64,000 bases of DNA from Micromonospora ureilytica (lineage in GTDB: Bacteria; Actinomycetota; Actinomycetes; Mycobacteriales; Micromonosporaceae). Positions within the stretch are counted from its first letter, which is position 1; every line of letters starts with the position of its first letter. Location of the stretch: assembly GCF_015751765.1 (NCBI RefSeq), contig NZ_JADOTX010000001.1, positions 5,828,001 to 5,892,000 of the forward strand, given 5' to 3'. The notes under the pieces are model-generated. The model saw only the letters and a list, made by a program, of their open reading frames with translations, searched no databases and was not told the origin of the DNA. The translations under genes were made by a program, and so were the position numbers. This document shows, in pieces, positions 1 to 64,000 of this stretch.

Positions 1-1
1 C

Positions 2-1276
2 GCGAACGCGGGGGACGAGGTCACCCGGGTCAGCGCCCTGCTGTTGGCGGGGCAGGCCCAGGAGACCCTCGGCGACCAGGGCCGGGCGGTGACCGCCTGG
101 CAGGAGGCGTTGCAGGTGGCCACCGAGGGTCGGCTGCCCACGCAGCGGGCAACGGCGATGCGGCGGCTCGGCATGGCCGACTTCGTGGCCGGGCGGCTGA
201 GTCAGGCAAGCAGCCGGTTGGCTGCCTCGTACCAGGTCAGCCTCGGCGCGCAGGACCGACGCGGGCAGGCGTGGTCCCTGCAGAACCTGGCCTGGGTGAC
301 CACCACCCGGGGTGACTTCGCCGGCACCGACGCGGTGCTCGGCAGAGCCGCCCGGCTCTTCGCCGAGCTGAAGGACCCGTACGGGCGGGCCTGGCTGCGC
401 GGCACCACGGCGTTCGCCCGGCTGCTCGCCGGCCGGCTGCGCGAGGCGTGTCGGATGGCGCAGGTGTTCCTGCCGTTCGGCGAGCGGGTCGGTGAGGCGT
501 GGGCGGTGGGAACGTTGCGCGCGGTGGCGGCGTTCGCCACTGCCGAGCTGGGTGACCTGGCCGAGGCGGACCGGGAGGCCCGGCGGGCGTACCGGGAGTT
601 CGCCGCCGCCTCCGACGACTGGGGACGCGGGTTCGCCCTGGTGGTCCGGGCGGTGGTGGCGCGCGGGTTGGGCGAGCCGGAGCACGCGGCGGACCTGCTC
701 ACCGACGCCCTGGCGTACGCGGAGCGCACCTCGCATCCGCTGCTCACCGGGATGGCCGGGACACTGCGTGGCTTCGTCGCGTTGGACATGGGCGACTGCG
801 AGACGGCCGAGCGGGTGGCCCGCTCGGTGTTGACCGCCGTGGAGCCGCACAACCCGCAGGCTCCGGCGCAGGTGGCGCCCCGGGTGTTGCTGGCGACGGC
901 CCGTCTCGCCGCCGGCGACTCGGCGACCGCGGTCGGGCTGCTCGCCCCGGTGGCCACTGCCGCAGCGAACGCACCGTCGTTGCTCTTCTCCCGCCGCCAG
1001 ACGATGGCCCAGTACGCTGCGGCGCTGCTCGCTCACGGCCAGCGGGAGCAGGCGTTGGACTGGGCCCGCCGAGCGGTCACCGCACCGGCCGAGGACGTGC
1101 GCAGCCAGGTGATCGCGGCGAGTGTGCTGGCCGAGGCGTTGGCCGCCTGCGGGCACCCAGCGGAGGCGCTGTCCTGTGCGCAGGAGGCGGTCCGCCTGGC
1201 GTACGCCACCGAGCAGCGCAGCGAACGCGCAGCAGCCGACGCCCTACAAGCCCGCCTGACAACCGCCCAGGCCTAA
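2..1276 (+). CDS. TPR-repeat protein, 3' part only
   Basis: The reading frame is open from the first complete codon of the window, so the true start lies upstream. The TTG at position 44 is only the first in-frame start-like codon. The visible ~425 residues are almost entirely helical tetratricopeptide-type repeats, rich in Ala, Leu, Arg and Gly/Asp turns, with no transmembrane segment and no helix-turn-helix at the C-terminus. In actinobacteria such stretches usually form the C-terminal sensor half of large ATPase or SARP/AfsR-type regulators, or of cyclase-fused TPR proteins. The N-terminal part needed to decide between these is outside the window. The product is probably cytoplasmic and engaged in protein-protein interaction; its exact role is unknown. 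Confidence 0.8.
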   Translation, partial: ANAGDEVTRVSALLLAGQAQETLGDQGRAVTAWQEALQVATEGRLPTQRATAMRRLGMADFVAGRLSQASSRLAASYQVSLGAQDRRGQAWSLQNLAWVTTTRGDFAGTDAVLGRAARLFAELKDPYGRAWLRGTTAFARLLAGRLREACRMAQVFLPFGERVGEAWAVGTLRAVAAFATAELGDLAEADREARRAYREFAAASDDWGRGFALVVRAVVARGLGEPEHAADLLTDALAYAERTSHPLLTGMAGTLRGFVALDMGDCETAERVARSVLTAVEPHNPQAPAQVAPRVLLATARLAAGDSATAVGLLAPVATAAANAPSLLFSRRQTMAQYAAALLAHGQREQALDWARRAVTAPAEDVRSQVIAASVLAEALAACGHPAEALSCAQEAVRLAYATEQRSERAAADALQARLTTAQA

Positions 1277-1493
1277 CCCACCCACCCCCACCCACCCACC
1301 CCGTTGATCATGAAGTTATTGCCCCGACACGCCGACGCGCAGGGCAATAACTTCATGATCAGCGCGACCCCCCGGGGTGAGGTGGAGGGTTTTGCCGGTT
1401 CTGGGGATGTGGTGGTCGGGGTGAGCGGCTAGCGTGTCACCACCGCGTACGGGTCCACAGTGGTGACCGTCGCCGTGCCTGGGGAGGCCCTTC
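1277..1493. other. Intergenic region with C-rich tract and long palindrome
   Basis: This 217-nt gap contains a run of CCCA units right after the TPR gene's stop (about 1277-1302), then a 20-bp perfect inverted repeat described separately, then about 130 nt leading to the next gene. No convincing ORF was seen. The sequence GGGGAGG at about 1480-1486 is the Shine-Dalgarno site of the next gene. Confidence 0.6.
1305..1361. repeat. 20-bp perfect inverted repeat (extragenic palindrome)
   Basis: The left arm 1305-1324 and right arm 1342-1361 are exact reverse complements, separated by a 17-nt loop. The core reads TGATCATGAAGTTATTG. The arms are strikingly AT-rich for this genome, and no T-tract follows, so it is not a canonical intrinsic terminator. 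It may be a dispersed extragenic palindrome that also ends transcription of the TPR gene. Confidence 0.75.
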
Positions 1494-1997
1494 ATGAAGC
1501 TGCCGCGATCCATCGCGGGCTGGACCATCGCGGTCTTCGGCGTGTTGGCGCTGGTGATGGGCGCGGTCGGGCTGCTCTGGCCGGAGGCGCAGCTGCGCAT
1601 GCTCGGTTTCGAGGTGCCGGAGACGCGGGCCGTCGGTGACCACACCGGGACGTTCCTGCTGGCGTCCTCGATGGCGGCCTTCAACATGGGCGTCTACTAC
1701 CTGCTCGCCACGGTGACCGAGTGGCGGGCGTTCTACCGGTTCACAGTGGTCTTCCGACTTGTCACGTTCACCGTGTTCACCATCGCGGTGCTGGCCGACA
1801 TCGCTCCCGACCGGTTCTTCGGGGTGGCGGCGTGGGAAGGGCTGGGAGCGGTGGCCACCGCCATCGGTCTGCGCCTGGATGCCCGCCGGGGCAGCCCGGC
1901 CGGTGGGATCGGATCGACCGAGGGTGCCGGAACGACTGCGGTCGCCGAGGAGGGTACCGGTCCCGCCGGTGCCGCTCCGGCGGACGCGGTGCGCTGA
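1494..1997 (+). CDS. Small membrane protein, about four TM helices
   Basis: A 167-aa protein starting at ATG with a good Shine-Dalgarno (GGGGAGG) 7 nt upstream. Hydrophobic segments lie at about residues 8-28, 50-72, 80-100 and 108-125. A hydrophilic Gly/Ala/Thr-rich tail of about 40 residues follows. The charged stretch between helices 1 and 2 and the aromatic-rich centre are typical of small actinobacterial membrane proteins of unknown function. The kinase gene begins 30 bp downstream but has its own leaderless-type promoter, so the two need not be co-transcribed. Function is not recognised. Confidence 0.75.
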   Translation: MKLPRSIAGWTIAVFGVLALVMGAVGLLWPEAQLRMLGFEVPETRAVGDHTGTFLLASSMAAFNMGVYYLLATVTEWRAFYRFTVVFRLVTFTVFTIAVLADIAPDRFFGVAAWEGLGAVATAIGLRLDARRGSPAGGIGSTEGAGTTAVAEEGTGPAGAAPADAVR

Positions 1998-2015
1998 GCC
2001 ATCGGTCGGGTTGGG

Positions 2016-2021
2016 TATTTT
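2016..2021 (+). promoter_or_regulatory. Leaderless-type -10 box of the kinase gene
   Basis: TATTTT ends 6 nt before the GTG at 2028. This matches the TANNNT spacing of actinobacterial leaderless transcripts, and no Shine-Dalgarno is present. It supports GTG 2028 as both transcription and translation start. Confidence 0.55.
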
Positions 2022-2027
2022 CGAGCG

Positions 2028-3524
2028 GTGACCGACAACCCGACCGGCGGCCTGCCAGTGCCGATCGTGCCCGGCCTGACTGATTTGCGGGTCTTTGCCC
2101 GGGGCGGGTACGCGACCGTCTACCAGGCCACCCAGATCTCCGTGGGCCGCGAGGTCGCCGTGAAGGTGGAGAACCGCACGCTCGACAGCGAGCGGGACCA
2201 GGCCCGCTTCCTGCGCGAGGCGCGGGCGGCCGGGCGGATGTCCTCACACCCGCACGTGGTGGACCTCTTCGATGTTGGGGTCACCATCGACCAGCACCCC
2301 TACCTGATCATGGAGCTCTGCGACGGTTCGTACGCCGAACGGATGCGCACCTCGCCGCTGGGCCCGGTGGAGGCTCGCGACCTCGGCATCAAGATCGCCG
2401 ACGCGCTGGCCCACTCGCACGCCGCCGGGGTGCTGCACCGGGACGTGAAACCGGCCAACATCCTCTACTCGCACTTCAACTCGGCGGTGCTCGCCGACTT
2501 CGGGCTCGCCGTTCTCGCCGAGCACCGGGACGCCTCGGTCACCCTGGAGGTGCTCACCCCGGCGTACGCGCCGCCGGAGATGTTCAGCCACAGCCCGCCG
2601 TCCCCGGCCGTCGACGTGTACGCGCTCTGCGCCACCCTCTACGCCGTGATGCACGGCCGGCCGCCCCGCTGGCAGTCCGAGCGCAACCCGAGCCTGGTCA
2701 CCGTGCTGGAGATGTTCAACCAGCCGCTCCCCGCCCTGCCCGGGGTGCCGGACGAGCTGATCGACGTGCTGCGCGTCGGCATGGCCAACGAGCCGACCGA
2801 GCGTCCCTCCGCCCTGGAGCTGCACGACCTGCTCACCAACCTGCCACTCGGCTCGCCGGCGACACCTGTCAGCGGCGCTCCGGTCAGCGGTGGCGCGACG
2901 CTCTCCGGCCCGTACGCGGCCGGCCGGCCGGTGCCCCGCCCGCCCATCGAGGACACTCAGCGAACTCTGCCCACCGGTCGGCGTTGGCGGCGTTGGCTCT
3001 TCGGCGGCGCCGGGGTGCTCGCGCTGGCCGCCTCCGCGACCGCCGGGGCCTGGGTCGCCGACCGGGCGCCACCACCCGCTCCGTACCCGTCGGCGACGCA
3101 GATCGCCGCACCGGCGACCGGGCCGCTGCCCGGCTGCGCGACCGGCACCGGTGTGCCCACCGCCCTGCCCGATGGCGCCCGCTGCCTGCCCGAGCTGGAA
3201 TGCTTCGGCCCGATGCGGATCCGCGGCAGCCGCGCCGAGGCGGCTCGGCTGTCCTGCGCGGGCCGACACACCTGGGAGACGTACGCCGAGGGCATCCTGC
3301 CGGTGTCGCTGGTCGGCGCCGACTACGAAGAGGTGACCGCCGCCGAGCCGGTACGGCAGGTGTGCAGCTCCACGACGTTCCGCCTGACCACCGGGATCGC
3401 CGAGGCGACCGGCTGGCACCTGGAGGTGCTACCGCCGGTCGACGGCAGCATCGACCGGACCTACCGGTGTCTGGCGGGGCGCGGCGTGGACGCGCTCACC
3501 GCGCCCACGCTCACCGGCCGCTGA
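2028..3524 (+). CDS. Transmembrane Ser/Thr protein kinase (STPK)
   Basis: A 498-aa Hanks-type kinase. The catalytic domain covers about residues 15-275: a glycine-loop variant (GGYATVY), ATP-anchoring Lys about 46, catalytic loop HRDVKPAN with Asp about 139, DFG Asp about 157, and an APPEMF motif. A Pro/Gly-rich linker leads to one TM helix (about 323-345) after an Arg/Trp-rich stretch. An extracytoplasmic domain of about 150 residues with six cysteines follows, containing a Cys-x3-His-Thr pattern that recalls septum-formation-type domains. There are no PASTA repeats. The ectodomain suggests a receptor kinase; its ligand is unknown. The 3' end overlaps the convergent gene at 3511 by 14 bp. 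Confidence 0.93.
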   Translation: MTDNPTGGLPVPIVPGLTDLRVFARGGYATVYQATQISVGREVAVKVENRTLDSERDQARFLREARAAGRMSSHPHVVDLFDVGVTIDQHPYLIMELCDGSYAERMRTSPLGPVEARDLGIKIADALAHSHAAGVLHRDVKPANILYSHFNSAVLADFGLAVLAEHRDASVTLEVLTPAYAPPEMFSHSPPSPAVDVYALCATLYAVMHGRPPRWQSERNPSLVTVLEMFNQPLPALPGVPDELIDVLRVGMANEPTERPSALELHDLLTNLPLGSPATPVSGAPVSGGATLSGPYAAGRPVPRPPIEDTQRTLPTGRRWRRWLFGGAGVLALAASATAGAWVADRAPPPAPYPSATQIAAPATGPLPGCATGTGVPTALPDGARCLPELECFGPMRIRGSRAEAARLSCAGRHTWETYAEGILPVSLVGADYEEVTAAEPVRQVCSSTTFRLTTGIAEATGWHLEVLPPVDGSIDRTYRCLAGRGVDALTAPTLTGR

Positions 3525-3852
3525 GCCCGTCCGACCCACGTCGGCGGTCACGCACCGCACGCAACGCGTCCCGGGGATCCAGGGCGTCGAGGGTGTCCGC
3601 GTCGATCCCGTACGGCATCAGCTCGGGCGGCCCGAACGCTGCCGACCGGTCCGCCGGCTCCGGATCGTCGACCTGACGAGCGGCGGAGACCGCGACCCCG
3701 GCGACCATGGTCATCAGCACGCACAGCAGCGCGAGAACCACGCCGAGGAGATCCTGTCGGCGCCACACGACCAGCATGACCAGCGGCGCGAGGGCTCCCA
3801 GCGCGGCGAGCACCGCCACCGCGCGTGCATCTGGTCTGGACAATCGGCTCAC
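3511..3852 (-). CDS. Small two-TM membrane protein
   Basis: A 113-aa protein with a GTG start at 3852. Two hydrophobic helices lie at about residues 10-31 and 35-57, followed by a soluble acidic/arginine-rich tail. No family was recognised. It is convergent with the kinase gene and overlaps its last 14 bp, so the two transcripts have complementary 3' ends. The hydrophobic pattern is coherent and the coding frame has strong third-position GC, which favours a real gene. Confidence 0.65.
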   Translation of the reverse strand: MSRLSRPDARAVAVLAALGALAPLVMLVVWRRQDLLGVVLALLCVLMTMVAGVAVSAARQVDDPEPADRSAAFGPPELMPYGIDADTLDALDPRDALRAVRDRRRGSDGLSGR

Positions 3853-4020
3853 CCGTCCAGCATGTCGTGACGAGGCCCGCTGTCAACCGCTGAGCCGACC
3901 GCCGCGCCGATCGGCGTCGATCCGAGCACCGGCCCGACATGGGCCCACGGCATCCACACGGATTGGACAAGAACGGCTACTCTCGGTGTCCCGCAGGCTC
4001 TTCCGGCAGCGAGGTCGCCC

Positions 4021-4962
4021 ATGAGCTCAGGCAGTTCGCAACCCCGACTCCGGTCGATCGCGTCGACGCTGGCGGTCGCCCTCACCCTCGTGCTCGCCGC
4101 CGCCGCCGGTTGCGACAGCCGGAAGGAACCGGAACTGCCCTCCGTGCAGGAGAAGATGCGCGAGACGCACATCTACGGTTCGTCGAAGCTCCGGATCGGT
4201 GTCGCCACGAACGAGCCGCTCATGGGCGATCTGCGAAACGGCCAGCACGTCGGGTTCGACGTCGAGATCGCCAGGTACGTCGCGGCCTCCCTCGGCTACG
4301 AGGGGGACCAGCGGCTGGAGTTCGTGTCGGTCGCCACCGAGGACCGCATCCCGTCGCTCCAGGGCGGCACCGTCGATCTCGTGGTGTCCAGCTTCTCCAT
4401 GACGGAGGACCGTAAGCAGTTGGTCAGCTTCGCCGGGCCGTACTTCGTCACCACTCAGGAGGTGATGGTGCCGGTCCGACTGAAGGACAAGGTCCGCACC
4501 ATTGAGGATCTGCGGGACCCGGCCTACAAGGTCTGCACCAGCGGCGGCTCCACCACCGAGGCCGAGTTGGAGAAGCACCAGGTCAAGACGTTCGTGGTCA
4601 AGGACGTCGGCGACTGCGTCGATGGCATCCGGAAGGGCCGGTACGACGCGGTCAGCTCCGACGAGTCGATCCTTGCCGGTTTTCTGGCCAGCTTTCCCAA
4701 GGAGTTCGAGATCGTCGACATGCCGTTCGGCACCAGCGAGTTGCTGGGCGTCGGCGTGCCGATCGGTGATCCCGCGCTGCGCGACCTGGTCGCGTACTTC
4801 CTGCAGAAGAGCTACGAGCAGGGCCGCGACGGAGATGCCAGCCCCTGGCAGACCGCGTACAACCGGACCCTGGGCCCGTGGTTGAAGGCCGAGAAGCGCC
4901 AGCCGCAGCCGCTGGAAGTGCCGAAGCTCGTCGACTTCGACGACAAGGCGCCCGCGAAGTGA
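4021..4962 (+). CDS. Amino-acid-binding lipoprotein (SBP_bac_3 family)
   Basis: A 313-aa extracytoplasmic solute-binding protein. A lipoprotein signal peptide ends at the lipobox AAAGC (about residues 27-31). The mature part has the two-lobe SBP_bac_3 pattern: KLRIGVATNEP, GFDVEIARYVA, IPSLQGGTVDLVVSSFSMTEDR, then a DAVSSDES-type second lobe, as in glutamate/glutamine/aspartate binders. A Shine-Dalgarno GAGG lies 7 nt before ATG, and a possible -10 (TACTCT, 3978-3983) gives a leader of about 30 nt. No ABC permease or ATPase is adjacent; the next gene overlaps by 4 nt (GTGA) and encodes a polytopic membrane protein. This fits a sensory binding protein at least as well as a transporter subunit. 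Confidence 0.88.
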   Translation: MSSGSSQPRLRSIASTLAVALTLVLAAAAGCDSRKEPELPSVQEKMRETHIYGSSKLRIGVATNEPLMGDLRNGQHVGFDVEIARYVAASLGYEGDQRLEFVSVATEDRIPSLQGGTVDLVVSSFSMTEDRKQLVSFAGPYFVTTQEVMVPVRLKDKVRTIEDLRDPAYKVCTSGGSTTEAELEKHQVKTFVVKDVGDCVDGIRKGRYDAVSSDESILAGFLASFPKEFEIVDMPFGTSELLGVGVPIGDPALRDLVAYFLQKSYEQGRDGDASPWQTAYNRTLGPWLKAEKRQPQPLEVPKLVDFDDKAPAK

Positions 4963-6158
4963 GCACGGCGTCGACCGCCACCGGCGGCGACGGGCCGGTC
5001 CCGCCGCCCCGTACCTCCGCGCCCGGCGTCGCCGTCGACTCTTCGACAGTCGACGGTACGGCCGCGGCAGCGCCGGTCGTCGACCGCCCGGCGGTCGGTG
5101 ACGTCACCTGGCCGGCCGGCGTGCCGGTCGCCGAACCGGCCGAGCCGGTCGTCGCCGACGTCGGGCGGGTCCGCTGGGATCCGGCCGAGCGACGTGCACG
5201 GGCCAGCCAGTCGTTCTGGACGGCAGTGGTGGGCGTACCGGCGATCTTCTCGGTGCTCCGCCTCGGCGTGGAGGCCGGCGGGGAACTCCAGACCACGCTG
5301 CTGCTGGTGGCCAACGTCGGGCCGGTCAACCTGCTCGCCGGCTTCCTGACCACGGCGGCCCGGCTGCTCTCCACCGGCCTGGTGGCCGTCTTCGCGCTCG
5401 GCGCGGTGCTGGCCGTCAGCGCGGATCGACTTCCGCCGGGCACCCGTCGCCGTCCGCTCTTCGCCCGCTGGGCCGACATCACCCCGGCCTGGGTGGTGCT
5501 GGCCAGCTTCCTGCTCGCCCTGATCACCTGGCCGTTGCTCTACCTTCCGCTGCTGTTGCCGGCGTTCGTGGCCGCGTTCCAACTGCGTCCCGGGCGGCTG
5601 CACGAGCGGGTCGTGCCTCGGCTGCTACTGATCGGCGCTCTGCTCGCCGGGTACGGCTGGCTGATGCTGCCCACCCTGCGTGCGGCGGTGCGGCAGGGCG
5701 ACGAGTGGTTGGCGCTGGCGCTCATCGTGGTGCCTCCGTTGCTGGCCCTGTTCATCGCGGGGCCACTGCCAGGCATGGTGATCCGGCCGCTGGCATCGGT
5801 GACCGAGGTGGCGGTGCTGGCCACCCTGGTCTGGGCCGCGGTGCCGGTGATCAGCACACCTGTGTTGCCGCTGACCGTCACCACTGTCGGTCCGGAGAGT
5901 GGGCCCACCGAGGACGTACGCGGGCATGTGGTCACCACCGACGACGTCAACATGGTGATCCTCCAGGAGAAGGGCGGCGTCCGGTACGTCCCGGTCGGCC
6001 TGGTCCGCGCCCAGGTGCTCTGCCCGAGCGAGGAGGAGCTGCCCCGCCACCAACTGCGCGTTCACGACTTCCACGTCGAGGATTCACTGTTGGAGGGCAT
6101 GGGCCGCCGGGTCCGCCCGGTGCACCGCATCGACGCCGCCTGCCGTACCCCGGCCTGA
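4959..6158 (+). CDS. Polytopic membrane protein coupled to the binding lipoprotein
   Basis: A 399-aa protein read from GTG 4959, which overlaps the preceding stop codon (GTGA). That implies translational coupling. The first ~85 residues are Ala/Pro/Thr-rich and soluble. Seven or eight hydrophobic helices follow (about residues 90-325), then an extracytoplasmic-type tail of about 75 residues. It lacks the EAA loop of ABC permeases, so it is not an obvious transport channel for the upstream lipoprotein. The pairing resembles the logic of the GlnH-GlnX sensor pair of mycobacteria and corynebacteria (inference only; no family match was made). Confidence 0.75.
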   Translation: MSTASTATGGDGPVPPPRTSAPGVAVDSSTVDGTAAAAPVVDRPAVGDVTWPAGVPVAEPAEPVVADVGRVRWDPAERRARASQSFWTAVVGVPAIFSVLRLGVEAGGELQTTLLLVANVGPVNLLAGFLTTAARLLSTGLVAVFALGAVLAVSADRLPPGTRRRPLFARWADITPAWVVLASFLLALITWPLLYLPLLLPAFVAAFQLRPGRLHERVVPRLLLIGALLAGYGWLMLPTLRAAVRQGDEWLALALIVVPPLLALFIAGPLPGMVIRPLASVTEVAVLATLVWAAVPVISTPVLPLTVTTVGPESGPTEDVRGHVVTTDDVNMVILQEKGGVRYVPVGLVRAQVLCPSEEELPRHQLRVHDFHVEDSLLEGMGRRVRPVHRIDAACRTPA

Positions 6159-6195
6159 CCGCCGCAAGCAGACTTCACGGTAGGAGTCTCACCGT

Positions 6196-6219
6196 ATATA
6201 CAGTCGGACGGTATATGCT
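6196..6219 (+). promoter_or_regulatory. Dyad operator overlapping the padR -10 box
   Basis: ATATAC (6196-6201) and GTATAT (6211-6216) form a perfect 6-bp dyad with a 9-nt spacer. It overlaps TATGCT (6214-6219), a TANNNT -10 box 7 nt before the ATG at 6227. The placement suggests autorepression by the PadR protein encoded immediately downstream. Confidence 0.55.
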
Positions 6220-6226
6220 GCGGGTC

Positions 6227-6574
6227 ATGGCGAAGGCTTCCATGCATGAGTCCACCTATCTGATCCTCACCGCGCTCGTCGAGGCCCCACGACACGGGTA
6301 CGCGCTCCTCGACGAGGTTCGCCGAATCTCCGACGGGCGCGTCGACCTGCGTGCCGGCACCCTCTACGCAGCCCTCGACCGGCTGCGGACCGATGGTCTC
6401 GTCGACATCGAGCGCGAGGAGCAGGTGCAGTCCAGGTTGCGCCGGTACTACCGACTCACCGCGCCGGGGGCGCGTCGCCTGGCCGAGGAGTCGGCGCGTC
6501 TGCGCAGCAACGCCGACGCGGCGAGCGTGCGACTGCGCCGTGCCGGTCTCATCTTCGACGGCGGTGTGGCGTGA
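6227..6574 (+). CDS. PadR-family transcriptional regulator
   Basis: A 115-aa winged-helix repressor. The segment TYLILTALVEAPRHGYALLDEV followed by VDLRAGTLYAALDRL (broken here for length) is the hallmark of the PadR N-terminal domain, with RRYYRLT marking the wing strand. It is a short PadR with little C-terminal dimerisation helix beyond about residue 85. ATG 6227 is chosen because a -10 box lies 7 nt upstream and the frame continues uninformatively further 5'. Its stop overlaps the next start (GTGA), so it is co-expressed with the membrane protein that it probably controls. Confidence 0.9.
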   Translation: MAKASMHESTYLILTALVEAPRHGYALLDEVRRISDGRVDLRAGTLYAALDRLRTDGLVDIEREEQVQSRLRRYYRLTAPGARRLAEESARLRSNADAASVRLRRAGLIFDGGVA

Positions 6575-7584
6575 CGTTGGACCACATCTACCGACGGCTG
6601 ATGGCCTGTTATCCCCGCGCCTACCGCAGGCAGTACGAGGACGAGATGGTCGGCGTCTTGCTGGACGACGCGGCCCCAGGCCAGCGCAGGCCGGCGGCGC
6701 GAGACGTGCTCGCCCTGCTCGGCGGGGCGCTCCGGGCGCATGTCCGCCAGGCTGGTGCGCGATTCTCGGCCGACCCGTGGCGGGAGGCGGCGCAGGCGCT
6801 AGCTCTGATCGCCGCGCTGACGTTGTTCGTGCGCGCTGCACGCGTACCGGTGCTGCACCTCGCCATGCTCGCGGAGAGCTACCCCGTTGGGATCGGGGAG
6901 CCGGTCGTCCTTTGGCCGGGTGGCCCGGTGTCGGTGCTGTGGCTCATCGTGGCGGTGTTGGCCGTGGTCGGCTGGGCTCGGGCAGGAGCCGCGGTCGCCG
7001 TCTGCGGAGCGGCGTTCGAGGTGGTTCGGGTCGCCGCGGACTACGGACAATATTCGACAGTGTTCCATCTGTGGCCCGCCGTGCTCGCCGCGATGGTCCC
7101 GCTGGCGCTCGCGGTCCGCGCTCCCCGTTCCGCCGCGGCGGCCCTCGCGCGCTGGCGGCTTGGCACACTGGTGGCAGCGACGCTGGTCAGCGTCGCTGCT
7201 CCGAGCGTCGCCCAGGTGACGGGTGCTGATAACGACACGGCTCCCATCTACGGCACGTGGATCTTCACCTCCGGTGTCGGCCGGATCGAGGCAATCCTGC
7301 TGACGGCGGGATACCTGCTCTTCGCCCTTGCCATCCTTTCGGCGCCGGCGGTGTTGCGGCGGCGCCTGCTGGCGCTTGTGGTTCCGGTGGGCGTCACGCT
7401 GCTGCTCACCCGGGTGGGCTTCGGTGCCACGGGGACGTTCCTGAAGCGCTCCACCCACGACGGTGTCCTCGCTGCGCTCACCCCGGCGCAGTGGCTGGTG
7501 TTGGTGCTGACGCCCACGCTGTTCTTCGCGGTGGCCGTGGCGATCCTGCACCACCGGGAACGGCCGGGCCGCCGAGGAGCGTGA
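6571..7584 (+). CDS. PadR-associated multi-TM membrane protein
   Basis: A 337-aa protein with a GTG start overlapping the padR stop. The N-terminus carries the motif YRRLMACYPRAYRRQYEDEM, often seen in actinobacterial proteins encoded next to PadR regulators. It looks like a short cytoplasmic helical prefix preceding about eight TM helices (from about residue 75 to 330). No nucleotide-binding or permease signature is visible. The transcript ends in a GC-rich palindrome shared with the convergent acyl-CoA dehydrogenase gene. Function is unknown; a role in membrane stress or export is a guess from the context. Confidence 0.78.
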   Translation: MTLDHIYRRLMACYPRAYRRQYEDEMVGVLLDDAAPGQRRPAARDVLALLGGALRAHVRQAGARFSADPWREAAQALALIAALTLFVRAARVPVLHLAMLAESYPVGIGEPVVLWPGGPVSVLWLIVAVLAVVGWARAGAAVAVCGAAFEVVRVAADYGQYSTVFHLWPAVLAAMVPLALAVRAPRSAAAALARWRLGTLVAATLVSVAAPSVAQVTGADNDTAPIYGTWIFTSGVGRIEAILLTAGYLLFALAILSAPAVLRRRLLALVVPVGVTLLLTRVGFGATGTFLKRSTHDGVLAALTPAQWLVLVLTPTLFFAVAVAILHHRERPGRRGA

Positions 7585-7608
7585 GGAGGTCGCACCAGGC
7601 TGCCTGCG

Positions 7609-7638
7609 GCAGGCGGACCGGTCGACCGGTCCGCCTGC
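7609..7638. terminator. 30-bp perfect palindrome between convergent genes
   Basis: Arms 7609-7623 and 7624-7638 are exact reverse complements with no loop base between them (core GACCGGTC). It lies between two convergent stop codons (7584 and 7648) and can act in both directions. No U-tract follows, as is common in high-GC actinobacteria. Confidence 0.7.
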
Positions 7639-7647
7639 GGGGCGGCG

Positions 7648-8838
7648 TCAGTACGACTTGTCCTGACCGAGGACGTGTTGGGCCACGAAGTTGAGGATCA
7701 TCTCGCGGCTGACCGGGGCGATCCGCCCGGCCCGGACCGCGCCGAGCAGGGTCGCCACCCCGTACTCGGTGGTCATGCCGGCCCCGCCGAGCACCTGGAC
7801 GGCGGTGTCCACGGCGAGCGCGGCAGCCTCCCCGGCCGCGTACTTGGCCATGTTGCCGGCCACCCCGGCCTCCAGGTCGCGGCCGGCGTCGTACAGGGTG
7901 GCCGCTTTCTGGATCATGAGGCGGGCCAGCTCCACCTGCACCGCCGCGTGTGCCAGCGGATGCGACACCCCCTGGTGGGAGCCGATGCTGCGACCACCCC
8001 AGACCTTGCGGGTGGCGGTGTACTCACTGGCCCGCTCGATGGCGTACCGACCGGTGCCGGCGCCCATCGCGGCCACCGTGATCCGCTCCGGGTTGAGCCC
8101 GGCGAAGAGGGCCGGCAGTCCGGCGTCCAGCGACTCACCGAGCAGCGCGTCGGCGGGCAGCCGCACGTCGTCCAGGTAGAGCAGGAACTGGTTCTCCGGG
8201 GAAACGATCTCCATGTCCAGCTTGGACCGGGTCAACCCGGCCGCATCGGTCGGCACCAGGAACAACGCCGGCTTCAGCTTCTGTGGAGACGCATCCGCTG
8301 AACCGGCTGGGCCGTCATCGACGGCGACGCGCGCCACCACCAGCACGTGACCGGCCTCGTCGACCCCGGAGATGTAGCACTTGCGGCCGTTGAGCAGCCA
8401 GCCGTCGCCGTCGCGGCGAGCCACAGTGGCGAGCCGGTGGAAGTTCGAGCCGGCCTCCGGCTCGGTGATCGCGAAGACGATCTTCTGCGAGCCGTCGGCG
8501 AGGCCCGGCAGGTGCCGCTTGCGCTGCTCCTCGGTGCCGTGTCGGCTGAGGACTGTCGCCGCGATGGCGGGGGAGACCACCAGCAGCAGCAGCGGGCAAC
8601 CCGCCGCCGCCAACTCCTCGCAGACGATGGCCAGCTCGGTGATGCCGCCGCCCCCGCCGCCGTACTCGGTGGGGATGTTGACCCCCAGGTAGCCGAGCCG
8701 CCCGGCGTCCGCCCACAGTTCGGTGGTGTGCTCGCCAGCCTTCGCCTTCTCGACGAAGTAGCTGTGGCCGTAGCGGCGGCCCAGCGCCCGGACGGCGTCG
8801 CGCAGCTGGTCCTGTTCGGGGGTGAGGTCGAAGGTCAT
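7648..8838 (-). CDS. Acyl-CoA dehydrogenase (last gene of the carboxylase operon)
   Basis: A 396-aa FAD-dependent acyl-CoA dehydrogenase of usual family length. It shows the N-terminal helical domain, the FAD/substrate motif FAITEPEAGSN (about residues 120-130), and the C-terminal motif VQVLGGAGMTTEYGV. ATG 8838 overlaps the stop of the biotin carboxylase gene (ATGA), so it is translationally coupled and is the last gene of the operon. The likely role is alpha,beta-dehydrogenation of a branched acyl-CoA that feeds the adjacent carboxylase. The substrate cannot be read from sequence. Confidence 0.92.
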   Translation of the reverse strand: MTFDLTPEQDQLRDAVRALGRRYGHSYFVEKAKAGEHTTELWADAGRLGYLGVNIPTEYGGGGGGITELAIVCEELAAAGCPLLLLVVSPAIAATVLSRHGTEEQRKRHLPGLADGSQKIVFAITEPEAGSNFHRLATVARRDGDGWLLNGRKCYISGVDEAGHVLVVARVAVDDGPAGSADASPQKLKPALFLVPTDAAGLTRSKLDMEIVSPENQFLLYLDDVRLPADALLGESLDAGLPALFAGLNPERITVAAMGAGTGRYAIERASEYTATRKVWGGRSIGSHQGVSHPLAHAAVQVELARLMIQKAATLYDAGRDLEAGVAGNMAKYAAGEAAALAVDTAVQVLGGAGMTTEYGVATLLGAVRAGRIAPVSREMILNFVAQHVLGQDKSY

Positions 8839-10829
8839 CGGCTGTCCTTTTCGTCGACAACTGCCAACACGGCGCCCGTCTGCACCTGACCGCCGGTCGG
8901 TACCGGCAGCTCGGCGACCACGCCGTCGATCGGGGCGAGCACGGGATGTTCCAGCTTCATCGCTTCCAGCGTGAGCAGCGGATCGCCGGCCGTGACCCGC
9001 TGGCCGACCTGGACGTGCACCCGGGTCACCACGCCGGGCAGTGGCGCGAGCAGCGACCCGGCCGCCACCGCCGCGGTGGGCAGCGGGAGACGCGGCAGCT
9101 CGGCCAGGCTCGCCGCCCCGTCCGGGCCGTCCACGAAGACAGCCGACCCCACAGGGTGTACGCGGTACGCGCGCCGAACTCCGTCGACGTCGAGCACCAC
9201 CCGGTCCGGGGTGACCTCCACGAGCACCACATCGGGCGCTCCCGCTGATTCGGCGGCGTCCTTCGTCGGTGTGCTGGCCCAGTCGGCGAGCCGGCCGGTC
9301 CGATCCAGGCGGTAGCGGATCTCGATCTCGTCGCCGCCCGGCCCGACGAAGCGGGTGACCTGCGGGACGGCTGGCACGTTGCGCCAGCCGGAGGGGAGCC
9401 CGCCCAGCACCTGCGCGGTTGCCCGGCGATGGGCCGCACCCGCCAGCGCGGCGGCGAGGGCGGTGATCGGAAGCCGGTCGGCGGGGAGCAGCGGGGCGAA
9501 GACCTCCGGGTGCCGGTCCAGGAAGCCCGTGTCGATCTCCACGGCGGCGAACGCGGCGCTCCGCAGCACCCGGACCAGTAGATCCCGGTTGGTGGTCACC
9601 CCGTGCAGCTCGGCCCGGGCCAGCGCGCTGGCCAGCAGCCGGGTCGCCTCCGCGCGGGTACGACCCCAGGCGATCACCTTCGCGAGCATCGAGTCGTAGT
9701 GCACCCCGACCACCGAACCGGCCACCACACCCGAGTCGAGCCGCAGACCCGGCCCGGCCAGCCCACCGAACTCGGTCGCCACCCCGCCAACTGTGAACCG
9801 GTGCAGGGTCCCGGTGGCCGGCCGCCAACCCGCCGCCGCGTCCTCCGCGCACAGGCGTACCTCGATCGCGTGTCCGGCGCTCTCCGGCAGGCTCGCCGGC
9901 AGCGGCTCGCCCTCGGAGACGAGCAGTTGCAAGCCCACCAGGTCCAGCCCGGTGCACAACTCGGTGACCGGGTGCTCCACCTGGAGCCGGGTGTTCATCT
10001 CCAGGAAGAAGAACTCACCGCCCGGGGCGAGCAGGAACTCCACGGTGCCCGCGCCCAGGTAGTCCACCGCGTGCCCGGCGGCCACCGCCGCCTCGTGCAA
10101 CGCCGTCCGCACCCGCTCGGGCACGACCGCCGGCGCCTCCTCGACGATCTTCTGGTGGCGCCGCTGGATCGAGCACTCCCGGTCACCGAGGGCCACCACC
10201 CGACCGTGCGAATCGCCGAAGATCTGCACCTCGACGTGCCGGCCACGCTCGACGTACCGCTCGATGAAGACAGTGCCGTCGCCGAACGCGGCAGCCGCCT
10301 CCCGGCTGGCGCTGGCGGCGGCCTCGGCCAGTTCGTCGGCGTCCCGCACGATCCGCATCCCGCGCCCGCCGCCACCCGCGGACGCCTTCACCAGCACCGG
10401 GAAGTCAGTGACCTCGTCGGTGTCGGTCCAGCTCGGCAGCATCGGCACGCCCGCCTCGGCGAGCAGTGCCTTCGCCGCGAGCTTGTCGCCCATCGCGGCG
10501 ATCACCTTGGCCGGCGGCCCGACCCAGGTCAGTCCCGCGTCGGTCACGGCCGCCGCGAACTCCGCGTTCTCGGCGAGGAAGCCGTAGCCCGGGTGGACCG
10601 CGTCCGCGCCGCTGCGCCGGGCCGCGTCCAGGATCAGGTCGACCCGCAGGTACGTCTCGGCCGGCGAACTCCCCGGCAGGCGTACGCCAAGGTCGGCCTC
10701 GGCCACGAAGGGCGCGTCGGCGTCCGCGTCGGAATACACGGCGACGGTCTGCACGCCCATCGCCCGGCAGGTGGCGAAGACCCGGCGGGCGATCTCACCC
10801 CGGTTCGCCACGAGCAGTCGGTTGATCAT
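8835..10829 (-). CDS. Acyl-CoA carboxylase alpha subunit (biotin carboxylase + BCCP)
   Basis: About 664 residues from ATG 10829: biotin carboxylase (RLLVANRGEIA near the N-terminus; ATP-grasp loop KASAGGGGRGM; EMNTRLQVEHPVTE), a linker/BT domain, and a C-terminal biotinyl domain with LEAMKLEH, the biotin attachment site (Lys about 19 residues from the conserved end region). Size and layout match methylcrotonyl- or geranyl-CoA carboxylase alpha subunits. An in-frame GTG at 10895 would add 22 residues (MSARNAAK...) encoded by a repeat element. The conserved MINRLL start is preferred because family members begin there. Confidence 0.93.
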   Translation of the reverse strand: MINRLLVANRGEIARRVFATCRAMGVQTVAVYSDADADAPFVAEADLGVRLPGSSPAETYLRVDLILDAARRSGADAVHPGYGFLAENAEFAAAVTDAGLTWVGPPAKVIAAMGDKLAAKALLAEAGVPMLPSWTDTDEVTDFPVLVKASAGGGGRGMRIVRDADELAEAAASASREAAAAFGDGTVFIERYVERGRHVEVQIFGDSHGRVVALGDRECSIQRRHQKIVEEAPAVVPERVRTALHEAAVAAGHAVDYLGAGTVEFLLAPGGEFFFLEMNTRLQVEHPVTELCTGLDLVGLQLLVSEGEPLPASLPESAGHAIEVRLCAEDAAAGWRPATGTLHRFTVGGVATEFGGLAGPGLRLDSGVVAGSVVGVHYDSMLAKVIAWGRTRAEATRLLASALARAELHGVTTNRDLLVRVLRSAAFAAVEIDTGFLDRHPEVFAPLLPADRLPITALAAALAGAAHRRATAQVLGGLPSGWRNVPAVPQVTRFVGPGGDEIEIRYRLDRTGRLADWASTPTKDAAESAGAPDVVLVEVTPDRVVLDVDGVRRAYRVHPVGSAVFVDGPDGAASLAELPRLPLPTAAVAAGSLLAPLPGVVTRVHVQVGQRVTAGDPLLTLEAMKLEHPVLAPIDGVVAELPVPTGGQVQTGAVLAVVDEKDSR

Positions 10830-10847
10830 TGCGCCCTGAGCCTGCCT

Positions 10848-10895
10848 TTCGTTCGCGACTGCGGGACTCCGCTTCGCTGCGTTCCTCGCGCTCAC
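10848..10895 (-). repeat. Dispersed GTGAGCGCGAGG element, single copy
   Basis: Read on the minus strand it starts GTGAGCGCGAGGA and ends CCCGCAGTCGCGAACGAA. It shares these ends with the tandem copies at 12501-12618 but has a divergent middle. It fills the gap between the carboxyltransferase stop (10899) and the biotin carboxylase start, and is open in frame with the latter. Confidence 0.7.
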
Positions 10896-10898
10896 GGT

Positions 10899-12496
<1,598 letters not shown>

Positions 12497-12500
<4 letters not shown>

Positions 12501-12559
12501 CGTGCCTCCTTCGTTCGCGACTGCGGGGCTCGCAAGACCGGCTCACTCCTCGCGCTCAC
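12497..12559 (-). other. 20-codon bridging mini-ORF 2 (repeat copy 2)
   Basis: Reads GTG AGC GCG AGG ... CGG TGA (peptide begins MSARSEP). Its stop overlaps the GTG of the carboxyltransferase gene (GTGA) and its start overlaps the stop of mini-ORF 1. The repeat carries GAAGGAGGCACG immediately before the next GTG. It probably serves as a translational-coupling bridge; a peptide function is not implied. Confidence 0.45.
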
Positions 12560-12618
12560 CGTGCCTCCTTCGTTCGCGACTGCGGGGCTCGCAAGACCGG
12601 CTCACTCCTCGCGCTCAC
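12501..12618 (-). repeat. Perfect 59-bp tandem duplication in an operon junction
   Basis: Units 12501-12559 and 12560-12618 are identical over 59 bp. On the minus strand each begins GTGAGCGCGAGG and ends AAGGAGGCACG, so each carries a start codon at one end and a Shine-Dalgarno at the other. The element fills the whole gap between the acyl-CoA dehydrogenase and the carboxyltransferase genes. Confidence 0.9.
12556..12618 (-). other. 20-codon bridging mini-ORF 1 (repeat copy 1)
   Basis: Same 20 codons as mini-ORF 2. The GTG at 12618 overlaps the stop of the upstream acyl-CoA dehydrogenase (GTGA), and its TGA overlaps the GTG of mini-ORF 2. A 59-nt unit equals a 63-nt ORF minus a 4-nt overlap, so the two copies chain without a gap. 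Confidence 0.45.
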
Positions 12619-13811
12619 AGGCCCATGCCTTTCGCGATGATCTCGTTCATGATCTCCGTGGTGCCGCCGCCGATGCCGAGGATCCGCGCGTCGCGGTAGT
12701 GCCTCTCCACCTCGGCGTCGCGCAGGTAGCCGAAGCCGCCGTGCAGCTGCAACGCCTGGTCGACGACGTGGTCGCAGGCGGCCACCGCCACGTTCTTCGC
12801 CATCGCCACCTCGGTCACCACCGGCTCGCCGGCAGCGACCCGACCCGCGACCTCGTGCACGTACGACCGGGCCGCCTCGGCCCGCGTGTGCATCTCGGCC
12901 AACCGGTGTCGGATCAGCTGCCGGCTGGCCAGCGGACGCCCGAAGGTCTCCCGATCCCGGCACCAGCGCACCGCCAACTCGACGCAGCGCTGCGCGGTCG
13001 CGTACGCCTGCGTCGCCAGGGACAGCCGTTCCGCCGCGAAGTGCTGCATGATCGCCAGAAAGCCGGTGTTCTCCGCGCCGATCCGGTTGGTGACCGGCAC
13101 CCGCACGTCCGCGAACGACAGCTCGGCGGTGTCCGAGCAGTGCCAGCCGAGCTTCTCCAACCGGCGTCCCACTGTGAACCCGGGCGACCCCTTGTCGATG
13201 ACCAGCAGGGTGAGTTCACCGCTGCCGGGGAAGTCGGTACACACCGCGGTGGTCACGAAGTCGGCCCGGTGCCCACTGGTGATGTATGTCTTCGACCCGT
13301 TCACCACGTAGTGGTCGCCGTCGCGGCGGGCGGTAGTGCGGATGCCGGCCACGTCCGAACCACCGTCCGGCTCGGTGATGGCAAGCGCGCCGATCATCGT
13401 GCCGGACAGGGTGGGCCGGACGTACCGCTCGATCAGACTGTCGTCGCCCGGGGACGCGGTGCCGCCGAGCCGACCGCCCAGCGAGCCACCGGTGCGGGCA
13501 CCGGCCGCAGCGACCATGTGCGGCAACGCGATGCCGTGCGTGAACAGGGCCGCCACCAGCCCGGACGAGCCGCCGGAGCGGATCAGCTCCTCGGTCACGA
13601 TGATCGAGTCGAGCAGGTCACCGCCGCTGCCACCGACCGACTCCGGGAAGCCGATGCCGAGCAGGCCGAGCTTCGCGGCGGTGGCGTGCAGCGCCCGGGG
13701 CACCTCGCCGGACCGCTCCCAGTCGTCCAGGTGCGGCAGCACCTCCCGGGTCACGAACGCCCGGGTCAGCTCGCGTAGCTGCCGGCGCTCCGGGGTGTCC
13801 ACGATGCTCAC
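12615..13811 (-). CDS. Acyl-CoA dehydrogenase (upstream copy)
   Basis: A 398-aa acyl-CoA dehydrogenase with ALAITEPDGGSDVAGIRTTA (FAD/substrate loop), the RLSLATQAYATAQRC helix and the C-terminal QLHGGFGYLRDAEVERHYRDAR motif, the typical end of short/branched-chain enzymes. The GTG at 13811 overlaps the AtuA stop (GTGA); a longer frame upstream is AtuA's antiframe and is not used. It is only distantly similar to the other dehydrogenase at 7648, so the operon has two different oxidation steps or substrates. Its last codon abuts the tandem repeat. Confidence 0.92.
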   Translation of the reverse strand: MSIVDTPERRQLRELTRAFVTREVLPHLDDWERSGEVPRALHATAAKLGLLGIGFPESVGGSGGDLLDSIIVTEELIRSGGSSGLVAALFTHGIALPHMVAAAGARTGGSLGGRLGGTASPGDDSLIERYVRPTLSGTMIGALAITEPDGGSDVAGIRTTARRDGDHYVVNGSKTYITSGHRADFVTTAVCTDFPGSGELTLLVIDKGSPGFTVGRRLEKLGWHCSDTAELSFADVRVPVTNRIGAENTGFLAIMQHFAAERLSLATQAYATAQRCVELAVRWCRDRETFGRPLASRQLIRHRLAEMHTRAEAARSYVHEVAGRVAAGEPVVTEVAMAKNVAVAACDHVVDQALQLHGGFGYLRDAEVERHYRDARILGIGGGTTEIMNEIIAKGMGL

Positions 13812-15484
13812 CGGCTTTCCCCCGTCGGAAGATCGACCGGCAGGTCGACGATCCGGGCGCGCAGCAGCTCGCCGAGCGCCTTGGCCTGCGGGTCGAATCG
13901 GGTGGAGGCGGCCACCCCCGCGCCGAGCAGGCCCTCGATCACGAAGTTGACCGCGCGCAGGTTCGACAACTCGTAGCGCCGTACCGACAGCGGCGCGGTC
14001 TCCGGCAACAGCTCGGCCAGCCGTTCGACTGTCAACCAGGTCCGCAGCCACGCGTACCCGGCATCAGTTCGTGCCCAGACGCCGAGGTTGGCGTCGCCGC
14101 CCTTGTCCCCGGAGCGCGCGCCGACCACCTCGCCGAGCGCCCCACGCCGGGTCGGGCCGTCGACCGCAGCCTCGCCGCCCGGGGCGGATTCGTCCTGCGG
14201 GGTGGGCGCGGTACGGATCGGCGGGGCGATCGGCACCCGCTCGCCGCCGGGCAGCACCGCTACGTGCACCACCGCGTCCTGCGCCACGGCGTCGGCGGTG
14301 AAGACGCCGTACGGTGTCGCGTCGCCGGGCAGCGTGGTCAGCGTGCAGCCCGGGTACGAGGCCAGGGCCAGCTCCACCGCGGCGGCCGAGAAGGCCCGCC
14401 CGGCCCGCGCCTTGTCGGCGTCGCGCAGGTGTACGTGCAGCAGGGCGCTGGCCGCCTCGGTGTCGGCGGCGTCCGGATGGTCGGTCCGGGCCAGCGTGAA
14501 CTCCAGCCCGTCCTTGCCGACCGCCTCCTCGACCTGCCCACGGACCAGGGCAGCCTTCGCCTCGACGTTCAGCCCGCAGAGGACGAAGGTCATCGAGTTG
14601 CGGAAGCCGCCGAGGTTGTTGACGCCCACCTTCAGCGTGGGCGGTGGCGGTGTGCCCCGTACGCCTGCGACCCGGACCCGGTCCGGCCCGTCGGGGCGCA
14701 GCGTCACAGTGTCCAGTCGGGTGACCACGTCCGGCCCGAGGTAGGACGGCCCGCCGATCTCGTAGAGCAGCTGGGCGGTGACCGTCTCCACTGTGACCGC
14801 GCCACCGGTGCCCGGATGTTTGGTGACCACGGACGACCCGTCGGAGTGCACCTCGACGATCGGGAATCCGGGCCGGTGACCGCCGTCGGGCAGCTCGGTG
14901 AAGAAGCTGAAGTTGCCGCCGGTGACCTGTGCGCCGCACTCGACGAGGTGCCCCGCGACAGTGGCTCCGGCCAGCTCGTCGAGGTCGTCGCGGCCCCACC
15001 CGTACCGGGCGATGGCCGGGCCGACCACCAGCGACGCGTCGGTGACCCGACCGGTGACCACCACGTGCGCACCGGCGTCGAGGCAGGCGGCGATCCCGAA
15101 CGCGCCGAGGTAGGCGTTCGCGCTCAACGCGTCCGGTCGCTGGATCGTGTCACCTTCGACGTACCCGATCTGGGCCGGCAGCCCGAGCCGTTCGGCGAGC
15201 TTCGCGATGGCGGCGGCCAGGCCAGCCGGGTTCAACCCGCCGGCGTTTGTCACGATCCGCACCCCTCGGTCGAGGGCGGTGCCGAGGCAGGTCTCCAGCT
15301 GCCGCAGGAACGTCTTCGCGTAGCCCAGGTCGGGGTCGCGCAGGCGGTCGCGGGCGAGGATCAGCATGGTCAACTCGGCCAGATAGTCGCCGGTCAGCAC
15401 GTCCAGCTCACCGCCGTCGAGCATCTCCCGCCAGGCGGTGAACCGGTCGCCGTAGAAGCCGGAGGCGTTGCCGATGCGGATCAT
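13808..15484 (-). CDS. AtuA-family (acyclic terpene utilisation / DUF1446) protein
   Basis: A 558-aa protein starting MIRIGNASGFYGDR, with the family-typical motifs TNAGGLNPAGLA, TGRVTDASL, and a C-terminal domain with GARSGDKGGDANLGVW. The AtuA family was named from geraniol/citronellol degradation in Pseudomonas, where atu genes encode geranyl-CoA carboxylase and partners. Homologues also sit in actinobacterial leucine/isovalerate-type operons. The biochemical role of AtuA itself is unsettled. Start ATG 15484 overlaps the preceding stop (ATGA), and the 3' end overlaps the next gene (GTGA), so it is fully coupled in the operon. Confidence 0.88.
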   Translation of the reverse strand: MIRIGNASGFYGDRFTAWREMLDGGELDVLTGDYLAELTMLILARDRLRDPDLGYAKTFLRQLETCLGTALDRGVRIVTNAGGLNPAGLAAAIAKLAERLGLPAQIGYVEGDTIQRPDALSANAYLGAFGIAACLDAGAHVVVTGRVTDASLVVGPAIARYGWGRDDLDELAGATVAGHLVECGAQVTGGNFSFFTELPDGGHRPGFPIVEVHSDGSSVVTKHPGTGGAVTVETVTAQLLYEIGGPSYLGPDVVTRLDTVTLRPDGPDRVRVAGVRGTPPPPTLKVGVNNLGGFRNSMTFVLCGLNVEAKAALVRGQVEEAVGKDGLEFTLARTDHPDAADTEAASALLHVHLRDADKARAGRAFSAAAVELALASYPGCTLTTLPGDATPYGVFTADAVAQDAVVHVAVLPGGERVPIAPPIRTAPTPQDESAPGGEAAVDGPTRRGALGEVVGARSGDKGGDANLGVWARTDAGYAWLRTWLTVERLAELLPETAPLSVRRYELSNLRAVNFVIEGLLGAGVAASTRFDPQAKALGELLRARIVDLPVDLPTGESR

Positions 15485-16278
15485 GCCCGTACCCCGTTTC
15501 CGCCGGCCGGCTTGCGGCCGTCACCCGGCGGCCCGGCGAAGGCCTGAGCCACGTCGAGCCACTCGTCGGCGACCGGCCCGGTGGCGACCAGAGCGAGGTC
15601 CGTGCGGTGTCGGCGCTGGGTGACCAGCTGGCAGAAGTCCCGGGCCGGGCCGGTGACCCGGTCGGCGGCGTCCGCCGGACCCCAGGCCCACGTGTCGCCA
15701 CCGGGCCCGACCAGCTCCACCCGGACCGGCGCCGTCGGCGCCTCCCGGCCGTGCGCGGCGAAGCCGTGCCCGAGGGTACGCACGCCCAGGTGCGCCACGT
15801 GCCGAAGTCGGTCGCTGTCGGGGCGGACCACGTCGAGGGCGTCGGCCACGTCCGTGCCGTGCGCCCACGTCTCCATGATCCGGGCGGTGGCCATCGAGGT
15901 GGCCGACATCCGGGTGCCGTACCAGGGCAGCTTGCCACCGGCCGGAACGGCGGCCAGTGCGTCGACGAGCGCGGTTCGCCCGGCCCGCCAGCGGGCGAGA
16001 AGGTCGGCCGGCGGGGCGAGGAATTCCTCGGCGCCGACGTCGACGAGTCGGGTCACGTCCGACGCGGCGGTCACCGTCGCGTAGAACGCCTCGGGATCGG
16101 TGGCGGCCAACAGCGCGACGTGGTCGGTCCAGGCGAGGTGGGCGATCTGATGCCCGATGCTCCAGCCCGGCGCGGGGGTCGGCCTCGTCCAGTCGTCCGC
16201 GGGCAGTGGTGCCACCAGGGCGTCCAACTGGGCGGACTCGTCGGCCAGGTCCGTGAGCAGGTCGCTGAGGTCGACCAT
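15481..16278 (-). CDS. DinB-like/mycothiol maleylpyruvate isomerase-type protein (TIGR03084-like)
   Basis: A 265-aa protein. The N-terminal four-helix DinB/MDMPI-type domain shows GWSIGHQIAHLAWTDH (about residues 39-54) and METWAHGTDVADAL (about 135-148), supplying His/Glu-type metal ligands. A C-terminal alpha/beta domain with WAWGPADAADRVTGPARDFCQLV follows, like the SCP2-like half of MDMPI proteins. It is the first gene of the carboxylase operon, 37 bp after the TetR gene, with GGAGG just upstream of ATG 16278. A thiol-dependent or metal-binding enzyme role is expected from the family; the substrate is unknown. Confidence 0.82.
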   Translation of the reverse strand: MVDLSDLLTDLADESAQLDALVAPLPADDWTRPTPAPGWSIGHQIAHLAWTDHVALLAATDPEAFYATVTAASDVTRLVDVGAEEFLAPPADLLARWRAGRTALVDALAAVPAGGKLPWYGTRMSATSMATARIMETWAHGTDVADALDVVRPDSDRLRHVAHLGVRTLGHGFAAHGREAPTAPVRVELVGPGGDTWAWGPADAADRVTGPARDFCQLVTQRRHRTDLALVATGPVADEWLDVAQAFAGPPGDGRKPAGGNGVRA

Positions 16279-16315
16279 GGTGCCTCCGGTCGGTGGTGGC
16301 CGGTACGGCCGGCGG

Positions 16316-16921
16316 TCAGGGCGTGAGCAGGGTGGCGAGCTGGCGCTTCCAGGTGGTCAACAGGGCAGCCCGGCGGGTGGAGTCGTCGCTGAGCAGGTTG
16401 GCCACCCCGAGCCCGCGGAGCAGGTCGAGCGTGGCCTGCACCGCTTCGCGGACACCGGGTCGACGCTCGTCGACACCGAGCAGGGCGACGGTGAGCCGGT
16501 GCATCTCCCGCCCGACAGTCGCCTCCAGCGGCACCAGCGCGTCCCGGAGTTCCCGATCGGTGCGGGCGGCGACCCAGAGTTCCAGTGCGGCCACGAACAG
16601 CGGCCCGGTGAACGCCACGGCGAGCAGGTCGACGACCCGGTCCAACCGTTGTGGCCCAGCCGGCAGCGCCTCGGCCTCGGTGCGCAACTCGTCGGCCCGC
16701 CGCTCGGCCAGATGGGCCACGGCGGCCGTCACCAGCGCCGCCTTCGTCGGGTAGTGGTGCAGCTGCGCCCCACGCGAGACACCGGCCCGCGCCGCGACGA
16801 CGGTGGTCGTGGTGCCGGACCAGCCGTGCTCGATCAGGCAGTCGACGGTCGCCTCCAGCAGCCGGGCCTGGGTGGCGCGGCTGCGTTCCTGCTGAGGGAC
16901 ACGCGTCGATGCGGTGGGCAC
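16316..16921 (-). CDS. TetR-family transcriptional regulator
   Basis: About 201 residues from GTG 16921. The N-terminal helix-turn-helix reads TTVVAARAGVSRGAQLHHYP followed by TKAALV, a typical TetR DNA-binding domain; the remainder is an all-helical ligand domain. The frame is open further upstream but without start support or conserved sequence. It precedes the AtuA/carboxylase operon in the same direction with a 37-bp gap, so it is probably the first gene and local regulator, likely responding to an acyl-CoA (inference). Confidence 0.88.
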   Translation of the reverse strand: MPTASTRVPQQERSRATQARLLEATVDCLIEHGWSGTTTTVVAARAGVSRGAQLHHYPTKAALVTAAVAHLAERRADELRTEAEALPAGPQRLDRVVDLLAVAFTGPLFVAALELWVAARTDRELRDALVPLEATVGREMHRLTVALLGVDERRPGVREAVQATLDLLRGLGVANLLSDDSTRRAALLTTWKRQLATLLTP

Positions 16922-16949
16922 GGGGACAGCCTGGGGCCTACGAAACAAA

Positions 16950-16961
16950 CAGTCAAGACTG
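16950..16961. promoter_or_regulatory. Candidate TetR operator (CAGTC-AA-GACTG)
   Basis: A 5-bp inverted repeat with a 2-nt centre, 29 nt upstream of the tetR GTG in an AT-rich patch (next to CTTTTT). Position and symmetry suit an autoregulatory operator for the minus-strand operon. Confidence 0.4.
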
Positions 16962-17056
16962 ACTTTTTCTAGGTCCGTGTCCCTCGGGTGGGTGCGGCGG
17001 GTGGACTCGCGATGGTGTGGCGGGGCGCACGAGGTGGCTCGGGTGCGTTGGTCTCG

Positions 17057-17093
17057 CTTTGGAGCTGATGTCACAAACGACTCAGCTCCAAAG
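17057..17093. repeat. 12-bp inverted repeat (CTTTGGAGCTGA palindrome)
   Basis: The arm CTTTGGAGCTGA (17057-17068) pairs perfectly with TCAGCTCCAAAG (17082-17093) across a 13-nt loop. It lies in the 290-bp gap between tetR and the metallophosphoesterase gene. Like the palindrome at 1305, it is AT-richer than its surroundings and may be a dispersed extragenic element. Confidence 0.65.
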
Positions 17094-17132
17094 GCTCCCC
17101 GACCCGTATCCCGGCTCCCGCCCAGCGGTGCT

Positions 17133-17202
17133 CGGACTGCCGCTCCGTCGCGCTCGGACCGCCGGCTCAGTGGCGGTCCGACCACGGCTCAGCGGCAGTC
17201 CG
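17133..17202 (-). terminator. Nested hairpin after the metallophosphoesterase gene
   Basis: The outer stem pairs 17133-17144 with 17191-17202 (12 bp perfect). The inner stem pairs 17155-17163 with 17172-17180 (9 bp perfect, 8-nt loop). The structure starts about 10 bp beyond the metallophosphoesterase stop codon and probably ends its minus-strand transcript. Confidence 0.6.
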
Positions 17203-17211
17203 ACTGCTCGC

Positions 17212-17955
17212 TCAGCGGCCGTCGCGGGGGCCGAAGGCGGTCAACGCGTCGGCGTCGCTGTGCTGGGAGCGCAGGTACTCGTCGGCCCAGGCGGTGGCGT
17301 CGGGAAAGGTCGACTCCGTCGCCACCCGGGCGCAGGCCGCGTCCACGTTGAAGGCGGTGCGGCGCAGCTGGACGCCGGGCCCGAGCAGCGCCCACCACGC
17401 GCCCACACCCCCGTACGGCATGCCGATGCTGCCCGGGTTGACCACCAGACGCCGATCGACCAGCCGGGTGAAGGGCATGTGCGTGTGGCCGCAGACCACG
17501 GTGGAGACCTCGGCGGGAAGACCATCGAACACCTCGGCCCAGCGCGCCATCCGGGAGTCGACGAGCACGACCTCCTCGTCATTGCGGGGCGTCGCGTGGC
17601 AGAACAGCGTCGGCCCGAGGCCGTCCACCTCCAGCGTCACCGTCGCCGGCAGCGCGGCGAGCCGGGCGACCTGGTCGTCGCGCAGCTGGCCGGCGGCCCA
17701 GTTCGACACCTCGATCGACGCGGGGCGGCCGGCCCGGGCCTCGACCAGCTCGCGGTCGGCGTTGCCGCCGACCCAGCACACCCGGTCGCCCAGGCCGGCG
17801 AGCACGTCCAGCACCTCGACCGGTTGCGGGCCCGCGGCGATGTCACCGCTGAGCACGATCAGATCGGCGGCGGCGACGTCCGGCTCGGCCAGTACGGCCT
17901 CCAGCGCCGGCAGGACGCCATGGATGTCGGAGAGCACGGCAACACGGTTCACCAT
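17212..17955 (-). CDS. Calcineurin-like metallophosphoesterase
   Basis: A 247-aa enzyme with the dimetal phosphoesterase motifs in order: SDIHG (about residues 9-13), SGD (about 36-38), GNAD in place of the usual GNHD/E (about 64-67), CHATP (about 117), and GHTH (about 151-154). It is closest to YfcE/MJ0936-type small phosphodiesterases. ATG 17955 precedes an alternative GTG one codon later. It stands alone between two hairpins. The GNAD variant is common in this subgroup and need not mean inactivity. Substrate unknown. Confidence 0.88.
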   Translation of the reverse strand: MVNRVAVLSDIHGVLPALEAVLAEPDVAAADLIVLSGDIAAGPQPVEVLDVLAGLGDRVCWVGGNADRELVEARAGRPASIEVSNWAAGQLRDDQVARLAALPATVTLEVDGLGPTLFCHATPRNDEEVVLVDSRMARWAEVFDGLPAEVSTVVCGHTHMPFTRLVDRRLVVNPGSIGMPYGGVGAWWALLGPGVQLRRTAFNVDAACARVATESTFPDATAWADEYLRSQHSDADALTAFGPRDGR

Positions 17956-18017
17956 GGCCCCACCCTCACCGCTGACACCGCACCCGGGCCAGCGATTCTG
18001 CGTCGGGCAGACATGGC

Positions 18018-18060
18018 AAACGTCCCCGCCTGCTGCCGGTGGCGGCAGGCGGGGACGTTT
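18018..18060. terminator. Strong intrinsic terminator downstream of crp
   Basis: A 16-bp perfect stem (18018-18033 with 18045-18060) extends inward by 4 further pairs, one of them G-T, to a GGT loop. The arms end in AAA/TTT. It lies 9 bp beyond the crp stop and serves the minus strand; the flanking A and T runs make it potentially bidirectional. Confidence 0.85.
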
Positions 18061-18068
18061 CGTGCCGC

Positions 18069-18746
18069 TCAGACGCGGGCGCGACGGGCCAGGCGCTCCG
18101 GGTCCAGGATGATGATGCTCTTGCCGTCCAAGCGCAGCCAGCCGCGCGAGGCGAAGTCGGCAAGCGCCTTGTTGACGGTCTCCCGGGAGGCGCCGACGAG
18201 CTGGGCGATCTCCTCCTGGGTGAGGTCGTGGGTCACCCGCAGAACGCCCCCGTCGCGGGTGCCGAAGCGGCCCGCCATCTGGAGCAGGTTCTTGGCGACC
18301 CGGCCCGGCACGTCCGTGAAGATCAGGTCGGCGAGCGAGTCGTTGGTCCGGCGCAGCCGCCGGGCGAGCACCCGGAGCAACTGCTCGGCGATCTCCGGGC
18401 GGTTGTTGAGCCACGGCCGCAGCGCCTGCTTACGCAGCCGCACCAGCCGGGTGTCGGTAACCGCGGTGGCGGTCGCCGTACGCGGACCCGGGTCGAAGAG
18501 CGACAGCTCACCGACCATGTCCGACGGCCCCATCACCGCGATCAGGTTCTGCCGGCCGTCCGCTGCGCGGCGACCAACCTTGATCTTCCCGGACAGCAGG
18601 ATGTAGAGGCTGTCACCGGGCTCGCCCTCATTGAAGACGATCTCGCCCTTGCGGACTTCGATCGTCTCCATCTCCTTGGCAAGCGCCTCGGCAGCTTCCG
18701 GGTCAACACCCTGGAAGATCCCGCTGCGGGCCAGTACCTCGTCCAT
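18069..18746 (-). CDS. crp: cAMP receptor protein (Crp/Fnr family)
   Basis: A 225-aa regulator, the same size as mycobacterial CRP. The N-terminal cyclic-nucleotide domain has [14 protein letters not shown] and [17 protein letters not shown] (phosphate-binding cassette with the Arg-Thr-Ala core). The C-terminal winged helix has [20 protein letters not shown] (recognition helix SRETV). ATG 18746 has GGAGG 7 nt upstream. A -10-like TAGACT (minus strand, 18818-18823) gives a leader of about 65 nt. The gene order crp / nth / thioredoxin-like / Nudix / marP matches the mycobacterial Rv3676-Rv3671c region, supporting orthology. Confidence 0.95.
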
Positions 18747-18817
18747 TGCGCACCTCCGGTTGCGCGTGCCGTCCGTCGGCCGGGGCCGCCGTCCGCTGAT
18801 CCCCTCGCGCGCCGCCA

Positions 18818-18823
18818 AGTCTA
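18818..18823 (-). promoter_or_regulatory. Candidate -10 box of crp
   Basis: TAGACT on the minus strand, about 72 bp before the crp ATG. No convincing -35 element was found. It lies in the 143-bp divergent region shared with cbiZ. Confidence 0.35.
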
Positions 18824-18876
18824 GGCGCACGTGAGCATGAATCAGAGGTCGCCCCTGGAATCTTGATCGGTGGGCG

Positions 18877-18882
18877 TAACCT
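18877..18882 (+). promoter_or_regulatory. Leaderless-type -10 box of cbiZ
   Basis: TAACCT, 7 nt before GTG 18890. No Shine-Dalgarno precedes this GTG, so the box decides the start over the TTG at 18863. Confidence 0.5.
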
Positions 18883-18889
18883 GCCCGAC

Positions 18890-19597
18890 GTGCTGAGCGA
18901 CCCGATTCTGACCAGCCGCGCCGAGGACGGGCGGCACGTTCCGCTGCTCGTCTGGCGCGCGGGCGTGCCTCTGCGGTCGGTCAGCAGTGGCCCGCTGGGC
19001 GGTGGGATCGGGGTCCGGCGGTGGGTGCTGAACGCGACAGTACCGATGTCGTACGACCGGGAGGACCCGGCGGCGCACCTGGCCTCGCTCGCCGCTGAGC
19101 TGGCCCTCGACGGGCCCGGGGTTGGTCTGCTGACCGGTGTCGACGTGACCGAGGTGGTGGCGCGGACCGACACCGGGGTGCGGGCCTGGGCGACGGTCGG
19201 ACTCGGCACGCCGGTGCCCGCGGCCGCGCCGACGCCGGCCGCGCTCGCCCAACGCGTCGGCACTGTCAACATCGTGGTGTACGTGCCGGCCCGGCTCGCC
19301 GACTCGGCACTCGTCAACGCGGTGGCGACCGCGACCGAGGCGAAGACCCAGGCGATCACCGAGCTGGGGGTGCCGGGGACCGGCACGCCCACCGACGCGG
19401 TCACAGTGCTCTGCCCGGCGGTCGGGCCGGAGGCGGCGTACGGCGGTCCGCGCTCCACCTGGGGCGCCCCGCTCGCCCGAGCGGTGCACGCGGCGGTGCT
19501 CGCCGGTGGCGCCCGGCCGGTCGTGCCGTGGTCCGAGCAGGTCAGGGGCGCAAAGTCCACCCGATCGGCTGTCGTCGGCGCGTTTAACGACCGGTAG
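18890..19597 (+). CDS. cbiZ: Adenosylcobinamide amidohydrolase CbiZ
   Basis: A 235-aa protein with the CbiZ family pattern: [25 protein letters not shown] (broken: the key parts are GGGIG and NATVP), [10 protein letters not shown], and a C-terminal [14 protein letters not shown] segment reading [14 protein letters not shown]. CbiZ cleaves the nucleotide-loop side chain of adenosylpseudocobalamin or cobinamide so that corrinoids can be salvaged via cobyric acid. No cobalamin riboswitch or transporter is adjacent, consistent with a leaderless mRNA. The gene is divergent from crp, and its 3' end carries a -10 box for the following gene. Confidence 0.85.
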
Positions 19598-19608
19598 GGT
19601 CGCGGGCG

Positions 19609-20787
19609 ATGTATGCTCCCGCCCCCCTCGCGTCCCGCCCGCGTCGCCGCGTCGCCCTCGGCCTCGCCGCGCTGCTGGCCGCCCTCCTCGTGGCCGGCTG
19701 CACCGACCCCGGTGGAGAGGCGCCCGTCTGGCAGCCCGGCGCGGGCGGTGGTGGCACCGGCGCTCCGGTGTCCACGGCCGGCCCGAAGGCCACCGGGCCC
19801 GCATCCGCCGGTCCGGGAGGCGCGATCTCGCTCTCCGCCACCGGCGACATCATCATGGGCAACGCGCCCAGTCGGCTGCCCGCCGGCGGCGGTAAGGGCT
19901 TCTTCAACTCGGTCACCGAGGCGCTCAAGGCCGACCTGGTGATGGGCAACCTGGAGGAGCCGCTGACTGTCGACACCGGCACCGGCAAGTGCGGGGCCAA
20001 CTCCACCCGTTGCTTCCAGTTCCGCGCCCCGCCGGAGTACGCCGCCCACCTGCGTGACGCCGGCTTCGACGTGCTCAACCAGGCCAACAACCACGGCTAT
20101 GACTACGGGCCCAAGGGCTACGAGAACACCCAGAAGGCACTGAAGAAGTACGACCTGGAGCACACCGGCGCACCGAACGAGATCACCGTGGTCGACGTCA
20201 AGGGCGTCAAGGTCGCCGTCGCCGGCTTCTCGTCGTACGTCTGGTCCAACAGCCTCGTCGACATCGCCAAGGCGAAGGCGGTGGTCGCCAAGGCCGCCAC
20301 CATGGCCGACCTGGTCGTGGTGCAGGTGCACATGGGCGGCGAGGGTGCCGACAAGACCCGGGTGAAGCCGGGCACCGAGATGTTCCTGGGCGAGAACCGG
20401 GGCGACCCGGTGAAGTTCTCGCACGCCATGATCGACGCTGGCGCCGACCTGATCGTCGGGCACGGCCCGCACGTGCTGCGCGGGATGGAGTTCTACAAGG
20501 GGCGCCTGATCGCGTACAGCCTGGGCAACTTCGCCGGCGGCGGCAACTCGCTGAGCAACGACGGTCGCCTCGGCTGGGGCGGGGTGCTGAAGGTGTCGCT
20601 CAAGCCGGACGGCAGCTGGGCCGGCGGCTCGTTCACCTCGACGTACATGAACTCCGCCGGCAAGCCGACGATGGACCCGGACGACCGGGGTCTGGGTCTG
20701 GTCACCGAGTTGAGCCGCGCCGACTTCCCGAAGGGCGGCGCTCGCCTCGACGGGCAGGGGAAGATCTCGCCGCCGGCCGCCGGCTGA
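19609..20787 (+). CDS. CapA-like lipoprotein (poly-gamma-glutamate synthesis/metallophosphatase fold)
   Basis: A 392-aa protein. A signal peptide with lipobox LLVAGC (about residues 23-28) is followed by a Gly/Pro/Ala-rich linker and a CapA domain: SATGDIIMG (metal site), [29 protein letters not shown], and [25 protein letters not shown], which together mark the PGA_cap family. CapA proteins are surface phosphoesterase-like proteins; none of CapB/C is nearby, so polyglutamate synthesis is not implied. A TAGGGT box (19595-19600) lies 8 nt before ATG 19609, inside the end of cbiZ, indicating independent leaderless expression. Confidence 0.88.
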
Positions 20788-20815
20788 CCCGAGCAGGACC
20801 GTCCGGGGTGCGACG

Positions 20816-20821
20816 TAGGCT
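20816..20821 (+). promoter_or_regulatory. Leaderless-type -10 box of nth
   Basis: TAGGCT, 7 nt before GTG 20829. It selects this start over the in-frame GTG at 20808, which would lie upstream of the predicted transcription start. Confidence 0.55.
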
Positions 20822-20828
20822 GACCGTC

Positions 20829-21617
20829 GTGACCAGTAGCCCTGCCGGTGTCAGCGAGACCGATCTCGGGCGCAAACGCCGTGCCCGCAAGATCGGCCGG
20901 GTGCTGACCGAGACGCACCCCGACGCGCATTGTGAGCTGGACCACTCCAACGCTCTGGAGTTGGCCGTCGCCACGATCCTGTCCGCGCAGTGCACGGACA
21001 AGAAGGTCAACGAGGTCACCCCGAAGCTCTTCGCCCGCTATCCGAGCGCTGCCGCGTACGCCGGCGCCGACCGGGGCGAGATGGAGGAGCTGATCCGGCC
21101 CACCGGCTTCTACCGCAACAAGACCGACTCGCTGCTCAAGCTCGGTCAGGCCCTCCTCGACAGGTACGACGGCCAGGTCCCGGGCCGGCTCGTCGACCTG
21201 GTGACGCTTCCCGGCATCGGCCGCAAGACCGCCAACGTGATCCTCGGCAACGCCTTCGACGTCCCGGGCATCACCGTCGACACGCATTTCCAGCGGCTGG
21301 TCCACCGGTGGCGACTGACCACCGAGACCGACCCGGTCAAGATCGAGCACGCGATCGGCGCGCTGTACGACAAGCGCGACTGGACCATGCTCTCGCACCG
21401 GATCATCTTCCACGGTCGACGGGTCTGCCACGCCCGCAAGCCGGCCTGTGGCGCGTGCACCCTCGCGAAGCTCTGCCCTTCGTACGGCACCGGCCCGACC
21501 GAGCCGGTGGCCGCGGCCAAGCTGCTCAAGGGCCCTCGGGCGCGCGACCTCGCGGTTGCCGCCGGGGTCGACCCGGAGCTGGTGCCGGCGCAGGCGATCG
21601 CTGCGGAGGTGCCGTGA
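20829..21617 (+). CDS. nth: Endonuclease III (DNA glycosylase/AP lyase)
   Basis: A 262-aa base-excision repair enzyme for oxidised pyrimidines. The helix-hairpin-helix [14 protein letters not shown] carries the catalytic Lys, and [11 protein letters not shown] carries the catalytic Asp. The C-terminal iron-sulfur loop is Cys-x6-Cys-x2-Cys-x5-Cys ([17 protein letters not shown]). A tail of about 45 residues extends past the cluster, longer than in E. coli Nth. Its stop overlaps the start of the thioredoxin-like gene (GTGA), placing it first in a three-gene coupled unit. Confidence 0.96.
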
Positions 21618-22261
21618 ACCGCCGCCTCGCCCTTGCCGTCCTGCCGTTGCTGCTGGCGGTCACCGCGTGCACCAGCGGCACCGTCGACGACGATCCGGCA
21701 CCGCGTCCGGCCGCAGCTGAGCGCCCATCCCCGTTCCGGGACTGCGCCACGCTGAGCACGGCGCCCACGGCCGCGTCGCCCGGCTCGGGCCCGACGGCCT
21801 CCGGAACGCCCGGCACGACGGCCCGCGCCGCTGGCGGGTCGGCGCTGCCGGAGCTGACGCTCTCCTGCTTCACCGGCGGCGCCCCCGTCGTGCTGCGGGA
21901 GGTGGCCGGGCCGGCGGTGATCAACGTGTGGGCCTCCTGGTGCCCGCCGTGCCGTAAGGAGTTGCCCGCCTTCCAACGCCTCAGCGAGCGGACCGCCGGT
22001 CAGCTCCAGGTGGTCGGGGTCAACAGCCGGGACAGTCGCAGCGGCGCCCAGTCCATCGGTGAGGACTTCGGCGTCCGGTTCCCGATCCTGGTGGACCAGG
22101 GCGAGGCGCTACAGCGCGAGTTGAAGCGCAACGCCATCCCGCTGACCCTCTTCGTCGCCGCTGATGGTCAGGTGCGGCACATCGACGCCAGCGGCGCTCT
22201 CGACGACGCCACGCTCGCCAAGCTGGTCCGCCAGCACCTCGGCCTGGCGGTGCCGGCGTGA
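21614..22261 (+). CDS. TlpA-like thioredoxin-fold lipoprotein
   Basis: A 215-aa protein with a GTG start overlapping nth. A lipoprotein signal peptide with LLLAVTAC places the lipidated Cys at about residue 18. A Pro/Ser/Thr linker of about 65 residues leads to a TlpA/ResA-type domain with the redox motif WCPPC (about residue 112) and the cis-Pro region NAIPLTLFV. It is predicted to be an extracytoplasmic thiol-disulfide oxidoreductase, equivalent in position to mycobacterial Rv3673c. Coupling to the MarP-type protease cluster suggests it may act on extracytoplasmic disulfides, possibly including MarP (inference). Confidence 0.9.
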
Positions 22262-22950
22262 CCCGTCGGCCACCCGAGTGGATCGAGCCGTTGCTGACCC
22301 GGCTGGGCACCGCCCGCGCCGAGGACTTCACCCGGCTGATCACCCCGGCCGAGGGCGGTCGGGAGAGCGCGGTGCTGGTGCTGCTCGGCGAACAGCCCGG
22401 CGCGGGTCCCGACGTGCTGGTCCTGCAACGCGCCGCGACCCTGCGCAACCACGCCGGCCAACCGGCCTTTCCCGGGGGCGCGGCCGACCCGGAGGACGTC
22501 GACGTCCGCGCCACGGCCCTGCGCGAGGCGAACGAGGAGGTGGGCCTCGACCCGGCCAGTGTGACAGTGCTGGCCGAGCTGCCGAAACTGTGGATCCCGG
22601 TCAGCGACTTCGTGGTCACGCCGGTGCTGGCCTGGTGGCACGACCCGCATCCGGTGCACCCACGGGAGCCGGCCGAGGTGGCACACGTCGCCCGTCTGCC
22701 GGTCAGCGAGCTGGTCGATCCGGCCAACCGACTGCGGGTCCGCCACCCGAGCGGCTGGATCGGGCCGGCGTTCTCGGCGCGCGGGATGCTCGTCTGGGGC
22801 TTCACCGCCGGGGTGCTGGCCACCCTGCTGGAGATGGGCGGCTGGGCCCGTCCGTGGTCGCGCGGCCGGGTGGTGGAGCTCCCGCCGACCGGGGCGACAC
22901 CGGCCCCGTCCGCCGGCACCGACGACGCTGACGAGAACGCCCTGCGCTGA
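22258..22950 (+). CDS. Nudix hydrolase, CoA-pyrophosphatase type
   Basis: A 230-aa protein with a GTG start overlapping the TlpA stop. The Nudix box reads G-x5-E-x7-REANEEVGL within about residues 80-102. Upstream LQRAATLRNHAGQPAFPGG is typical of CoA diphosphatases (NudL/YeaB family). The gene corresponds in position to mycobacterial Rv3672c. It is probably cytoplasmic and cleaves CoA or a related nucleoside diphosphate derivative. The final ~25 residues are a variable acidic tail. Confidence 0.92.
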   Translation: MTRRPPEWIEPLLTRLGTARAEDFTRLITPAEGGRESAVLVLLGEQPGAGPDVLVLQRAATLRNHAGQPAFPGGAADPEDVDVRATALREANEEVGLDPASVTVLAELPKLWIPVSDFVVTPVLAWWHDPHPVHPREPAEVAHVARLPVSELVDPANRLRVRHPSGWIGPAFSARGMLVWGFTAGVLATLLEMGGWARPWSRGRVVELPPTGATPAPSAGTDDADENALR

Positions 22951-23001
22951 CCGCGCGGTCACCATCCGCAAGCGGTGGTCATCCGGCGGGCACACTGCCC
23001 G

Positions 23002-23007
23002 TACGCT
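23002..23007 (+). promoter_or_regulatory. Leaderless-type -10 box of marP
   Basis: TACGCT, 6 nt before GTG 23014, with no Shine-Dalgarno. It indicates a separate promoter for marP after the nth-Nudix unit. Confidence 0.55.
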
Positions 23008-23013
23008 TGACCC

Positions 23014-24192
23014 GTGTCCGTCGTGGATCTCGTCCTGCTGCTGCTCATGCTCGTGTTCGCGATCAGCGGATACCGCCAGGGTTTCGTCATCGGCGTCACG
23101 TCGTTGTCCGGCTTCTTCCTGGGTCTGCTGCTGGGTCTCCAGCTCGGGCCGCTGTTCGCCAGACAGTTCGTGGACGCCGGCACCCGCGTGCTGATCTCGC
23201 TCGTGGCCATCTTCGGGCTGGCGGTGGTCGGGCAGGCACTCGCCGGATGGCTCGGCTCGCACCTGCGCAAGACGATCACCAGCGACGTGGGCAAACGGAT
23301 CGACGACGTCGGTGGGGCGTTCGTCTCGCTGTTCGCGGTGCTCCTGCTCGCCTGGCTGGTCGCCGTGCCGCTCGGCTCGTCCTCGGTGCCCTGGCTCGCC
23401 GCCTCGGTCCGGAACAGCGCGTTGATCACGGTGGTCAACCAGGTGCTGCCGGAGAAGGCCAACCAGTTGTCCACTGCGTTGGAGGACACCGTCGACACCG
23501 ACGGGTTCCCGGACGTCTTCGGCGACCTCGCGCCCACCCGGGCCCGGCAGGTCGACCCGCCGGACCCGGCACTGGCCGGCTCGCAGGTGGTGGTCAGTGG
23601 TCGGCAGTCGGTCGTCAAGGTGCTCGGCTCCGCGCCCAGCTGCTCACGCCGGATCGAGGGTTCCGGCTTCGTGTACGCGGACGACCGGGTGATGACCAAC
23701 GCGCACGTCGTGGCCGGCACCCGCTCGGTCTCCGTGGAGTTGGGCGGCGAGCGGTACGACGGCAAGGTGGTGGTCTACGACCCCAACCGGGACCTGGCGG
23801 TGCTGCTCGTGCCCGGGCTGCCCGGGCCGTCCCTGCGGTTCGCCGCCGGCAACGCGGGCAGCGGCTCCGACGCCATCGTGCTGGGCTTCCCACTCGACGG
23901 CCCCTACAACGCGCAGTCGGCGCGGGTCCGGGACGTCGACCGGATCAAGGGCCCGGACATCTACTCCTCCAGTGACGTGACCCGGGAGATCTACACGATT
24001 CGGGCGCTGGTCCGCAGCGGCAACTCGGGCGGCCCGCTGCTCTCCGCCAACGGCCTGGTGCTCGGCGTGATCTTCGCGGCGGCGTCCGACGACCCGAACA
24101 CCGGCTTCGCGGTGACGGCGGCCGAGGCCCGCCCGGTCGCGTTGGCCGGGGCCGAACGCAACCGGCAGGTCGGCACCGGCGAGTGCACCTGA
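23014..24192 (+). CDS. marP: MarP-type membrane serine protease (CvpA domain + trypsin-like)
   Basis: A 392-aa protein. An N-terminal CvpA/colicin-V-type region has four TM helices (about 4-22, 28-50, 62-84, 105-128). A periplasmic trypsin-like domain follows with His231 (TNAHVV), Asp260 (NRDLAV) and Ser338 (GNSGGP). Cys210 and Cys391 sit where MarP of M. tuberculosis has its regulatory disulfide (C214-C395). MarP is needed there for acid resistance through cell-wall hydrolase processing. Length, residue spacing and synteny make orthology convincing. It is convergent with the PAP2 gene. Confidence 0.95.
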   Translation: MSVVDLVLLLLMLVFAISGYRQGFVIGVTSLSGFFLGLLLGLQLGPLFARQFVDAGTRVLISLVAIFGLAVVGQALAGWLGSHLRKTITSDVGKRIDDVGGAFVSLFAVLLLAWLVAVPLGSSSVPWLAASVRNSALITVVNQVLPEKANQLSTALEDTVDTDGFPDVFGDLAPTRARQVDPPDPALAGSQVVVSGRQSVVKVLGSAPSCSRRIEGSGFVYADDRVMTNAHVVAGTRSVSVELGGERYDGKVVVYDPNRDLAVLLVPGLPGPSLRFAAGNAGSGSDAIVLGFPLDGPYNAQSARVRDVDRIKGPDIYSSSDVTREIYTIRALVRSGNSGGPLLSANGLVLGVIFAAASDDPNTGFAVTAAEARPVALAGAERNRQVGTGECT

Positions 24193-24211
24193 GCGTCGCC
24201 GCCGGGTCAGC

Positions 24212-25009
24212 TCAGCTCCTCAGGCCGCTCCCGGGATGCTCGACCTCGGGAGCGACGCCGTCGCGGGTCGGCCGGACCGGCCGGAGACCGGTGTGTGCCC
24301 GCCAACTGGTGAACGCGGCGCTGGTCGCCGCGACCACCGCCACACCGAGCAGCCATCCGCCCACCACGTCGCTGGTGAAGTGCACGCCGAGCGTCACCCT
24401 GCTCAGCCCGGTCACCACGGTGAGCAGCACCGCCGCGACCCAGAGCGCGCCCCGCGCCGCCCCCCGCCCGGCGTAGGGCAGGAGCACCAGCAGCAGCACC
24501 CCGGCCGCCAGGGTGGCGTTCAGCGCGTGCCCGGAGGGGAACGAGTAGCCGGCGGCCCGGGCCACCGGGTCCAGCAACTCCGGCCGGTCCCGGCCGACCA
24601 GGAGCTTGAGCAGCGGACCGATCAAACCGCCGACGACCATTGTGGTGGCCGCCCAGAGGGCCAGTCGGCGGGCGCCCCGACGCAGCAACCAGACCACCAG
24701 CAGCAGTGCGACGGCGCGCAGCGGCATCGGTGCGAACACCTCGGTCCAGACCCGCATCAGCACGACCCAGGCCGGGTGGTCCTGCGCGTAGCCGTGCAGA
24801 GCGTCGGTGACCGCCGTGTCCAGCCGGTGCAGCGGCGCCCAGGCGCCGAGCACCAGCAGTGTGAGCAGCGCGAAGGGCACCAGCACCAGGAACGCCGCCG
24901 TCGCGGCCAGAGTGAGCCGCAGCCCCAGCGCCCGGTCCCTGTCGAATCGACGCTGCCGCCAGGACTGCTGGCCGGTGCGGGCGAGGACGGGCGGCCGGTG
25001 CGTACTCAT
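24212..25009 (-). CDS. PAP2-family membrane phosphatase
   Basis: A 265-aa protein with six TM helices and the three PAP2 motifs: KLLVGRDRP (about 135-143), PSGH in YSFPSGHA (about 165), and SRVTLGVHFTSDV (about 208-220). The active site should face the outside, acting on lipid phosphates such as undecaprenyl or phosphatidyl phosphates. ATG 25009 is used. It is a single gene between convergent marP and the mycosin gene, 52 bp away in the same direction. Confidence 0.92.
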   Translation of the reverse strand: MSTHRPPVLARTGQQSWRQRRFDRDRALGLRLTLAATAAFLVLVPFALLTLLVLGAWAPLHRLDTAVTDALHGYAQDHPAWVVLMRVWTEVFAPMPLRAVALLLVVWLLRRGARRLALWAATTMVVGGLIGPLLKLLVGRDRPELLDPVARAAGYSFPSGHALNATLAAGVLLLVLLPYAGRGAARGALWVAAVLLTVVTGLSRVTLGVHFTSDVVGGWLLGVAVVAATSAAFTSWRAHTGLRPVRPTRDGVAPEVEHPGSGLRS

Positions 25010-25061
25010 GGGTCCGTTCTACCCGGCCGGGCGGCCGGTCAGGCCTGCCGGGTGGCCGGGA

Positions 25062-26402
25062 TCAACGGGTTCGCTGGCGGAGGCGACGGACCATCAGCGC
25101 CGCACCGCCGACCAGAGCGACGAGCAGCACGACGCTGATCCACAGTTGCTCCGGCGCGGACGTGTCCTGACCGCCCGCCGCCCGAGCCGTCCACCGGCTC
25201 TGCTGACCGGATGCGGCGAGACCGAGTGGGTCACTGCCGGCACCGGCCACCGGAGCGTCGTCGACCGAGCCGGGCGCCGGACCGAAACCGGTCACGCCCG
25301 GCGACGTCTGGTCGTCCAGCGGGTTGACGGTCACCGGCGGCACCTGAGCGGTCAACGCGGCCACCGGGTCGACCACCCCGTACCCGAAGCGGTCGTCCCG
25401 CCCGGTCGGGCCCACATCCCGGGCGGTGGCCAGCAACCGGTTGACCACCTCACCCGCGGGCATCTGCGGATAGCGGGACCGGACCAGCGCGGCGGTCGCC
25501 GCCACCAGTGGCGCGGCGAAGCTGGTGCCCTGCACCCGCCAGTACCCGCCGGGGGGCTTGGCGCCGACCAGCCCGCTGGCGGGAGCGGTGAGCACCGTCG
25601 CCCGACCGGTGATCGAGCCGGACCACAGGTTGTCGCTGCTGCGTTCGAGGCCGGCGACCGCGATCACACCCGGCTCCCGAGCCGGGTACCAGACCTTGGT
25701 GCCGCTGGAGGTGGCCAGGTTGCCGGTGCAGGCGACCACGACCACGTCCCGGACGAACGCGTAGTCCAGGGCGGCGGCCAGGGCCGGGCTGTCGCCGCTG
25801 CCGCCCAACGACAGGTTGATCACGCGGGCGCCGTTGTCGACCGCCCAGCGCACCCCCTGGGCGACGATCAGCGCGTCGTCGTAACGGTTCTCCTCGTCGA
25901 GCACGCGGACCGGCAGGATCCGGGCGTCCGGTGCCAGCCCGACCACACCCCGCTTGTCGTCGCTGCGCCCGGCGATCAGGCCGGCGACCGTGGTGCCGTG
26001 GCCCACCGGATCCGGGCCCGGAGCGCCACCGGGGCCGACCAGGTCCTTGCCGGGCAACACCTGGCCGACCAGGTCGGGGTGGGTGCCGTCCACTCCGGAG
26101 TCGACCACCGCCACTGTCACGCCCCGCCCGGTCGAGCTGCGCCACGCCGTCTCGGCCCGCAACTCGTCGAGCTGCCACTGCTCGTCGCGGACCTGGTCGG
26201 TGCGGGCGATGGTGTCACCGGGAGCGAACGCCATCGGCGCGCCGGCGAGCTGTCCGCCGTTCGTGGGCGCGGCGACGGGCAAACCCGCCGCGGTCGGGGC
26301 CACGACGGCGAGCGCCGCGGCCAGGCCGAGCAGAGCCCGGCCGGTCGCTCGTCGGGCCGCTGACGGACCGCTGTACCGCACCCCAGTCACATCCCCAGCC
26401 AT
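25062..26402 (-). CDS. mycP: Mycosin, type VII secretion-associated subtilisin protease
   Basis: A 446-aa secreted S8 protease. It has a signal peptide (about residues 15-40), catalytic Asp in VAVVDSGVD, His in GHGTTVAG, the oxyanion Asn region ACTGN, and Ser in QGTSFAAP. A Pro/Gly linker and a C-terminal TM anchor (LWISVVLLVALVGGAALMV) precede an Arg-rich tail. This layout is diagnostic of mycosins, which stabilise ESX/type VII complexes. It lies 74 bp beyond eccC in the same direction. Confidence 0.95.
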   Translation of the reverse strand: MAGDVTGVRYSGPSAARRATGRALLGLAAALAVVAPTAAGLPVAAPTNGGQLAGAPMAFAPGDTIARTDQVRDEQWQLDELRAETAWRSSTGRGVTVAVVDSGVDGTHPDLVGQVLPGKDLVGPGGAPGPDPVGHGTTVAGLIAGRSDDKRGVVGLAPDARILPVRVLDEENRYDDALIVAQGVRWAVDNGARVINLSLGGSGDSPALAAALDYAFVRDVVVVACTGNLATSSGTKVWYPAREPGVIAVAGLERSSDNLWSGSITGRATVLTAPASGLVGAKPPGGYWRVQGTSFAAPLVAATAALVRSRYPQMPAGEVVNRLLATARDVGPTGRDDRFGYGVVDPVAALTAQVPPVTVNPLDDQTSPGVTGFGPAPGSVDDAPVAGAGSDPLGLAASGQQSRWTARAAGGQDTSAPEQLWISVVLLVALVGGAALMVRRLRQRTR

Positions 26403-26476
26403 TCATCCCGACGGAACCATGACGATCGGAGATTACCGGTTTCCCCACCAGTCACGGGAAGAACCGGCGAGTCAGG

Positions 26477-29400
26477 TCATTGTGGCGGCAGTTGCGCCAG
26501 CTGGACGAGGCGCACCCCCTCCCGCCGGGTGACCAGCCGACCACGCCCCGGCGGTAGCGGTCCGGGCCGCACCGGCCCGACGAGCGCGCCCTCCTCGGGG
26601 CTGCCTGCCATCACCAGGCCGGAAGTGGACAACTCCCGCAGCCGCTGCACGATCGGCTCGTACTGCGCCCGGCCCGCCCCACCCGACCGGCGGGCCAGTA
26701 CCAGGTGCAACCCGATGTCCCGGGCGTGCGGCAGGTGCTCCTCCAGCGCGTGCAACGGGTTCGCCGGCCCCGTCGCCACCAGGTCGTAGTCGTCCACCAG
26801 CACGAACAGCTCCGGCCCGGACCACCAGGACCGGTCCCGCAGCTGTTGCGGAGTGACCTCCGGCCCGGGGGCCCGCCGCTCCAGGTAGCCGGCGGCCGAC
26901 TCGACCAGGTCGGCGGTGTGTGCCGCGGCGGTGCCGTACCCGATCAGGTGTGGCGTCTCGATGGCGCCGAGCAGGCTGCGCCGGTAGTCGACGAGGATCA
27001 CCCGGGCCTGCTCGGGAGTGAACCGGGTGATGATCGACGTGGCCAGCGCGCGCAGGAACGACGACTTGCCGCACTCCGAGTCCCCGAAGACCACGAAGTG
27101 CGGCTCGCTGGCGAAGTCGAGCAGCACCGGGCGCAGGTCCGCCTCCGCGATCCCGATCGGCAGCCGCAGCCCGGTCGTCGAGGTGAGGTCCAGATCGGCG
27201 TACGGCAGCACCGGTGGGAGCAGTCGTACCCGGGGCGCCGGAGGACCCGCCCACCCGTCGGCTGCCCTCTTGACCAGATCGGCGGTGTCCCCGCCGGCGG
27301 CCCCGAGCTGAGGCAGCGCGGTGAGGAAGTGCAGGCCCTCCGCTGTCACCCCGCGGCCGGAGCGCTCCGGCACGTTCGCGGCCGCACGTCGGGCCACCAA
27401 CGAGTCGGCCGGGTCACCGAGGCGCAGCTCCAGCCGGGAACCGAACAGATCCCGGATCGCCGGGCGGAAGTCCAGCCAGCGCAGCGCGGTGGCGACCACG
27501 TGCAGCCCGTACGACAGACCCCGGGTGGCCAGATCGGTGACGAGCGGCTCCAGGTCGTCGTACTCGCCCCGGATGGTGCTCCACCCGTCGATCACCAGGA
27601 ACACGTCGCCGTACGGGTCGGCGCCCGGTTGACCTGCCGTCCCCGCCGCCGCTCGACGCTGCCGGTACGCGGCCATCGACTCCACGCCCAACTCGGCGAA
27701 GCGGCGTTCCCGGTCGACCAGCAGGGTGGTCATCTCACCGACGGTGCGTCGTACGGCGGTCGGGTCGGCGCGGCCGGTCACCCCACCCACGTGTGGAAGG
27801 TCGCGCAGCGCGGCCAGCCCGCCGCCACCGAAGTCGAGGCAGTAGACCTGCACCTCGGCCGGTGTGTGGGTGAGCGCCAGCGCGCAGATCAGCGTGCGCA
27901 GGGCTGTGGACTTGCCGCTCTGTGGCGCACCGACCACCGCGACGTGCCCGGCAGCGCCGTCCAGCGTCAGCCAGAGCAGGTCCCGGCGCTGTTCCAAGGG
28001 TTTGTCCACGACCGCCATCGGCACGCCGAGCGCGCCGTGCAGCTCCGGGTTGCCCACTGTGAGTCCGCGCCTCGGGTGCACCTCGACCGGACCGAGCAGC
28101 TCGTCCAGGGCCGGCGGCTGGCCGAGCGGCGGAAGCCAGACCTGGTGCGCGGGCGGGCCCTGCCCGACGAGCCGGTCCACCAGCAGGTCGAGCAGTGTCC
28201 TACCGCCCTCCTCCTCCGCCACGACGGGCACGACCGGGGCTGTCGGCTCGGGCACCGGTACGACGTGGGTGGTGAAGGTGAGCAACCGTGCGCCCCCCTC
28301 GGCGGCGACGCCGCCCGACGCGGCCCGACGGCGCACGGCACCGGAGACGTACGCGGCCTTGAAACGGGCCAGCGGGTCGGTGCCGGCGCGTAGGTAGCCG
28401 TGGCCCGGCGAGCGGGGCAGCTCGTGCGCGTCCGCCACGCCGAGCACCGTCCGGGACTCCAGCGCCGAGAAGGTGCGCAACCCGATCCGGTACGAGAGGT
28501 GGGTGTCCAACCCGCGGAGGCGGCCCTCCTCCAGCCGCTGGCTGGCGAGCAGCAGGTGCACGCCGAGCGACCGGCCCAGCCGGCCGATCTGCACGAACAG
28601 GTCGATGAAGTCGGGCTTGGCGGAGAGCAGTTCCGAGAACTCGTCGCAGATCAGCAGCAGCGACGGCAGCGGTGCGAGAGGGCTGCCGGCCGCCCGGGCC
28701 CGCTCGTAGTCGCGCACGCTGGCGAAGTTGCCGGCCCGCCGCAGCAACTCCTGGCGGCGGACCAGCTCCCCGTTGATCGCGTCCACCATGCGATCGACCA
28801 GGGGTAACGCGTCGGCCAGGTTGGTGATCACGGCCGCGGTGTGCGGCAGCCGGTCGAACGACGTGAAGGTGGCGCCACCCTTGAAGTCGACGAGCACGAA
28901 GTTGAGCTGCTCGGAGCTGTGCGTGGCGGCGAGCCCCAGCACCAGCGTGCGGAGCAGCTCGGACTTGCCGGAGCCGGTCGCCCCGATCAGCAGGCCGTGT
29001 GGGCCCATGCCGTCCTGAGCGGACTCCTTGAGGTCCAGCTCGATGGCGCCGCCGTCCGCGCCCACCCCGATCGGCACCCGCAACCGGTCCCGTGCCGAGC
29101 GCGGCAGCCAGCCCTGTTCCGCCGTGAAGCTCTCCGGGTCACCGAGACCGAGCAGCTCGGGAAGGCCCAGGTCGGCCTGGAGCGGGGCGTCCGGCCCGCG
29201 TGCCGCGCCGGCGAGCCGCAGCGGCGCCAACCGTCGGGCGACCGCCTCGGCGTCGGCCAGGTCCAACTGGTCGGCGGTGCCCACCTCGGCATGCCCGTCC
29301 GACGACCACGAGTGCAGCCGCCGGCCGTGCAACTCCAGCAGCAGCGCGTACCGGTCCAGCAGTCGGGGCGGCGGGGTGTCCAGGTCCAGCACGGTGACCG

Positions 29401-30460
29401 CGTCGATGCCGCCGTCGCCGGTCAGGTCACTGGCGCCGGTCAGGTCGCCGCCGTCGAGGACCACCACCACGTGTGGGCCGTCGGTGGCTGCGCCGGCCGG
29501 GCTGAACCGGGATCGGGTGGCCAGCACGTCGGCCAGCAGCGCCTCCAATTCGGCGGCGGAACTGGTGACCAGCCGTACCGGGCCGAGCGCGTCGGTCCGG
29601 CCGGGGTGGTGGGCGTGCGGGAGCCACTTCACCCACTCCCAGCAGGCGCGGCGCTCCGGCCCGGCGCAGACCGCGACGAGCAGCTCGTCGGGGGCGTGGA
29701 AGACCGCCAGCTGGGTCAGCACGGCCCGGACCAGCGCCTGCGCCGCCGGGTCGCCGGTGGGTGGCCCGCCGGTGGTCGGGGTGGTCGCCCGGCCACGGCC
29801 GGCGGGACGCACGTGCACCCGGGCGAAGCTGCGCAGCGACAGCGCCACCGGCAGGTCCGGCACCACGGAGTACGCGTCCAGGAAGCGGCGAAGCGCGCCG
29901 GCGGTCATCGGCTCAAGCTCTTCCAGCGGCCGGGTGACAGGTGGAACGAGTGGGGTGGCCAGGGTCTGCGGCCCGACGGCGACCCGCACCACAGCGAAAT
30001 CCGGGTCGGCGGGGCGCCGCTCCCAGACCCGGTGGCTGTCCACCGTCGACCAGAGCCGACCCGGATCCGGGTGCCGGTAGTAGAGCCCGGCCCGTTGCTG
30101 GCCCGCGGTCCGCCGGACCCGCCGCCGCAGCGTGGCCAGGTGGCGCAGGTACTCCCGGCGGGCGGCCATCATCTCGGACTTCTTCGGGGTGCCGGAGGCG
30201 CTGCCCCAGGACGTCACGAGCATCGCCAACGAGGAGAGCCCGAACATCCCGCCCACCACGTACGAGTAGGCGCCGCCGCCGCGGCCGAACATCATCGCCA
30301 TCGCCACCGTGCCGCCGAGCATGGGCAGCAGCATGAGCATCTGCTGCCACCGCCCGCCGGTCACGACGGGAATCTCCGGCGGTGCCTCGACCGGCAGCTC
30401 ACCGGCGGGGATCTCCGGTGCTGGTCGGCGCGGCGGGCGCTTGATGACGACTGTGGACAC
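26477..30460 (-). CDS. eccC: Type VII secretion ATPase EccC (FtsK/SpoIIIE type)
   Basis: A 1327-aa single-chain EccC. Two TM helices lie near the N-terminus (about 40-85). Three ATPase domains follow, with Walker A motifs GATGSGKSE (about residue 493), GAPQSGKST (about 843) and GDSECGKSS (about 1125), and Walker B motifs VLVDFKGG, VYCLDFGGG and VILVDYR. All three loops keep the Lys-Ser/Thr pair, although domain 3 has Glu-Cys instead of Gly-Ser. GTG 30460 has GGAGG 6 nt upstream. EccC recognises and drives export of EsxAB-type substrates; no esx, eccB or eccE gene is present in this window. Confidence 0.96.
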   Translation of the reverse strand: MSTVVIKRPPRRPAPEIPAGELPVEAPPEIPVVTGGRWQQMLMLLPMLGGTVAMAMMFGRGGGAYSYVVGGMFGLSSLAMLVTSWGSASGTPKKSEMMAARREYLRHLATLRRRVRRTAGQQRAGLYYRHPDPGRLWSTVDSHRVWERRPADPDFAVVRVAVGPQTLATPLVPPVTRPLEELEPMTAGALRRFLDAYSVVPDLPVALSLRSFARVHVRPAGRGRATTPTTGGPPTGDPAAQALVRAVLTQLAVFHAPDELLVAVCAGPERRACWEWVKWLPHAHHPGRTDALGPVRLVTSSAAELEALLADVLATRSRFSPAGAATDGPHVVVVLDGGDLTGASDLTGDGGIDAVTVLDLDTPPPRLLDRYALLLELHGRRLHSWSSDGHAEVGTADQLDLADAEAVARRLAPLRLAGAARGPDAPLQADLGLPELLGLGDPESFTAEQGWLPRSARDRLRVPIGVGADGGAIELDLKESAQDGMGPHGLLIGATGSGKSELLRTLVLGLAATHSSEQLNFVLVDFKGGATFTSFDRLPHTAAVITNLADALPLVDRMVDAINGELVRRQELLRRAGNFASVRDYERARAAGSPLAPLPSLLLICDEFSELLSAKPDFIDLFVQIGRLGRSLGVHLLLASQRLEEGRLRGLDTHLSYRIGLRTFSALESRTVLGVADAHELPRSPGHGYLRAGTDPLARFKAAYVSGAVRRRAASGGVAAEGGARLLTFTTHVVPVPEPTAPVVPVVAEEEGGRTLLDLLVDRLVGQGPPAHQVWLPPLGQPPALDELLGPVEVHPRRGLTVGNPELHGALGVPMAVVDKPLEQRRDLLWLTLDGAAGHVAVVGAPQSGKSTALRTLICALALTHTPAEVQVYCLDFGGGGLAALRDLPHVGGVTGRADPTAVRRTVGEMTTLLVDRERRFAELGVESMAAYRQRRAAAGTAGQPGADPYGDVFLVIDGWSTIRGEYDDLEPLVTDLATRGLSYGLHVVATALRWLDFRPAIRDLFGSRLELRLGDPADSLVARRAAANVPERSGRGVTAEGLHFLTALPQLGAAGGDTADLVKRAADGWAGPPAPRVRLLPPVLPYADLDLTSTTGLRLPIGIAEADLRPVLLDFASEPHFVVFGDSECGKSSFLRALATSIITRFTPEQARVILVDYRRSLLGAIETPHLIGYGTAAAHTADLVESAAGYLERRAPGPEVTPQQLRDRSWWSGPELFVLVDDYDLVATGPANPLHALEEHLPHARDIGLHLVLARRSGGAGRAQYEPIVQRLRELSTSGLVMAGSPEEGALVGPVRPGPLPPGRGRLVTRREGVRLVQLAQLPPQ

Positions 30461-30561
30461 TCGGCCTCCTGACAGCGCTGGGTAACCCGAGCCTGGCTCA
30501 TGGTAGGTAAAGTCCTGTCGTCCGCGCAGCCTCCGATCCCCCTCGATATGGAGACCAGTCG

Positions 30562-31965
30562 ATGACTACCGGGCTGGCACGCGTCACCATCAGCGCGCCG
30601 CAACGACGGGTGGACGTCGCCCTGCCGGAGCAGGTGCCCCTGGCCGAGCTGCTGCCCGACGTGCTCCGGCACGCCGGTGTCGGGCTGGCCGACGACGGCG
30701 AGCAGCACGGCGGCTGGGTGCTCCGCCGTACCGACGGGGCGTTGCTGGTGACGGCACAGGCGCTGCTGCCGCAGGGGGTCCGCGACGGTGAGGTCCTGCA
30801 CCTCGTGCCGGCCCGCGCGTACTGGCCCGAGTTGGAGTACGACGACGTCATCGAGGCGATCGTCGACGGTGCTCGCCGCCGCGGTGGCGCCTGGTCGCCC
30901 ACCGCCACCCGGGCAGCTGGTCTGGCCGGTGCCGCCGTACCGCTCGCGGTCGGACTGCTCGCGCTGCTCGCCGGTGGCCCGACGCACCGGGCCGGTTGGC
31001 TGGTGGCCGTGGCGGTGGCGCTGGTGCTCACAGTGGCCGGGACGGTGGCCTCCCGCGCCAACGGCGACGGCGCCGCCGGGGCGACGCTCGGCGGTTACGC
31101 GCTGCCCTACGCGTTCACGGCCGGCGCCCTGGCGGTCGGCTCCGGCGACCCGGTCGGGCCGTTCGGGCCGGTCCGCTGGGTGGGCGCTCCCGAACTGCTG
31201 GCCGGCTCGGTCGCGCTGCTGCTGGTGGCCCTGATCGGTCTGCTCGGGGTGGCCAGCCGGCTGCGGGTCTTCGTGGCCGGTGTCACTGTCGGCCTGGTCG
31301 GCGCGGGGGCCGCGTTCGGTGGGCTGCTGATGACCACTGCCGGTACGGCGGCGGTGCTGCTCAGCGCACTGGTCTTCGCCGTCGGCGTGATCCCCCTGCT
31401 GGCCATCCGCCTCGGCAAGCTGCCCCTGCCGCCGATCAACCTGCCGACCTCCACCCCGGCGGAGGAGCCGGAGCGGGTCCGGGATCTGCCGGATCGGGGC
31501 CGGGTGCACGCCGCGGTGATCCGCACCGAGGAGATGCTCACCGGGATGCTGATCGGCCACGCCTTGCTGGCGGTGGCCACCGCTGTCGTACTCGTGGTTG
31601 CCGGTGGCACGGCCGGGCGGGTGCTGGTGGCTGTCACGTCGGCCGTGCTGCTGCTGCGGTCGCGGCTGTTCGTGGCGCTGCGACACCGGGTGCCGACGGT
31701 GCTCGCCGGGCTGGCCGGCTACGCGGTGCTGGGTGCGGTGCTGGTCGGTCGGGCCGACGAGACCGGCCGGTTGGTGCTGGTTCTCGGTGGGGCCGCGCTG
31801 GCCCTGGTGGCGGCCGCCAGCGGCACCGGGTACGCCCGCCGGCCGGTCTCGCCGTACCTCGGGAGGGTCGCGGACCTCACCGACACGGCCCTGGTGGTCG
31901 CCGTGGTGCCGATCGCCTGCGCAGTGCTCGACCTGTACGACCGGGCCCGAGGGCTGCTCGGTTGA
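30562..31965 (+). CDS. eccD: Type VII secretion membrane channel component EccD
   Basis: A 467-aa protein. The N-terminal ~100 residues form a YukD-like ubiquitin fold (LARVTISAPQRRVDVALPEQ; VLRRTDGALL). About eleven TM helices follow (about 118 to 455), interrupted after the sixth by a cytoplasmic loop (about 290-330). ATG 30562 has GGAG 8 nt upstream. It is divergent from eccC, with 101 bp between the starts. Together EccC, EccD and MycP make a partial type VII core. Confidence 0.94.
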   Translation: MTTGLARVTISAPQRRVDVALPEQVPLAELLPDVLRHAGVGLADDGEQHGGWVLRRTDGALLVTAQALLPQGVRDGEVLHLVPARAYWPELEYDDVIEAIVDGARRRGGAWSPTATRAAGLAGAAVPLAVGLLALLAGGPTHRAGWLVAVAVALVLTVAGTVASRANGDGAAGATLGGYALPYAFTAGALAVGSGDPVGPFGPVRWVGAPELLAGSVALLLVALIGLLGVASRLRVFVAGVTVGLVGAGAAFGGLLMTTAGTAAVLLSALVFAVGVIPLLAIRLGKLPLPPINLPTSTPAEEPERVRDLPDRGRVHAAVIRTEEMLTGMLIGHALLAVATAVVLVVAGGTAGRVLVAVTSAVLLLRSRLFVALRHRVPTVLAGLAGYAVLGAVLVGRADETGRLVLVLGGAALALVAAASGTGYARRPVSPYLGRVADLTDTALVVAVVPIACAVLDLYDRARGLLG

Positions 31966-31982
31966 GCGACCCTCGGGCCCGG
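31941..31982. terminator. Hairpin overlapping the eccD stop
   Basis: CCGGGCCCGAGGG (31941-31953) pairs with 31970-31982 over 13 bp with a 16-nt loop that contains the eccD stop codon. It sits between convergent eccD and ppa. Confidence 0.7.
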
Positions 31983-31996
31983 TGCGTCAGCAGTCG

Positions 31997-32503
31997 TCAG
32001 TGCATGGATTCGCCGCGCGCCTCGGCGTCCCTGGCCCGCTGGTAGGAGGCGTGGATCTCGGCCTCGGCCTCGGTGCGGCCGACCCAGGTCGCGCCCTCCA
32101 CCGACTTGCCGGGCTCCAGGTCCTTGTACACCTCGAAGAAGTGCTGGATCTCCAGGCGGTCGAACTCGCCCAGGTGGTGGATGTCGCGCAGGTGCTCCTG
32201 GCGGGGGTCCTCGTAGGGCACGCAGAGGACCTTGTCGTCCCCGCCCTTCTCGTCGGTCATCCGGAACATGCCGATGGTGCGGCAGCGGATCAGACAGCCC
32301 GGGAAGGTCGGTTCGGGGACCAGCACGAGGGCGTCCAGCGGGTCGCCGTCCTCGCCCAGTGTGCCCTCGATGAACCCGTAGTCGGCCGGGTACTGGGTGG
32401 AGGTGAAGAGGGTGCGGTCCAACCGGATCCGGCCGGTCTTGTGGTCCACCTCGTACTTGTTCCGGTGACCCTTGGGGATCTCAACCGTCACGTCGAAATC
32501 CAT
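31997..32503 (-). CDS. ppa: Inorganic pyrophosphatase
   Basis: A 168-aa family I soluble pyrophosphatase. It has [12 protein letters not shown] (substrate Lys/Arg), the PADYGFI segment, the signature [10 protein letters not shown] with three metal-binding Asp, and the late KDLEPGK motif. Start ATG 32503 has GGGAG 8 nt upstream. It hydrolyses PPi in the cytoplasm. Divergent from dacB across a 153-bp gap with a promoter-like site. Confidence 0.97.
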
Positions 32504-32597
32504 CTGCACGCTCCCTCGTCTGCCCACGCTGGCTAACGGAACCACTGGCGGCCCCCCCGGACAGGTGAATGCCCACCCGCCGACTCCGGCCGCCGCA

Positions 32598-32614
32598 TAG
32601 TCTTCGGACCGAAG
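32598..32614 (+). promoter_or_regulatory. Candidate dacB promoter with adjoining palindrome
   Basis: TAGTCT (32598-32603) overlaps the 13-bp palindrome CTTCGG-A-CCGAAG (32602-32614) at the expected transcription start, 43 bp before GTG 32657. It could be a repressor site or simply symmetry in the promoter. Confidence 0.35.
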
Positions 32615-32656
32615 TAGTGTCACCCAAGCCGATTTTCGCTGGGGGAGGAGGGGGTC

Positions 32657-34525
32657 GTGGGGAGGGAAGATTCACACTACCGCCCGGACGGTGGCTCCGC
32701 GCACGGTACCGGACGATCCGGCTCCGGCAGTGCCAAGGGGCGGGTCCCGGTGCCGGAGGCGCACCTCCCACGGGCTCCCGAACCATCGATCCCGGCACCG
32801 GAGACGGTGCCCGAACGGCCCCCGCCGCTGCCCTGGCGCCCACCGGCCGGTTCGACGTCGCCCCCTCCGAACACCGGCCACTTCCCGGAGGTCGGCGGTG
32901 AACGGCCGGTGAGCGGTCCGCCGCGCGGCAGTGCCACGGTCCCGGTAAGCCCCGCGCCGGTCAGCCCGTCGTTCGGCCCCGGGCCGGTCACCCCCGGCCC
33001 CGGCGGGGTCCCCCCGTTGGGCCCGCCGATCTCCGCGCTGCCGGCACCCGCCGACGCCGCGCCCGCACCTGCACCCACACCTGCACCCACACCCGCCGCG
33101 CCGCGCCGCCGGACACGACTGCCGCTGGTGCTGGCCGCCGTGCTCCTGCTGGCGCTCGCCAGCGTCGGAGTCGTGATCATCCGTCCCGGACCGGTCGCTG
33201 GGTGGTTGGGCGACGACGCCGGGTCCGGGCCGAACGCGGCCGGCGTGACCCAGGATCCCGCCCCGTCGGACGTGTTGGCCGGACCGGATTCGAACGCCCC
33301 GGTGCCCAGCCCGGACGGGGTCCGTGCCGCGCTCGATCCACTGGTCGGCGTCGCCGCATTGGGTAACCGGGTGAACGTCTCGGTCGCCGACGTGATCACC
33401 GGTCAGACGCTGTTCGCCAAGGGGGCGGACGACGGCACCGTCCCCGCGTCGGTGACCAAACTGGCGACCGCGGTGACCGTGCTGGCGGCCCGGGGGTCCG
33501 GTTACCGGATTCCCACGCGTGCGGTGGCCGGCGCGAAGGCCGGCGAGGTGGTGATCGTCGGGGGTGGCGACCCGACCCTCGCGATCAACAAGAAGGGCTA
33601 CTACCCGGGTGCGGCGCGCCTCGACGACCTGGCCGCCCAGGTGCGTGCCGCGCTCGGCGGCACGCCCCCGACCAGTGTCACGGTCGACGGTTCGGTCTAC
33701 TCCGGCCCGGTCTACGGCCCTGGCTGGGACGACGACATCCCCACCGGCGGTTCGGGGGGCGCGGTGACCGCGTTGATGACCGACGGCGCGCGTACCGACC
33801 CGGGCGTCGAGCACGGGTCCGCCCCGCGGTTCGCCGAGCCGGACCTGGCCGCCGGCAAGGCGTTCGCCCGGTTGCTCGGGGTGCCGACCGACTCCGTGAA
33901 GCGGGGCGCTGCCCCGCCTCAGGCGGCGACCGGTGCCAGCCCGGCACCGGGTACCGAACTGGGCGTGGTGCAGTCTCCGCCGCTGATCCGGCTGGTCGAC
34001 GTCATGATCAGCGAGAGCGACAACCTGGTGGCCGAGGCGCTTGCCCGGCAGGTCGCGTTGGCCCGCGGTCAGCCCGCCTCGTTCGACGGCGGCGCCGCCG
34101 CCATGGACGCCGAGGTGGCGGAGCTGGGCCTGCCCGCCGACGAGATCAGCGTCTCCGACGGCAGCGGCCTGTCCCGGCTCAACCGGATCAGCCCGTCGCT
34201 GCTGACCGATCTGATCCGCTTGGCCGCGACTCCGGACCATCCGGAGCTGGCCGGCGTCTTCGGTGGTCTGCCGGTGGGCGGCTGGTCCGGAACCCTGAAC
34301 GAGCGCTACCGCAACACAGCGGGCACCGCCGCGGGCGCGGGCAGCGTCCGGGCCAAGACCGGCACCCTGACCGGCGTGCACTCCATCGCGGGCCTGGTCA
34401 CCACCGCCGATGGTCGGCTGTTGACCTTCGCGGTGCTCACCGACAAGGTGCCGGGCGACCGGGACACCGCCCAGCCGGCGCTGGACCGGATCGCCGCCGC
34501 GCTGGCCGGCTGCGGCTGCGGCTGA
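32657..34525 (+). CDS. dacB: D-alanyl-D-alanine carboxypeptidase/endopeptidase (PBP4/S13 type)
   Basis: A 622-aa class C penicillin-binding protein. A Pro-rich cytoplasmic region of about 150 residues is followed by one TM helix (about 157-178) and an extracytoplasmic S13 domain with SVTK (catalytic Ser), SDN in [12 protein letters not shown], and KTG in AKTGTL. Domain II is short compared with E. coli PBP4, as usual in actinobacteria. GTG 32657 follows a purine-rich Shine-Dalgarno. The low-complexity Ala-Pro-Thr region (33060-33100) is repetitive. It trims or cleaves peptidoglycan peptides. The downstream zincin has its own promoter. Confidence 0.92.
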
Positions 34526-34605
34526 CCGTCGCCGGTCCGGGGTGCCGCGGTCGCCATCGGTGTCGATCGAGGGCGCGAGCCCGGGCCGGGGTGTCGCGGC
34601 GCGGG

Positions 34606-34611
34606 TACGGT
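34606..34611 (+). promoter_or_regulatory. Leaderless-type -10 box of the zincin gene
   Basis: TACGGT, 6 nt before ATG 34618. It decides for this start over the in-frame GTG/TTG-type codons upstream. Confidence 0.55.
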
Positions 34612-34617
34612 GGGTCC

Positions 34618-35688
34618 ATGGCGCAGTTCGTGGACTGGGATCTGGCCGCCGCCACAGCGGGGGCGTTGAGCAAGTCTGGCCCCCGCGTGTCGTACGCCGA
34701 AGCCAGTGACGTCGTCGGCGACCTGCGCCGGCTGACCGACGAGGCGGCTGGGCACGTGGCCGACTACACGGGGCTGCGGGCGCAGGTGTCGCATCCGCCG
34801 GTCCGGGTGGTCGATCGCCGCGACTGGGCCGCGACCAACATCGCCGGGCTCCGCGAGGTGATCACTCCGCTGATGAGTCGGCTCTCCGGCGACAAGCAGG
34901 CGGGCGCGTTGACCGAGGCGATCGGGTCCCGGCTGACCGGTGTGCAGGCCGGCACGGTGCTGGCCTACCTCTCCGGCCGGGTGCTCGGCCAGTACGAGGT
35001 CTTCTCGGCTGACCCGGGCCAGTTGCTGCTCGTCGCACCGAACATCGTCGAGGTGGAGCGCAAGCTCGGCGCCGACCCTCGGGATTTCCGGCTCTGGGTG
35101 TGTCTGCACGAGGTCACCCACCGCACCCAGTTCACGGCCGTGCCGTGGATGCGGGCCTACTTCCTCAGCGAGGTGCAGGCGTTCGTGGACGCCTCGTCCA
35201 GCGGGAGCGAGCACCTGGTCGAGCGGTTGCGGCGCGGGGTGGCCACGTTGTCCGAGGCGGTCCGTGACCCGGAGAGCCGCACCAGCGTGCTGGACATCGT
35301 GCAGACCCCGGCGCAGCGGGCCGTACTGGACCGGCTCACCGCGTTGATGACCCTGCTGGAGGGGCACGCCGAGTTCGTGATGGACGGCGTCGGCCCGCAG
35401 GTGATCCCGAGCGTGGAGCGGATCCGGGCGTCGTTCAACCGACGCCGGGAGACGGGAAACCCGCTGGAGAAGGCGATCCGCCGGCTGCTCGGGGTGGACG
35501 TCAAGATGCGCCAGTACGCCGAGGGGCGCAAGTTCGTGCACGGCGTGGTGGAACGCGTCGGCATGGACGGTTTCAACTCGATCTTCAACTCGCCGCTGAC
35601 CCTGCCTCGGCTGTCCGAGTTGGGCGACCCGGACGCCTGGGTCGCCCGGGTGCACGGCCCGGCCGGCACCATCCCGGCCGCTGGCTGA
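34618..35688 (+). CDS. Zinc-dependent metalloprotease-like protein (DUF2342/TIGR03624 family)
   Basis: A 356-aa protein starting MAQFVDWDLAAATA. The zincin motif HEVTH lies at about residue 164 (VCLHEVTHRTQF), and EGHAEFVMD (about 253) supplies a third ligand candidate. The family is widespread in actinobacteria, was once tagged as F420-biosynthesis-associated, and is typically found just before tilS and hpt, as here. tilS begins 10 bp after the stop. The physiological substrate is unknown; HExxH suggests peptidase activity. Confidence 0.88.
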   Translation: MAQFVDWDLAAATAGALSKSGPRVSYAEASDVVGDLRRLTDEAAGHVADYTGLRAQVSHPPVRVVDRRDWAATNIAGLREVITPLMSRLSGDKQAGALTEAIGSRLTGVQAGTVLAYLSGRVLGQYEVFSADPGQLLLVAPNIVEVERKLGADPRDFRLWVCLHEVTHRTQFTAVPWMRAYFLSEVQAFVDASSSGSEHLVERLRRGVATLSEAVRDPESRTSVLDIVQTPAQRAVLDRLTALMTLLEGHAEFVMDGVGPQVIPSVERIRASFNRRRETGNPLEKAIRRLLGVDVKMRQYAEGRKFVHGVVERVGMDGFNSIFNSPLTLPRLSELGDPDAWVARVHGPAGTIPAAG

Positions 35689-35698
35689 TCCCCCGCCG

Positions 35699-36691
35699 GT
35701 GGCCGCGCTCGCTCCGCCGGTGGCCGCGATCCGGGTGGCGGTACGCCGCGCCCTGACCGGCCTGCCGTCCGGCGGTCCGGTGCTGGTCGCCTGCTCCGGC
35801 GGTGCCGACTCGCTCGCCCTCGCGGCGGCCACCGTGTTCGTGGCACCCCGGCTGGGCCGCGCCACGGTGCTCGTCAGCGTCGACCACGGCTTGCAGGACG
35901 GCTCCGCGGAGCGCGCGGAGGCGGTGGCCACCTGGGGCCGGGAGGTTGGTTTCGCATCGGCCACGGTGGTCCGGGTGGAGGTGGCCGGGCGTCCCGGTGG
36001 GCCGGAGGCAGCCGCCCGCGAGGCCCGCTACCAGGCGTTGGCCGAGGTGGCCCGACAGCAGAACGCGGTCGCGGTGCTCACCGGGCACACCCGCGACGAC
36101 CAGGCGGAGACGGTGCTGCTCGCGCTCGCCCGGGGCGCCGGCCCACGAGGGCTGGCCGGGATGCCCGCCCGACGCGATCTGGGCGGGGTGCCGCTGCTGC
36201 GCCCCCTGCTGGAGATCAGCCGGGAGCAGACGCGTGCCGCCTGCGCGGTGCTCGGGCTCAGCCCGTGGCAGGACCCGCACAACACCGACCCGTCGTACGC
36301 CCGGTCGAGGGTGCGCGCCGACCTGCTGCCGGCGCTGGTGCGGGCGCTCGGACCCGGCGTGGTCGACAACCTCGCGCGTACCGCCCGGTTGGTGGCCGCC
36401 GACAACACCGCGCTCGACGAGTTGGCCGGGACGGCGCTGGCGGCGGCCCGGTGTCCCGACGGAGGGCTGTCCGTACCGGTGCTGCTCGGCCTTCTCCCGG
36501 CGGTCCGCGGCCGGGTGCTGCACTCCTGGGCGCGTGAGCTGGGCGCCCTGCCGGGTGCGTTGTCCCACCGTCACGTCGCCGCCCTGGACGCGTTGGTCAC
36601 GGGCTGGCACGGCCAGGGTCCGACCGACCTGCCCGGGGGTGTCCGGGTGCTCCGCCGGGCCGACCGATTGGCCCCCGTCATCCCCGGCTGA
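35699..36691 (+). CDS. tilS: tRNA(Ile)-lysidine synthase
   Basis: A 330-aa protein with GTG start. The PP-loop SGGADSLALA (about residues 31-40) binds ATP. Further marks are VDHGLQ, GHTRDDQAETVLL and SRVRADLLPAL. The enzyme converts C34 of the CAU anticodon to lysidine, which is essential for AUA decoding. The C-terminal substrate-binding part is short, as in other actinobacterial TilS. It is expected to be co-transcribed with the preceding zincin; hpt follows only after a divergently oriented insertion (regulator plus small peptide). Confidence 0.95.
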   Translation: MAALAPPVAAIRVAVRRALTGLPSGGPVLVACSGGADSLALAAATVFVAPRLGRATVLVSVDHGLQDGSAERAEAVATWGREVGFASATVVRVEVAGRPGGPEAAAREARYQALAEVARQQNAVAVLTGHTRDDQAETVLLALARGAGPRGLAGMPARRDLGGVPLLRPLLEISREQTRAACAVLGLSPWQDPHNTDPSYARSRVRADLLPALVRALGPGVVDNLARTARLVAADNTALDELAGTALAAARCPDGGLSVPVLLGLLPAVRGRVLHSWARELGALPGALSHRHVAALDALVTGWHGQGPTDLPGGVRVLRRADRLAPVIPG

Positions 36692-36700
36692 GCCCTCTGG

Positions 36701-37663
36701 TCAGCCGCTGTGCGCCCGGTCCCGGAAGGTCGTCCGGTAGCTGTGTGGGGTGGCGCCGACCCGGCGGCTGAAGTGATGGCGCAGCGCGGCCGCGTCGCCG
36801 AAGCCGGACTGGTCGGCGACCGCCTCCACGCTCAACGGGGTCTCCTCCAGCAGCCGCCGGGCGAGCAGCACCCGCTGGTTGGTGAGCCAGTCGTGCGGGG
36901 TGGTGCCGGTCTCGGCGCGGAACCGGCGGGCGAACGTGCGGGGCGCCATGCCGGCGCGGGCAGCCACCTCCTCCACCGTGATCGTCCGGTCCAGGTGACC
37001 CATCAGCCACTCCAGCACCGGTTCGAGGGTGGGTGCCTCGGGTGCCTTCGGGATGGGCGCCTCGACGTACTGGGACTGACCGCCGTCGCGGTGCGGCGGG
37101 ACCACCATCCGCCGGGCCAGCCGGGTCGCGGTGGCCGAGCCGTGCTCCTGGCGGATCAGGTGCAGGCACGCGTCGATGCCCGCCGCCGTGCCGGCGCTGG
37201 TGAGTAGCCGGCCGTCCTGGACGTAGAGCGAGTTGCAACGCACCCGGGCGCGCGGGTGCCGACGTTGCAGCTCGTCCACGTACCGCCAGTGGGTCGTGCA
37301 CTCGCGGTCGTCGAGCAGCCCGGCCTCGCCGAGTAGGAAGGCGCCGGAGCAGACGCTGAACAGGTGCGCTCCGCGGGCGTCGGCCCGGCGTAGCGCGTCG
37401 AGCACCGGGCCGGGGACGGTGGTGCCCTGGCCGTGCGCGGGGATTGCCACCAGGTCGGCCTCGTCGACCGGGCCGAGGTCCGCGTGTGGGGTGAGGTGGA
37501 AGCCGGACGAGGTACGCACCGGAGCGCCGTCCGGGCTGCACACCTGGAAGCGGTAGGCGGGAAAACCGTCGGCCGTCCGGTCGGTGCCGAACACCTCGGC
37601 GAGTACGCCGAGCTCGAAGGGGGCGACCTGGTCGAGGGCGAGGACGGCAACGGACCGCAGCAT
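36701..37663 (-). CDS. GlxA-type regulator (DJ-1/PfpI domain + AraC HTH)
   Basis: A 320-aa protein. The N-terminal class I glutamine-amidotransferase-like domain (about 1-180) contains SVCSGAFLLGEAGLL, with the nucleophile-elbow Cys at about residue 104. The C-terminal AraC domain (about 215-318) has two helix-turn-helix units, VEEVAARAGMAPRTFARRF and VEAVADQSGFGDAAALRHHF. Start ATG 37663 matches the family's N-terminus; the longer frame upstream is non-conserved. It separates tilS from hpt, an insertion into a neighbourhood that is usually compact. Effector unknown. Confidence 0.92.
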   Translation of the reverse strand: MLRSVAVLALDQVAPFELGVLAEVFGTDRTADGFPAYRFQVCSPDGAPVRTSSGFHLTPHADLGPVDEADLVAIPAHGQGTTVPGPVLDALRRADARGAHLFSVCSGAFLLGEAGLLDDRECTTHWRYVDELQRRHPRARVRCNSLYVQDGRLLTSAGTAAGIDACLHLIRQEHGSATATRLARRMVVPPHRDGGQSQYVEAPIPKAPEAPTLEPVLEWLMGHLDRTITVEEVAARAGMAPRTFARRFRAETGTTPHDWLTNQRVLLARRLLEETPLSVEAVADQSGFGDAAALRHHFSRRVGATPHSYRTTFRDRAHSG

Positions 37664-37813
37664 GTGACGAGGGTAACCCGACAGGTGGCAGTAAATCGAT
37701 GACCAATGGCATTCCTGCCACTGTCCGGTCGCTTCGTGAGGTCGCAGACTGGTCTCAGTCCGGTGCGCACCGGCGGCGAAACCGACAGCAATCATGCGAA
37801 AGTGAGCGCCGCC

Positions 37814-37951
37814 ATGGAGTTCCTCGTCTTCCTCCTGTTCCTCGTCCTGCTCGTCGCCGCCTCGGCGGCCGGCCTCACCGTCGACAGTCACGATTCGGCC
37901 GACTGGAAGCCCACCGACGATGGCCGCCGCTGGCGGTCACGCACCAACTGA
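37814..37951 (+). CDS. 45-aa single-pass membrane peptide
   Basis: MEFLVFLLFLVLLVAASAAG forms one TM helix, followed by a short polar tail ending RRWRSRTN. ATG 37814 has only a weak purine stretch upstream; an in-frame GTG four codons earlier is possible. It is divergent from the GlxA-type regulator gene across 150 bp. The clear hydrophobic-then-charged design suggests a genuine small protein, but its role is unknown. Confidence 0.6.
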   Translation: MEFLVFLLFLVLLVAASAAGLTVDSHDSADWKPTDDGRRWRSRTN

Positions 37952-38051
37952 CGTGATTAGCCTTGTTTGCGCAGAAAATCCTTGGCGGGACCGCGCCAAA
38001 AGGTGCGGCCCCGCCGACGGAGGCCATCCGACGTACGGCAGGCTAGGAGTC

Positions 38052-38627
38052 ATGGCTGACGGCTCCTGGTACGACGCCGACATCGACCACGTGATCATTT
38101 CTGAGGCGCAGATCCGCGAGAAGACGGCGGAGCTGGCCAAGCAGGTCTCCGCCGACTACGCCCACGTGAACGACGGGCTGCTGCTGGTGTGCGTACTCAA
38201 GGGCGCGGTGATGTTCATGGCGGACTTCGCCCGGTCGCTGGGCCGCAACGGCCCCCCGGCGGAGCTCGACTTCATGGCCATCTCGTCCTACGGACAGGGC
38301 ACCACCTCCTCCGGGGTGGTCCGCATCCTCAAGGACCTGGACCGGGACATCGCCGGTCGGCACGTGATCGTCGTCGAGGACATCGTCGACTCCGGGCTCA
38401 CGCTCTCCTGGCTGCTGCGCTACCTCGAGTCGCGCTCGGCGGCGAGCGTCGAGGTGGTCGCCCTGTTCCGCAAGCCGGACGCGGTGAAGGTGCCGGTCCC
38501 GGTGAAGTACGTCGGCTTCGACATCCCCACCGAGTTCGTGGTCGGGTACGGCCTCGACTTCGCTGAGCGCTATCGGGAGCTGCCCTACGTCGGGGTGCTC
38601 AAGCCCGAGGTCTACGCCCGCTCCTGA
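38052..38627 (+). CDS. hpt: Hypoxanthine phosphoribosyltransferase
   Basis: A 191-aa purine-salvage enzyme. It shows LLVCVLKGAVMFMADF, the PRPP-binding motif VIVVEDIVDSGLT (about 107-119), and the late GFDIPTEFVVGYGLDFAERYR motif. ATG 38052 lies just behind TAGGAG, which could be a too-close Shine-Dalgarno or a weak -10. Synteny with tilS upstream and ftsH downstream is usual for actinobacteria. Confidence 0.96.
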   Translation: MADGSWYDADIDHVIISEAQIREKTAELAKQVSADYAHVNDGLLLVCVLKGAVMFMADFARSLGRNGPPAELDFMAISSYGQGTTSSGVVRILKDLDRDIAGRHVIVVEDIVDSGLTLSWLLRYLESRSAASVEVVALFRKPDAVKVPVPVKYVGFDIPTEFVVGYGLDFAERYRELPYVGVLKPEVYARS

Positions 38628-39155
38628 CGACCGACCCGACCCGTTGGGCGGCCCGCCGGCCGGCATGAGCCCAACTCGCATCGGTACTCATCAAGCCGAC
38701 GTTCAGCGCGCTCTCAGCTGATGCGGTTACCGTGTAGCACGGTGGCCCGGAGGTTACTCCGCGCTCGACCCCCTCGATCGCGTGACCGGGCGCTCGGGTG
38801 GCCGAGCCGGACTCCCCGCCACGCCGGCTTCCACCCGGACTCGCCGTACGTTGGCTGCGGGGCTGGTGGGCCTGCCCACGGTGCGTGTCGTCGATGTCGA
38901 AGGCGCGCCGAGTGCGGGGGCTCGCAGGCTCACTGCTGGCGTACGCGGTCTTTTGATGGTGCACGACTGCGGGGCTCGCAAGCTCACTCCTCGCGTGCAC
39001 GGTGTACCGTCGAATGACCGCGGCGCGGCAGTTTTCGCGCCTCGGGGTCGAGGCCGGCCCGCACGGCGGCTCCGGCCGCCGCTCAGCGCGGCGACACCAT
39101 CAGACGGTCAGGACGTCGATCAGGAGGATGCGGGCGCTCCGCGCTCGACAACAGT
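38628..39155. other. 528-bp non-coding stretch between hpt and ftsH
   Basis: No convincing gene was found. It holds a -10-like TACCGT (38728-38733), two diverged copies of the GTGAGCGCGAGG-type element (38912-38934 and 38959-39000), and a Shine-Dalgarno-like AGGAGG at 39122-39127 that abuts an out-of-frame ATG. Several ORFs cross it on both strands but lack starts or conserved character. It probably contains the ftsH promoter and a long leader. Confidence 0.5.
38959..39000 (-). repeat. Dispersed GTG(A/C)xCGCGAGG element, diverged copy
   Basis: On the minus strand it begins GTGCACGCGAGGAGTGAGC and continues GCGAGCCCCGCAGTCG, matching the 12501-12618 units with a few changes. Both ends carry GTGCAC. 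A shorter degenerate copy lies at 38912-38934. Confidence 0.55.
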
Positions 39156-41174
39156 ATGGAACGTACGCGTTTCTTCCGCCGACCGGTGGTCTGGATCATC
39201 CTGGTCATCCTCGGCGCCGTTGTGCTCAGTCAGCTGTTCACCGCTGGTCCCAGCTACCACCGCGTGGACACTTCCGTTGCGCTCGATCAGCTGCACACCG
39301 CCAAGATCAACAAGGTGGTCTTCCAGGACAAGGAGCAGACGCTCCAGCTGGACCTGGCCCAGAAGACCAAGTTCGGTAAGACCGAGACCAACAAGATCGA
39401 GGCCCAGTTCCCGTACCAGGCTGGCGACCAGATCTGGAACGAGGTGCTGGACGCCAAGGCGAACAACCGGGTCACCGGCCCGGCCGACGCCAAGGTCTCC
39501 TCGGACAGCATCTGGGTGAGCCTGCTGGTCAACCTGCTGCCGATCGCGCTGCTCGTCCTCCTGCTGCTGTTCTTCATGTCGCAGATGCAGGGCGGCGGCT
39601 CCCGGGTGCTCAACTTCGGCAAGTCCAAGGCCAAGATGATCACCAAGGACACTCCGAAGACGACCTTCGCGGACGTCGCGGGTGCCGAGGAGGCCGTCGA
39701 AGAGCTGTACGAGATCAAGGACTTCCTGCAGAACCCGGCCAAGTACCAGGCCCTGGGCGCCAAGATCCCGAAGGGTGTGCTGCTGTTCGGCCCGCCCGGC
39801 ACCGGCAAGACGCTGCTGGCCCGCGCGGTCGCCGGCGAGGCCGGGGTGCCCTTCTACTCCATCTCCGGCTCCGACTTCGTGGAGATGTTCGTCGGCGTCG
39901 GCGCCAGCCGGGTCCGTGACCTGTTCGAGCAGGCCAAGACGAACGCCCCGGCGATCGTCTTCGTCGACGAGATCGACGCCGTCGGCCGGCACCGTGGCGC
40001 CGGCATGGGCGGCGGCCACGACGAGCGGGAGCAGACGCTCAACCAGCTGCTCGTCGAGATGGACGGCTTCGACACCAAGGGTGGGGTCATCCTCATCGCG
40101 GCCACCAACCGGCCGGACATCCTCGACCCGGCGCTGCTGCGCCCGGGCCGGTTCGACCGGCAGATCCCGGTGGACGCCCCCGACATGGAAGGCCGCAAGG
40201 CCATCCTGCGGGTGCACGCCAAGGGCAAGCCGTTCACGCCCGACGTCGACCTCGACGCGGTGGCCCGTCGCACGCCGGGCTTCAGCGGCGCCGACCTCGC
40301 CAACGTGATCAACGAGTCGGCCCTGCTCACCGCTCGCAAGGAGCAGCGGGCGATCTCCAACGACTCGCTCGAAGAGTCGATCGACCGGGTGGTCGCCGGT
40401 CCGCAGCGGCGGACCCGGGTGATGAGCGACAACGAAAAGAAGATCACCGCGTACCACGAGGGTGGCCACGCGTTGGTCGCCTGGGCACTGCCGCACGCCG
40501 CGCCGGTGCACAAGGTGACGATCCTGTCCCGTGGCCGCTCGCTGGGCCACACCCTGGTGCTCCCGACCGAGGACAAGTACACCCAGACCCGCGCCGAAAT
40601 GATCGACACCCTGGCGTACGCACTGGGCGGTCGGGCCGCCGAGGAGCTGGTCTTCCACGAGCCGACCACCGGCGCCGGCAACGACATCGAGAAGGCCACC
40701 CAACTGGCCCGCGCGATGATCACCCAGTACGGCATGAGCTCCAAGCTCGGCGCGATCAAGTACGGCACCAGCGGGGACGAGCCGTTCCTCGGCCGCAACA
40801 TGGGCCACGAACGGGACTACTCGGACTCGGTGGCCGCCGAGATCGACGGCGAGATGCGGGCACTTGTCGAGCTGGCGCACGACGAGGCCTGGGAGATCCT
40901 GGTGGAATACCGGGACGTCCTGGACAACATCGTGCTCGAGCTGATGGAGAAGGAAACCCTCTCCACTGCCGACATGGCGCGGATCTGCTCCCGGGTGGTC
41001 AAGCGCCCGCCGCTGGCGCCGTACAACGGCTTCGGCAAGCGTCAGCCGTCCACCGAGCCGCCCGTGCTCACCCCTGCGGAGAAGGACAAGCTCAAGGCAC
41101 AGGCCCAGGCTGACGGCGCGCAGGCGTCGGTCGGCGGGGTGGCACCGTCCAACAACTCGGACGGCACGCACTGA
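39156..41174 (+). CDS. ftsH: ATP-dependent zinc metalloprotease FtsH
   Basis: A 672-aa membrane AAA protease. Two TM helices (about 10-28 and 118-138) flank a periplasmic domain. The AAA domain has Walker A GPPGTGKT (about residue 212), Walker [12 protein letters not shown] and an SRH region; the M41 protease site is HEGGH (about 434). The C-terminal tail is polar and Gln/Ala-rich. ATG 39156 fits homologues but has no visible Shine-Dalgarno. The stop codon overlaps the apparent CTG start of folE. It degrades misfolded membrane and regulatory proteins. Confidence 0.97.
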
Positions 41175-41875
41175 GCAACGACCCGACGGCCAGCTCCCCC
41201 CACCGGGAGCTGGCCGTCTCCGCGACCGAACCCGACGGCGACGACGAGCTGGACTACGTTGCCGCACGGCTGATCAGCGGCAGGCTGACCGGCCGCCCCG
41301 TCGAAGACGCGGTCGACCTCGGCCGGATCGAGAAGGCCGTCCGCGAGATCCTCATCGCGGTCGGCGAGGACCCGGACCGCGACGGACTCCAGCAGACCCC
41401 GGCCCGGGTCGCCCGCGCGTACGCCGAACTCTTCGCCGGCCTCCGGGTCGACCCGGCTCAGGTGCTCAGCACCACCTTCGAGGCCAACCACGAAGAGTTG
41501 GTCATCGTGCGGGACATCGACGTGATGAGCCTCTGCGAGCACCACCTGCTGCCCTTCCGGGGCAGCGCGCACATCGGCTACATCCCCGGCCCCGACGGGC
41601 GGATCACCGGCCTGTCCAAGCTGGCCCGACTCGTCGAGGTCTTCGCCCGTCGGCCCCAGGTGCAGGAGCGACTCACCTCGCAGGTCGCCGACCTGCTGAT
41701 GAGCAAACTCGCACCACGCGGCGTCGTCGTCGTGCTCGAATGCGAGCACATGTGCATGGCGATGCGCGGCATCCAGAAATCCGGTGCCAAGACCATCACA
41801 TCGGCCGTGCGCGGAATCCTGCAGTCGGACTCCAAGTCGCGGGCCGAGGCGATGGCGCTGATCATCCCCCGCTGA
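41171..41875 (+). CDS. folE: GTP cyclohydrolase I, apparent CTG start
   Basis: A 234-aa enzyme of the first folate/pterin step. Zinc ligands Cys122 and His125 (CEHHLLPF) and Cys195 (CMAMRG) are present, as are [16 protein letters not shown] and [10 protein letters not shown]. The frame runs open from just after a stop at 41111, and no ATG, GTG or TTG occurs before GTG 41462, which would delete 97 conserved residues. CTG 41171 overlaps the ftsH stop (CTGA), mimicking the ATGA/GTGA coupling used elsewhere, so it is the best start. Gene finders would truncate this gene. Confidence 0.92.
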
Positions 41876-41889
41876 CACAGCGACGCACC

Positions 41890-41925
41890 ACGGCCGGCCG
41901 ACGCCCTTCCGGGACGGCCGGCCGT
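41890..41925. terminator. Hairpin between convergent folE and 41980 gene
   Basis: ACGGCCGGCCG (41890-41900) pairs with 41915-41925 (11 bp, 14-nt loop) 15 bp past the folE stop. Confidence 0.65.
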
Positions 41926-41979
41926 TGCGTTCCCGCACCGCCCGCGTTGTTCAGGCCGGACGGTTCCGGCCAAAGCGGG

Positions 41980-42699
41980 TCAGCCGGCGAGCAGGGCCAG
42001 CAGCAGGCCCGCCGTGGCCAGCACCGCCGGCACCAGGCACACCAACGCGCCGAAACGCACCGTGCGGTCCAGCCGTTCGGTGGGGCTGACCCGGAACAAC
42101 CGTCCAATGGCGATCCAGCCGGCGACGAACGCGACCGCCGGCATCGGCAACCCGCAGATCAACGCCGCCACAGTGGCCGGCCCCGCCCCCGTCGCCGCCA
42201 GAACCGCGACCTGGATCAGTGGCACCAGCAACGCGAACGGCCCGTACACCAGGAGATTGCGCACTCGCGCCGGCCAGGACCCCGGCCGGATCCGGCGGCG
42301 CGCCGCCAGCGCCGCGTCCGCCGCCTCGGCCCAACCTCGCGCGGTCCGCAACGCCGCCAGCACGGCCGCCGGGCCACCCACCATCGAACGGGCCGCCTCG
42401 GTCAGCTCCGGCGGCGACGGCACCAGGGAGATCGGCGGTACGCCCAACTCGCGCAGCCGATCCTGCTGACTCGCCAGCCCGGTACGGACCACCGTCAACT
42501 CCTCCCGGGCGGCCTCCGCCGAGCGGGCCTGCTCACCTGCTGCGGCAGCCGCGCTGCGGCGTACCCCGTCCAGCTGGCGGGCGGCCGCAAGATACCCCGC
42601 CCAGGCCGTGCTGGGCTCGAGCACCGGCGGCTTGGCGTCCCCGGTCGCCGCGGCGGCCCGCTGCCGCCCCGGCCCGGTCACCGTCGCGTTCGGATTCAC
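41980..42699 (-). CDS. Membrane protein partner of the FtsK-like protein
   Basis: A 239-aa protein from GTG 42699, which has GGAGGG 7 nt upstream. Residues about 25-145 are helical and Ala/Arg/Glu-rich, coiled-coil-like. Two hydrophobic hairpins follow (about 150-195 and 215-238), giving about four TM segments. No family was recognised. It lies 28 bp downstream of the FtsK-like gene in the same direction, so both are probably one unit and the proteins may interact at the membrane. Confidence 0.72.
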   Translation of the reverse strand: MNPNATVTGPGRQRAAAATGDAKPPVLEPSTAWAGYLAAARQLDGVRRSAAAAAGEQARSAEAAREELTVVRTGLASQQDRLRELGVPPISLVPSPPELTEAARSMVGGPAAVLAALRTARGWAEAADAALAARRRIRPGSWPARVRNLLVYGPFALLVPLIQVAVLAATGAGPATVAALICGLPMPAVAFVAGWIAIGRLFRVSPTERLDRTVRFGALVCLVPAVLATAGLLLALLAG

Positions 42700-42727
42700 C
42701 TCGACACCCTCCACGCGCGCCACCCGA

Positions 42728-45280
42728 TCAGCCGGCCACGTCGGCGAACGGCACCAGGACGGTGCCCCGCTCGTCCGGACCGTCCCAGAGCACCGCCCGG
42801 TCGGGGCGCGCCTGCCACTCGACCGGCCGACCGAAGACCGCTGTGAGCTGCGCAACCGGCACGTCCATCACGACCACCGCGGCCAGCTTGTCGACCTCGC
42901 CCGCCGGCTCGAACAACGAGGCGAACGGCGGCACCGCACGCCACCAGCCCAGCAGATGTCTCCCCGCCGGAGGCCCGTCCCGCAGAAGCGACCGCAGCCG
43001 TTCCACCGGCAGCTCCCGAGGACCCGGCCGGTCCAGCCCGAAGACCACCAGGTACGCGGGCAGTTCGTCGGCCGCGTCCGCGAACAACGTCGGCAGATCC
43101 ACCAACTCGGCCGAATGCCGGGCCGCCAACTCGGCCGTCAACGCCTCCGCGAGCGCCCGGGAGCCCGGGTCCGGTGCCGCCACCAGGAAGCGGGCGCTGC
43201 CCGGTGCGTGGTGAGCCGACGTGCTCCGCGCCGCCGTCGCCAACAACCCGCCCGCCGCGGTGCCCGAGCCCAGCACCGCGAGGTTGCGCCCCGCCGCCGG
43301 ACCCAACGGCACGGCCACCGTCGAACGGGCCACGTCCACCGCACGGCCCAGCAGAGCCGCCGGCCCGTGCGCCTGTCCCGCCAGGGCTGCCCGGTGACGC
43401 GGATCGTTGCCCAGCAGTGGCCGGGCGTAACCCGCGAAGACCACCGGCGGCACCGACCCGGCCGGACGCGCCGCCCACAGCTCGTGCCGCAACTTCTCCA
43501 CGACCTCCGGATGATCCTGCGGATCCGGATGACGGATCAACCGTTCGTGACCCCGGGTCGCACCCCGAGGGCCACCGAGCCCGCCGGCCGTGTTCACCAC
43601 CGCGCTGCCCACCGGCAGACCCGCCGCCGAGTCGTTCGTCGGCTCCAGCACCGGACTGCCGCCCGGCAGCGCCACCCGCACCGGAAACTGCCCGAGCACC
43701 GAATCCCGATGACCAGCATCCGCGCGCGTACTCAGCCCCAACTCGCCCGCGCCCGCCAAGACCAGGTGCACGCCGTACGCACGACCGGCCCGGGCCAGCC
43801 CGTCCAACTGGGCGGCGACCTCGCCGGCCAGCCGGTCCCGCTCGGCGAAGAGCAGCGGCACATTGTCCACCACACAGACGATCCGCGGCAGCGGCTGATG
43901 CTGACGCAGCTCCGCGAAACGTTGCCCCCCGGCCCGGGCACCCGCATCCGAGCGGCGCTGAACCTCGGCCGTCAACTCCTCCAGCAGATCCCGCACGTAC
44001 TCCCGGTCGGCGGCCATCGCCGCCGCGCGCACCTGCGGAACCCACGACCGGTCCCGCTCCGTCTGCAAAAACTCCACGAAGGACTCGCCGTCGCCGAGAT
44101 CCGCCAAGTAGAACGCCAGGTCATCCGGGCCGTACCGGGCGGCCAGGCCGAGCAACGCGGTGGTCAGGAACGCCGCACGACCCGCCGCGGACCGGCCACT
44201 CACCAGCCAGTGCGGGGTCAACTCGGTGAAACCCAGCGGCACCGCCCGGCCCCCGGCATCGCCGACGGTCGTGGTCAACCCATCGGCCGAGTCCGACTCC
44301 CACAGCCGCTCACCCGTCGGCGGCAACAGAGCACCCAACGCCAACCGGGAACCCGCCTCCACCTGCTCGGCGAGCCGCCGACAGACCGCGTCGACCAACT
44401 CGGCCGGCGGGTCCGACTCGACGAAGACCGGCGAGTTCAGACCGCCCGGCGGATCGGCCCCCGGCCCGGCGAACGACGCCCCAGGCGGGTCGCCGAGCAG
44501 CGCGTACGCATTACGCAGCGCCAGCGAAGTGGTGTGCGGCAGCGGTGCCCGGGCCGAGTACGGGCCGGCGGGAGGCCAACCCGCCACCACCAGGTGCAGC
44601 CCAGCGGCCGGCCCCTGCTCGGCCAACGCCTCGATGCGCGCCAGATCGGTCGGGCCGGTCGACTCCGGCAACGCGGCCACCACCAGCAACAACGTCCGAT
44701 CGTGCCGGCGTCGCCCACTCGCACCCGGCGTGACCCACTGCTCCGCCTCGGTCAACACCGCGCGCAGACCCGCCACATCCACCGCCGGCGGCGGCAGCAG
44801 GCCAGCATCCGCGAGCGCCCCGAACGGCGCCAACACCGCCCCGGTGGCATCCACCGCGCGAATCAACAGGGCACCCGCCGGTGCCGCACCCAACAACCGC
44901 AGGAGTACGGCCCGGAGCAACCCCGCCACCCGCGGCTCCCGCGCGTCCGCGTCCACACTGAGGTGACCGGTGCCGACAAGCGGCACCAACGCGGGGAAAC
45001 GAGCGTCATCCAACGGCGCCGCAGTACCGACCCGAACGAACGGCGGCGGACCATCACCCGCCGGCGAGTTCACAGTGAGCGAATCCAGTGCCGCGCCCGC
45101 CCAACCCGGAGCCAACACAGCCGCAGCCGTCCGGAGACGATCGGCCACCTCGTACTGACGGCGCTGATCGGCCGGAGCCGGCCGCGTCTCGTCCAGGATC
45201 CCGGCAGCTGCGGTCGCGACCGCCGTCGCCCGACGATGCAGGGCTGCGGCGCGGTTCGTGCGAGCCTTCGGACCGGCCAC
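42728..45280 (-). CDS. FtsK/EccC-like protein with degenerate P-loops
   Basis: About 850 residues from GTG 45280 (GAGGGGG 8 nt upstream). No TM helix is evident. The general order resembles FtsK/SpoIIIE or EccC-type motors: AELD-rich strands, PLGFTELTPHWLVSGRSAAGR at the first P-loop position (about residue 356), RIVCVVDNVPLLFAERD at the Walker B/sensor region, and VLGSGTAAGGLL at a second P-loop position (about 668). Both loops lack the invariant Gly-Lys-Ser/Thr, so ATP hydrolysis is unlikely. It may be a structural paralogue of an EccC or coupling-type ATPase. Its function is unknown; homology is inferred from pattern only. Confidence 0.75.
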   Translation of the reverse strand: MAGPKARTNRAAALHRRATAVATAAAGILDETRPAPADQRRQYEVADRLRTAAAVLAPGWAGAALDSLTVNSPAGDGPPPFVRVGTAAPLDDARFPALVPLVGTGHLSVDADAREPRVAGLLRAVLLRLLGAAPAGALLIRAVDATGAVLAPFGALADAGLLPPPAVDVAGLRAVLTEAEQWVTPGASGRRRHDRTLLLVVAALPESTGPTDLARIEALAEQGPAAGLHLVVAGWPPAGPYSARAPLPHTTSLALRNAYALLGDPPGASFAGPGADPPGGLNSPVFVESDPPAELVDAVCRRLAEQVEAGSRLALGALLPPTGERLWESDSADGLTTTVGDAGGRAVPLGFTELTPHWLVSGRSAAGRAAFLTTALLGLAARYGPDDLAFYLADLGDGESFVEFLQTERDRSWVPQVRAAAMAADREYVRDLLEELTAEVQRRSDAGARAGGQRFAELRQHQPLPRIVCVVDNVPLLFAERDRLAGEVAAQLDGLARAGRAYGVHLVLAGAGELGLSTRADAGHRDSVLGQFPVRVALPGGSPVLEPTNDSAAGLPVGSAVVNTAGGLGGPRGATRGHERLIRHPDPQDHPEVVEKLRHELWAARPAGSVPPVVFAGYARPLLGNDPRHRAALAGQAHGPAALLGRAVDVARSTVAVPLGPAAGRNLAVLGSGTAAGGLLATAARSTSAHHAPGSARFLVAAPDPGSRALAEALTAELAARHSAELVDLPTLFADAADELPAYLVVFGLDRPGPRELPVERLRSLLRDGPPAGRHLLGWWRAVPPFASLFEPAGEVDKLAAVVVMDVPVAQLTAVFGRPVEWQARPDRAVLWDGPDERGTVLVPFADVAG

Positions 45281-45440
45281 CGCGTCCACCCCCTCTACCC
45301 GAGGTTGGCAACCCCTCCCCAAGCAGAGACGGTATCCCAGCCGAGGGCGCACCTCCGGGAGGTGCCTCGGCGCTGCGCCGGTGATGTCGTGGATCTCACC
45401 GGTGGGGAGGGGCCCGTCACGATCCGCTGCATCTGAGGCA

Positions 45441-45469
45441 TTGGCTCCGGGGCGTCCAGCCGATAACTT
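45441..45469 (+). promoter_or_regulatory. Promoter of the 45476 gene (-35 TTGGCT, -10 TAACTT)
   Basis: TTGGCT (45441-45446) and TAACTT (45464-45469) are spaced by 17 nt. The -10 box ends 6 nt before GTG 45476. AGGAGG (45471-45476) lies between, so a second GTG at 45485 could be used if transcription began earlier. Confidence 0.5.
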
Positions 45470-45475
45470 CAGGAG

Positions 45476-46042
45476 GTGGAATCAGTGCAGCCCCCCGCCG
45501 GTTCCCAGGTCTCCCGCGTACCGGCCCAGCGGACACCGTCCGAGCAGCTGCCGCCCGCCCCGGCGCCGCCGGCACCGCAGCCGCCACGCCGTCGAATGCG
45601 GACGGCGCTCACGGTCGTCGCCGGCGTGCTCGCCCTGCTCTGCCTAGGCGGAATCGCAACCGCCTACGTGTGGTACGACCGCGCCTCAACCCCCGACCGC
45701 AGCGCACCCGACGTAGTCGTGGACAACTATCTGCGCGCATTCCTCGTGGATCGCAACGACACAAGAGCGGACCTCTTCACCTGCGAGAGCGGGCCGCAGT
45801 TGGAGGCGTTGGATGCTCTGCGGGCCGATCTGCTCGCACGAGAACAGCGTTTCGGAGCCACGATAACTGTTAGTTGGGGGCCCTTGGCGGTGCAGAAGCA
45901 GGGTGATGTAGCTGCCGTTGAGGTCACGCTGATCATCTCGGCCCGAATCGACGGGATGAACCAGAGCGATCGGCAGCCCTGGCAATTCGAGACCCGGCTA
46001 GCCGACGGCTGGCAGGTGTGTGGCGGCGCGCGCGCTAGCTAA
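45476..46042 (+). CDS. Single-TM protein with extracytoplasmic NTF2/VirB8-like domain
   Basis: A 188-aa protein (185 if GTG 45485 is used). Its Pro-rich cytoplasmic N-terminus of about 40 residues precedes one TM helix (about 42-65). The outer domain of about 120 residues has the pattern of a cone-shaped NTF2-like fold (VVDNYLRAFLVDRND; VAAVEVTLIISARIDG), with two Cys. Such anchored NTF2-like proteins include VirB8/TcpC of conjugation systems and many unrelated actinobacterial proteins. It is convergent with the 46045 gene and only 2 bp from its stop, so a tie to the type IV-like cluster is positional only. Confidence 0.72.
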   Translation: MESVQPPAGSQVSRVPAQRTPSEQLPPAPAPPAPQPPRRRMRTALTVVAGVLALLCLGGIATAYVWYDRASTPDRSAPDVVVDNYLRAFLVDRNDTRADLFTCESGPQLEALDALRADLLAREQRFGATITVSWGPLAVQKQGDVAAVEVTLIISARIDGMNQSDRQPWQFETRLADGWQVCGGARAS

Positions 46043-46044
46043 CG

Positions 46045-46644
46045 TCACTCAATCCACAACAAATGGACCGGCACTTCCAACGTGGTGGGTGACTGGCCGC
46101 GCCAGGCCCACCGATACCACTCCACCTCGGGTGTGACTCGCACGCAGATGTCCCCTTCGGCGCCCGAGTAGGTCTCGGTTACCGCTCGAAGGTCACGGTG
46201 CTCCAGGCCGCCCTCGACGTGCACCACCCGCCGACCGGTGACCGCGTCGGCTTCGAAGACCGGTGTGGGGGTCCGGTGTGCCGGGCCGTCCAGCGAGACC
46301 AATCGGATACCCGTATCCCGTGTGCCGTCCACCCCCGGTCGACTGCCGACGGTCTCCACCCAGACCCGCTCCACCGGCACCAGTGGCGCGAAGACCTCGA
46401 CCTGGTCGGCTTCGGCCCGGTACCACTCGTGCTCGGGGATCACCGGCACGTAGGTTCGGGCGCTCTGCACCACCCGGTCGTCCGCACGCAGGTCGCCGCG
46501 CCACCCCAACCCCGGCAGGCCGACCAGCACCCGTCGCCCGCGTAGCTCGACCCGTTCGGTCGCGGGGACGATGGCCAGCGGTCTAGGTGGCTGCGGTGCC
46601 CAGTCGGGCTGGTCGGCGAACGGGTCGGGCAATGGTCCGGTCAT
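46045..46644 (-). CDS. Conserved-looking protein of unknown function, end of type IV-like cluster
   Basis: A 199-aa protein starting MTGPLPDPFADQPDW. No signal peptide or TM helix is visible. It is rich in Val, Arg, Trp and Tyr with a beta-strand-like pattern (VEVFAPLVPVERVWVETV; VTPEVEWYRWAWRG). It is the last gene of the minus-strand cluster, 13 bp after the transglycosylase/M23 gene. Family not recognised; likely co-transcribed with the secretion-like genes. Confidence 0.7.
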   Translation of the reverse strand: MTGPLPDPFADQPDWAPQPPRPLAIVPATERVELRGRRVLVGLPGLGWRGDLRADDRVVQSARTYVPVIPEHEWYRAEADQVEVFAPLVPVERVWVETVGSRPGVDGTRDTGIRLVSLDGPAHRTPTPVFEADAVTGRRVVHVEGGLEHRDLRAVTETYSGAEGDICVRVTPEVEWYRWAWRGQSPTTLEVPVHLLWIE

Positions 46645-46657
46645 ACCCGCGATGGCC

Positions 46658-47836
46658 TCACTCAGCGGCGCGCAGCGGGGCGCCCCGCTCGCGCATGAAC
46701 GGGACCGGGTTCACCGCGCCGGACGCGTTGCGGTTGTTACGCAGGTGCACCTCGAAATGCAGATGCGGACCCGAGGAGTTGCCACTGCTGCCGACCTTGC
46801 CGATCACCTGACCGGCCGTCACGACCTGATCCTTCTTGACGAAGGGTTGGACCACCATGTGGCAGTACCGGGTGATGTAGCCACCGGCGTGCAACAGGTC
46901 GACGAACCAGCCGCAGCCCCCCTTGCCGGGGAATCCGTCCACGTTGCAGTCTTGGCGGCCGCGGCGGTCCTCGTCGCAGGTCGAAACCAACACTCGACCG
47001 GTCGCTGCCGCGCGGATCTCGGTGCCCTTGGCCGCGCCGATGTCGACTCCGTTGTGGCTGGGCCGACTGGCGGTGCGAAAACCGGAGCCGACTCCGCCAG
47101 GGATCGGCGCGGTCCAGCCGGAGGCGGCGATCTGGCCGCGCTCGGCCGCATTGCACATCGCCTTGCCGTTGATCTCGACGGTGCGGGCCGCGCCGCCGGC
47201 CAACGCGTCCACGATCCGGCTGGCTACCTCTTCGTGTTTGGCGTACGCGTCCGGGTATGCGCTGACCTGCACCCGCTGCGCGACCACGGTCAGTGGTCGG
47301 CGTTGCCAGCCGTCCACCTTGACGAGCTTCTCGTAGAACTTGCGGGCCGCGTAAGCGGGGGTCAACCGCTGGGCGACCGTGCCCCACCCCGGCCGCTGCT
47401 GGAACAGGCCGAGCGAGTCGTGGTCCGCGCCAACGCCCTCGTGCGGCAGGGCCAGGGACTCGGGCACCCCGCTGTTCGCCAGGTTGCGCAGGGCGGACTC
47501 CTGCATCGCGGTGCCGAGGGCGATCACCCAACCTCGCGAGGGCACGCCCATGTCCTGGCCGACCTTGATGATGATCGCGGCATTGCGGACCTGGGTGTCG
47601 CCGTACTCGGCGAACCGCGGCAGCTTGCCCGCGACGTTCACCGCTCGGACCGGTCCGCACTCCATACCTGCCAGGGTGTCCCCGTTCTCGGCGTCGTCGC
47701 CGCCGAGCCCGGTGAGGAAGAACGCCGCGGTGCCGCCGGTGCAGCAGAGCAGGAGCAGCATCCCGGTGAGCACCGCGGCGACCACACCGAGCCGGAGAGG
47801 CCCGCGGCGGATTCCGGCGCTACCAATGTCGTTCAT
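46658..47836 (-). CDS. Transglycosylase-M23 peptidase fusion (VirB1/CwlT-like)
   Basis: A 392-aa protein from ATG 47836, overlapping the preceding stop (ATGA). One TM/signal anchor (about 17-40) is followed by a lysozyme-like SLT domain (about 85-200: ALGTAMQESALRNLA with catalytic Glu, SLGLFQQRPGWGT). A C-terminal M23 endopeptidase has HNGVDIGA (about 260) and GPHLHFEVH (about 357). This is the dual wall-cutting design used by conjugative systems of Gram-positive bacteria, although CwlT of Tn916 has NlpC/P60 instead of M23. It probably opens peptidoglycan for apparatus assembly. Confidence 0.9.
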   Translation of the reverse strand: MNDIGSAGIRRGPLRLGVVAAVLTGMLLLLCCTGGTAAFFLTGLGGDDAENGDTLAGMECGPVRAVNVAGKLPRFAEYGDTQVRNAAIIIKVGQDMGVPSRGWVIALGTAMQESALRNLANSGVPESLALPHEGVGADHDSLGLFQQRPGWGTVAQRLTPAYAARKFYEKLVKVDGWQRRPLTVVAQRVQVSAYPDAYAKHEEVASRIVDALAGGAARTVEINGKAMCNAAERGQIAASGWTAPIPGGVGSGFRTASRPSHNGVDIGAAKGTEIRAAATGRVLVSTCDEDRRGRQDCNVDGFPGKGGCGWFVDLLHAGGYITRYCHMVVQPFVKKDQVVTAGQVIGKVGSSGNSSGPHLHFEVHLRNNRNASGAVNPVPFMRERGAPLRAAE

Positions 47837-48390
47837 GGCCGCTCCCAGTCCAGAACGTCGACCAGCCAACCATCGTCGGAGGTGACCAGCTCCAGCCGGA
47901 GCCGGCCGGCATCAAGGGGGAGCAGCAACTCGACGAACGTCTCGGTCCGCTCTCGCATGGTGGGCGGACCGGCGACCTTCTCGGCGGGCACGCTCTCGGG
48001 CTCGGCGCCGATCAACTTCTCCCGCAGCGTTGGCGTGGAGAGCGGCCGTAGGCCAGCCTGCCACTCCTCGGTGGTCATCCCGGGGCGGCCCAGCCAGGCC
48101 TTGGTGAAGCGGTCGGCGGTCTGCTCGGGCGTGCGGGCGCCGGGCGACGTCACGGGTGACGGCGGAGCCGCACTGTTGAGCAGACCGTCGTCGCCGGCCG
48201 TCGGGTCCACGGTGATGATCGGCCCGTCGGGACGGTTGCTCAACCCCTCGGCTGAATCGACCGGGTTGGAGATCAGCCGGGCCGCCCCGAGCACGCCGAT
48301 GACCACCACCCCGATCAGCAGCGCAACGCCCAGCCGGGACCGCAGCGCCCGAGTGAAGAGGAACTCCAACGCCCGTCGCATGACCGTCAC
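47833..48390 (-). CDS. Single-TM VirB8/TcpC-like protein
   Basis: A 185-aa protein with a GTG at 48390 overlapping the preceding stop (GTGA); ATG 48381 is an alternative with GAGG 8 nt before. One TM helix (about 19-38) is followed by a Pro/Ser linker and an outer alpha/beta domain of about 110 residues (TPEQTADRFTKAWLG; MRERTETFVELLLPLD; DGWLVDVLDWE), consistent with the NTF2-like fold of VirB8/TcpC. The function as an apparatus bridge is inferred from its place between the VirB6-like protein and the wall hydrolase. Confidence 0.75.
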   Translation of the reverse strand: MTVMRRALEFLFTRALRSRLGVALLIGVVVIGVLGAARLISNPVDSAEGLSNRPDGPIITVDPTAGDDGLLNSAAPPSPVTSPGARTPEQTADRFTKAWLGRPGMTTEEWQAGLRPLSTPTLREKLIGAEPESVPAEKVAGPPTMRERTETFVELLLPLDAGRLRLELVTSDDGWLVDVLDWERP

Positions 48391-50342
48391 CTCGCCTCTG
48401 AGCGCACCCGTGGTCCGGTGCGATCCGGTGCCCGCTCGGTGGAGCCCGGACGGTAGACCACGAACGACGGGTTCTCAGCCGGTACATCCGGCTCGGTCCA
48501 GGTGGCTGGCTGTCGGCGTCGCGGCTGCGGAGCGACCGGGCGGCCGCGCCCCCCGCCCTTTTCCGTCGGCGCTTCGTCGGGCCGCTCTCGACCGTCCGGG
48601 CGCGCCGCGTCTGCTCGTCGGCCCTCGGCCGCAGCGGTCGGCACCGGGGTCGGGTCCTCTCGCCGCGCCTCCGGTCGAAGCCGGGTCTGCGCCGCTTCGG
48701 GTGATCGTCGACGTCCGCCCACCGGTTCGGCGGTGCCACCTGGCTCCGCCACGTCCAGCCGTGCGGCGGTCCGCATGTCGCGGAAGAACCGGCGGTGCCA
48801 GGACCCGGCCGAACTGACCGCTTCGCTGCTGTCCTTGCCGCCGAGTTGGGTGATCCGCCGGTACGGCCGCAGCAGCAGCCATCCGACCACCCCGCAGAGC
48901 CACACCAGCACCACCTGAAGCCAACCGGGAAGGGCGGGGGTACTCATGATCAGATCGACGGCGAACAGGTAGATGGCGGCCCCGGTGCCGAAGATGGCGA
49001 TGTTGAACACTGCGGCGACCACGGCGTTCGCCAGTCGCCGGAGGCCCGCGCTGGCAGGCCGGAGCAGACCGATGGTGCCGAGGATGGGCGCCGCGATCAC
49101 CGCCCACCGGAAGATCAGGAAGCCCAGCAGTACCAGCACCGACGCGGTCAGGTCAAACATCGCGAAGAGCACGGCCGCGAGCACGGCGATGAAGCCAGAG
49201 CCGATTCGGTCCATATCGCGGGTGCCCGTCAGGAACTCGTACGCCTCCGGGTCCTCGGCCTTGATCTGCTCCGCGACCGTCATCCACTGCTGCTGCTTGG
49301 CCTGGATCGTCGCTGGCCGGGTTGCCGGGTTGGCGCGCAGCTTTTCGGCTTCCTCCCAGGAAAACGCCTTAGCGTCGTACAGGGCAGGGCCATACTTGCG
49401 GGCGGTCTCGCTATCCGCCGAGCCGAGCACTCCGCGCAGCCAGTTGCGGTAGAGCATCGCCTCGGTGGCAGTGTCGCTGGCCCGAACAGCGGGCGGTCTT
49501 TTATCCACACAAGCGTCTGGGTTGGGAACGGCGCAACGATCCGCCGGTGTATCCCGAGCTGCGGGACCCACCGCATCGTGCACCACGCCGAGCGAGGTGA
49601 TCAGGGTGCCGTCGGCGATGTTCGCCGACTTGACCGGCCAGGCCGCCAGTGCGGTGACCGCCACCATCACCAGTAGCGCCCACCCAGCCGTCGTCATCGC
49701 ATTGCTCATGTCCGACTGGCGTGAGCGCCAGAGCAGATAGAGACCCACCACGCAGAGTGTGACGATCCCGAAGACGCTGAATACCTTTTGATAGACGGCT
49801 TTGGTGGCCTTCTCCACCAGTGGGTCGGCCCAATCCCACATGGAGCGAGGATCCCAGGCCCGCTCGCGCAGGGCGTTCGAGGCGCCCACGACCGCCGTGG
49901 CGATCATGAGCTCCCCGTTGGCGACGGTCGTGGTGAACTTGTAGTCCGGATGGAGAATGGTGGAGGCACAGCCACCCTCCACGTCATACGTGTTGAAGCT
50001 GTAACCGCCGTAGCCGTAGTCGCTGTAGATGCCCTTTGGCCCGGCCAGCTTCGACGAGTCCGGGCGAGAGGCGAACCAGCCGGCGAGGCCAGAATCCGGT
50101 GCGGACGGCACGGGCGGCTTCCGGCAGTCGATTTCGGCCTGACTGACCTGCTTCAGCTTCGCTACGCAGGCGCGGAAGTCAGCTTGCCATTCCGCGGTCG
50201 TGCAGAGGTCAGCGCGGGCCTGGGCGGCGGGCGGTGCGGCGGCTGCGGCCTCCGCGCCGATCAGCGGCCAGGTGAGGGAGGCCCCGGCCAGTACGCCAAG
50301 GGCGAGCAGGAACGACACAGTCCTTGCCCAGGCCCTAGCCAT
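48387..50342 (-). CDS. VirB6/TrbL-like polytopic membrane protein
   Basis: A 651-aa protein. A signal peptide (about 1-36) leads into an extracytoplasmic region of about 150 residues with paired cysteines. Six to seven TM helices follow (about 185-250 and 375-480), and a C-terminal cytoplasmic Arg/Pro-rich tail of about 150 residues ends the protein. This layout is typical of actinobacterial VirB6/TrbL/TcpH-like channel proteins. The start ATG lies 1 bp past the VirB4-like stop. Recognition is by topology and neighbours, not by a conserved motif. Confidence 0.78.
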   Translation of the reverse strand: MARAWARTVSFLLALGVLAGASLTWPLIGAEAAAAAPPAAQARADLCTTAEWQADFRACVAKLKQVSQAEIDCRKPPVPSAPDSGLAGWFASRPDSSKLAGPKGIYSDYGYGGYSFNTYDVEGGCASTILHPDYKFTTTVANGELMIATAVVGASNALRERAWDPRSMWDWADPLVEKATKAVYQKVFSVFGIVTLCVVGLYLLWRSRQSDMSNAMTTAGWALLVMVAVTALAAWPVKSANIADGTLITSLGVVHDAVGPAARDTPADRCAVPNPDACVDKRPPAVRASDTATEAMLYRNWLRGVLGSADSETARKYGPALYDAKAFSWEEAEKLRANPATRPATIQAKQQQWMTVAEQIKAEDPEAYEFLTGTRDMDRIGSGFIAVLAAVLFAMFDLTASVLVLLGFLIFRWAVIAAPILGTIGLLRPASAGLRRLANAVVAAVFNIAIFGTGAAIYLFAVDLIMSTPALPGWLQVVLVWLCGVVGWLLLRPYRRITQLGGKDSSEAVSSAGSWHRRFFRDMRTAARLDVAEPGGTAEPVGGRRRSPEAAQTRLRPEARREDPTPVPTAAAEGRRADAARPDGRERPDEAPTEKGGGRGRPVAPQPRRRQPATWTEPDVPAENPSFVVYRPGSTERAPDRTGPRVRSEAR

Positions 50343-50343
50343 G

Positions 50344-53300
50344 TCACGCCTCCAGATCCGGCAGGGGGATGCTCGGTAGGACTCCGGCCGCTGCGGCGAT
50401 AGCGGCGGGCGTCGTGTCGAGGTGGTCCAGCAGCCCTTCGACGTACGAGACGTCGACTCGGACCTTCTGCACCCGGCCGTCGACGTCGCGCATCACGAAC
50501 TCGCGGAAGCCGAGCCGGCTGGACGAGCTGGTGTCGGCGGCGGAGAGTGAGGCGAGCGTGCCCTCGTACCCGTCGTTTACCGGCACCCGCAGCAGTCGCA
50601 GAGCTTCGGAGGCGATCTCGGCGTCTTCGGCGATGCGGCCGACGAAGACTGTGGAGACGAGGTTCTGGACGTCGAGGCCGAGGATGTCTTTGGGGTTCTG
50701 CGAGGCGACCAGCGCGGCGAGGTTCCACTTGCGGGAGTCGCGGGCGAGTCGGACGAGGAAGGAGCGCCCGGACCGCCAGCCCTCCATGAAGTGCGCCTCG
50801 TCGAGGCCGACGAGCTTGCGGGATGACATCGAGCCGCCGTAGCAGCGCCGCACGGCGAGCCGGTGCGCGGTGTGCAGCATCGGCAGGGCCAGGGCCTCTT
50901 CGGCTGACCAGTACTCCCGTTCGATCTTGAGGTCGGGCAACCGTAGCCCGGCCATGGTGATCACGGTGAGTGCCGCGTCGGCACCGAGCAGCCCCTCCGG
51001 CGGTCGGCCGAAGAAAAGCATGGCCAGTGGCATCTCGGCGGTGTCCAGCAGGAGGTTGGCCAGTTCCTTGCCGGCGTCGTCGTCGAGCCGCCCGAGGCAG
51101 CTCACCACGTCGTCCAGGGTGGAGGTTTCCTCGGCGGGGACCTGGCGGACGGCGTGCCGGAAGAGGGTGGCGGTCGACGCCTCCCTGGCGACCTGCGGTG
51201 GGACGAGCATCATGCAGATGTCCTGGACGAGCATCCGCCGCTCGGCCCGGGCGTTGGAGACGGCGATCTCGAACTCCCGGTCACCGGCGGCGCCGCTGCC
51301 GAACTCGGAGCGCAGCGGCGTCGGGATGAGCGAGTAGGGCGCCAGGGTGCCGTGTTCCGAGCCGGTCAGGTTCAACACCCGGGAGTACGGCCGCAGTTCG
51401 GGCATCGCGCAGAGGCGGGCCAGCGGGCCGGACGGGTCGAGCAGGGTCACCTGGACACCTCGGCGGGCGGCCAGGTAGCCCAGGGCGCCGAGCAGTGTCG
51501 ACTTGCCGCCGCCGGGTTCTGCGACGAAGACCGCGAGCCCGGAGCGTTCCCGGACCTCCATGGGGAAGTGCAGGTCGAGGAAGACCGGGCGGCGGCAGGT
51601 GCCGGCGGTGCGGCCGATGAGGTCGCCTCGCCGGTCGCCCACGTTCGACGCGGCCTGGGGGAGCGCGGCGGCGAGCAGTGGCACCGGCATGCGTCGGACG
51701 TAGCCGGTGTTGGCGATCGGCTCGCCGGGGATGAACTCGCGGGCCAGCCAGTCCTGGTTCTTCGGGTGCTGCAGCGAGATGCGTAGCTCCCGGGAGTAGA
51801 GCTGGATGAGCCGGCGGGCCCGCTCCAGGCATTCCTCCCTGGTCCGGCCGCCGACGGCGATCCGGTGCCAGCCGTGGGCACGGGCCGAGTCGACAGGCAG
51901 ACCGGTGGTCATCTCGTCGCCGATCACCAGGGCGCGCTTGGCCAGTCGTTCCAGCTCTGGGGGCGCGTCGATGCCGTGCTCGGCGTAGTCGAGCTGTTGC
52001 GAGCGGATCATCCGCAGCCGGTGTTCGAGATTGCGGAAGGAGTCGCCGGAGCCGAGGATGTCGACGCGGGTGGAGATTTCCATCGGCCAGGGCAGCCGCT
52101 CGTGGAAGTGCAGCCAGGGCTCGTGCCGTTCGGGGATCTCCAGCGGCTCCATCCGACCGACGGCGAGCACGGCGACGTGCCGCTCCTCGCCGGTCATCCG
52201 GTTGACCAGCTTGACCGTCGAGCCGTACGGGGTGCGGTAGCGCTCGACCTGCTCGGTCATGGCGAGCAGGTCGCCGCGCTCCCAGCGCCCGTCGGTGACG
52301 GGGGAGAGGGTGCTCGGCGGCGACATGCACAGCGCCACCGAGCGGTAGAGCAGCCACTCCAGCTCCTGGGCGGTGACCCGCCGGCCGCGCATGCCGAAAG
52401 CGCCGAGCACCTCGTCGAACTGCTCCACGGTGCGGCCCAGCTTGCGGCGCTCCCCATCGGCGGTGCCCCGGCCGAAGGTGCGCAGCAGCCGCTCGGTGAG
52501 CGAGTCGCCGAGGGAACGGCGGGCGAAGGTGACACCCAGGTAGGTCTGCCCCTCGGCGTGGTTGACCGACATCAGGTGCCGTTGGGCGGCGACCAGGTGA
52601 TCGGCCCAGCCGGTGGTGCCGGGTACGTCGGGAAGTGGTGCCGAGGTGTGCGTGTCGATCGTGCGCGCCCACTCGTCGGCGGGGAACGGCCGGGTGGTGC
52701 GGCGCAGGTGCAGTCGGAAGCCGGCCAGGCCGGCGTACTGCTCGGAGATCGCCGACAGCAGCGCCTCGCGCTCGGCGTCCGGCCGGAACGCCCAGCGGAC
52801 CTCGGGCAGCCAGTACCAGGCCGTGACGGTGTTCGGCGTGAAGGTCAGGTGGCCGGCGATCTCGGTGATGGCCAACTCGACCGACGGATCCCGATCGCCG
52901 AATTTGATCTTCGGAGCGCGAACCCGGGTCGGCTTGATCGGTCGGTCCGGTCGGCTCGGCGTGCGCTGTCGGGGCGCGGCGACCTCTTTCCCGGTGGACG
53001 CGGTGCCGGTGTTCCTGGGCCGCTCCGGGTCGGTGGTCCGCCGCGCCGTGCGCTCCAGCGCTGGCCGATCGGTGGCTGCGATGCTGGCCGGCTGCTCGAC
53101 CGGTGGCGTGGGCCGGCCCACCGGAGCCGTCGGGGTGGCCGTGGGTCGGCTGCCCGGCAGGGCTCCGGCCGTCCGGCCGGCGGGGCCGGTGAACGCCGTC
53201 GGCGAGCCACTGCCGGTGGTCGCCGCCGCCGGGCCACGGCCGGTGGACGGGTCGGGCTCCTCCGGCAGACGCAGCATCGGCCGTCGATCGCCGGCCTGAT

Positions 53301-53787
53301 GCGGCACCCGGGACTCGCTGGCCGGGTGGCCACCGCCGTGCCGTGGCTCGACCGGCCGGCCACCGCTGCCGGGCTGGTCGGCGGGTGTCCACGGTGGCTC
53401 CAGCTCGGGAACCGCGCGGGCTGGTGCGGGGCTGGGGGTGGGTGGCGGCTGGTGCGGGATCGCCGGCTGTTCCCGGGTGCTCGGGCCGGCCGTGACGGCT
53501 CGTGCCGTGCCGGGTCGTCCCCCGCCGCCGAAGAGGTCCAGGAAGGGGGAGTCGATGTCGGCGTTCTCACCGGCCGACACGGCGGTGGGCTCGGCCGGTG
53601 GCGTCCGGCGGGAGACCGGCCGGGGCGCCTGGAACACGCCGACGGCACCGTGACCGGGCGACGTCACAAGCGCGGGGTCGAGGGCAACCTCGTCCTCGTC
53701 CTCGACGTAGTCGAATGAGTGCGCACGGTGACCGGCTGGCGCACCCGGGCGGCCGGCCGGGGAGCCCGGCGTGGAGGAGCGGCTCAT
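50344..53787 (-). CDS. VirB4/TraC-like secretion ATPase
   Basis: A 1147-aa protein. The first ~280 residues are Pro/Arg/Gly-rich and apparently disordered. The VirB4-type core then follows, with Walker A EPGGGKSTLLGAL (about residue 756) and Walker B KLVGLDEAHFM (about 990). The late NLVSTVFVGRIAED segment matches VirB4/TraC RecA folds. Unlike the FtsK-like protein at 42728, its P-loop is intact. ATG 53787 overlaps the stop of a 25-codon mini-ORF (ATGA). It should power apparatus assembly or substrate transfer at the inner membrane. Confidence 0.9.
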   Translation of the reverse strand: MSRSSTPGSPAGRPGAPAGHRAHSFDYVEDEDEVALDPALVTSPGHGAVGVFQAPRPVSRRTPPAEPTAVSAGENADIDSPFLDLFGGGGRPGTARAVTAGPSTREQPAIPHQPPPTPSPAPARAVPELEPPWTPADQPGSGGRPVEPRHGGGHPASESRVPHQAGDRRPMLRLPEEPDPSTGRGPAAATTGSGSPTAFTGPAGRTAGALPGSRPTATPTAPVGRPTPPVEQPASIAATDRPALERTARRTTDPERPRNTGTASTGKEVAAPRQRTPSRPDRPIKPTRVRAPKIKFGDRDPSVELAITEIAGHLTFTPNTVTAWYWLPEVRWAFRPDAEREALLSAISEQYAGLAGFRLHLRRTTRPFPADEWARTIDTHTSAPLPDVPGTTGWADHLVAAQRHLMSVNHAEGQTYLGVTFARRSLGDSLTERLLRTFGRGTADGERRKLGRTVEQFDEVLGAFGMRGRRVTAQELEWLLYRSVALCMSPPSTLSPVTDGRWERGDLLAMTEQVERYRTPYGSTVKLVNRMTGEERHVAVLAVGRMEPLEIPERHEPWLHFHERLPWPMEISTRVDILGSGDSFRNLEHRLRMIRSQQLDYAEHGIDAPPELERLAKRALVIGDEMTTGLPVDSARAHGWHRIAVGGRTREECLERARRLIQLYSRELRISLQHPKNQDWLAREFIPGEPIANTGYVRRMPVPLLAAALPQAASNVGDRRGDLIGRTAGTCRRPVFLDLHFPMEVRERSGLAVFVAEPGGGKSTLLGALGYLAARRGVQVTLLDPSGPLARLCAMPELRPYSRVLNLTGSEHGTLAPYSLIPTPLRSEFGSGAAGDREFEIAVSNARAERRMLVQDICMMLVPPQVAREASTATLFRHAVRQVPAEETSTLDDVVSCLGRLDDDAGKELANLLLDTAEMPLAMLFFGRPPEGLLGADAALTVITMAGLRLPDLKIEREYWSAEEALALPMLHTAHRLAVRRCYGGSMSSRKLVGLDEAHFMEGWRSGRSFLVRLARDSRKWNLAALVASQNPKDILGLDVQNLVSTVFVGRIAEDAEIASEALRLLRVPVNDGYEGTLASLSAADTSSSSRLGFREFVMRDVDGRVQKVRVDVSYVEGLLDHLDTTPAAIAAAAGVLPSIPLPDLEA

Positions 53788-53861
53788 GCGATCGCCTCGG
53801 TGACCGTCGGCAGACCCTTGCCCGCGTCCTGCGACGGACCGTTCGACGTACGTCCGGTCAT
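53784..53861 (-). other. 25-codon bridging mini-ORF
   Basis: ATG 53861 overlaps the stop of the VirB3-like gene (ATGA), and its own TGA overlaps the ATG of the VirB4-like gene (ATGA). The peptide begins MTGRTSNGPSQ. It exactly fills the 70-bp gap. It may be a coupling device or a real small protein; only the geometry supports it. Confidence 0.45.
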
Positions 53862-54220
53862 GCCAGCTCCTCCCGAATCCTGATCCGGCTGCCGACCAGA
53901 CGCGGATCGCGCTGCTCGACCGCCGGCTCCCGAGTGCGTCGCCAGTCGGTCAGCGCGGTGCGGATGACCACCCGCGCCGGCCGATCGGGGTCGACGTGCC
54001 GGAAGATGAACGACGTGGTCACGATGGCGAGCGCGATCTCCCAGGCTGGGAAGAGCTCGACCGTCAACGTGAACAGCCAGTGGATGAACATGTAGAGGGG
54101 GACCAGCAGCATGAAGAGCCCGTACTGGGCGTAGGGCAGGTGGACCGGAAGGGTGTAACCGGGCGGCCCGAGGTAGACCAGGCGGGCCCGGTAGATGTCG
54201 TCGTCGGTGCGCAGCCGCAT
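53858..54220 (-). CDS. VirB3/PrgI-like two-TM protein
   Basis: A 120-aa protein with N-terminal MRLRTDDDIYRARLVYLG and two adjacent hydrophobic helices (about 33-50 and 58-80). A cytoplasmic tail carries HVDPDRPARVV and an Arg-rich end. Size, topology and position directly before a VirB4-type ATPase match VirB3/PrgI-like subunits. The gene begins 13 bp after the VirB2-like stop. Confidence 0.75.
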   Translation of the reverse strand: MRLRTDDDIYRARLVYLGPPGYTLPVHLPYAQYGLFMLLVPLYMFIHWLFTLTVELFPAWEIALAIVTTSFIFRHVDPDRPARVVIRTALTDWRRTREPAVEQRDPRLVGSRIRIREELA

Positions 54221-54233
54221 CTGGTGAACGCGC

Positions 54234-54548
54234 CTATTCGAAGATCAGGTCGATCAGATAATCGCCGACGAAGAAGAGTGTTGCCGCGCCGGCGATGAAG
54301 GCGAGCCCGACGATGGCGATCGCGGAGCTGGTCAGCACCTTGGAGATCTCGCCCCGGCTGGCACGGCCGATGAAGATGACGCCCAGGACGGCGAGCAGGA
54401 TCGGCGCGATCTTGCTGGCGAAGAAGGTGACGACACTGTTGGTGTCGATCCCCTTCGGTGCCGGCTCCGCGAGTGGAGTCGACGCCAGGGTGGAGAGCGC
54501 GTGGGCGACGCCGGACGACGCCGTCTCCATGAGCTCGAAGGCGATCAC
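54234..54548 (-). CDS. VirB2/TrbC-like small membrane protein
   Basis: A 104-aa protein from GTG 54548, which follows GGGGAGG. A variable, probably extracytoplasmic N-terminal 45 residues precede two TM helices (about 47-66 and 76-98), the second reading IAIVGLAFIAGAATLFFVG. This topology fits VirB2/TrbC-type subunits, and it is the first gene of the minus-strand type IV-like cluster. No peptidase-processed signal is obvious. Confidence 0.7.
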   Translation of the reverse strand: MIAFELMETASSGVAHALSTLASTPLAEPAPKGIDTNSVVTFFASKIAPILLAVLGVIFIGRASRGEISKVLTSSAIAIVGLAFIAGAATLFFVGDYLIDLIFE

Positions 54549-54904
54549 TGGAACCTCCCCATAGCGCGGCCGGCGGTGCCGCGGCGGTGCAATAGGCAAG
54601 CCTGGCGGGAAAAGTGCTCCACAGGGCATGGCGTTCTTGACCCTGTGTTCGTTACTCACCACGGAGGGTGGCGAGGTTTGGGCGGTTTTCCCCCGCTTCG
54701 GCCCTCCCTCCAAGCTTCGCCATCTCGATGCTGGCCAATTCCAAAGCGTACGGGCCGCCCCGGATTGCGACAAGCCGCGAAGGGACTGCCCGATGCTGCC
54801 CGAATGACCGATCGTACACCTGTTCTAATTGGCACGTCAGGGGCAGTGGTGTGGGGGCGACCCGGGTCGCTGGGCGCCGCTGCCGCGACCGGTACCGTCT
54901 AGTC
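54549..54904. other. Divergent 356-bp region between the secretion-like cluster and folP
   Basis: It must hold the promoter of the minus-strand cluster, but no clear -35/-10 pair was found for it. A purine/pyrimidine-rich segment (54661-54711) with GGAGGG and CCCTCC can fold back. The folP -10 (TACCGT) lies at the right end. Confidence 0.45.
54893..54898 (+). promoter_or_regulatory. Leaderless-type -10 box of folP
   Basis: TACCGT, 6 nt before GTG 54905, without a Shine-Dalgarno. It shows that folP starts its own transcript instead of being read from ftsH-folE. Confidence 0.55.
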
Positions 54905-55801
54905 GTGACCGATCTGGTGCGGGCCTCGGGCCCGGTGGTGATGGGCGTCCTCAACGTCACACCGGACTCCTTCTCCGACGGCGGACGGTACGCCGACCTG
55001 GACGCCGCCGTCGGACATGGCGTCCGTCTCCGCGACGCGGGTGCGCACCTGGTCGACATCGGCGGCGAGTCGACCCGTCCGGGCGCTGAGCGGATCGACG
55101 CTGCGACCGAGGCCGAGCGGGTGTTGCCGGTCATCCGCGAGCTGACCGCCGCCGGCGTGAGGGTCAGCGTCGACACCAGCCGCGCACGGGTCGCGGAGGC
55201 GGCTCTGGCCGCCGGCGCGGCGGTGGTCAACGACGTCTCCGGTGGCCTGGCCGACCCGGACATGGCCCGTGTGGTCCGCGACGCGCACTGCCCGTGGGTG
55301 CTGATGCACTGGCGTGGGCACTCCCGTGGGATGCGCGAGCTGGCCACCTACACCGACGTGGTGGCCGACGTCCGGGCCGAGTTGGCCGAACGGATCGACG
55401 CGGCGCTGGCCGCCGGGGTGTCCGCCGACCGCCTCATCGTCGACCCCGGGCTCGGCTTCGCCAAGACGGCCGCCCACAACTGGGAACTCAGCGCCCGCCT
55501 GCCGGAGCTCCTGGATCTGGGCTACCCGCTGCTCTTCGGGGCCAGCCGTAAGTCGTACCTCGGTGGGTTGCTCGCCGCGTCGGACGGCACGCCGCGACCG
55601 ACCGCCCAGCGGGAGGCGGCCACCGTGGCCACCAGCGTGCTGGCGGTCGCGGCGGGCGCCTGGGGCGTACGCGTGCACGACGTGCAGGCCACCGCCGACG
55701 CGCTCGCCGTCTGGGTCGCCACCGGAAGCCCGCGCCTGGCCGTGCCGCCGCACGACCGGAAGCGAGCGCAACACGACCACGAGCATGGGGTACGGCGATG
55801 A
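54905..55801 (+). CDS. folP: Dihydropteroate synthase
   Basis: A 298-aa folate enzyme joining p-aminobenzoate to the pterin pyrophosphate. It has MGVLNVTPDSFSDGG (about residues 14-28), the pterin-site motif GGESTRPGA, VSVDTSRARV, and DPGLGFAKT, all in normal order. It ends with a polar tail of about 20 residues. ATG of folB overlaps its stop (ATGA). Confidence 0.97.
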   Translation: MTDLVRASGPVVMGVLNVTPDSFSDGGRYADLDAAVGHGVRLRDAGAHLVDIGGESTRPGAERIDAATEAERVLPVIRELTAAGVRVSVDTSRARVAEAALAAGAAVVNDVSGGLADPDMARVVRDAHCPWVLMHWRGHSRGMRELATYTDVVADVRAELAERIDAALAAGVSADRLIVDPGLGFAKTAAHNWELSARLPELLDLGYPLLFGASRKSYLGGLLAASDGTPRPTAQREAATVATSVLAVAAGAWGVRVHDVQATADALAVWVATGSPRLAVPPHDRKRAQHDHEHGVRR

Positions 55802-56166
55802 CGACGGATCGGATCCACCTGACCGGCCTGCGGGCGCGCGGCCGGCACGGGGTGTACGACTTCGAACGCGTACAGGGGCAGGACTTCGTGGTCGACGCCG
55901 TCCTGGAGCTGGACCTCGGCCCGGCTGCCGCCACCGACGACGTCACCGCCACCGTGCACTACGGCGAGTTGGCCGAACGCCTGGTCGCGGTGGTGACGGG
56001 CGAGCCGGTGAACCTGATCGAGACCCTCGCGGACCGGCTCCTCGCGGTCTGCCTCGCCGACGAACGGGTCGACGCCGCGACGATCACCGTGCACAAGCCG
56101 GAGGCCCCGGTGCCGCACACCTTCACCGACGTGGCCGTCACCATGACCCGGGCGCGTGCCAGGTGA
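55798..56166 (+). CDS. folB: Dihydroneopterin aldolase
   Basis: A 122-aa protein. RIHLTGLRARGRHGVYDFER at the N-terminus (Gly-x-His-Gly) and the late KPEAPVP segment are characteristic. It converts dihydroneopterin to 6-hydroxymethyl-dihydropterin. Both ends overlap neighbours by 4 nt. Confidence 0.95.
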   Translation: MTTDRIHLTGLRARGRHGVYDFERVQGQDFVVDAVLELDLGPAAATDDVTATVHYGELAERLVAVVTGEPVNLIETLADRLLAVCLADERVDAATITVHKPEAPVPHTFTDVAVTMTRARAR

Positions 56167-56690
56167 CCCGGGCGATCCTCTCGCTCGGCAGCAACCTGGG
56201 TGACCGCCTGGAGCACCTGCGCACGGCCGTCGCCACCCTCGGCGACGCGGTGCTCGTGCTCTCCGGGGTGTACGAGACTCCACCGTGGGGCGACACCGAG
56301 CAGCCCGCGTACCTCAACGCGGTGGTGCTCGCCCAGGACGAGAGCGCGACCCCGCGCGACTGGCTCGAGCGGGCCCGCGACGCGGAGCGCGCGGCCGGCC
56401 GGGTCCGTGACCCGCAGCGGCGGTTCGGGCCGCGCACCCTCGACGTGGACGTGATCGCGGTCTGGGGCGACGACGACGAGCCGGTGCTCAGCGACGACGA
56501 GGAGCTGACCCTGCCGCACCCCCGGGCGCACCTGCGCGCCTTCGTGCTGCGTCCGTGGATCGACATCCAGCCGTACGGTCGGCTGCCCGGCCACGGCTGG
56601 CTGACCGACCTGCTGACCACCGGTCCCGCGGCGGACGAGGCGTTGGAACTGCGTCCCCGGCCGGAGTTGGCGTTAGAGTCGACGGCATGA
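56163..56690 (+). CDS. folK: HPPK, hydroxymethyl-dihydropterin pyrophosphokinase
   Basis: A 175-aa enzyme starting at GTG 56163. SLGSNLGDRLEHLR and FGPRTLDVDVI (the two metal-binding Asp) are the family signatures. It follows folB with a GTGA overlap. Its own stop overlaps an 8-codon mini-ORF that leads to the DUF3180 gene. Confidence 0.96.
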   Translation: MTRAILSLGSNLGDRLEHLRTAVATLGDAVLVLSGVYETPPWGDTEQPAYLNAVVLAQDESATPRDWLERARDAERAAGRVRDPQRRFGPRTLDVDVIAVWGDDDEPVLSDDEELTLPHPRAHLRAFVLRPWIDIQPYGRLPGHGWLTDLLTTGPAADEALELRPRPELALESTA

Positions 56691-56713
56691 CCGAGCGGAA
56701 CCGGCCGGCATGA
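56674..56713 (+). other. Leaderless -10 and 8-codon bridging mini-ORF
   Basis: TAGAGT (56674-56679) lies 7 nt before ATG 56687. The ORF from there reads 8 codons to TGA 56711-56713. Its ATG overlaps the folK stop (ATGA), and its stop overlaps the ATG of the DUF3180 gene (ATGA). It may serve as a leaderless landing site that couples into the DUF3180 gene. Confidence 0.4.
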
Positions 56714-57246
56714 CGCAGGCGAAGCCCTCACCCCGCGGGTCGGGCCCGGACGGGTCCCGGATGGGCCCCACCCGGATCTCGACCCTTGTCGTGGCCGGCC
56801 TGGGTGCGGCGGCGGTGGCCTGGCTGCTGATCAGCTCCCTCTACTACAGCGGCATTCCCCGGCTGCCCTGGCTGCCGGTGGTGACGCTGGCCGGCCTCGC
56901 CGTGCTGGAGGCGTACGCCGCGATCAACACGCGGGGCCGGATCGAGCGCAAGCCGGGCCGGGAGCCGGTCAACCCGCTGGTGGTTGCCCGGTTCGTGGTG
57001 CTGGCCAAGGCGTCGGCACTCGCCGCGGCGATCTTCGCGGGCTTCTACGCGGGGCTCAGCGGCTGGCTCTTCGTGGAGACCACCCGCGCAGCCCTGGACG
57101 ATCGACCGGCCGCTGTTGGTGGCCTGCTCGCCTCGCTGGCCCTGGTCGGCGCCGCGCTCTGGCTGGAGCGCTCCTGCCGGGTGCCGGAACGCCCGGACGA
57201 CGAGCGCGAGCAGGACCCATGGGAGAGCCACCCCGGCCAGCGCTGA
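56710..57246 (+). CDS. DUF3180-family membrane protein
   Basis: A 178-aa protein with four TM helices (about 24-43, 52-72, 95-116, 130-150) and a conserved interhelical RGRIERKPGREPVNPLVVARF segment. DUF3180 genes follow folK across actinobacteria. Function unknown. ATG 56710 is coupled to the upstream mini-ORF. Confidence 0.88.
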   Translation: MTQAKPSPRGSGPDGSRMGPTRISTLVVAGLGAAAVAWLLISSLYYSGIPRLPWLPVVTLAGLAVLEAYAAINTRGRIERKPGREPVNPLVVARFVVLAKASALAAAIFAGFYAGLSGWLFVETTRAALDDRPAAVGGLLASLALVGAALWLERSCRVPERPDDEREQDPWESHPGQR

Positions 57247-57277
57247 GCAGGGGGTTACGCCCGGCTGCGGGCGCGGG

Positions 57278-57283
57278 TACGGT
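57278..57283 (+). promoter_or_regulatory. Possible -10 box (TACGGT) in the 119-bp gap before the permease-like gene
   Basis: TANNNT hexamer about 83 bp before ATG 57366, which has its own Shine-Dalgarno (GGGGAGG). It implies a leadered transcript. No -35 element was identified. Confidence 0.3.
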
Positions 57284-57365
57284 GCCTGCGATCGGAGAGC
57301 AAGGGCCGCCCAGGGTCCGTCCGCGCGCCGGACCGGGGACGGCCGGCCACTGGGGAGGCGGCGTC

Positions 57366-58580
57366 ATGGGGTACGAAGAAGCGGGCCGGGACCGGTCGGC
57401 CGAACCCTCGTCGGGGGTGCCGGCCGCCGTACTGGACAACGTCTTCGACGACCCCACCCACGGTGAGCCTGGCCGGGACCGGATCGGCGTACACCTGGGG
57501 TGGGAGCTGCTGCTGCTGGTTGGGCTGGCAGTCGTGAGCTGGTTGCTCTGGCAGGAGGATCCGGCCGCCGTGCGCGACGGCAACCTACGGACGCTGCTGA
57601 TCGACGCGGTCGGGCTGGGGTTGCTCGCCCTGGCGGCGGGGCTGAGCCTGCGTACGGCCGCACCGAACCTGGCGGTCGGCCCGGTCGCGGTGGCGGCGGC
57701 CCTGCACTACGCCGAGCAGGGTGATCGGGGCCTGCCGGCGTCGATCGGGCCGGCCCTGGCGGTCGCCGCGGTGGGCGGGCTCGCGCTGGCGCTGGCCGTG
57801 GTGGTGCTGCACGTGCCGGGCTGGGCGGCCAGCCTGGCCGGCGCCGCCGCCGTGGTGGTGTACATCGAACGCCGTTCGGCGCCGGTGCTGGTGCAGGGCG
57901 ACTACGACCCCACCAGCAGCGCGGGGTATCTCTTCGCCGGCTTCGCCGCGGTGGCCGTCCTCGGCGGGCTGTTCGGCGCGATCCGGGCGATCCGCCGGCT
58001 CGTCGGCCGGTACCGACCGATGGCCGACCCGGCCCTTCGGCGGGGCGCGGTGTCCGCCGTGGTGACCGCCGTCGCCCTGGTCGTCTCCACGGTGCTGGCC
58101 GCTCTCGCCGGCGTGCTGCTCGCCGCCAACGACCCCGGGCCGGTGGCGCCCACCTCGGGGCTGGACTCGACGGTGCTGGCGATCGGCGTGGCCCTGCTCG
58201 CCGGCACCAGCGCGTATGGCCGCCGGGGCGGCGTGTTCGGCACGCTGCTGGCGGTCGGCCTGGTCACCGTCTTCCAGGTGTACGCGGTGGAGCGCGGCTG
58301 GACGTTGAGCAACTGGGTGGTCGGTGGGGCCGCGCTCGGCGTCGGGCTGCTGGCCACCAGGCTGGTCGAGACGCTCGGGCGGCCTCGACCGGGCAGCCCG
58401 GAGAGGCCGGAGCCGGTCAGCGACGGCACGATCAGCTCGGGTTGGACCATGCAGCAGCCGCAGTCCGTCGAGAACTGGCCTCCCACGCTGCCGACCCAGG
58501 CCGCGCCCCAACCGGTCGACCCGTGGCGGGATCCGCGCTGGGAGGACGGCCCGCGGCGGTGGGACACAGACGAGCGGTGA
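57366..58580 (+). CDS. Orphan RbsC-like (BPD_transp_2-type) membrane protein
   Basis: A 404-aa protein from ATG 57366. About ten TM helices span residues 48-350. The segment AIGVALLAGTSAYGRRGGVFGTLL resembles the conserved GGxSxxGGxGxxxGTLLG loop of ribose-type ABC permeases. A Pro/Trp-rich cytoplasmic tail of about 55 residues follows. No ATPase or binding protein is adjacent, so either partners are elsewhere or it is no longer an ABC permease. Confidence 0.78.
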   Translation: MGYEEAGRDRSAEPSSGVPAAVLDNVFDDPTHGEPGRDRIGVHLGWELLLLVGLAVVSWLLWQEDPAAVRDGNLRTLLIDAVGLGLLALAAGLSLRTAAPNLAVGPVAVAAALHYAEQGDRGLPASIGPALAVAAVGGLALALAVVVLHVPGWAASLAGAAAVVVYIERRSAPVLVQGDYDPTSSAGYLFAGFAAVAVLGGLFGAIRAIRRLVGRYRPMADPALRRGAVSAVVTAVALVVSTVLAALAGVLLAANDPGPVAPTSGLDSTVLAIGVALLAGTSAYGRRGGVFGTLLAVGLVTVFQVYAVERGWTLSNWVVGGAALGVGLLATRLVETLGRPRPGSPERPEPVSDGTISSGWTMQQPQSVENWPPTLPTQAAPQPVDPWRDPRWEDGPRRWDTDER

Positions 58581-58620
58581 CCCCCGTCGCGTCCGCCGAG
58601 CCGGAGCTGATCTCGACCGT

Positions 58621-58626
58621 TAGGCT
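58621..58626 (+). promoter_or_regulatory. Leaderless-type -10 box
   Basis: TAGGCT, 7 nt before ATG 58634. It disfavours the GTG at 58577, which would couple to the previous gene. Confidence 0.55.
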
Positions 58627-58633
58627 CGGCGAC

Positions 58634-58942
58634 ATGACCGACACACCTGCCGCCACCCCCGGCGGAACCTCGTTCGAGGAGCTTGACGCGCTGTCCACCG
58701 AGGAGCTGCGGGAGCGGGCGTTCGCCCGGGCCCGGGAGCGTCGGGACGTGGGCTTCTACTGGTCGGTGCTGCGCCGCCTGCCGAACGCGGACGAGGCGAC
58801 GGTGCTGGACGGCGCCCCGAACTCGATCGGCCCGACGATCGACGAGGCCAACGCGCTGTGGCGGGAGCTGACCGGTCACGGCTACGAGGAGTCGGCGCCG
58901 CTGCTGCGGGCCGCCTTCATCGACTACCTGATGAAGCACTGA
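58634..58942 (+). CDS. Small soluble protein of unknown function
   Basis: A 102-aa acidic protein, largely helical, with EELDALSTEELRERAFARARERRD followed by a DVGFYWSVLRRLPNADEA stretch (split by the length rule). There is no TM helix. Family not recognised. Its stop overlaps an apparent CTG start for the next gene. Confidence 0.7.
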   Translation: MTDTPAATPGGTSFEELDALSTEELRERAFARARERRDVGFYWSVLRRLPNADEATVLDGAPNSIGPTIDEANALWRELTGHGYEESAPLLRAAFIDYLMKH

Positions 58943-59499
58943 GCCGCTCGGGGCAGCCCAGGTCGGCCCGAGCCACCGGTTCGGGGCCTGGGCGGATCGC
59001 GTCGCTCATCCACCGCTCCGGCCCGGTCAGCCGCTACGGCACGGCCGCCGGCACCGGGGCGCTCGCCGTGCTGCTGCTGGTGGGCATCTGCGGCAGTCCG
59101 GCGTACACCGGTTGGGCCGTCAGCCTGACCGACCCGGAGTCGGGCGGTGCCTTCTACGCGCGCCTGCTCGCCTGGCCGGCCTGGCGGCTCGACGCGGACG
59201 GGCAGGCCGGCGGGTTGTTCGCCGCCGACGTGCGGGCCGTGCTGTTGGTGGTCCTGGCGGTGGCCCTGCTCTACCTGTTGCCCGCCGCCCAGGTCGCCCG
59301 GGTGCCCGGCCCGGTCAGCCAGTTCTTCTCCGGCTGGGCCGCCTACGTGTTGGCCGGTGGGCTGGCCGCAGTGCTGGCGGCGCTGCTCGGCCCGGCGCCG
59401 TCACTGCTGGGGGCCCTGCAGGACGCCAGCGCCGGTGCCGGTTACGGCTTCCTCACCGGGTGGATCATCGGCATCGCCAGCCTCGGCGGTCGCGCCTGA
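58939..59499 (+). CDS. Four-TM membrane protein, probable CTG start
   Basis: A 186-aa protein if read from CTG 58939, which overlaps the preceding stop (CTGA). The only in-frame ATG/GTG/TTG before the first TM is GTG 58858, deep inside the previous gene. Hydrophobic segments lie at about residues 35-52, 80-103, 120-145 and 158-178. Function unknown. Confidence 0.65.
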   Translation: MSRSGQPRSARATGSGPGRIASLIHRSGPVSRYGTAAGTGALAVLLLVGICGSPAYTGWAVSLTDPESGGAFYARLLAWPAWRLDADGQAGGLFAADVRAVLLVVLAVALLYLLPAAQVARVPGPVSQFFSGWAAYVLAGGLAAVLAALLGPAPSLLGALQDASAGAGYGFLTGWIIGIASLGGRA

Positions 59500-59524
59500 C
59501 CCGGCCGGGGCGGGGTCAGGCGCG
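59492..59524. terminator. Hairpin at the 3' end of the 58939 gene
   Basis: GCGCCTGACCC (59492-59502) pairs with 59513-59523, loop 10 nt, and the flanking C59491-G59524 also pairs. It spans the stop codon and lies before the convergent ABC ATPase gene. Confidence 0.65.
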
Positions 59525-59553
59525 GCGGTCGTGCCCGACCCGGCCGGGGTGGG

Positions 59554-60531
59554 TCAGCTGGTCGGGCGGCCGAGGTCGAGGAGACGCTGTCGGCTGAGCG
59601 CGCCCACCGGTCGGCCGGCGTCGGTCACGACGAGCCGGTCCCGGCCCGAGGTGAGCAGGACCGCCAACGCGTCGTACGCGGAGCCGTCCAGCGCGACGGT
59701 GGGCAGGTCCGCTGCGGCGTCCTCGGGCACCGGCTCCAGCGCCTCCCGGTCGAGCGGGGTGACGGCCAGCCGGCGGATGCCCCGGTCGGCGCCGACGAAC
59801 TCGCGTACGAACGGAGTGGCGGGTGCGCCGAGCAGCGTGGCAGGGGTGTCGTACTGCTCCAGGTGCCCGCCCTCGGAGAGCACCGCGATCCGGTCACCGA
59901 GTCGGACCGCCTCGTCGAGGTCGTGGGTGACCAGCACGATGGTCTTGCGCACCTCGGCCTGCAGGCGCAGGAACTCCTCCTGGAGGTGGGCTCGGACGAT
60001 CGGGTCGACGGCCGAGAACGGCTCGTCCATCAACAGCACCACAGGGTCGGCGGCGAGCGCGCGGGCGACCCCGACCCGCTGCCGCTGGCCACCCGACAGC
60101 TCGTGCGGGTAGCGACCACCGAACTCGGTCGGGTCCAGCCCGACCAGGTCGAGCAACTCGTCGACCCGGGCCCGGGTCTGGCCCTTGGGCCAGCGGAGCA
60201 GGCCCGGCACGGTGGCCACGTTGGCCCGTACCGTCTGGTGTGGAAAGAGACCGACGTTCTGGATCACGTACCCGATTCGACGGCGTAGTCGTACCGGGTC
60301 GACGTCGGTGACATCCTCGTCGCCGAGTGTGATGCGACCGGCGGTCGGTTCGATCAGCCGATTGATCATCCGCAGCACTGTCGACTTGCCGCAGCCGGAC
60401 GGGCCGATCAGCACCACCAGCTCGCCGGCCCGGACATCCAGGCTGAGGTCCCGGACAGCTTCGGTGCCGTTCGGGTAGCGCTTCTGGATGCCCTGCAGGG
60501 TGATCGACGCCGCGCGAGGTGATTGGGCCAC
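59554..60531 (-). CDS. OpuCA-like betaine/choline-type ABC transporter ATPase
   Basis: About 325 residues from GTG 60531, which has GGAGG 8 nt upstream; GTG 60558 is an in-frame alternative only 2 bp from the divergent permease start. It has Walker A GPSGCGKST (about residue 37), signature LSGGQRQRVGVARAL, and Walker B LLMDEPFSAVD. A C-terminal CBS-like segment (DRLVVTDAGRPVGALS) is typical of quaternary-amine transporters that sense ionic strength. It energises the two permeases on the other strand. Confidence 0.92.
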   Translation of the reverse strand: MAQSPRAASITLQGIQKRYPNGTEAVRDLSLDVRAGELVVLIGPSGCGKSTVLRMINRLIEPTAGRITLGDEDVTDVDPVRLRRRIGYVIQNVGLFPHQTVRANVATVPGLLRWPKGQTRARVDELLDLVGLDPTEFGGRYPHELSGGQRQRVGVARALAADPVVLLMDEPFSAVDPIVRAHLQEEFLRLQAEVRKTIVLVTHDLDEAVRLGDRIAVLSEGGHLEQYDTPATLLGAPATPFVREFVGADRGIRRLAVTPLDREALEPVPEDAAADLPTVALDGSAYDALAVLLTSGRDRLVVTDAGRPVGALSRQRLLDLGRPTS

Positions 60532-60548
60532 GCTGGCAGCCTCCGGGG

Positions 60549-60554
60549 TAACGT
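60549..60554 (+). promoter_or_regulatory. Leaderless-type -10 box of the first permease
   Basis: TAACGT, 6 nt before ATG 60561. It overlaps the leader of the divergent ATPase gene, so the two transcription units share their control region. Confidence 0.5.
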
Positions 60555-60560
60555 CCACGT

Positions 60561-61247
60561 ATGTCCTTCCGCCTGAGCTACCGGGCCGACCCGGGTAACC
60601 CCTGGTTCTCCTGGCAGTACGTGCGGGACAACTCTGACACGATCCTCGCCGCGGTGCGCGAACACGCCTCCCTCACCGGGCGGGCGGTGTTGATCGCGGT
60701 GCTGATCGCCCTGCCGTTGTCCGTGCTGGCGTACTGGGTCCGTCCGCTCGCCGGGCCGATCCTCGCCGTCAGCGGGGTGGTCTACACCATCCCGTCGTTG
60801 GCCCTCTTCGCGTTCATCGCCCCCTACCTGGGCACCGGGGCGACCACGGTGCTTGTCGGGCTGGTCCTCTACGCGCTGCTGCTGATCGTGCGCAACGTGG
60901 TGGCCGGCCTCAACCAGGTGCCCCCGGAGGTCCGGGAGGCCGCCGAGGGCATGGGTTACGGCCGGTGGGGGCGCCTGTTCCGGATCGACCTGCCGCTGGC
61001 GCTGCCGGGCATCGTGACAGGCGTACGGCTGGCGACCGTCTCGACGGTGGCGTTGGTCACGGTCGGGGTGCTGGTCGGGCACGGCGGGCTCGGGCAGTTG
61101 ATCTTCGCGGGTTTCCAGAACAACCTCTACAAGGCTGAGATCATGACCGCCGCGCTGCTCTGCGTGGCGCTCGCGGTCGTGCTCGACCTGCTGCTCATCC
61201 TGGTCGCCCGACTGGTGACCCCCTGGTCCACCCGGAGGGCACGGTGA
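60561..61247 (+). CDS. OpuCB-like permease, betaine/choline ABC transporter
   Basis: A 228-aa inner-membrane protein with about five or six TM helices and a BPD_transp_1 EAA loop (EVREAAEGMGYGRWGRLFRIDLPLALPG, broken here: EAAEGMG then LPLALPG). It forms a heterodimeric channel with the next protein, whose start overlaps its stop (GTGA). Confidence 0.93.
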   Translation: MSFRLSYRADPGNPWFSWQYVRDNSDTILAAVREHASLTGRAVLIAVLIALPLSVLAYWVRPLAGPILAVSGVVYTIPSLALFAFIAPYLGTGATTVLVGLVLYALLLIVRNVVAGLNQVPPEVREAAEGMGYGRWGRLFRIDLPLALPGIVTGVRLATVSTVALVTVGVLVGHGGLGQLIFAGFQNNLYKAEIMTAALLCVALAVVLDLLLILVARLVTPWSTRRAR

Positions 61248-61984
61248 CCGTCGCGGCGAACCCGATCGGGCAGGCGATCACCTGGATCAACGACCCGCTG
61301 AACTGGACCAACCCCGGCGGCATGCTGGACCGGCTCGGTGAGCACCTGACGATCTCGGCCCTGGCGGTGGCGCTCGGCTGCCTGGTGGCCTGGCCGCTCG
61401 GCCTCTGGCTGGGGCACCTCGGCCGCGGTGGCGGCCTCGTGGTGCTGATCTCCAACGCCACCCTGGCCATCCCCACCCTGGCGCTGCTGACCATCCTGCC
61501 GGTGGCCTTCGCCAGCGGCTTCGGGCGGACGCCGGTCGTGGTGGCACTGGCCGTCTTCGCCGTGCCGCCGCTGCTGGCCAACGCCTACACCGGGGTGCGG
61601 CAGGTCGACCCGGAGGCTCGCGACGCGGCCCGGGGGATGGGCCTGTCCAGCTCGCAACTGTTGCGCCGGGTGGAGTTGCCGCTCGCAGTGCCATATCTGG
61701 CGGCCGGCTTCCGCACCGCGGCGGTTCAGGTGATCGCGACCGCGGCGCTGGCGTCCTTCGTCAACGGCGGCGGCCTGGGCCAGATCATCCGGACCGGCTT
61801 CGGTATCGGTATCGCGGCCGGCGGCGGGCAGATCGTCGCCGGCGGTGTGCTGGTGGCTGGGCTCGCGCTGCTCGCCGAGGTGGTCCTCGGCGGCGTCGAA
61901 CGACTGGTGACCCCCAAACCGCTGCGGCGCGGGCGACAGCGCCTGGGGCGGCCCCGAGCCGCAGATGCCACCGGGAGCGCCTGA
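61244..61984 (+). CDS. OpuCD-like second permease
   Basis: A 246-aa protein with the same fold; EAA-type loop DPEARDAARGMGLSSSQLL followed by RRVELPLAVP. The N-terminal ~40 residues are amphipathic. Coupled to the upstream permease by overlap. The binding protein follows after 200 bp. Confidence 0.93.
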   Translation: MTVAANPIGQAITWINDPLNWTNPGGMLDRLGEHLTISALAVALGCLVAWPLGLWLGHLGRGGGLVVLISNATLAIPTLALLTILPVAFASGFGRTPVVVALAVFAVPPLLANAYTGVRQVDPEARDAARGMGLSSSQLLRRVELPLAVPYLAAGFRTAAVQVIATAALASFVNGGGLGQIIRTGFGIGIAAGGGQIVAGGVLVAGLALLAEVVLGGVERLVTPKPLRRGRQRLGRPRAADATGSA

Positions 61985-62184
61985 CCCGTCCGGGTGAGCC
62001 TGCGTCCGGCTGGCGACCCAGGTCCGTCCGATCGGTGACGATGGGGTGACGAAGTCCATCCCAGGTTGTCGGTCGGTTGCGGAGCATGTTGGGTGGACAT
62101 TCGCGGGCGACCGATAGTCAGGATCGCCCGTCGGACACGCGGCCGGCCCGGGACGGGCCGCGCCGGGACACGGAAGGCGGGCAC
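61985..62184 (+). other. 200-bp gap before the binding-protein gene
   Basis: No gene. A GATAGT-like sequence (about 62110) could be a -10 box for the binding protein, but no paired -35 is clear. GAAGG at 62172-62176 is its Shine-Dalgarno. Confidence 0.35.
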
Positions 62185-63189
62185 ATGCGCGCACGTACAC
62201 GTCTGGCGATCGGTGCCATCAGCGCCGTCGCCGGGGCAGCGCTCCTCACCGGATGCGGTGACGCCGGCTCGTCCGGCACCGACGCACCGCAGACGAGCGC
62301 CTCCGGCGCCGGGTGCGCCCCGGTCGCCGGCCAGCAGCTCATCGCTCTGCAGGACGACAAGAAGCTCCAGAACTCCGACAACGTCATTCCCGCGGTCAAC
62401 ACCAAGGCGGCCAACCCGCAGCTGATCGCCGCACTGGACAAGGTCTCCGCCGCACTCGACACCCCGAAGCTCATCCAGCTCAACAAGGCCGTCAACGAGG
62501 ACCGCAAGACCGCCAAGGTGGCGGCCGAGGAGTTCGCCAGCGCGAACAACCTCACAGCGGGCATCGCCAAGGGCCCAGGTGGAGACATCACGGTGGGTGC
62601 CGGCAACTTCGCCGAGAGCCAGATCCTGGGCGAGCTGTACCGGATCGCGCTCACCTCCGCCGGCTACCAGGTCAAGGTGCAGCAGATCGGCAACCGGGAG
62701 CTCTACGCGCCGGCTCTGGAGAAGGGCGAGATCCAGGTCGTCCCGGAGTACGCGGCGACGATGGCCGAGTTCCTCAACACCAAGGCCAACGGCCAGAACG
62801 CGCAGCCGGTCTCCTCACCGGACATCAACACGACGGTGACCGCGCTCAAGGCCGAGGGCGACAAGGCCGGCCTCACCTTCGGCACCCCGGCCGCCGCACA
62901 GGACCAGAACGCCTTCGCGGTGACCCAGGCATTCGCCGACAAGTACGGCGTCCGGACCCTCTCCGAGTTGGCGGCGAAGTGCTCCGGCAGCGCGACCTCG
63001 CTGGGTGGCCCGCCGGAGTGCGAGCAGCGTCCGTTCTGCAAGCCGGGCCTGGAGAAGACGTACGGGCTGTCGGTCGGCAAGTTCTCCTCGCTGGACCAGG
63101 GCGGCCCGCTGACCAAGAGCGGGCTGCGTGACGGTTCGATCAGCGTGGGCCTGATCTTCTCCTCGGATGGTGCCTTCGCCACCAGCTGA
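62185..63189 (+). CDS. OpuAC-family binding lipoprotein, apparently circularly permuted
   Basis: A 334-aa lipoprotein, lipobox LLTGC (Cys24). Residues about 50-124 (QLIALQDDKK ... ASANNL) match what is normally the C-terminal end of OpuCC-type binders (LEDDKKxxPxxNxxPxV ... AxxFLxxxxL). The usual N-terminal start, DITVGAGNFAESQILGELY, appears only at about residue 133. The protein ends after the normally internal GLIFSSDGA. Order of segments is therefore rotated. Ligand expected to be betaine, choline or a related osmolyte. Confidence 0.9.
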   Translation: MRARTRLAIGAISAVAGAALLTGCGDAGSSGTDAPQTSASGAGCAPVAGQQLIALQDDKKLQNSDNVIPAVNTKAANPQLIAALDKVSAALDTPKLIQLNKAVNEDRKTAKVAAEEFASANNLTAGIAKGPGGDITVGAGNFAESQILGELYRIALTSAGYQVKVQQIGNRELYAPALEKGEIQVVPEYAATMAEFLNTKANGQNAQPVSSPDINTTVTALKAEGDKAGLTFGTPAAAQDQNAFAVTQAFADKYGVRTLSELAAKCSGSATSLGGPPECEQRPFCKPGLEKTYGLSVGKFSSLDQGGPLTKSGLRDGSISVGLIFSSDGAFATS

Positions 63190-63209
63190 GCCCTCCCCGC
63201 ACGTGCCGA

Positions 63210-63243
63210 GGACGCCCCCGCACCCGACCGGGCGGGGGCGTCC
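63210..63243 (+). terminator. Intrinsic terminator of the transporter operon
   Basis: GGACGCCCCCGC (63210-63221) pairs perfectly with 63232-63243, loop 10 nt, about 20 bp after the binding-protein stop. Confidence 0.75.
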
Positions 63244-63285
63244 GCGCGTCCCGGGGACCCCGTTCCCTCCGATGGATGTCGTGGG

Positions 63286-63291
63286 TAGGCT
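63286..63291 (+). promoter_or_regulatory. Leaderless-type -10 box of the 63300 gene
   Basis: TAGGCT, 8 nt before ATG 63300. No Shine-Dalgarno present. Confidence 0.45.
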
Positions 63292-63299
63292 GCACATCC

Positions 63300-64000
63300 A
63301 TGCCAGCCCCGGCCACCTCTGACGCCCGGCGTCAACCAACACTGCTGACCATGCTCTTCTGGGCGGGCGTCGCCCTGGCGCCGGTGGCGGCGCTGATCCT
63401 GCTGGTGGCCGACGGCAACGGCCCGCTGCGTTTCGCCGCTGTGCTCGCCATTCTCGCTGTCGTGCTGATCGGTCTCTCCATCGCGCTGCGGCCCGAGGGC
63501 GAAGGCGACTCGGCGCGGACCGACGAGCTGCTGGACGAGATCGAGGAGCTGCGTCGAGAGCTGCGCAGCGAGATCGTGGCCGCCGCCCAGCGCGGCAACC
63601 AGGCGCTTGACCAGGCGCAACGGGCCCAGGAGGGGATTGCCGCGGTGCGCCGCCGCCTCGACGCCAGCGGTGCCGCCCTCGCCGGTGCCGCCCTCGCCGG
63701 TGCCGCCCCCGCTGTCGAGCCGGCGGGCCCCGGGCGGGCGCGGGTGGCCTCCGTCGAGCCGCCGGCGGACGTCGCGCCGGTGGCCCGCAGCCGGGTCCCG
63801 GGTGACGCGTCGGCCGGCCGCGCTCGGGTGTCCGGGCCCGACGACGCGCCCCGACGGGGGCGCCCCGAGCACGACACGCCCCAGTGGGGGCGCTCCGAGC
63901 ACGACACGCCCCAGTGGGGGCGCTCCGAGCACGACACGCCCCAGTGGGGGCGCTCCGAGCACACGGACGAGGACGAGCCGGCGTACGCACGGGAGGCCCC
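63300..64000 (+). CDS. Two-TM coiled-coil protein with decapeptide repeats, 3' truncated by the window
   Basis: The frame is open from ATG 63300 to the window end (233 residues seen). Two TM helices (about 15-36 and 42-60) are followed by a charged coiled coil (about 68-120: DELLDEIEELRRELRSEIV). A GAALAGAALAGAAPA stretch and three exact HDTPQWGRSE repeats plus a degenerate first copy follow. The repeated tail is polar and probably disordered. Family not recognised; a scaffold or wall-facing role is possible. Confidence 0.75.
   Translation, partial: MPAPATSDARRQPTLLTMLFWAGVALAPVAALILLVADGNGPLRFAAVLAILAVVLIGLSIALRPEGEGDSARTDELLDEIEELRRELRSEIVAAAQRGNQALDQAQRAQEGIAAVRRRLDASGAALAGAALAGAAPAVEPAGPGRARVASVEPPADVAPVARSRVPGDASAGRARVSGPDDAPRRGRPEHDTPQWGRSEHDTPQWGRSEHDTPQWGRSEHTDEDEPAYAREA
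63841..63960 (+). repeat. 30-bp in-frame tandem repeat (3 exact + 1 degenerate)
   Basis: Units 63871-63900, 63901-63930 and 63931-63960 are identical. 63841-63870 is a diverged copy. Each encodes the decapeptide HDTPQWGRSE. Exact DNA identity points to recent expansion. Confidence 0.92.

What the first reader, a model, noticed from the sequence alone, without database searches (positions are those of the whole stretch)
45476..54548. Type IV secretion-like apparatus without relaxase, inside the folate gene neighbourhood
In order on the minus strand: VirB2-like (104 aa), VirB3-like (120 aa), VirB4-like ATPase with intact P-loop, VirB6-like protein, VirB8-like protein, transglycosylase-M23 fusion, and an unknown 199-aa protein. 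A second NTF2-like anchored protein and an FtsK-like protein flank it. There is no relaxase, no integrase, no att-like repeat and no clear VirD4/TraG coupling protein. Seen: topology, motifs and order. Known: these parts are conjugation components (MPF-FATA style). Inferred: a chromosomal, possibly protein-secreting machine domesticated from a conjugation system.
Basis: partly seen in the sequence, partly recalled or inferred. Interest (0 to 1): 0.78.

Follow-up and report, generated by a model that had tools for sequence, protein, structure and literature searches.

The report
Fixed chromosomal type IV secretion-like machine
A set of genes resembling the machine that bacteria use to pass DNA to each other has become a lasting, strongly conserved part of the chromosome in a family of filament-forming bacteria, apparently without some of the parts needed for DNA transfer, which suggests that it now does another and still unknown job.

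Summary
On the minus strand at 46045-54548, between folE and folP, lies a compact run: VirB2-like, VirB3-like, VirB4, VirB6-like, VirB8-like, M23 hydrolase and a 199-aa protein. VirB4 is secure (Pfam AAA_10). The VirB8-like model's best PDB matches are the VirB8 domain of PrgL. VirB6 is moderately supported; VirB3 and VirB2 rest mainly on position, topology and plasmid relatives.

It is not a passing element. VirB4 was found in 118 of 121 Micromonosporaceae genomes (37 of 38 genera). Its core differs less between species than the folate enzyme FolE, and the genes are under purifying selection. Two relaxase families tested in the whole genome are absent; no integrase was found among the neighbouring ORFs scanned. 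Divergent chromosomal counterparts occur in 80 of 80 Pseudonocardiaceae genomes and in Streptosporangiaceae. The FtsK-like neighbour has a degenerate ATPase site here, though not in all relatives.

Best reading: a domesticated MPF-FATA-type envelope machine. Its job is unproven; Streptomyces cmdABCDEF (sporulation) is the best functional lead; protein secretion remains possible.

The parts
54234..54548 (-). VirB2-like small protein, 104 aa, two hydrophobic helices (GTG start)
   Evidence: Position and topology; no library hit; own HMM finds weak counterparts in the same position in plasmid L137 (E 9e-6) and Pseudonocardiaceae L115 (about 1e-4). Identity as a pilin is inference.
53858..54220 (-). 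VirB3-like membrane protein, 120 aa
   Evidence: No library hit; own HMM finds the counterpart directly before VirB4 in four plasmids (E 1.4e-6 to 1.1e-12) and in Pseudonocardiaceae; comparison with a TcpE protein not significant (probability 2.9%).
50344..53787 (-). VirB4-type ATPase, 1147 aa; about 284 N-terminal residues variable, core highly conserved
   Evidence: Pfam AAA_10 6.9e-24; TcpF 3.9e-19, below that model's cut-off; Walker motifs; mean p-distance core 0.051, N-terminal part 0.516.
48387..50342 (-). VirB6-like polytopic membrane protein, 651 aa
   Evidence: About seven hydrophobic segments; profile match E 1.8e-8 to a VirB6-like Streptomyces protein that itself has only a sub-cut-off TrbL match; plasmid counterparts E 6.6e-25 to 1.4e-56.
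47833..48390 (-). VirB8-like anchored protein with NTF2-type domain, 185 aa
46658..47869 (-). Anchored cell-wall hydrolase, M23 at the C-terminus, 403 aa (VirB1-like role); start codon uncertain, overlaps the VirB8-like ORF
   Evidence: Pfam Peptidase_M23 5.8e-24; N-terminal half without hit.
46045..46644 (-). Accessory protein of 199 aa, unknown fold, last gene of the run
   Evidence: 80 of 80 relatives' loci; relatives near the module on a Streptomyces plasmid (E 2.1e-18) and directly after the hydrolase in genome G087 (E 3.8e-6); model pLDDT 85.5, no assignable fold.
45476..46042 (+). Anchored NTF2-type protein of 188 aa, convergent neighbour; membership of the system uncertain
   Evidence: Rv0361_Cterm 1.2e-5, sub-threshold; found in 80 of 80 loci but fast-evolving (dN/dS 0.18-0.45).
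42728..45352 (-). FtsK/EccC-like protein with degenerate Walker motifs; neighbour, membership uncertain
   Evidence: FtsK_SpoIIIE 1.4e-12; motif loss; three family members in this genome and members in three genomes without VirB4.

Best explanation
The locus is a chromosomally fixed core of an MPF-FATA-type (Gram-positive conjugation-type) type IV secretion apparatus that is inherited vertically and has stopped being a transmissible element. Shown here: anatomy, family-wide presence, purifying selection, absence of two relaxase families from the genome and of an integrase among the neighbouring ORFs scanned, degenerate state of the FtsK-like neighbour. Inferred mechanism: the VirB4 ATPase drives assembly of, or transport through, a membrane platform of the VirB3- and VirB6-like proteins; the VirB8-like protein forms a ring in the cell-wall zone; the M23 enzyme opens peptidoglycan for the complex; the small two-helix protein is a pilin-like or channel subunit; the 199-aa protein is an accessory. 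Most likely role (inference, the weakest step): an endogenous envelope task of hyphal growth or sporulation, by analogy with Streptomyces cmdABCDEF, rather than conjugation.
For: 118 of 121 family genomes, 37 of 38 genera; same gene order in most of 80 loci; VirB4 core less divergent than FolE, distances track FolE (r 0.84) and FolB (r 0.87) in 51 loci; dN/dS 0.00-0.29 for the seven genes; VirB4, VirB8 and M23 identities; no PF03432 or PF08751 in the genome, one AAA_10 VirB4; parallel chromosomal lineages in Pseudonocardiaceae (80 of 80) and Streptosporangiaceae. For the role: cmd mutants' defects (PMC2782261) and a remote profile match of the VirB4 profile to the ATPase of SLP2, the plasmid to which the cmd genes were compared (E 3.7e-6, probability 87%; control with SLP2's FtsK 0.032, 1.6%).
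Against: The module sits at other chromosomal places in several genera, and some genomes have a second, more divergent VirB4 (G483 65%, G473 64%; about 30% partial matches in G413 and G455), so mobility in the past or repeated acquisition is possible. Four genomes lack or have broken the module (G412, G438, G465, G477), so it is dispensable. Only two relaxase families were searched genome-wide; CONJscan was not available. VirB2 and VirB3 identities are not confirmed by profiles. HMMs of the module do not find the SLP2 genes and the VirB6 comparison is negative, so the link to Cmd is only at superfamily level. No functional data for this locus.
Confidence: 0.6

Rival explanations
1. Dedicated protein secretion system: the machine exports proteins to the surface or into neighbouring cells.
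For: T4SS core without relaxase of the families tested; precedent named in a review: the 89K T4SS of Streptococcus suis secretes SspA-1 (PMC12857230 section 22).
Against: No candidate substrate was found beside the locus; the precedent has VirD4, here no intact coupling ATPase lies at the locus. Not otherwise tested.
Confidence: 0.25
2. Resident DNA-transfer machine: it still moves chromosomal or plasmid DNA between hyphae, with a relaxase-independent, FtsK-type motor.
For: Plasmids with the module (L134-L136) are typed without relaxase but carry an FtsK or T4CP gene; some relatives keep an intact FtsK-like neighbour (9 of the 72 relatives' ORFs) and this genome has an intact paralogue elsewhere.
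Against: The local FtsK-like motor is degenerate in Micromonospora and Salinispora, is a different subfamily from the plasmid FtsK proteins and its family occurs in genomes without VirB4. In S. coelicolor the cmd genes did not replace the SLP2 transfer genes (PMC2782261).
Confidence: 0.12
3. Ordinary integrative conjugative element or its remnant.
For: Homologues on plasmids (276 records, all under 60% identity); position differs between genera.
Against: 118 of 121 family genomes have VirB4; conserved flanks in most of 80 loci; no relaxase of two families, no integrase among ORFs scanned, no convincing flanking repeat among the 20 families shown of at least 60; purifying selection.
Confidence: 0.03

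Closest known systems
Transfer modules of linear actinobacterial plasmids: Streptomyces sp. NEAU-S7GS2 plasmid, Nonomuraea sp. NBC_00507 plasmid, Streptomyces pSM17C, Rhodococcus jostii pRHL3
   Same: Small gene - VirB3-like - VirB4 - VirB6-like - (VirB8-like) - wall hydrolase in the same order; detectable by the module's own HMMs.
   Different: Plasmid-borne, long branches in the VirB4 tree, VirB4 31-37% identical, intact FtsK/T4CP-type gene beside the module in all four, NlpC/P60 instead of M23 hydrolase in three.
T4SS of Patescibacteria (PMC12102498, abstract and passages read)
   Same: MPF-FATA kinship, clade-wide, chromosomal, mostly without relaxase.
   Different: Those have VirB2-like pilins, in Southlakia an array of six, and a VirD4-like component (PMC12857230 section 22); here one VirB2-like gene, no intact coupling ATPase at the locus, free-living hosts (recalled).
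cmdABCDEF of Streptomyces coelicolor (PMC2782261; abstract, parts 1-2 of 4 and Discussion read)
   Same: Chromosomal cluster related by its authors to plasmid transfer genes and VirB4-like proteins, membrane proteins plus one membrane-located ATPase.
   Different: Relation to the window locus only remote: ATPase of SLP2 E 3.7e-6 to the VirB4 profile, VirB6 comparison negative, HMMs negative. The S. coelicolor proteins themselves were not compared.
virB4 gene MiLup08_42651 of Micromonospora lupini (PMC4182475 passages)
   Same: Very probably the same gene: M. lupini Lupac 08 is L010, with the whole run.
   Different: Reported there as one gene surrounded by proteins of unknown function.
T4SS of the 89K island of Streptococcus suis (PMC12857230 section 22)
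   Same: Gram-positive VirB1, 3, 4, 6, 8 core.
   Different: Has VirD4, lies on a pathogenicity island, and has a known secreted protein. Not compared by sequence here.

Membership tests
MPF-FATA-type T4SS core | VirB4-type ATPase | tested here: met
   AAA_10 6.9e-24, TcpF 3.9e-19 below cut-off, Walker motifs.
MPF-FATA-type T4SS core | VirB8-like protein with NTF2-type fold | tested here: met
MPF-FATA-type T4SS core | VirB6-like polytopic protein | tested here: inconclusive
   Sub-cut-off NF046089 (E 0.04); profile match E 1.8e-8 to a VirB6-like protein.
MPF-FATA-type T4SS core | VirB3-like protein (TcpE/PrgI type) | tested here: inconclusive
   No library hit; TcpE comparison not significant; plasmid counterparts in the same position.
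MPF-FATA-type T4SS core | VirB1-like wall hydrolase | tested here: met
   Peptidase_M23 5.8e-24.
MPF-FATA-type T4SS core | VirD4/TraG-type coupling ATPase at the locus | tested here: not met
   Only the FtsK-like ORF with degenerate Walker motifs. Genome-wide, PF12696 finds an FtsK-like paralogue; PF02534 was not searched genome-wide.
MPF-FATA-type T4SS core | Recognition by CONJscan/MacSyFinder | not testable with these tools
   Profiles not available.
Integrative conjugative element | Relaxase | tested here: not met
   No PF03432 or PF08751 in the complete genome; other relaxase families were not searched genome-wide.
Integrative conjugative element | Integrase and attachment sites | tested here: not met
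   No integrase among the 20 ORFs scanned between 30.5 and 64 kb or the 10; no convincing repeats among those shown; no tRNA in the window.
Integrative conjugative element | Sporadic distribution | tested here: not met
   118 of 121 genomes.
Patescibacteria T4SS | Absence of relaxase with clade-wide chromosomal VirB4 | tested here: met
   (two relaxase families).
Patescibacteria T4SS | VirB2-like pilin array and VirD4-like component | tested here: not met
   One VirB2-like gene; no intact coupling ATPase at the locus. Feature as described in PMC12857230 section 22.
Cmd cluster of Streptomyces | Homologous ATPase and membrane proteins | tested here: inconclusive
   Only the SLP2 relatives were compared: ATPase E 3.7e-6, VirB6 negative, HMMs negative.
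Cmd cluster of Streptomyces | Sporulation and chromosome-segregation phenotype | not testable with these tools
   Needs a mutant.

The most novel reading that the evidence does not exclude
Whole families of filament-forming actinobacteria carry a conjugation-derived type IV secretion core as a fixed chromosomal organ, domesticated once or several times, which works without relaxase or dedicated coupling ATPase in hyphal development or in delivery of molecules between cells: core equipment of free-living Gram-positive bacteria rather than a tool of mobile elements.
Probability: 0.4. Interest if true: 0.9.

Novelty: new variant of a known kind. Interest (0 to 1): 0.74.

Why it matters
[quoted passage not shown] A 2011 survey found few T4SS in actinobacteria (PMC3158045, passages). 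A module with VirB4 in 118 of 121 Micromonosporaceae and 80 of 80 Pseudonocardiaceae genomes, both rich in antibiotic producers (recalled), makes the question testable in organisms that can be cultured. In nine paper searches I found no description of this locus as a conserved system, only the lone virB4 in M. lupini; the library holds open-licence papers only.

Tried and rejected
FtsK-like neighbour as the coupling protein: attractive because the plasmids keep an FtsK or T4CP gene beside the module, but it is only generically similar to the plasmid proteins, lacks catalytic motifs in Micromonospora and Salinispora, has three family members in this genome and members in three genomes where VirB4 was not found, and was not found in loci L020, L025 and L065 although 10 kb of flank is held there. 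Against this rejection: nine relatives' copies are intact and it is under purifying selection. Left open.

Streptomyces locus L133 as the cmd cluster: could not be shown. Its VirB4 has the P-loop at about residue 542, whereas the SLP2 ATPase has it at about 58 and the cmd paper mutated K90 and K404 of CmdB.

Stop flags (TGA) in the genome search as signs of decay: dropped, since folP shows the same flags. Convincing loss is limited to G412, G438 and G465 (no VirB4 found; no module gene upstream of folP in the fetched stretch) and G477 (VirB4 fragment, VirB2 and VirB3 not found).

Independent domestications: the tree places Pseudonocardiaceae with plasmids, but a Micromonosporaceae-plus-Pseudonocardiaceae clade is not rejected (AU p 0.367, quick tree). 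Left open.

Motor-gene comparison by P-loop pattern is rough: the pattern misses the VirB4 of this family, and L114 has an unexamined ParA-like ORF; it is used only as a pointer.

In scripts the label 'folK' stands for window 56710-57246, which Pfam shows to be DUF3180, and 'folE?' for a shortened folE ORF; counts are unaffected.
Full report
WHERE AND WHAT. The window lies in a one-contig genome of 7,096,270 bases; its nearest VirB4 relatives are Micromonospora species. Between folE (ORF 41243-41875, GTP_cyclohydroI) and folP (Pterin_bind) lie, on the minus strand, a VirB2-like gene (54234-54548), VirB3-like (53858-54220), VirB4 (50344-53787), VirB6-like (48387-50342), VirB8-like (47833-48390), an M23 hydrolase (46658-47869) and a 199-aa gene (46045-46644), then a plus-strand gene (45476-46042) and an FtsK-like gene (42728-45352). 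From VirB4 to VirB8-like the genes touch or overlap, as in an operon (inference).

CONSERVATION. A scan of genome contigs gave 256 relatives of VirB4, of which the best 80 were kept; all 80 titles are of Micromonosporaceae genera. The run is flanked by folP on one side and folE/ftsH on the other wherever the contig reaches, with exceptions: L042 and L070 lack VirB2, VirB3 and folP although 10 kb of flank is held, L020, L025 and L065 lack the FtsK-like gene, and L047 has only residues 1-180 of VirB4. In an even draw of 121 family genomes, 118 have VirB4 (37 of 38 genera), 73-98% identical to the window's core for nearly full-length first copies; G412, G438 and G465 have none, G477 a fragment; G473 and G483 have a second copy at 64-65%, and G413 and G455 extra partial matches at about 30%. 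In G412, G438 and G465 no module gene lies upstream of folP in the stretch fetched, and G477 keeps VirB6, VirB8 and hydrolase with a VirB4 fragment. In G402 and G477 VirB4 and folP lie far apart; in G400, G485, G396 and G447 no folP was found in the 14-20 kb around VirB4; in none of these six stretches was an FtsK-like gene found. In G416 and G401 the module is beside folP.

SELECTION AND INHERITANCE. dN/dS of the window against five Micromonospora loci: VirB4 0.12-0.14, VirB6 0.08-0.13, VirB3 0.00-0.05, VirB2 0.00-0.08, VirB8 0.12-0.29, hydrolase 0.12-0.24, 199-aa 0.02-0.10, FtsK-like 0.11-0.12, plus-strand gene 0.18-0.45; folP 0.16-0.23. In 51 loci (1275 pairs) VirB4 distances follow FolE (r 0.84) and FolB (r 0.87); the mean p-distance is 0.051 for the VirB4 core, 0.056 for VirB3, 0.075 for the FolE stretch used and 0.158 for FolB. 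This is the pattern of a resident gene.

NOT A CONJUGATIVE ELEMENT AS IT STANDS. The genome has one AAA_10 VirB4 and no PF03432 or PF08751 relaxase; other relaxase families were not searched. Its one TraG-D_C hit is an FtsK-like paralogue with intact motifs. Among 20 ORFs scanned between 30.5 and 64 kb there is no integrase, and there is no tRNA in the window. Lack of relaxase is a weak argument, however: of the four plasmids opened with this module three are typed non-mobilizable and one mobilizable with MOBP. SLP2, whose transfer cluster is of another make, is also typed non-mobilizable, although its genes are cited as required for transfer (PMC2782261). The motor gene separates them better, but not cleanly: all four plasmids, and SLP2, have an FtsK/T4CP-type ATPase with intact P-loop near the module. 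At the window locus the FtsK-like neighbour has R for the Walker A lysine and DN for DE. Among the relatives' 72 FtsK-like ORFs, nine from Asanoa, Phytohabitans, Plantactinospora and Winogradskya have K and DE; 59 (56 Micromonospora, two Salinispora, one unclassified) have R; one Micromonospora has V with DE; in three Walker A could not be read. The gene is still under purifying selection. Its family occurs three times in this genome and in the three genomes where no VirB4 was found, so its link to the module is unproven.

BEYOND THE FAMILY. In an even draw of 393 genomes of the class, 58 have a VirB4 match (24 of 122 genera); the 20 listed genomes without a match are all of family f2, and 315 more were not listed. 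Most of the 58 belong to family f17, about 31% identical. The L121 protein of f17 is identical to one of Microbispora, and the 120 listed relatives (87-100% identical) that bear names are of Streptosporangiaceae genera or Actinomadura. In L118, L120 and L124 the f17 locus lies near a gene that looks like ychF (recognised by eye, recalled); TcpC, TcpE and NlpC/P60-type domains were found in one or more of these loci. The L114 protein of family f3, about 40% identical, is that of Prauserella isguenensis, and the named relatives listed are nearly all Pseudonocardiaceae genera, one being labelled Streptomyces. In that family 80 of 80 genomes (44 of 44 genera) have it, with the order B2-B3-B4-B6-B8-M23 in the two loci opened. 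Trees of 42 and then 37 VirB4 rows show three tight chromosomal groups and long plasmid branches. Whether Micromonosporaceae and Pseudonocardiaceae share one domestication is open (AU p 0.367).

FUNCTION. No tool here measures function. The best lead is cmdABCDEF of S. coelicolor (PMC2782261; abstract, parts 1 and 2 of 4 and Discussion read): a chromosomal cluster which its authors relate to SLP2 transfer genes and to VirB4-like proteins, which did not replace the SLP2 genes in transfer, and whose loss causes aberrant branching, poor septation and 6-8% anucleate spores; single mutants differ, and loss of cmdA had no visible effect on sporulation. A later mutant screen lists cmdBCDEF as affecting actinorhodin (PMC6585502, passages). 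My VirB4 profile matches the SLP2 ATPase remotely (E 3.7e-6, probability 87%; control with SLP2's FtsK 0.032, 1.6%; positive control with the f17 VirB4 1.8e-67), but the module's HMMs and the VirB6 comparison are negative. So the window locus may work like Cmd; it is not shown to be Cmd. Protein secretion and relaxase-independent DNA transfer remain possible.

KNOWN OR NEW. Mostly relaxase-less, clade-wide T4SSs are known in Patescibacteria (PMC12102498, abstract and passages). For actinobacteria, PMC3158045 (passages) reports few T4SS, and PMC3218068 (passages) 17 putative T4SS-type ICEs. M. lupini's lone virB4 was noted in print (PMC4182475, passages). Nine searches found no paper on this family-wide locus; subscription papers are not held, so one may exist. 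I rate it a new variant of a known kind.

Noticed in passing
window 30562-31965 (+); neighbouring ORF 26477-30460 (-): EccD of a type VII (ESX-type) secretion system (Pfam EccD 1.9e-82 and YukD); the long ORF beside it may be EccC (not tested). Two secretion-type loci lie about 15 kb apart.
   Followed up: no
L160 455-4744 (-); also G572 and G544: In three Pseudonocardiaceae genomes the VirB4 match is split by extra residues in one open frame. In G569 the insert sits inside the P-loop, between the lysine and the serine, and looks by eye like an intein (not tested with a profile).
   Followed up: partly
A5 alignment; window 42728-45352 (-): The FtsK-like protein has lost Walker A and B residues in Micromonospora and Salinispora but keeps them in Asanoa, Phytohabitans, Plantactinospora and Winogradskya, yet dN/dS stays near 0.11: a candidate pseudo-ATPase.
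   Followed up: partly
window 52936-53787 (-): The N-terminal 284 residues of VirB4 are proline-rich and hypervariable (mean p-distance 0.516) in front of an almost invariant core (0.051).
   Followed up: no
L118 6239-8770 and L124 4160-8593: In Streptosporangiaceae the TcpE domain is at the start of an 843- or 1477-aa ORF that also has a ParA/MinD-type ATPase domain; whether one protein or a mechanical ORF fusion was not checked.
   Followed up: no
L047 (Micromonospora musae), about 10001-10606: Only residues 1-180 of VirB4 are found, with VirB6 and the rest following: a deletion, a masked stretch or an assembly fault.
   Followed up: no
window 38917-39003: Two 33-nt copies, 85% alike, 54 bases apart, just upstream of ftsH (family D20).
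   Followed up: no
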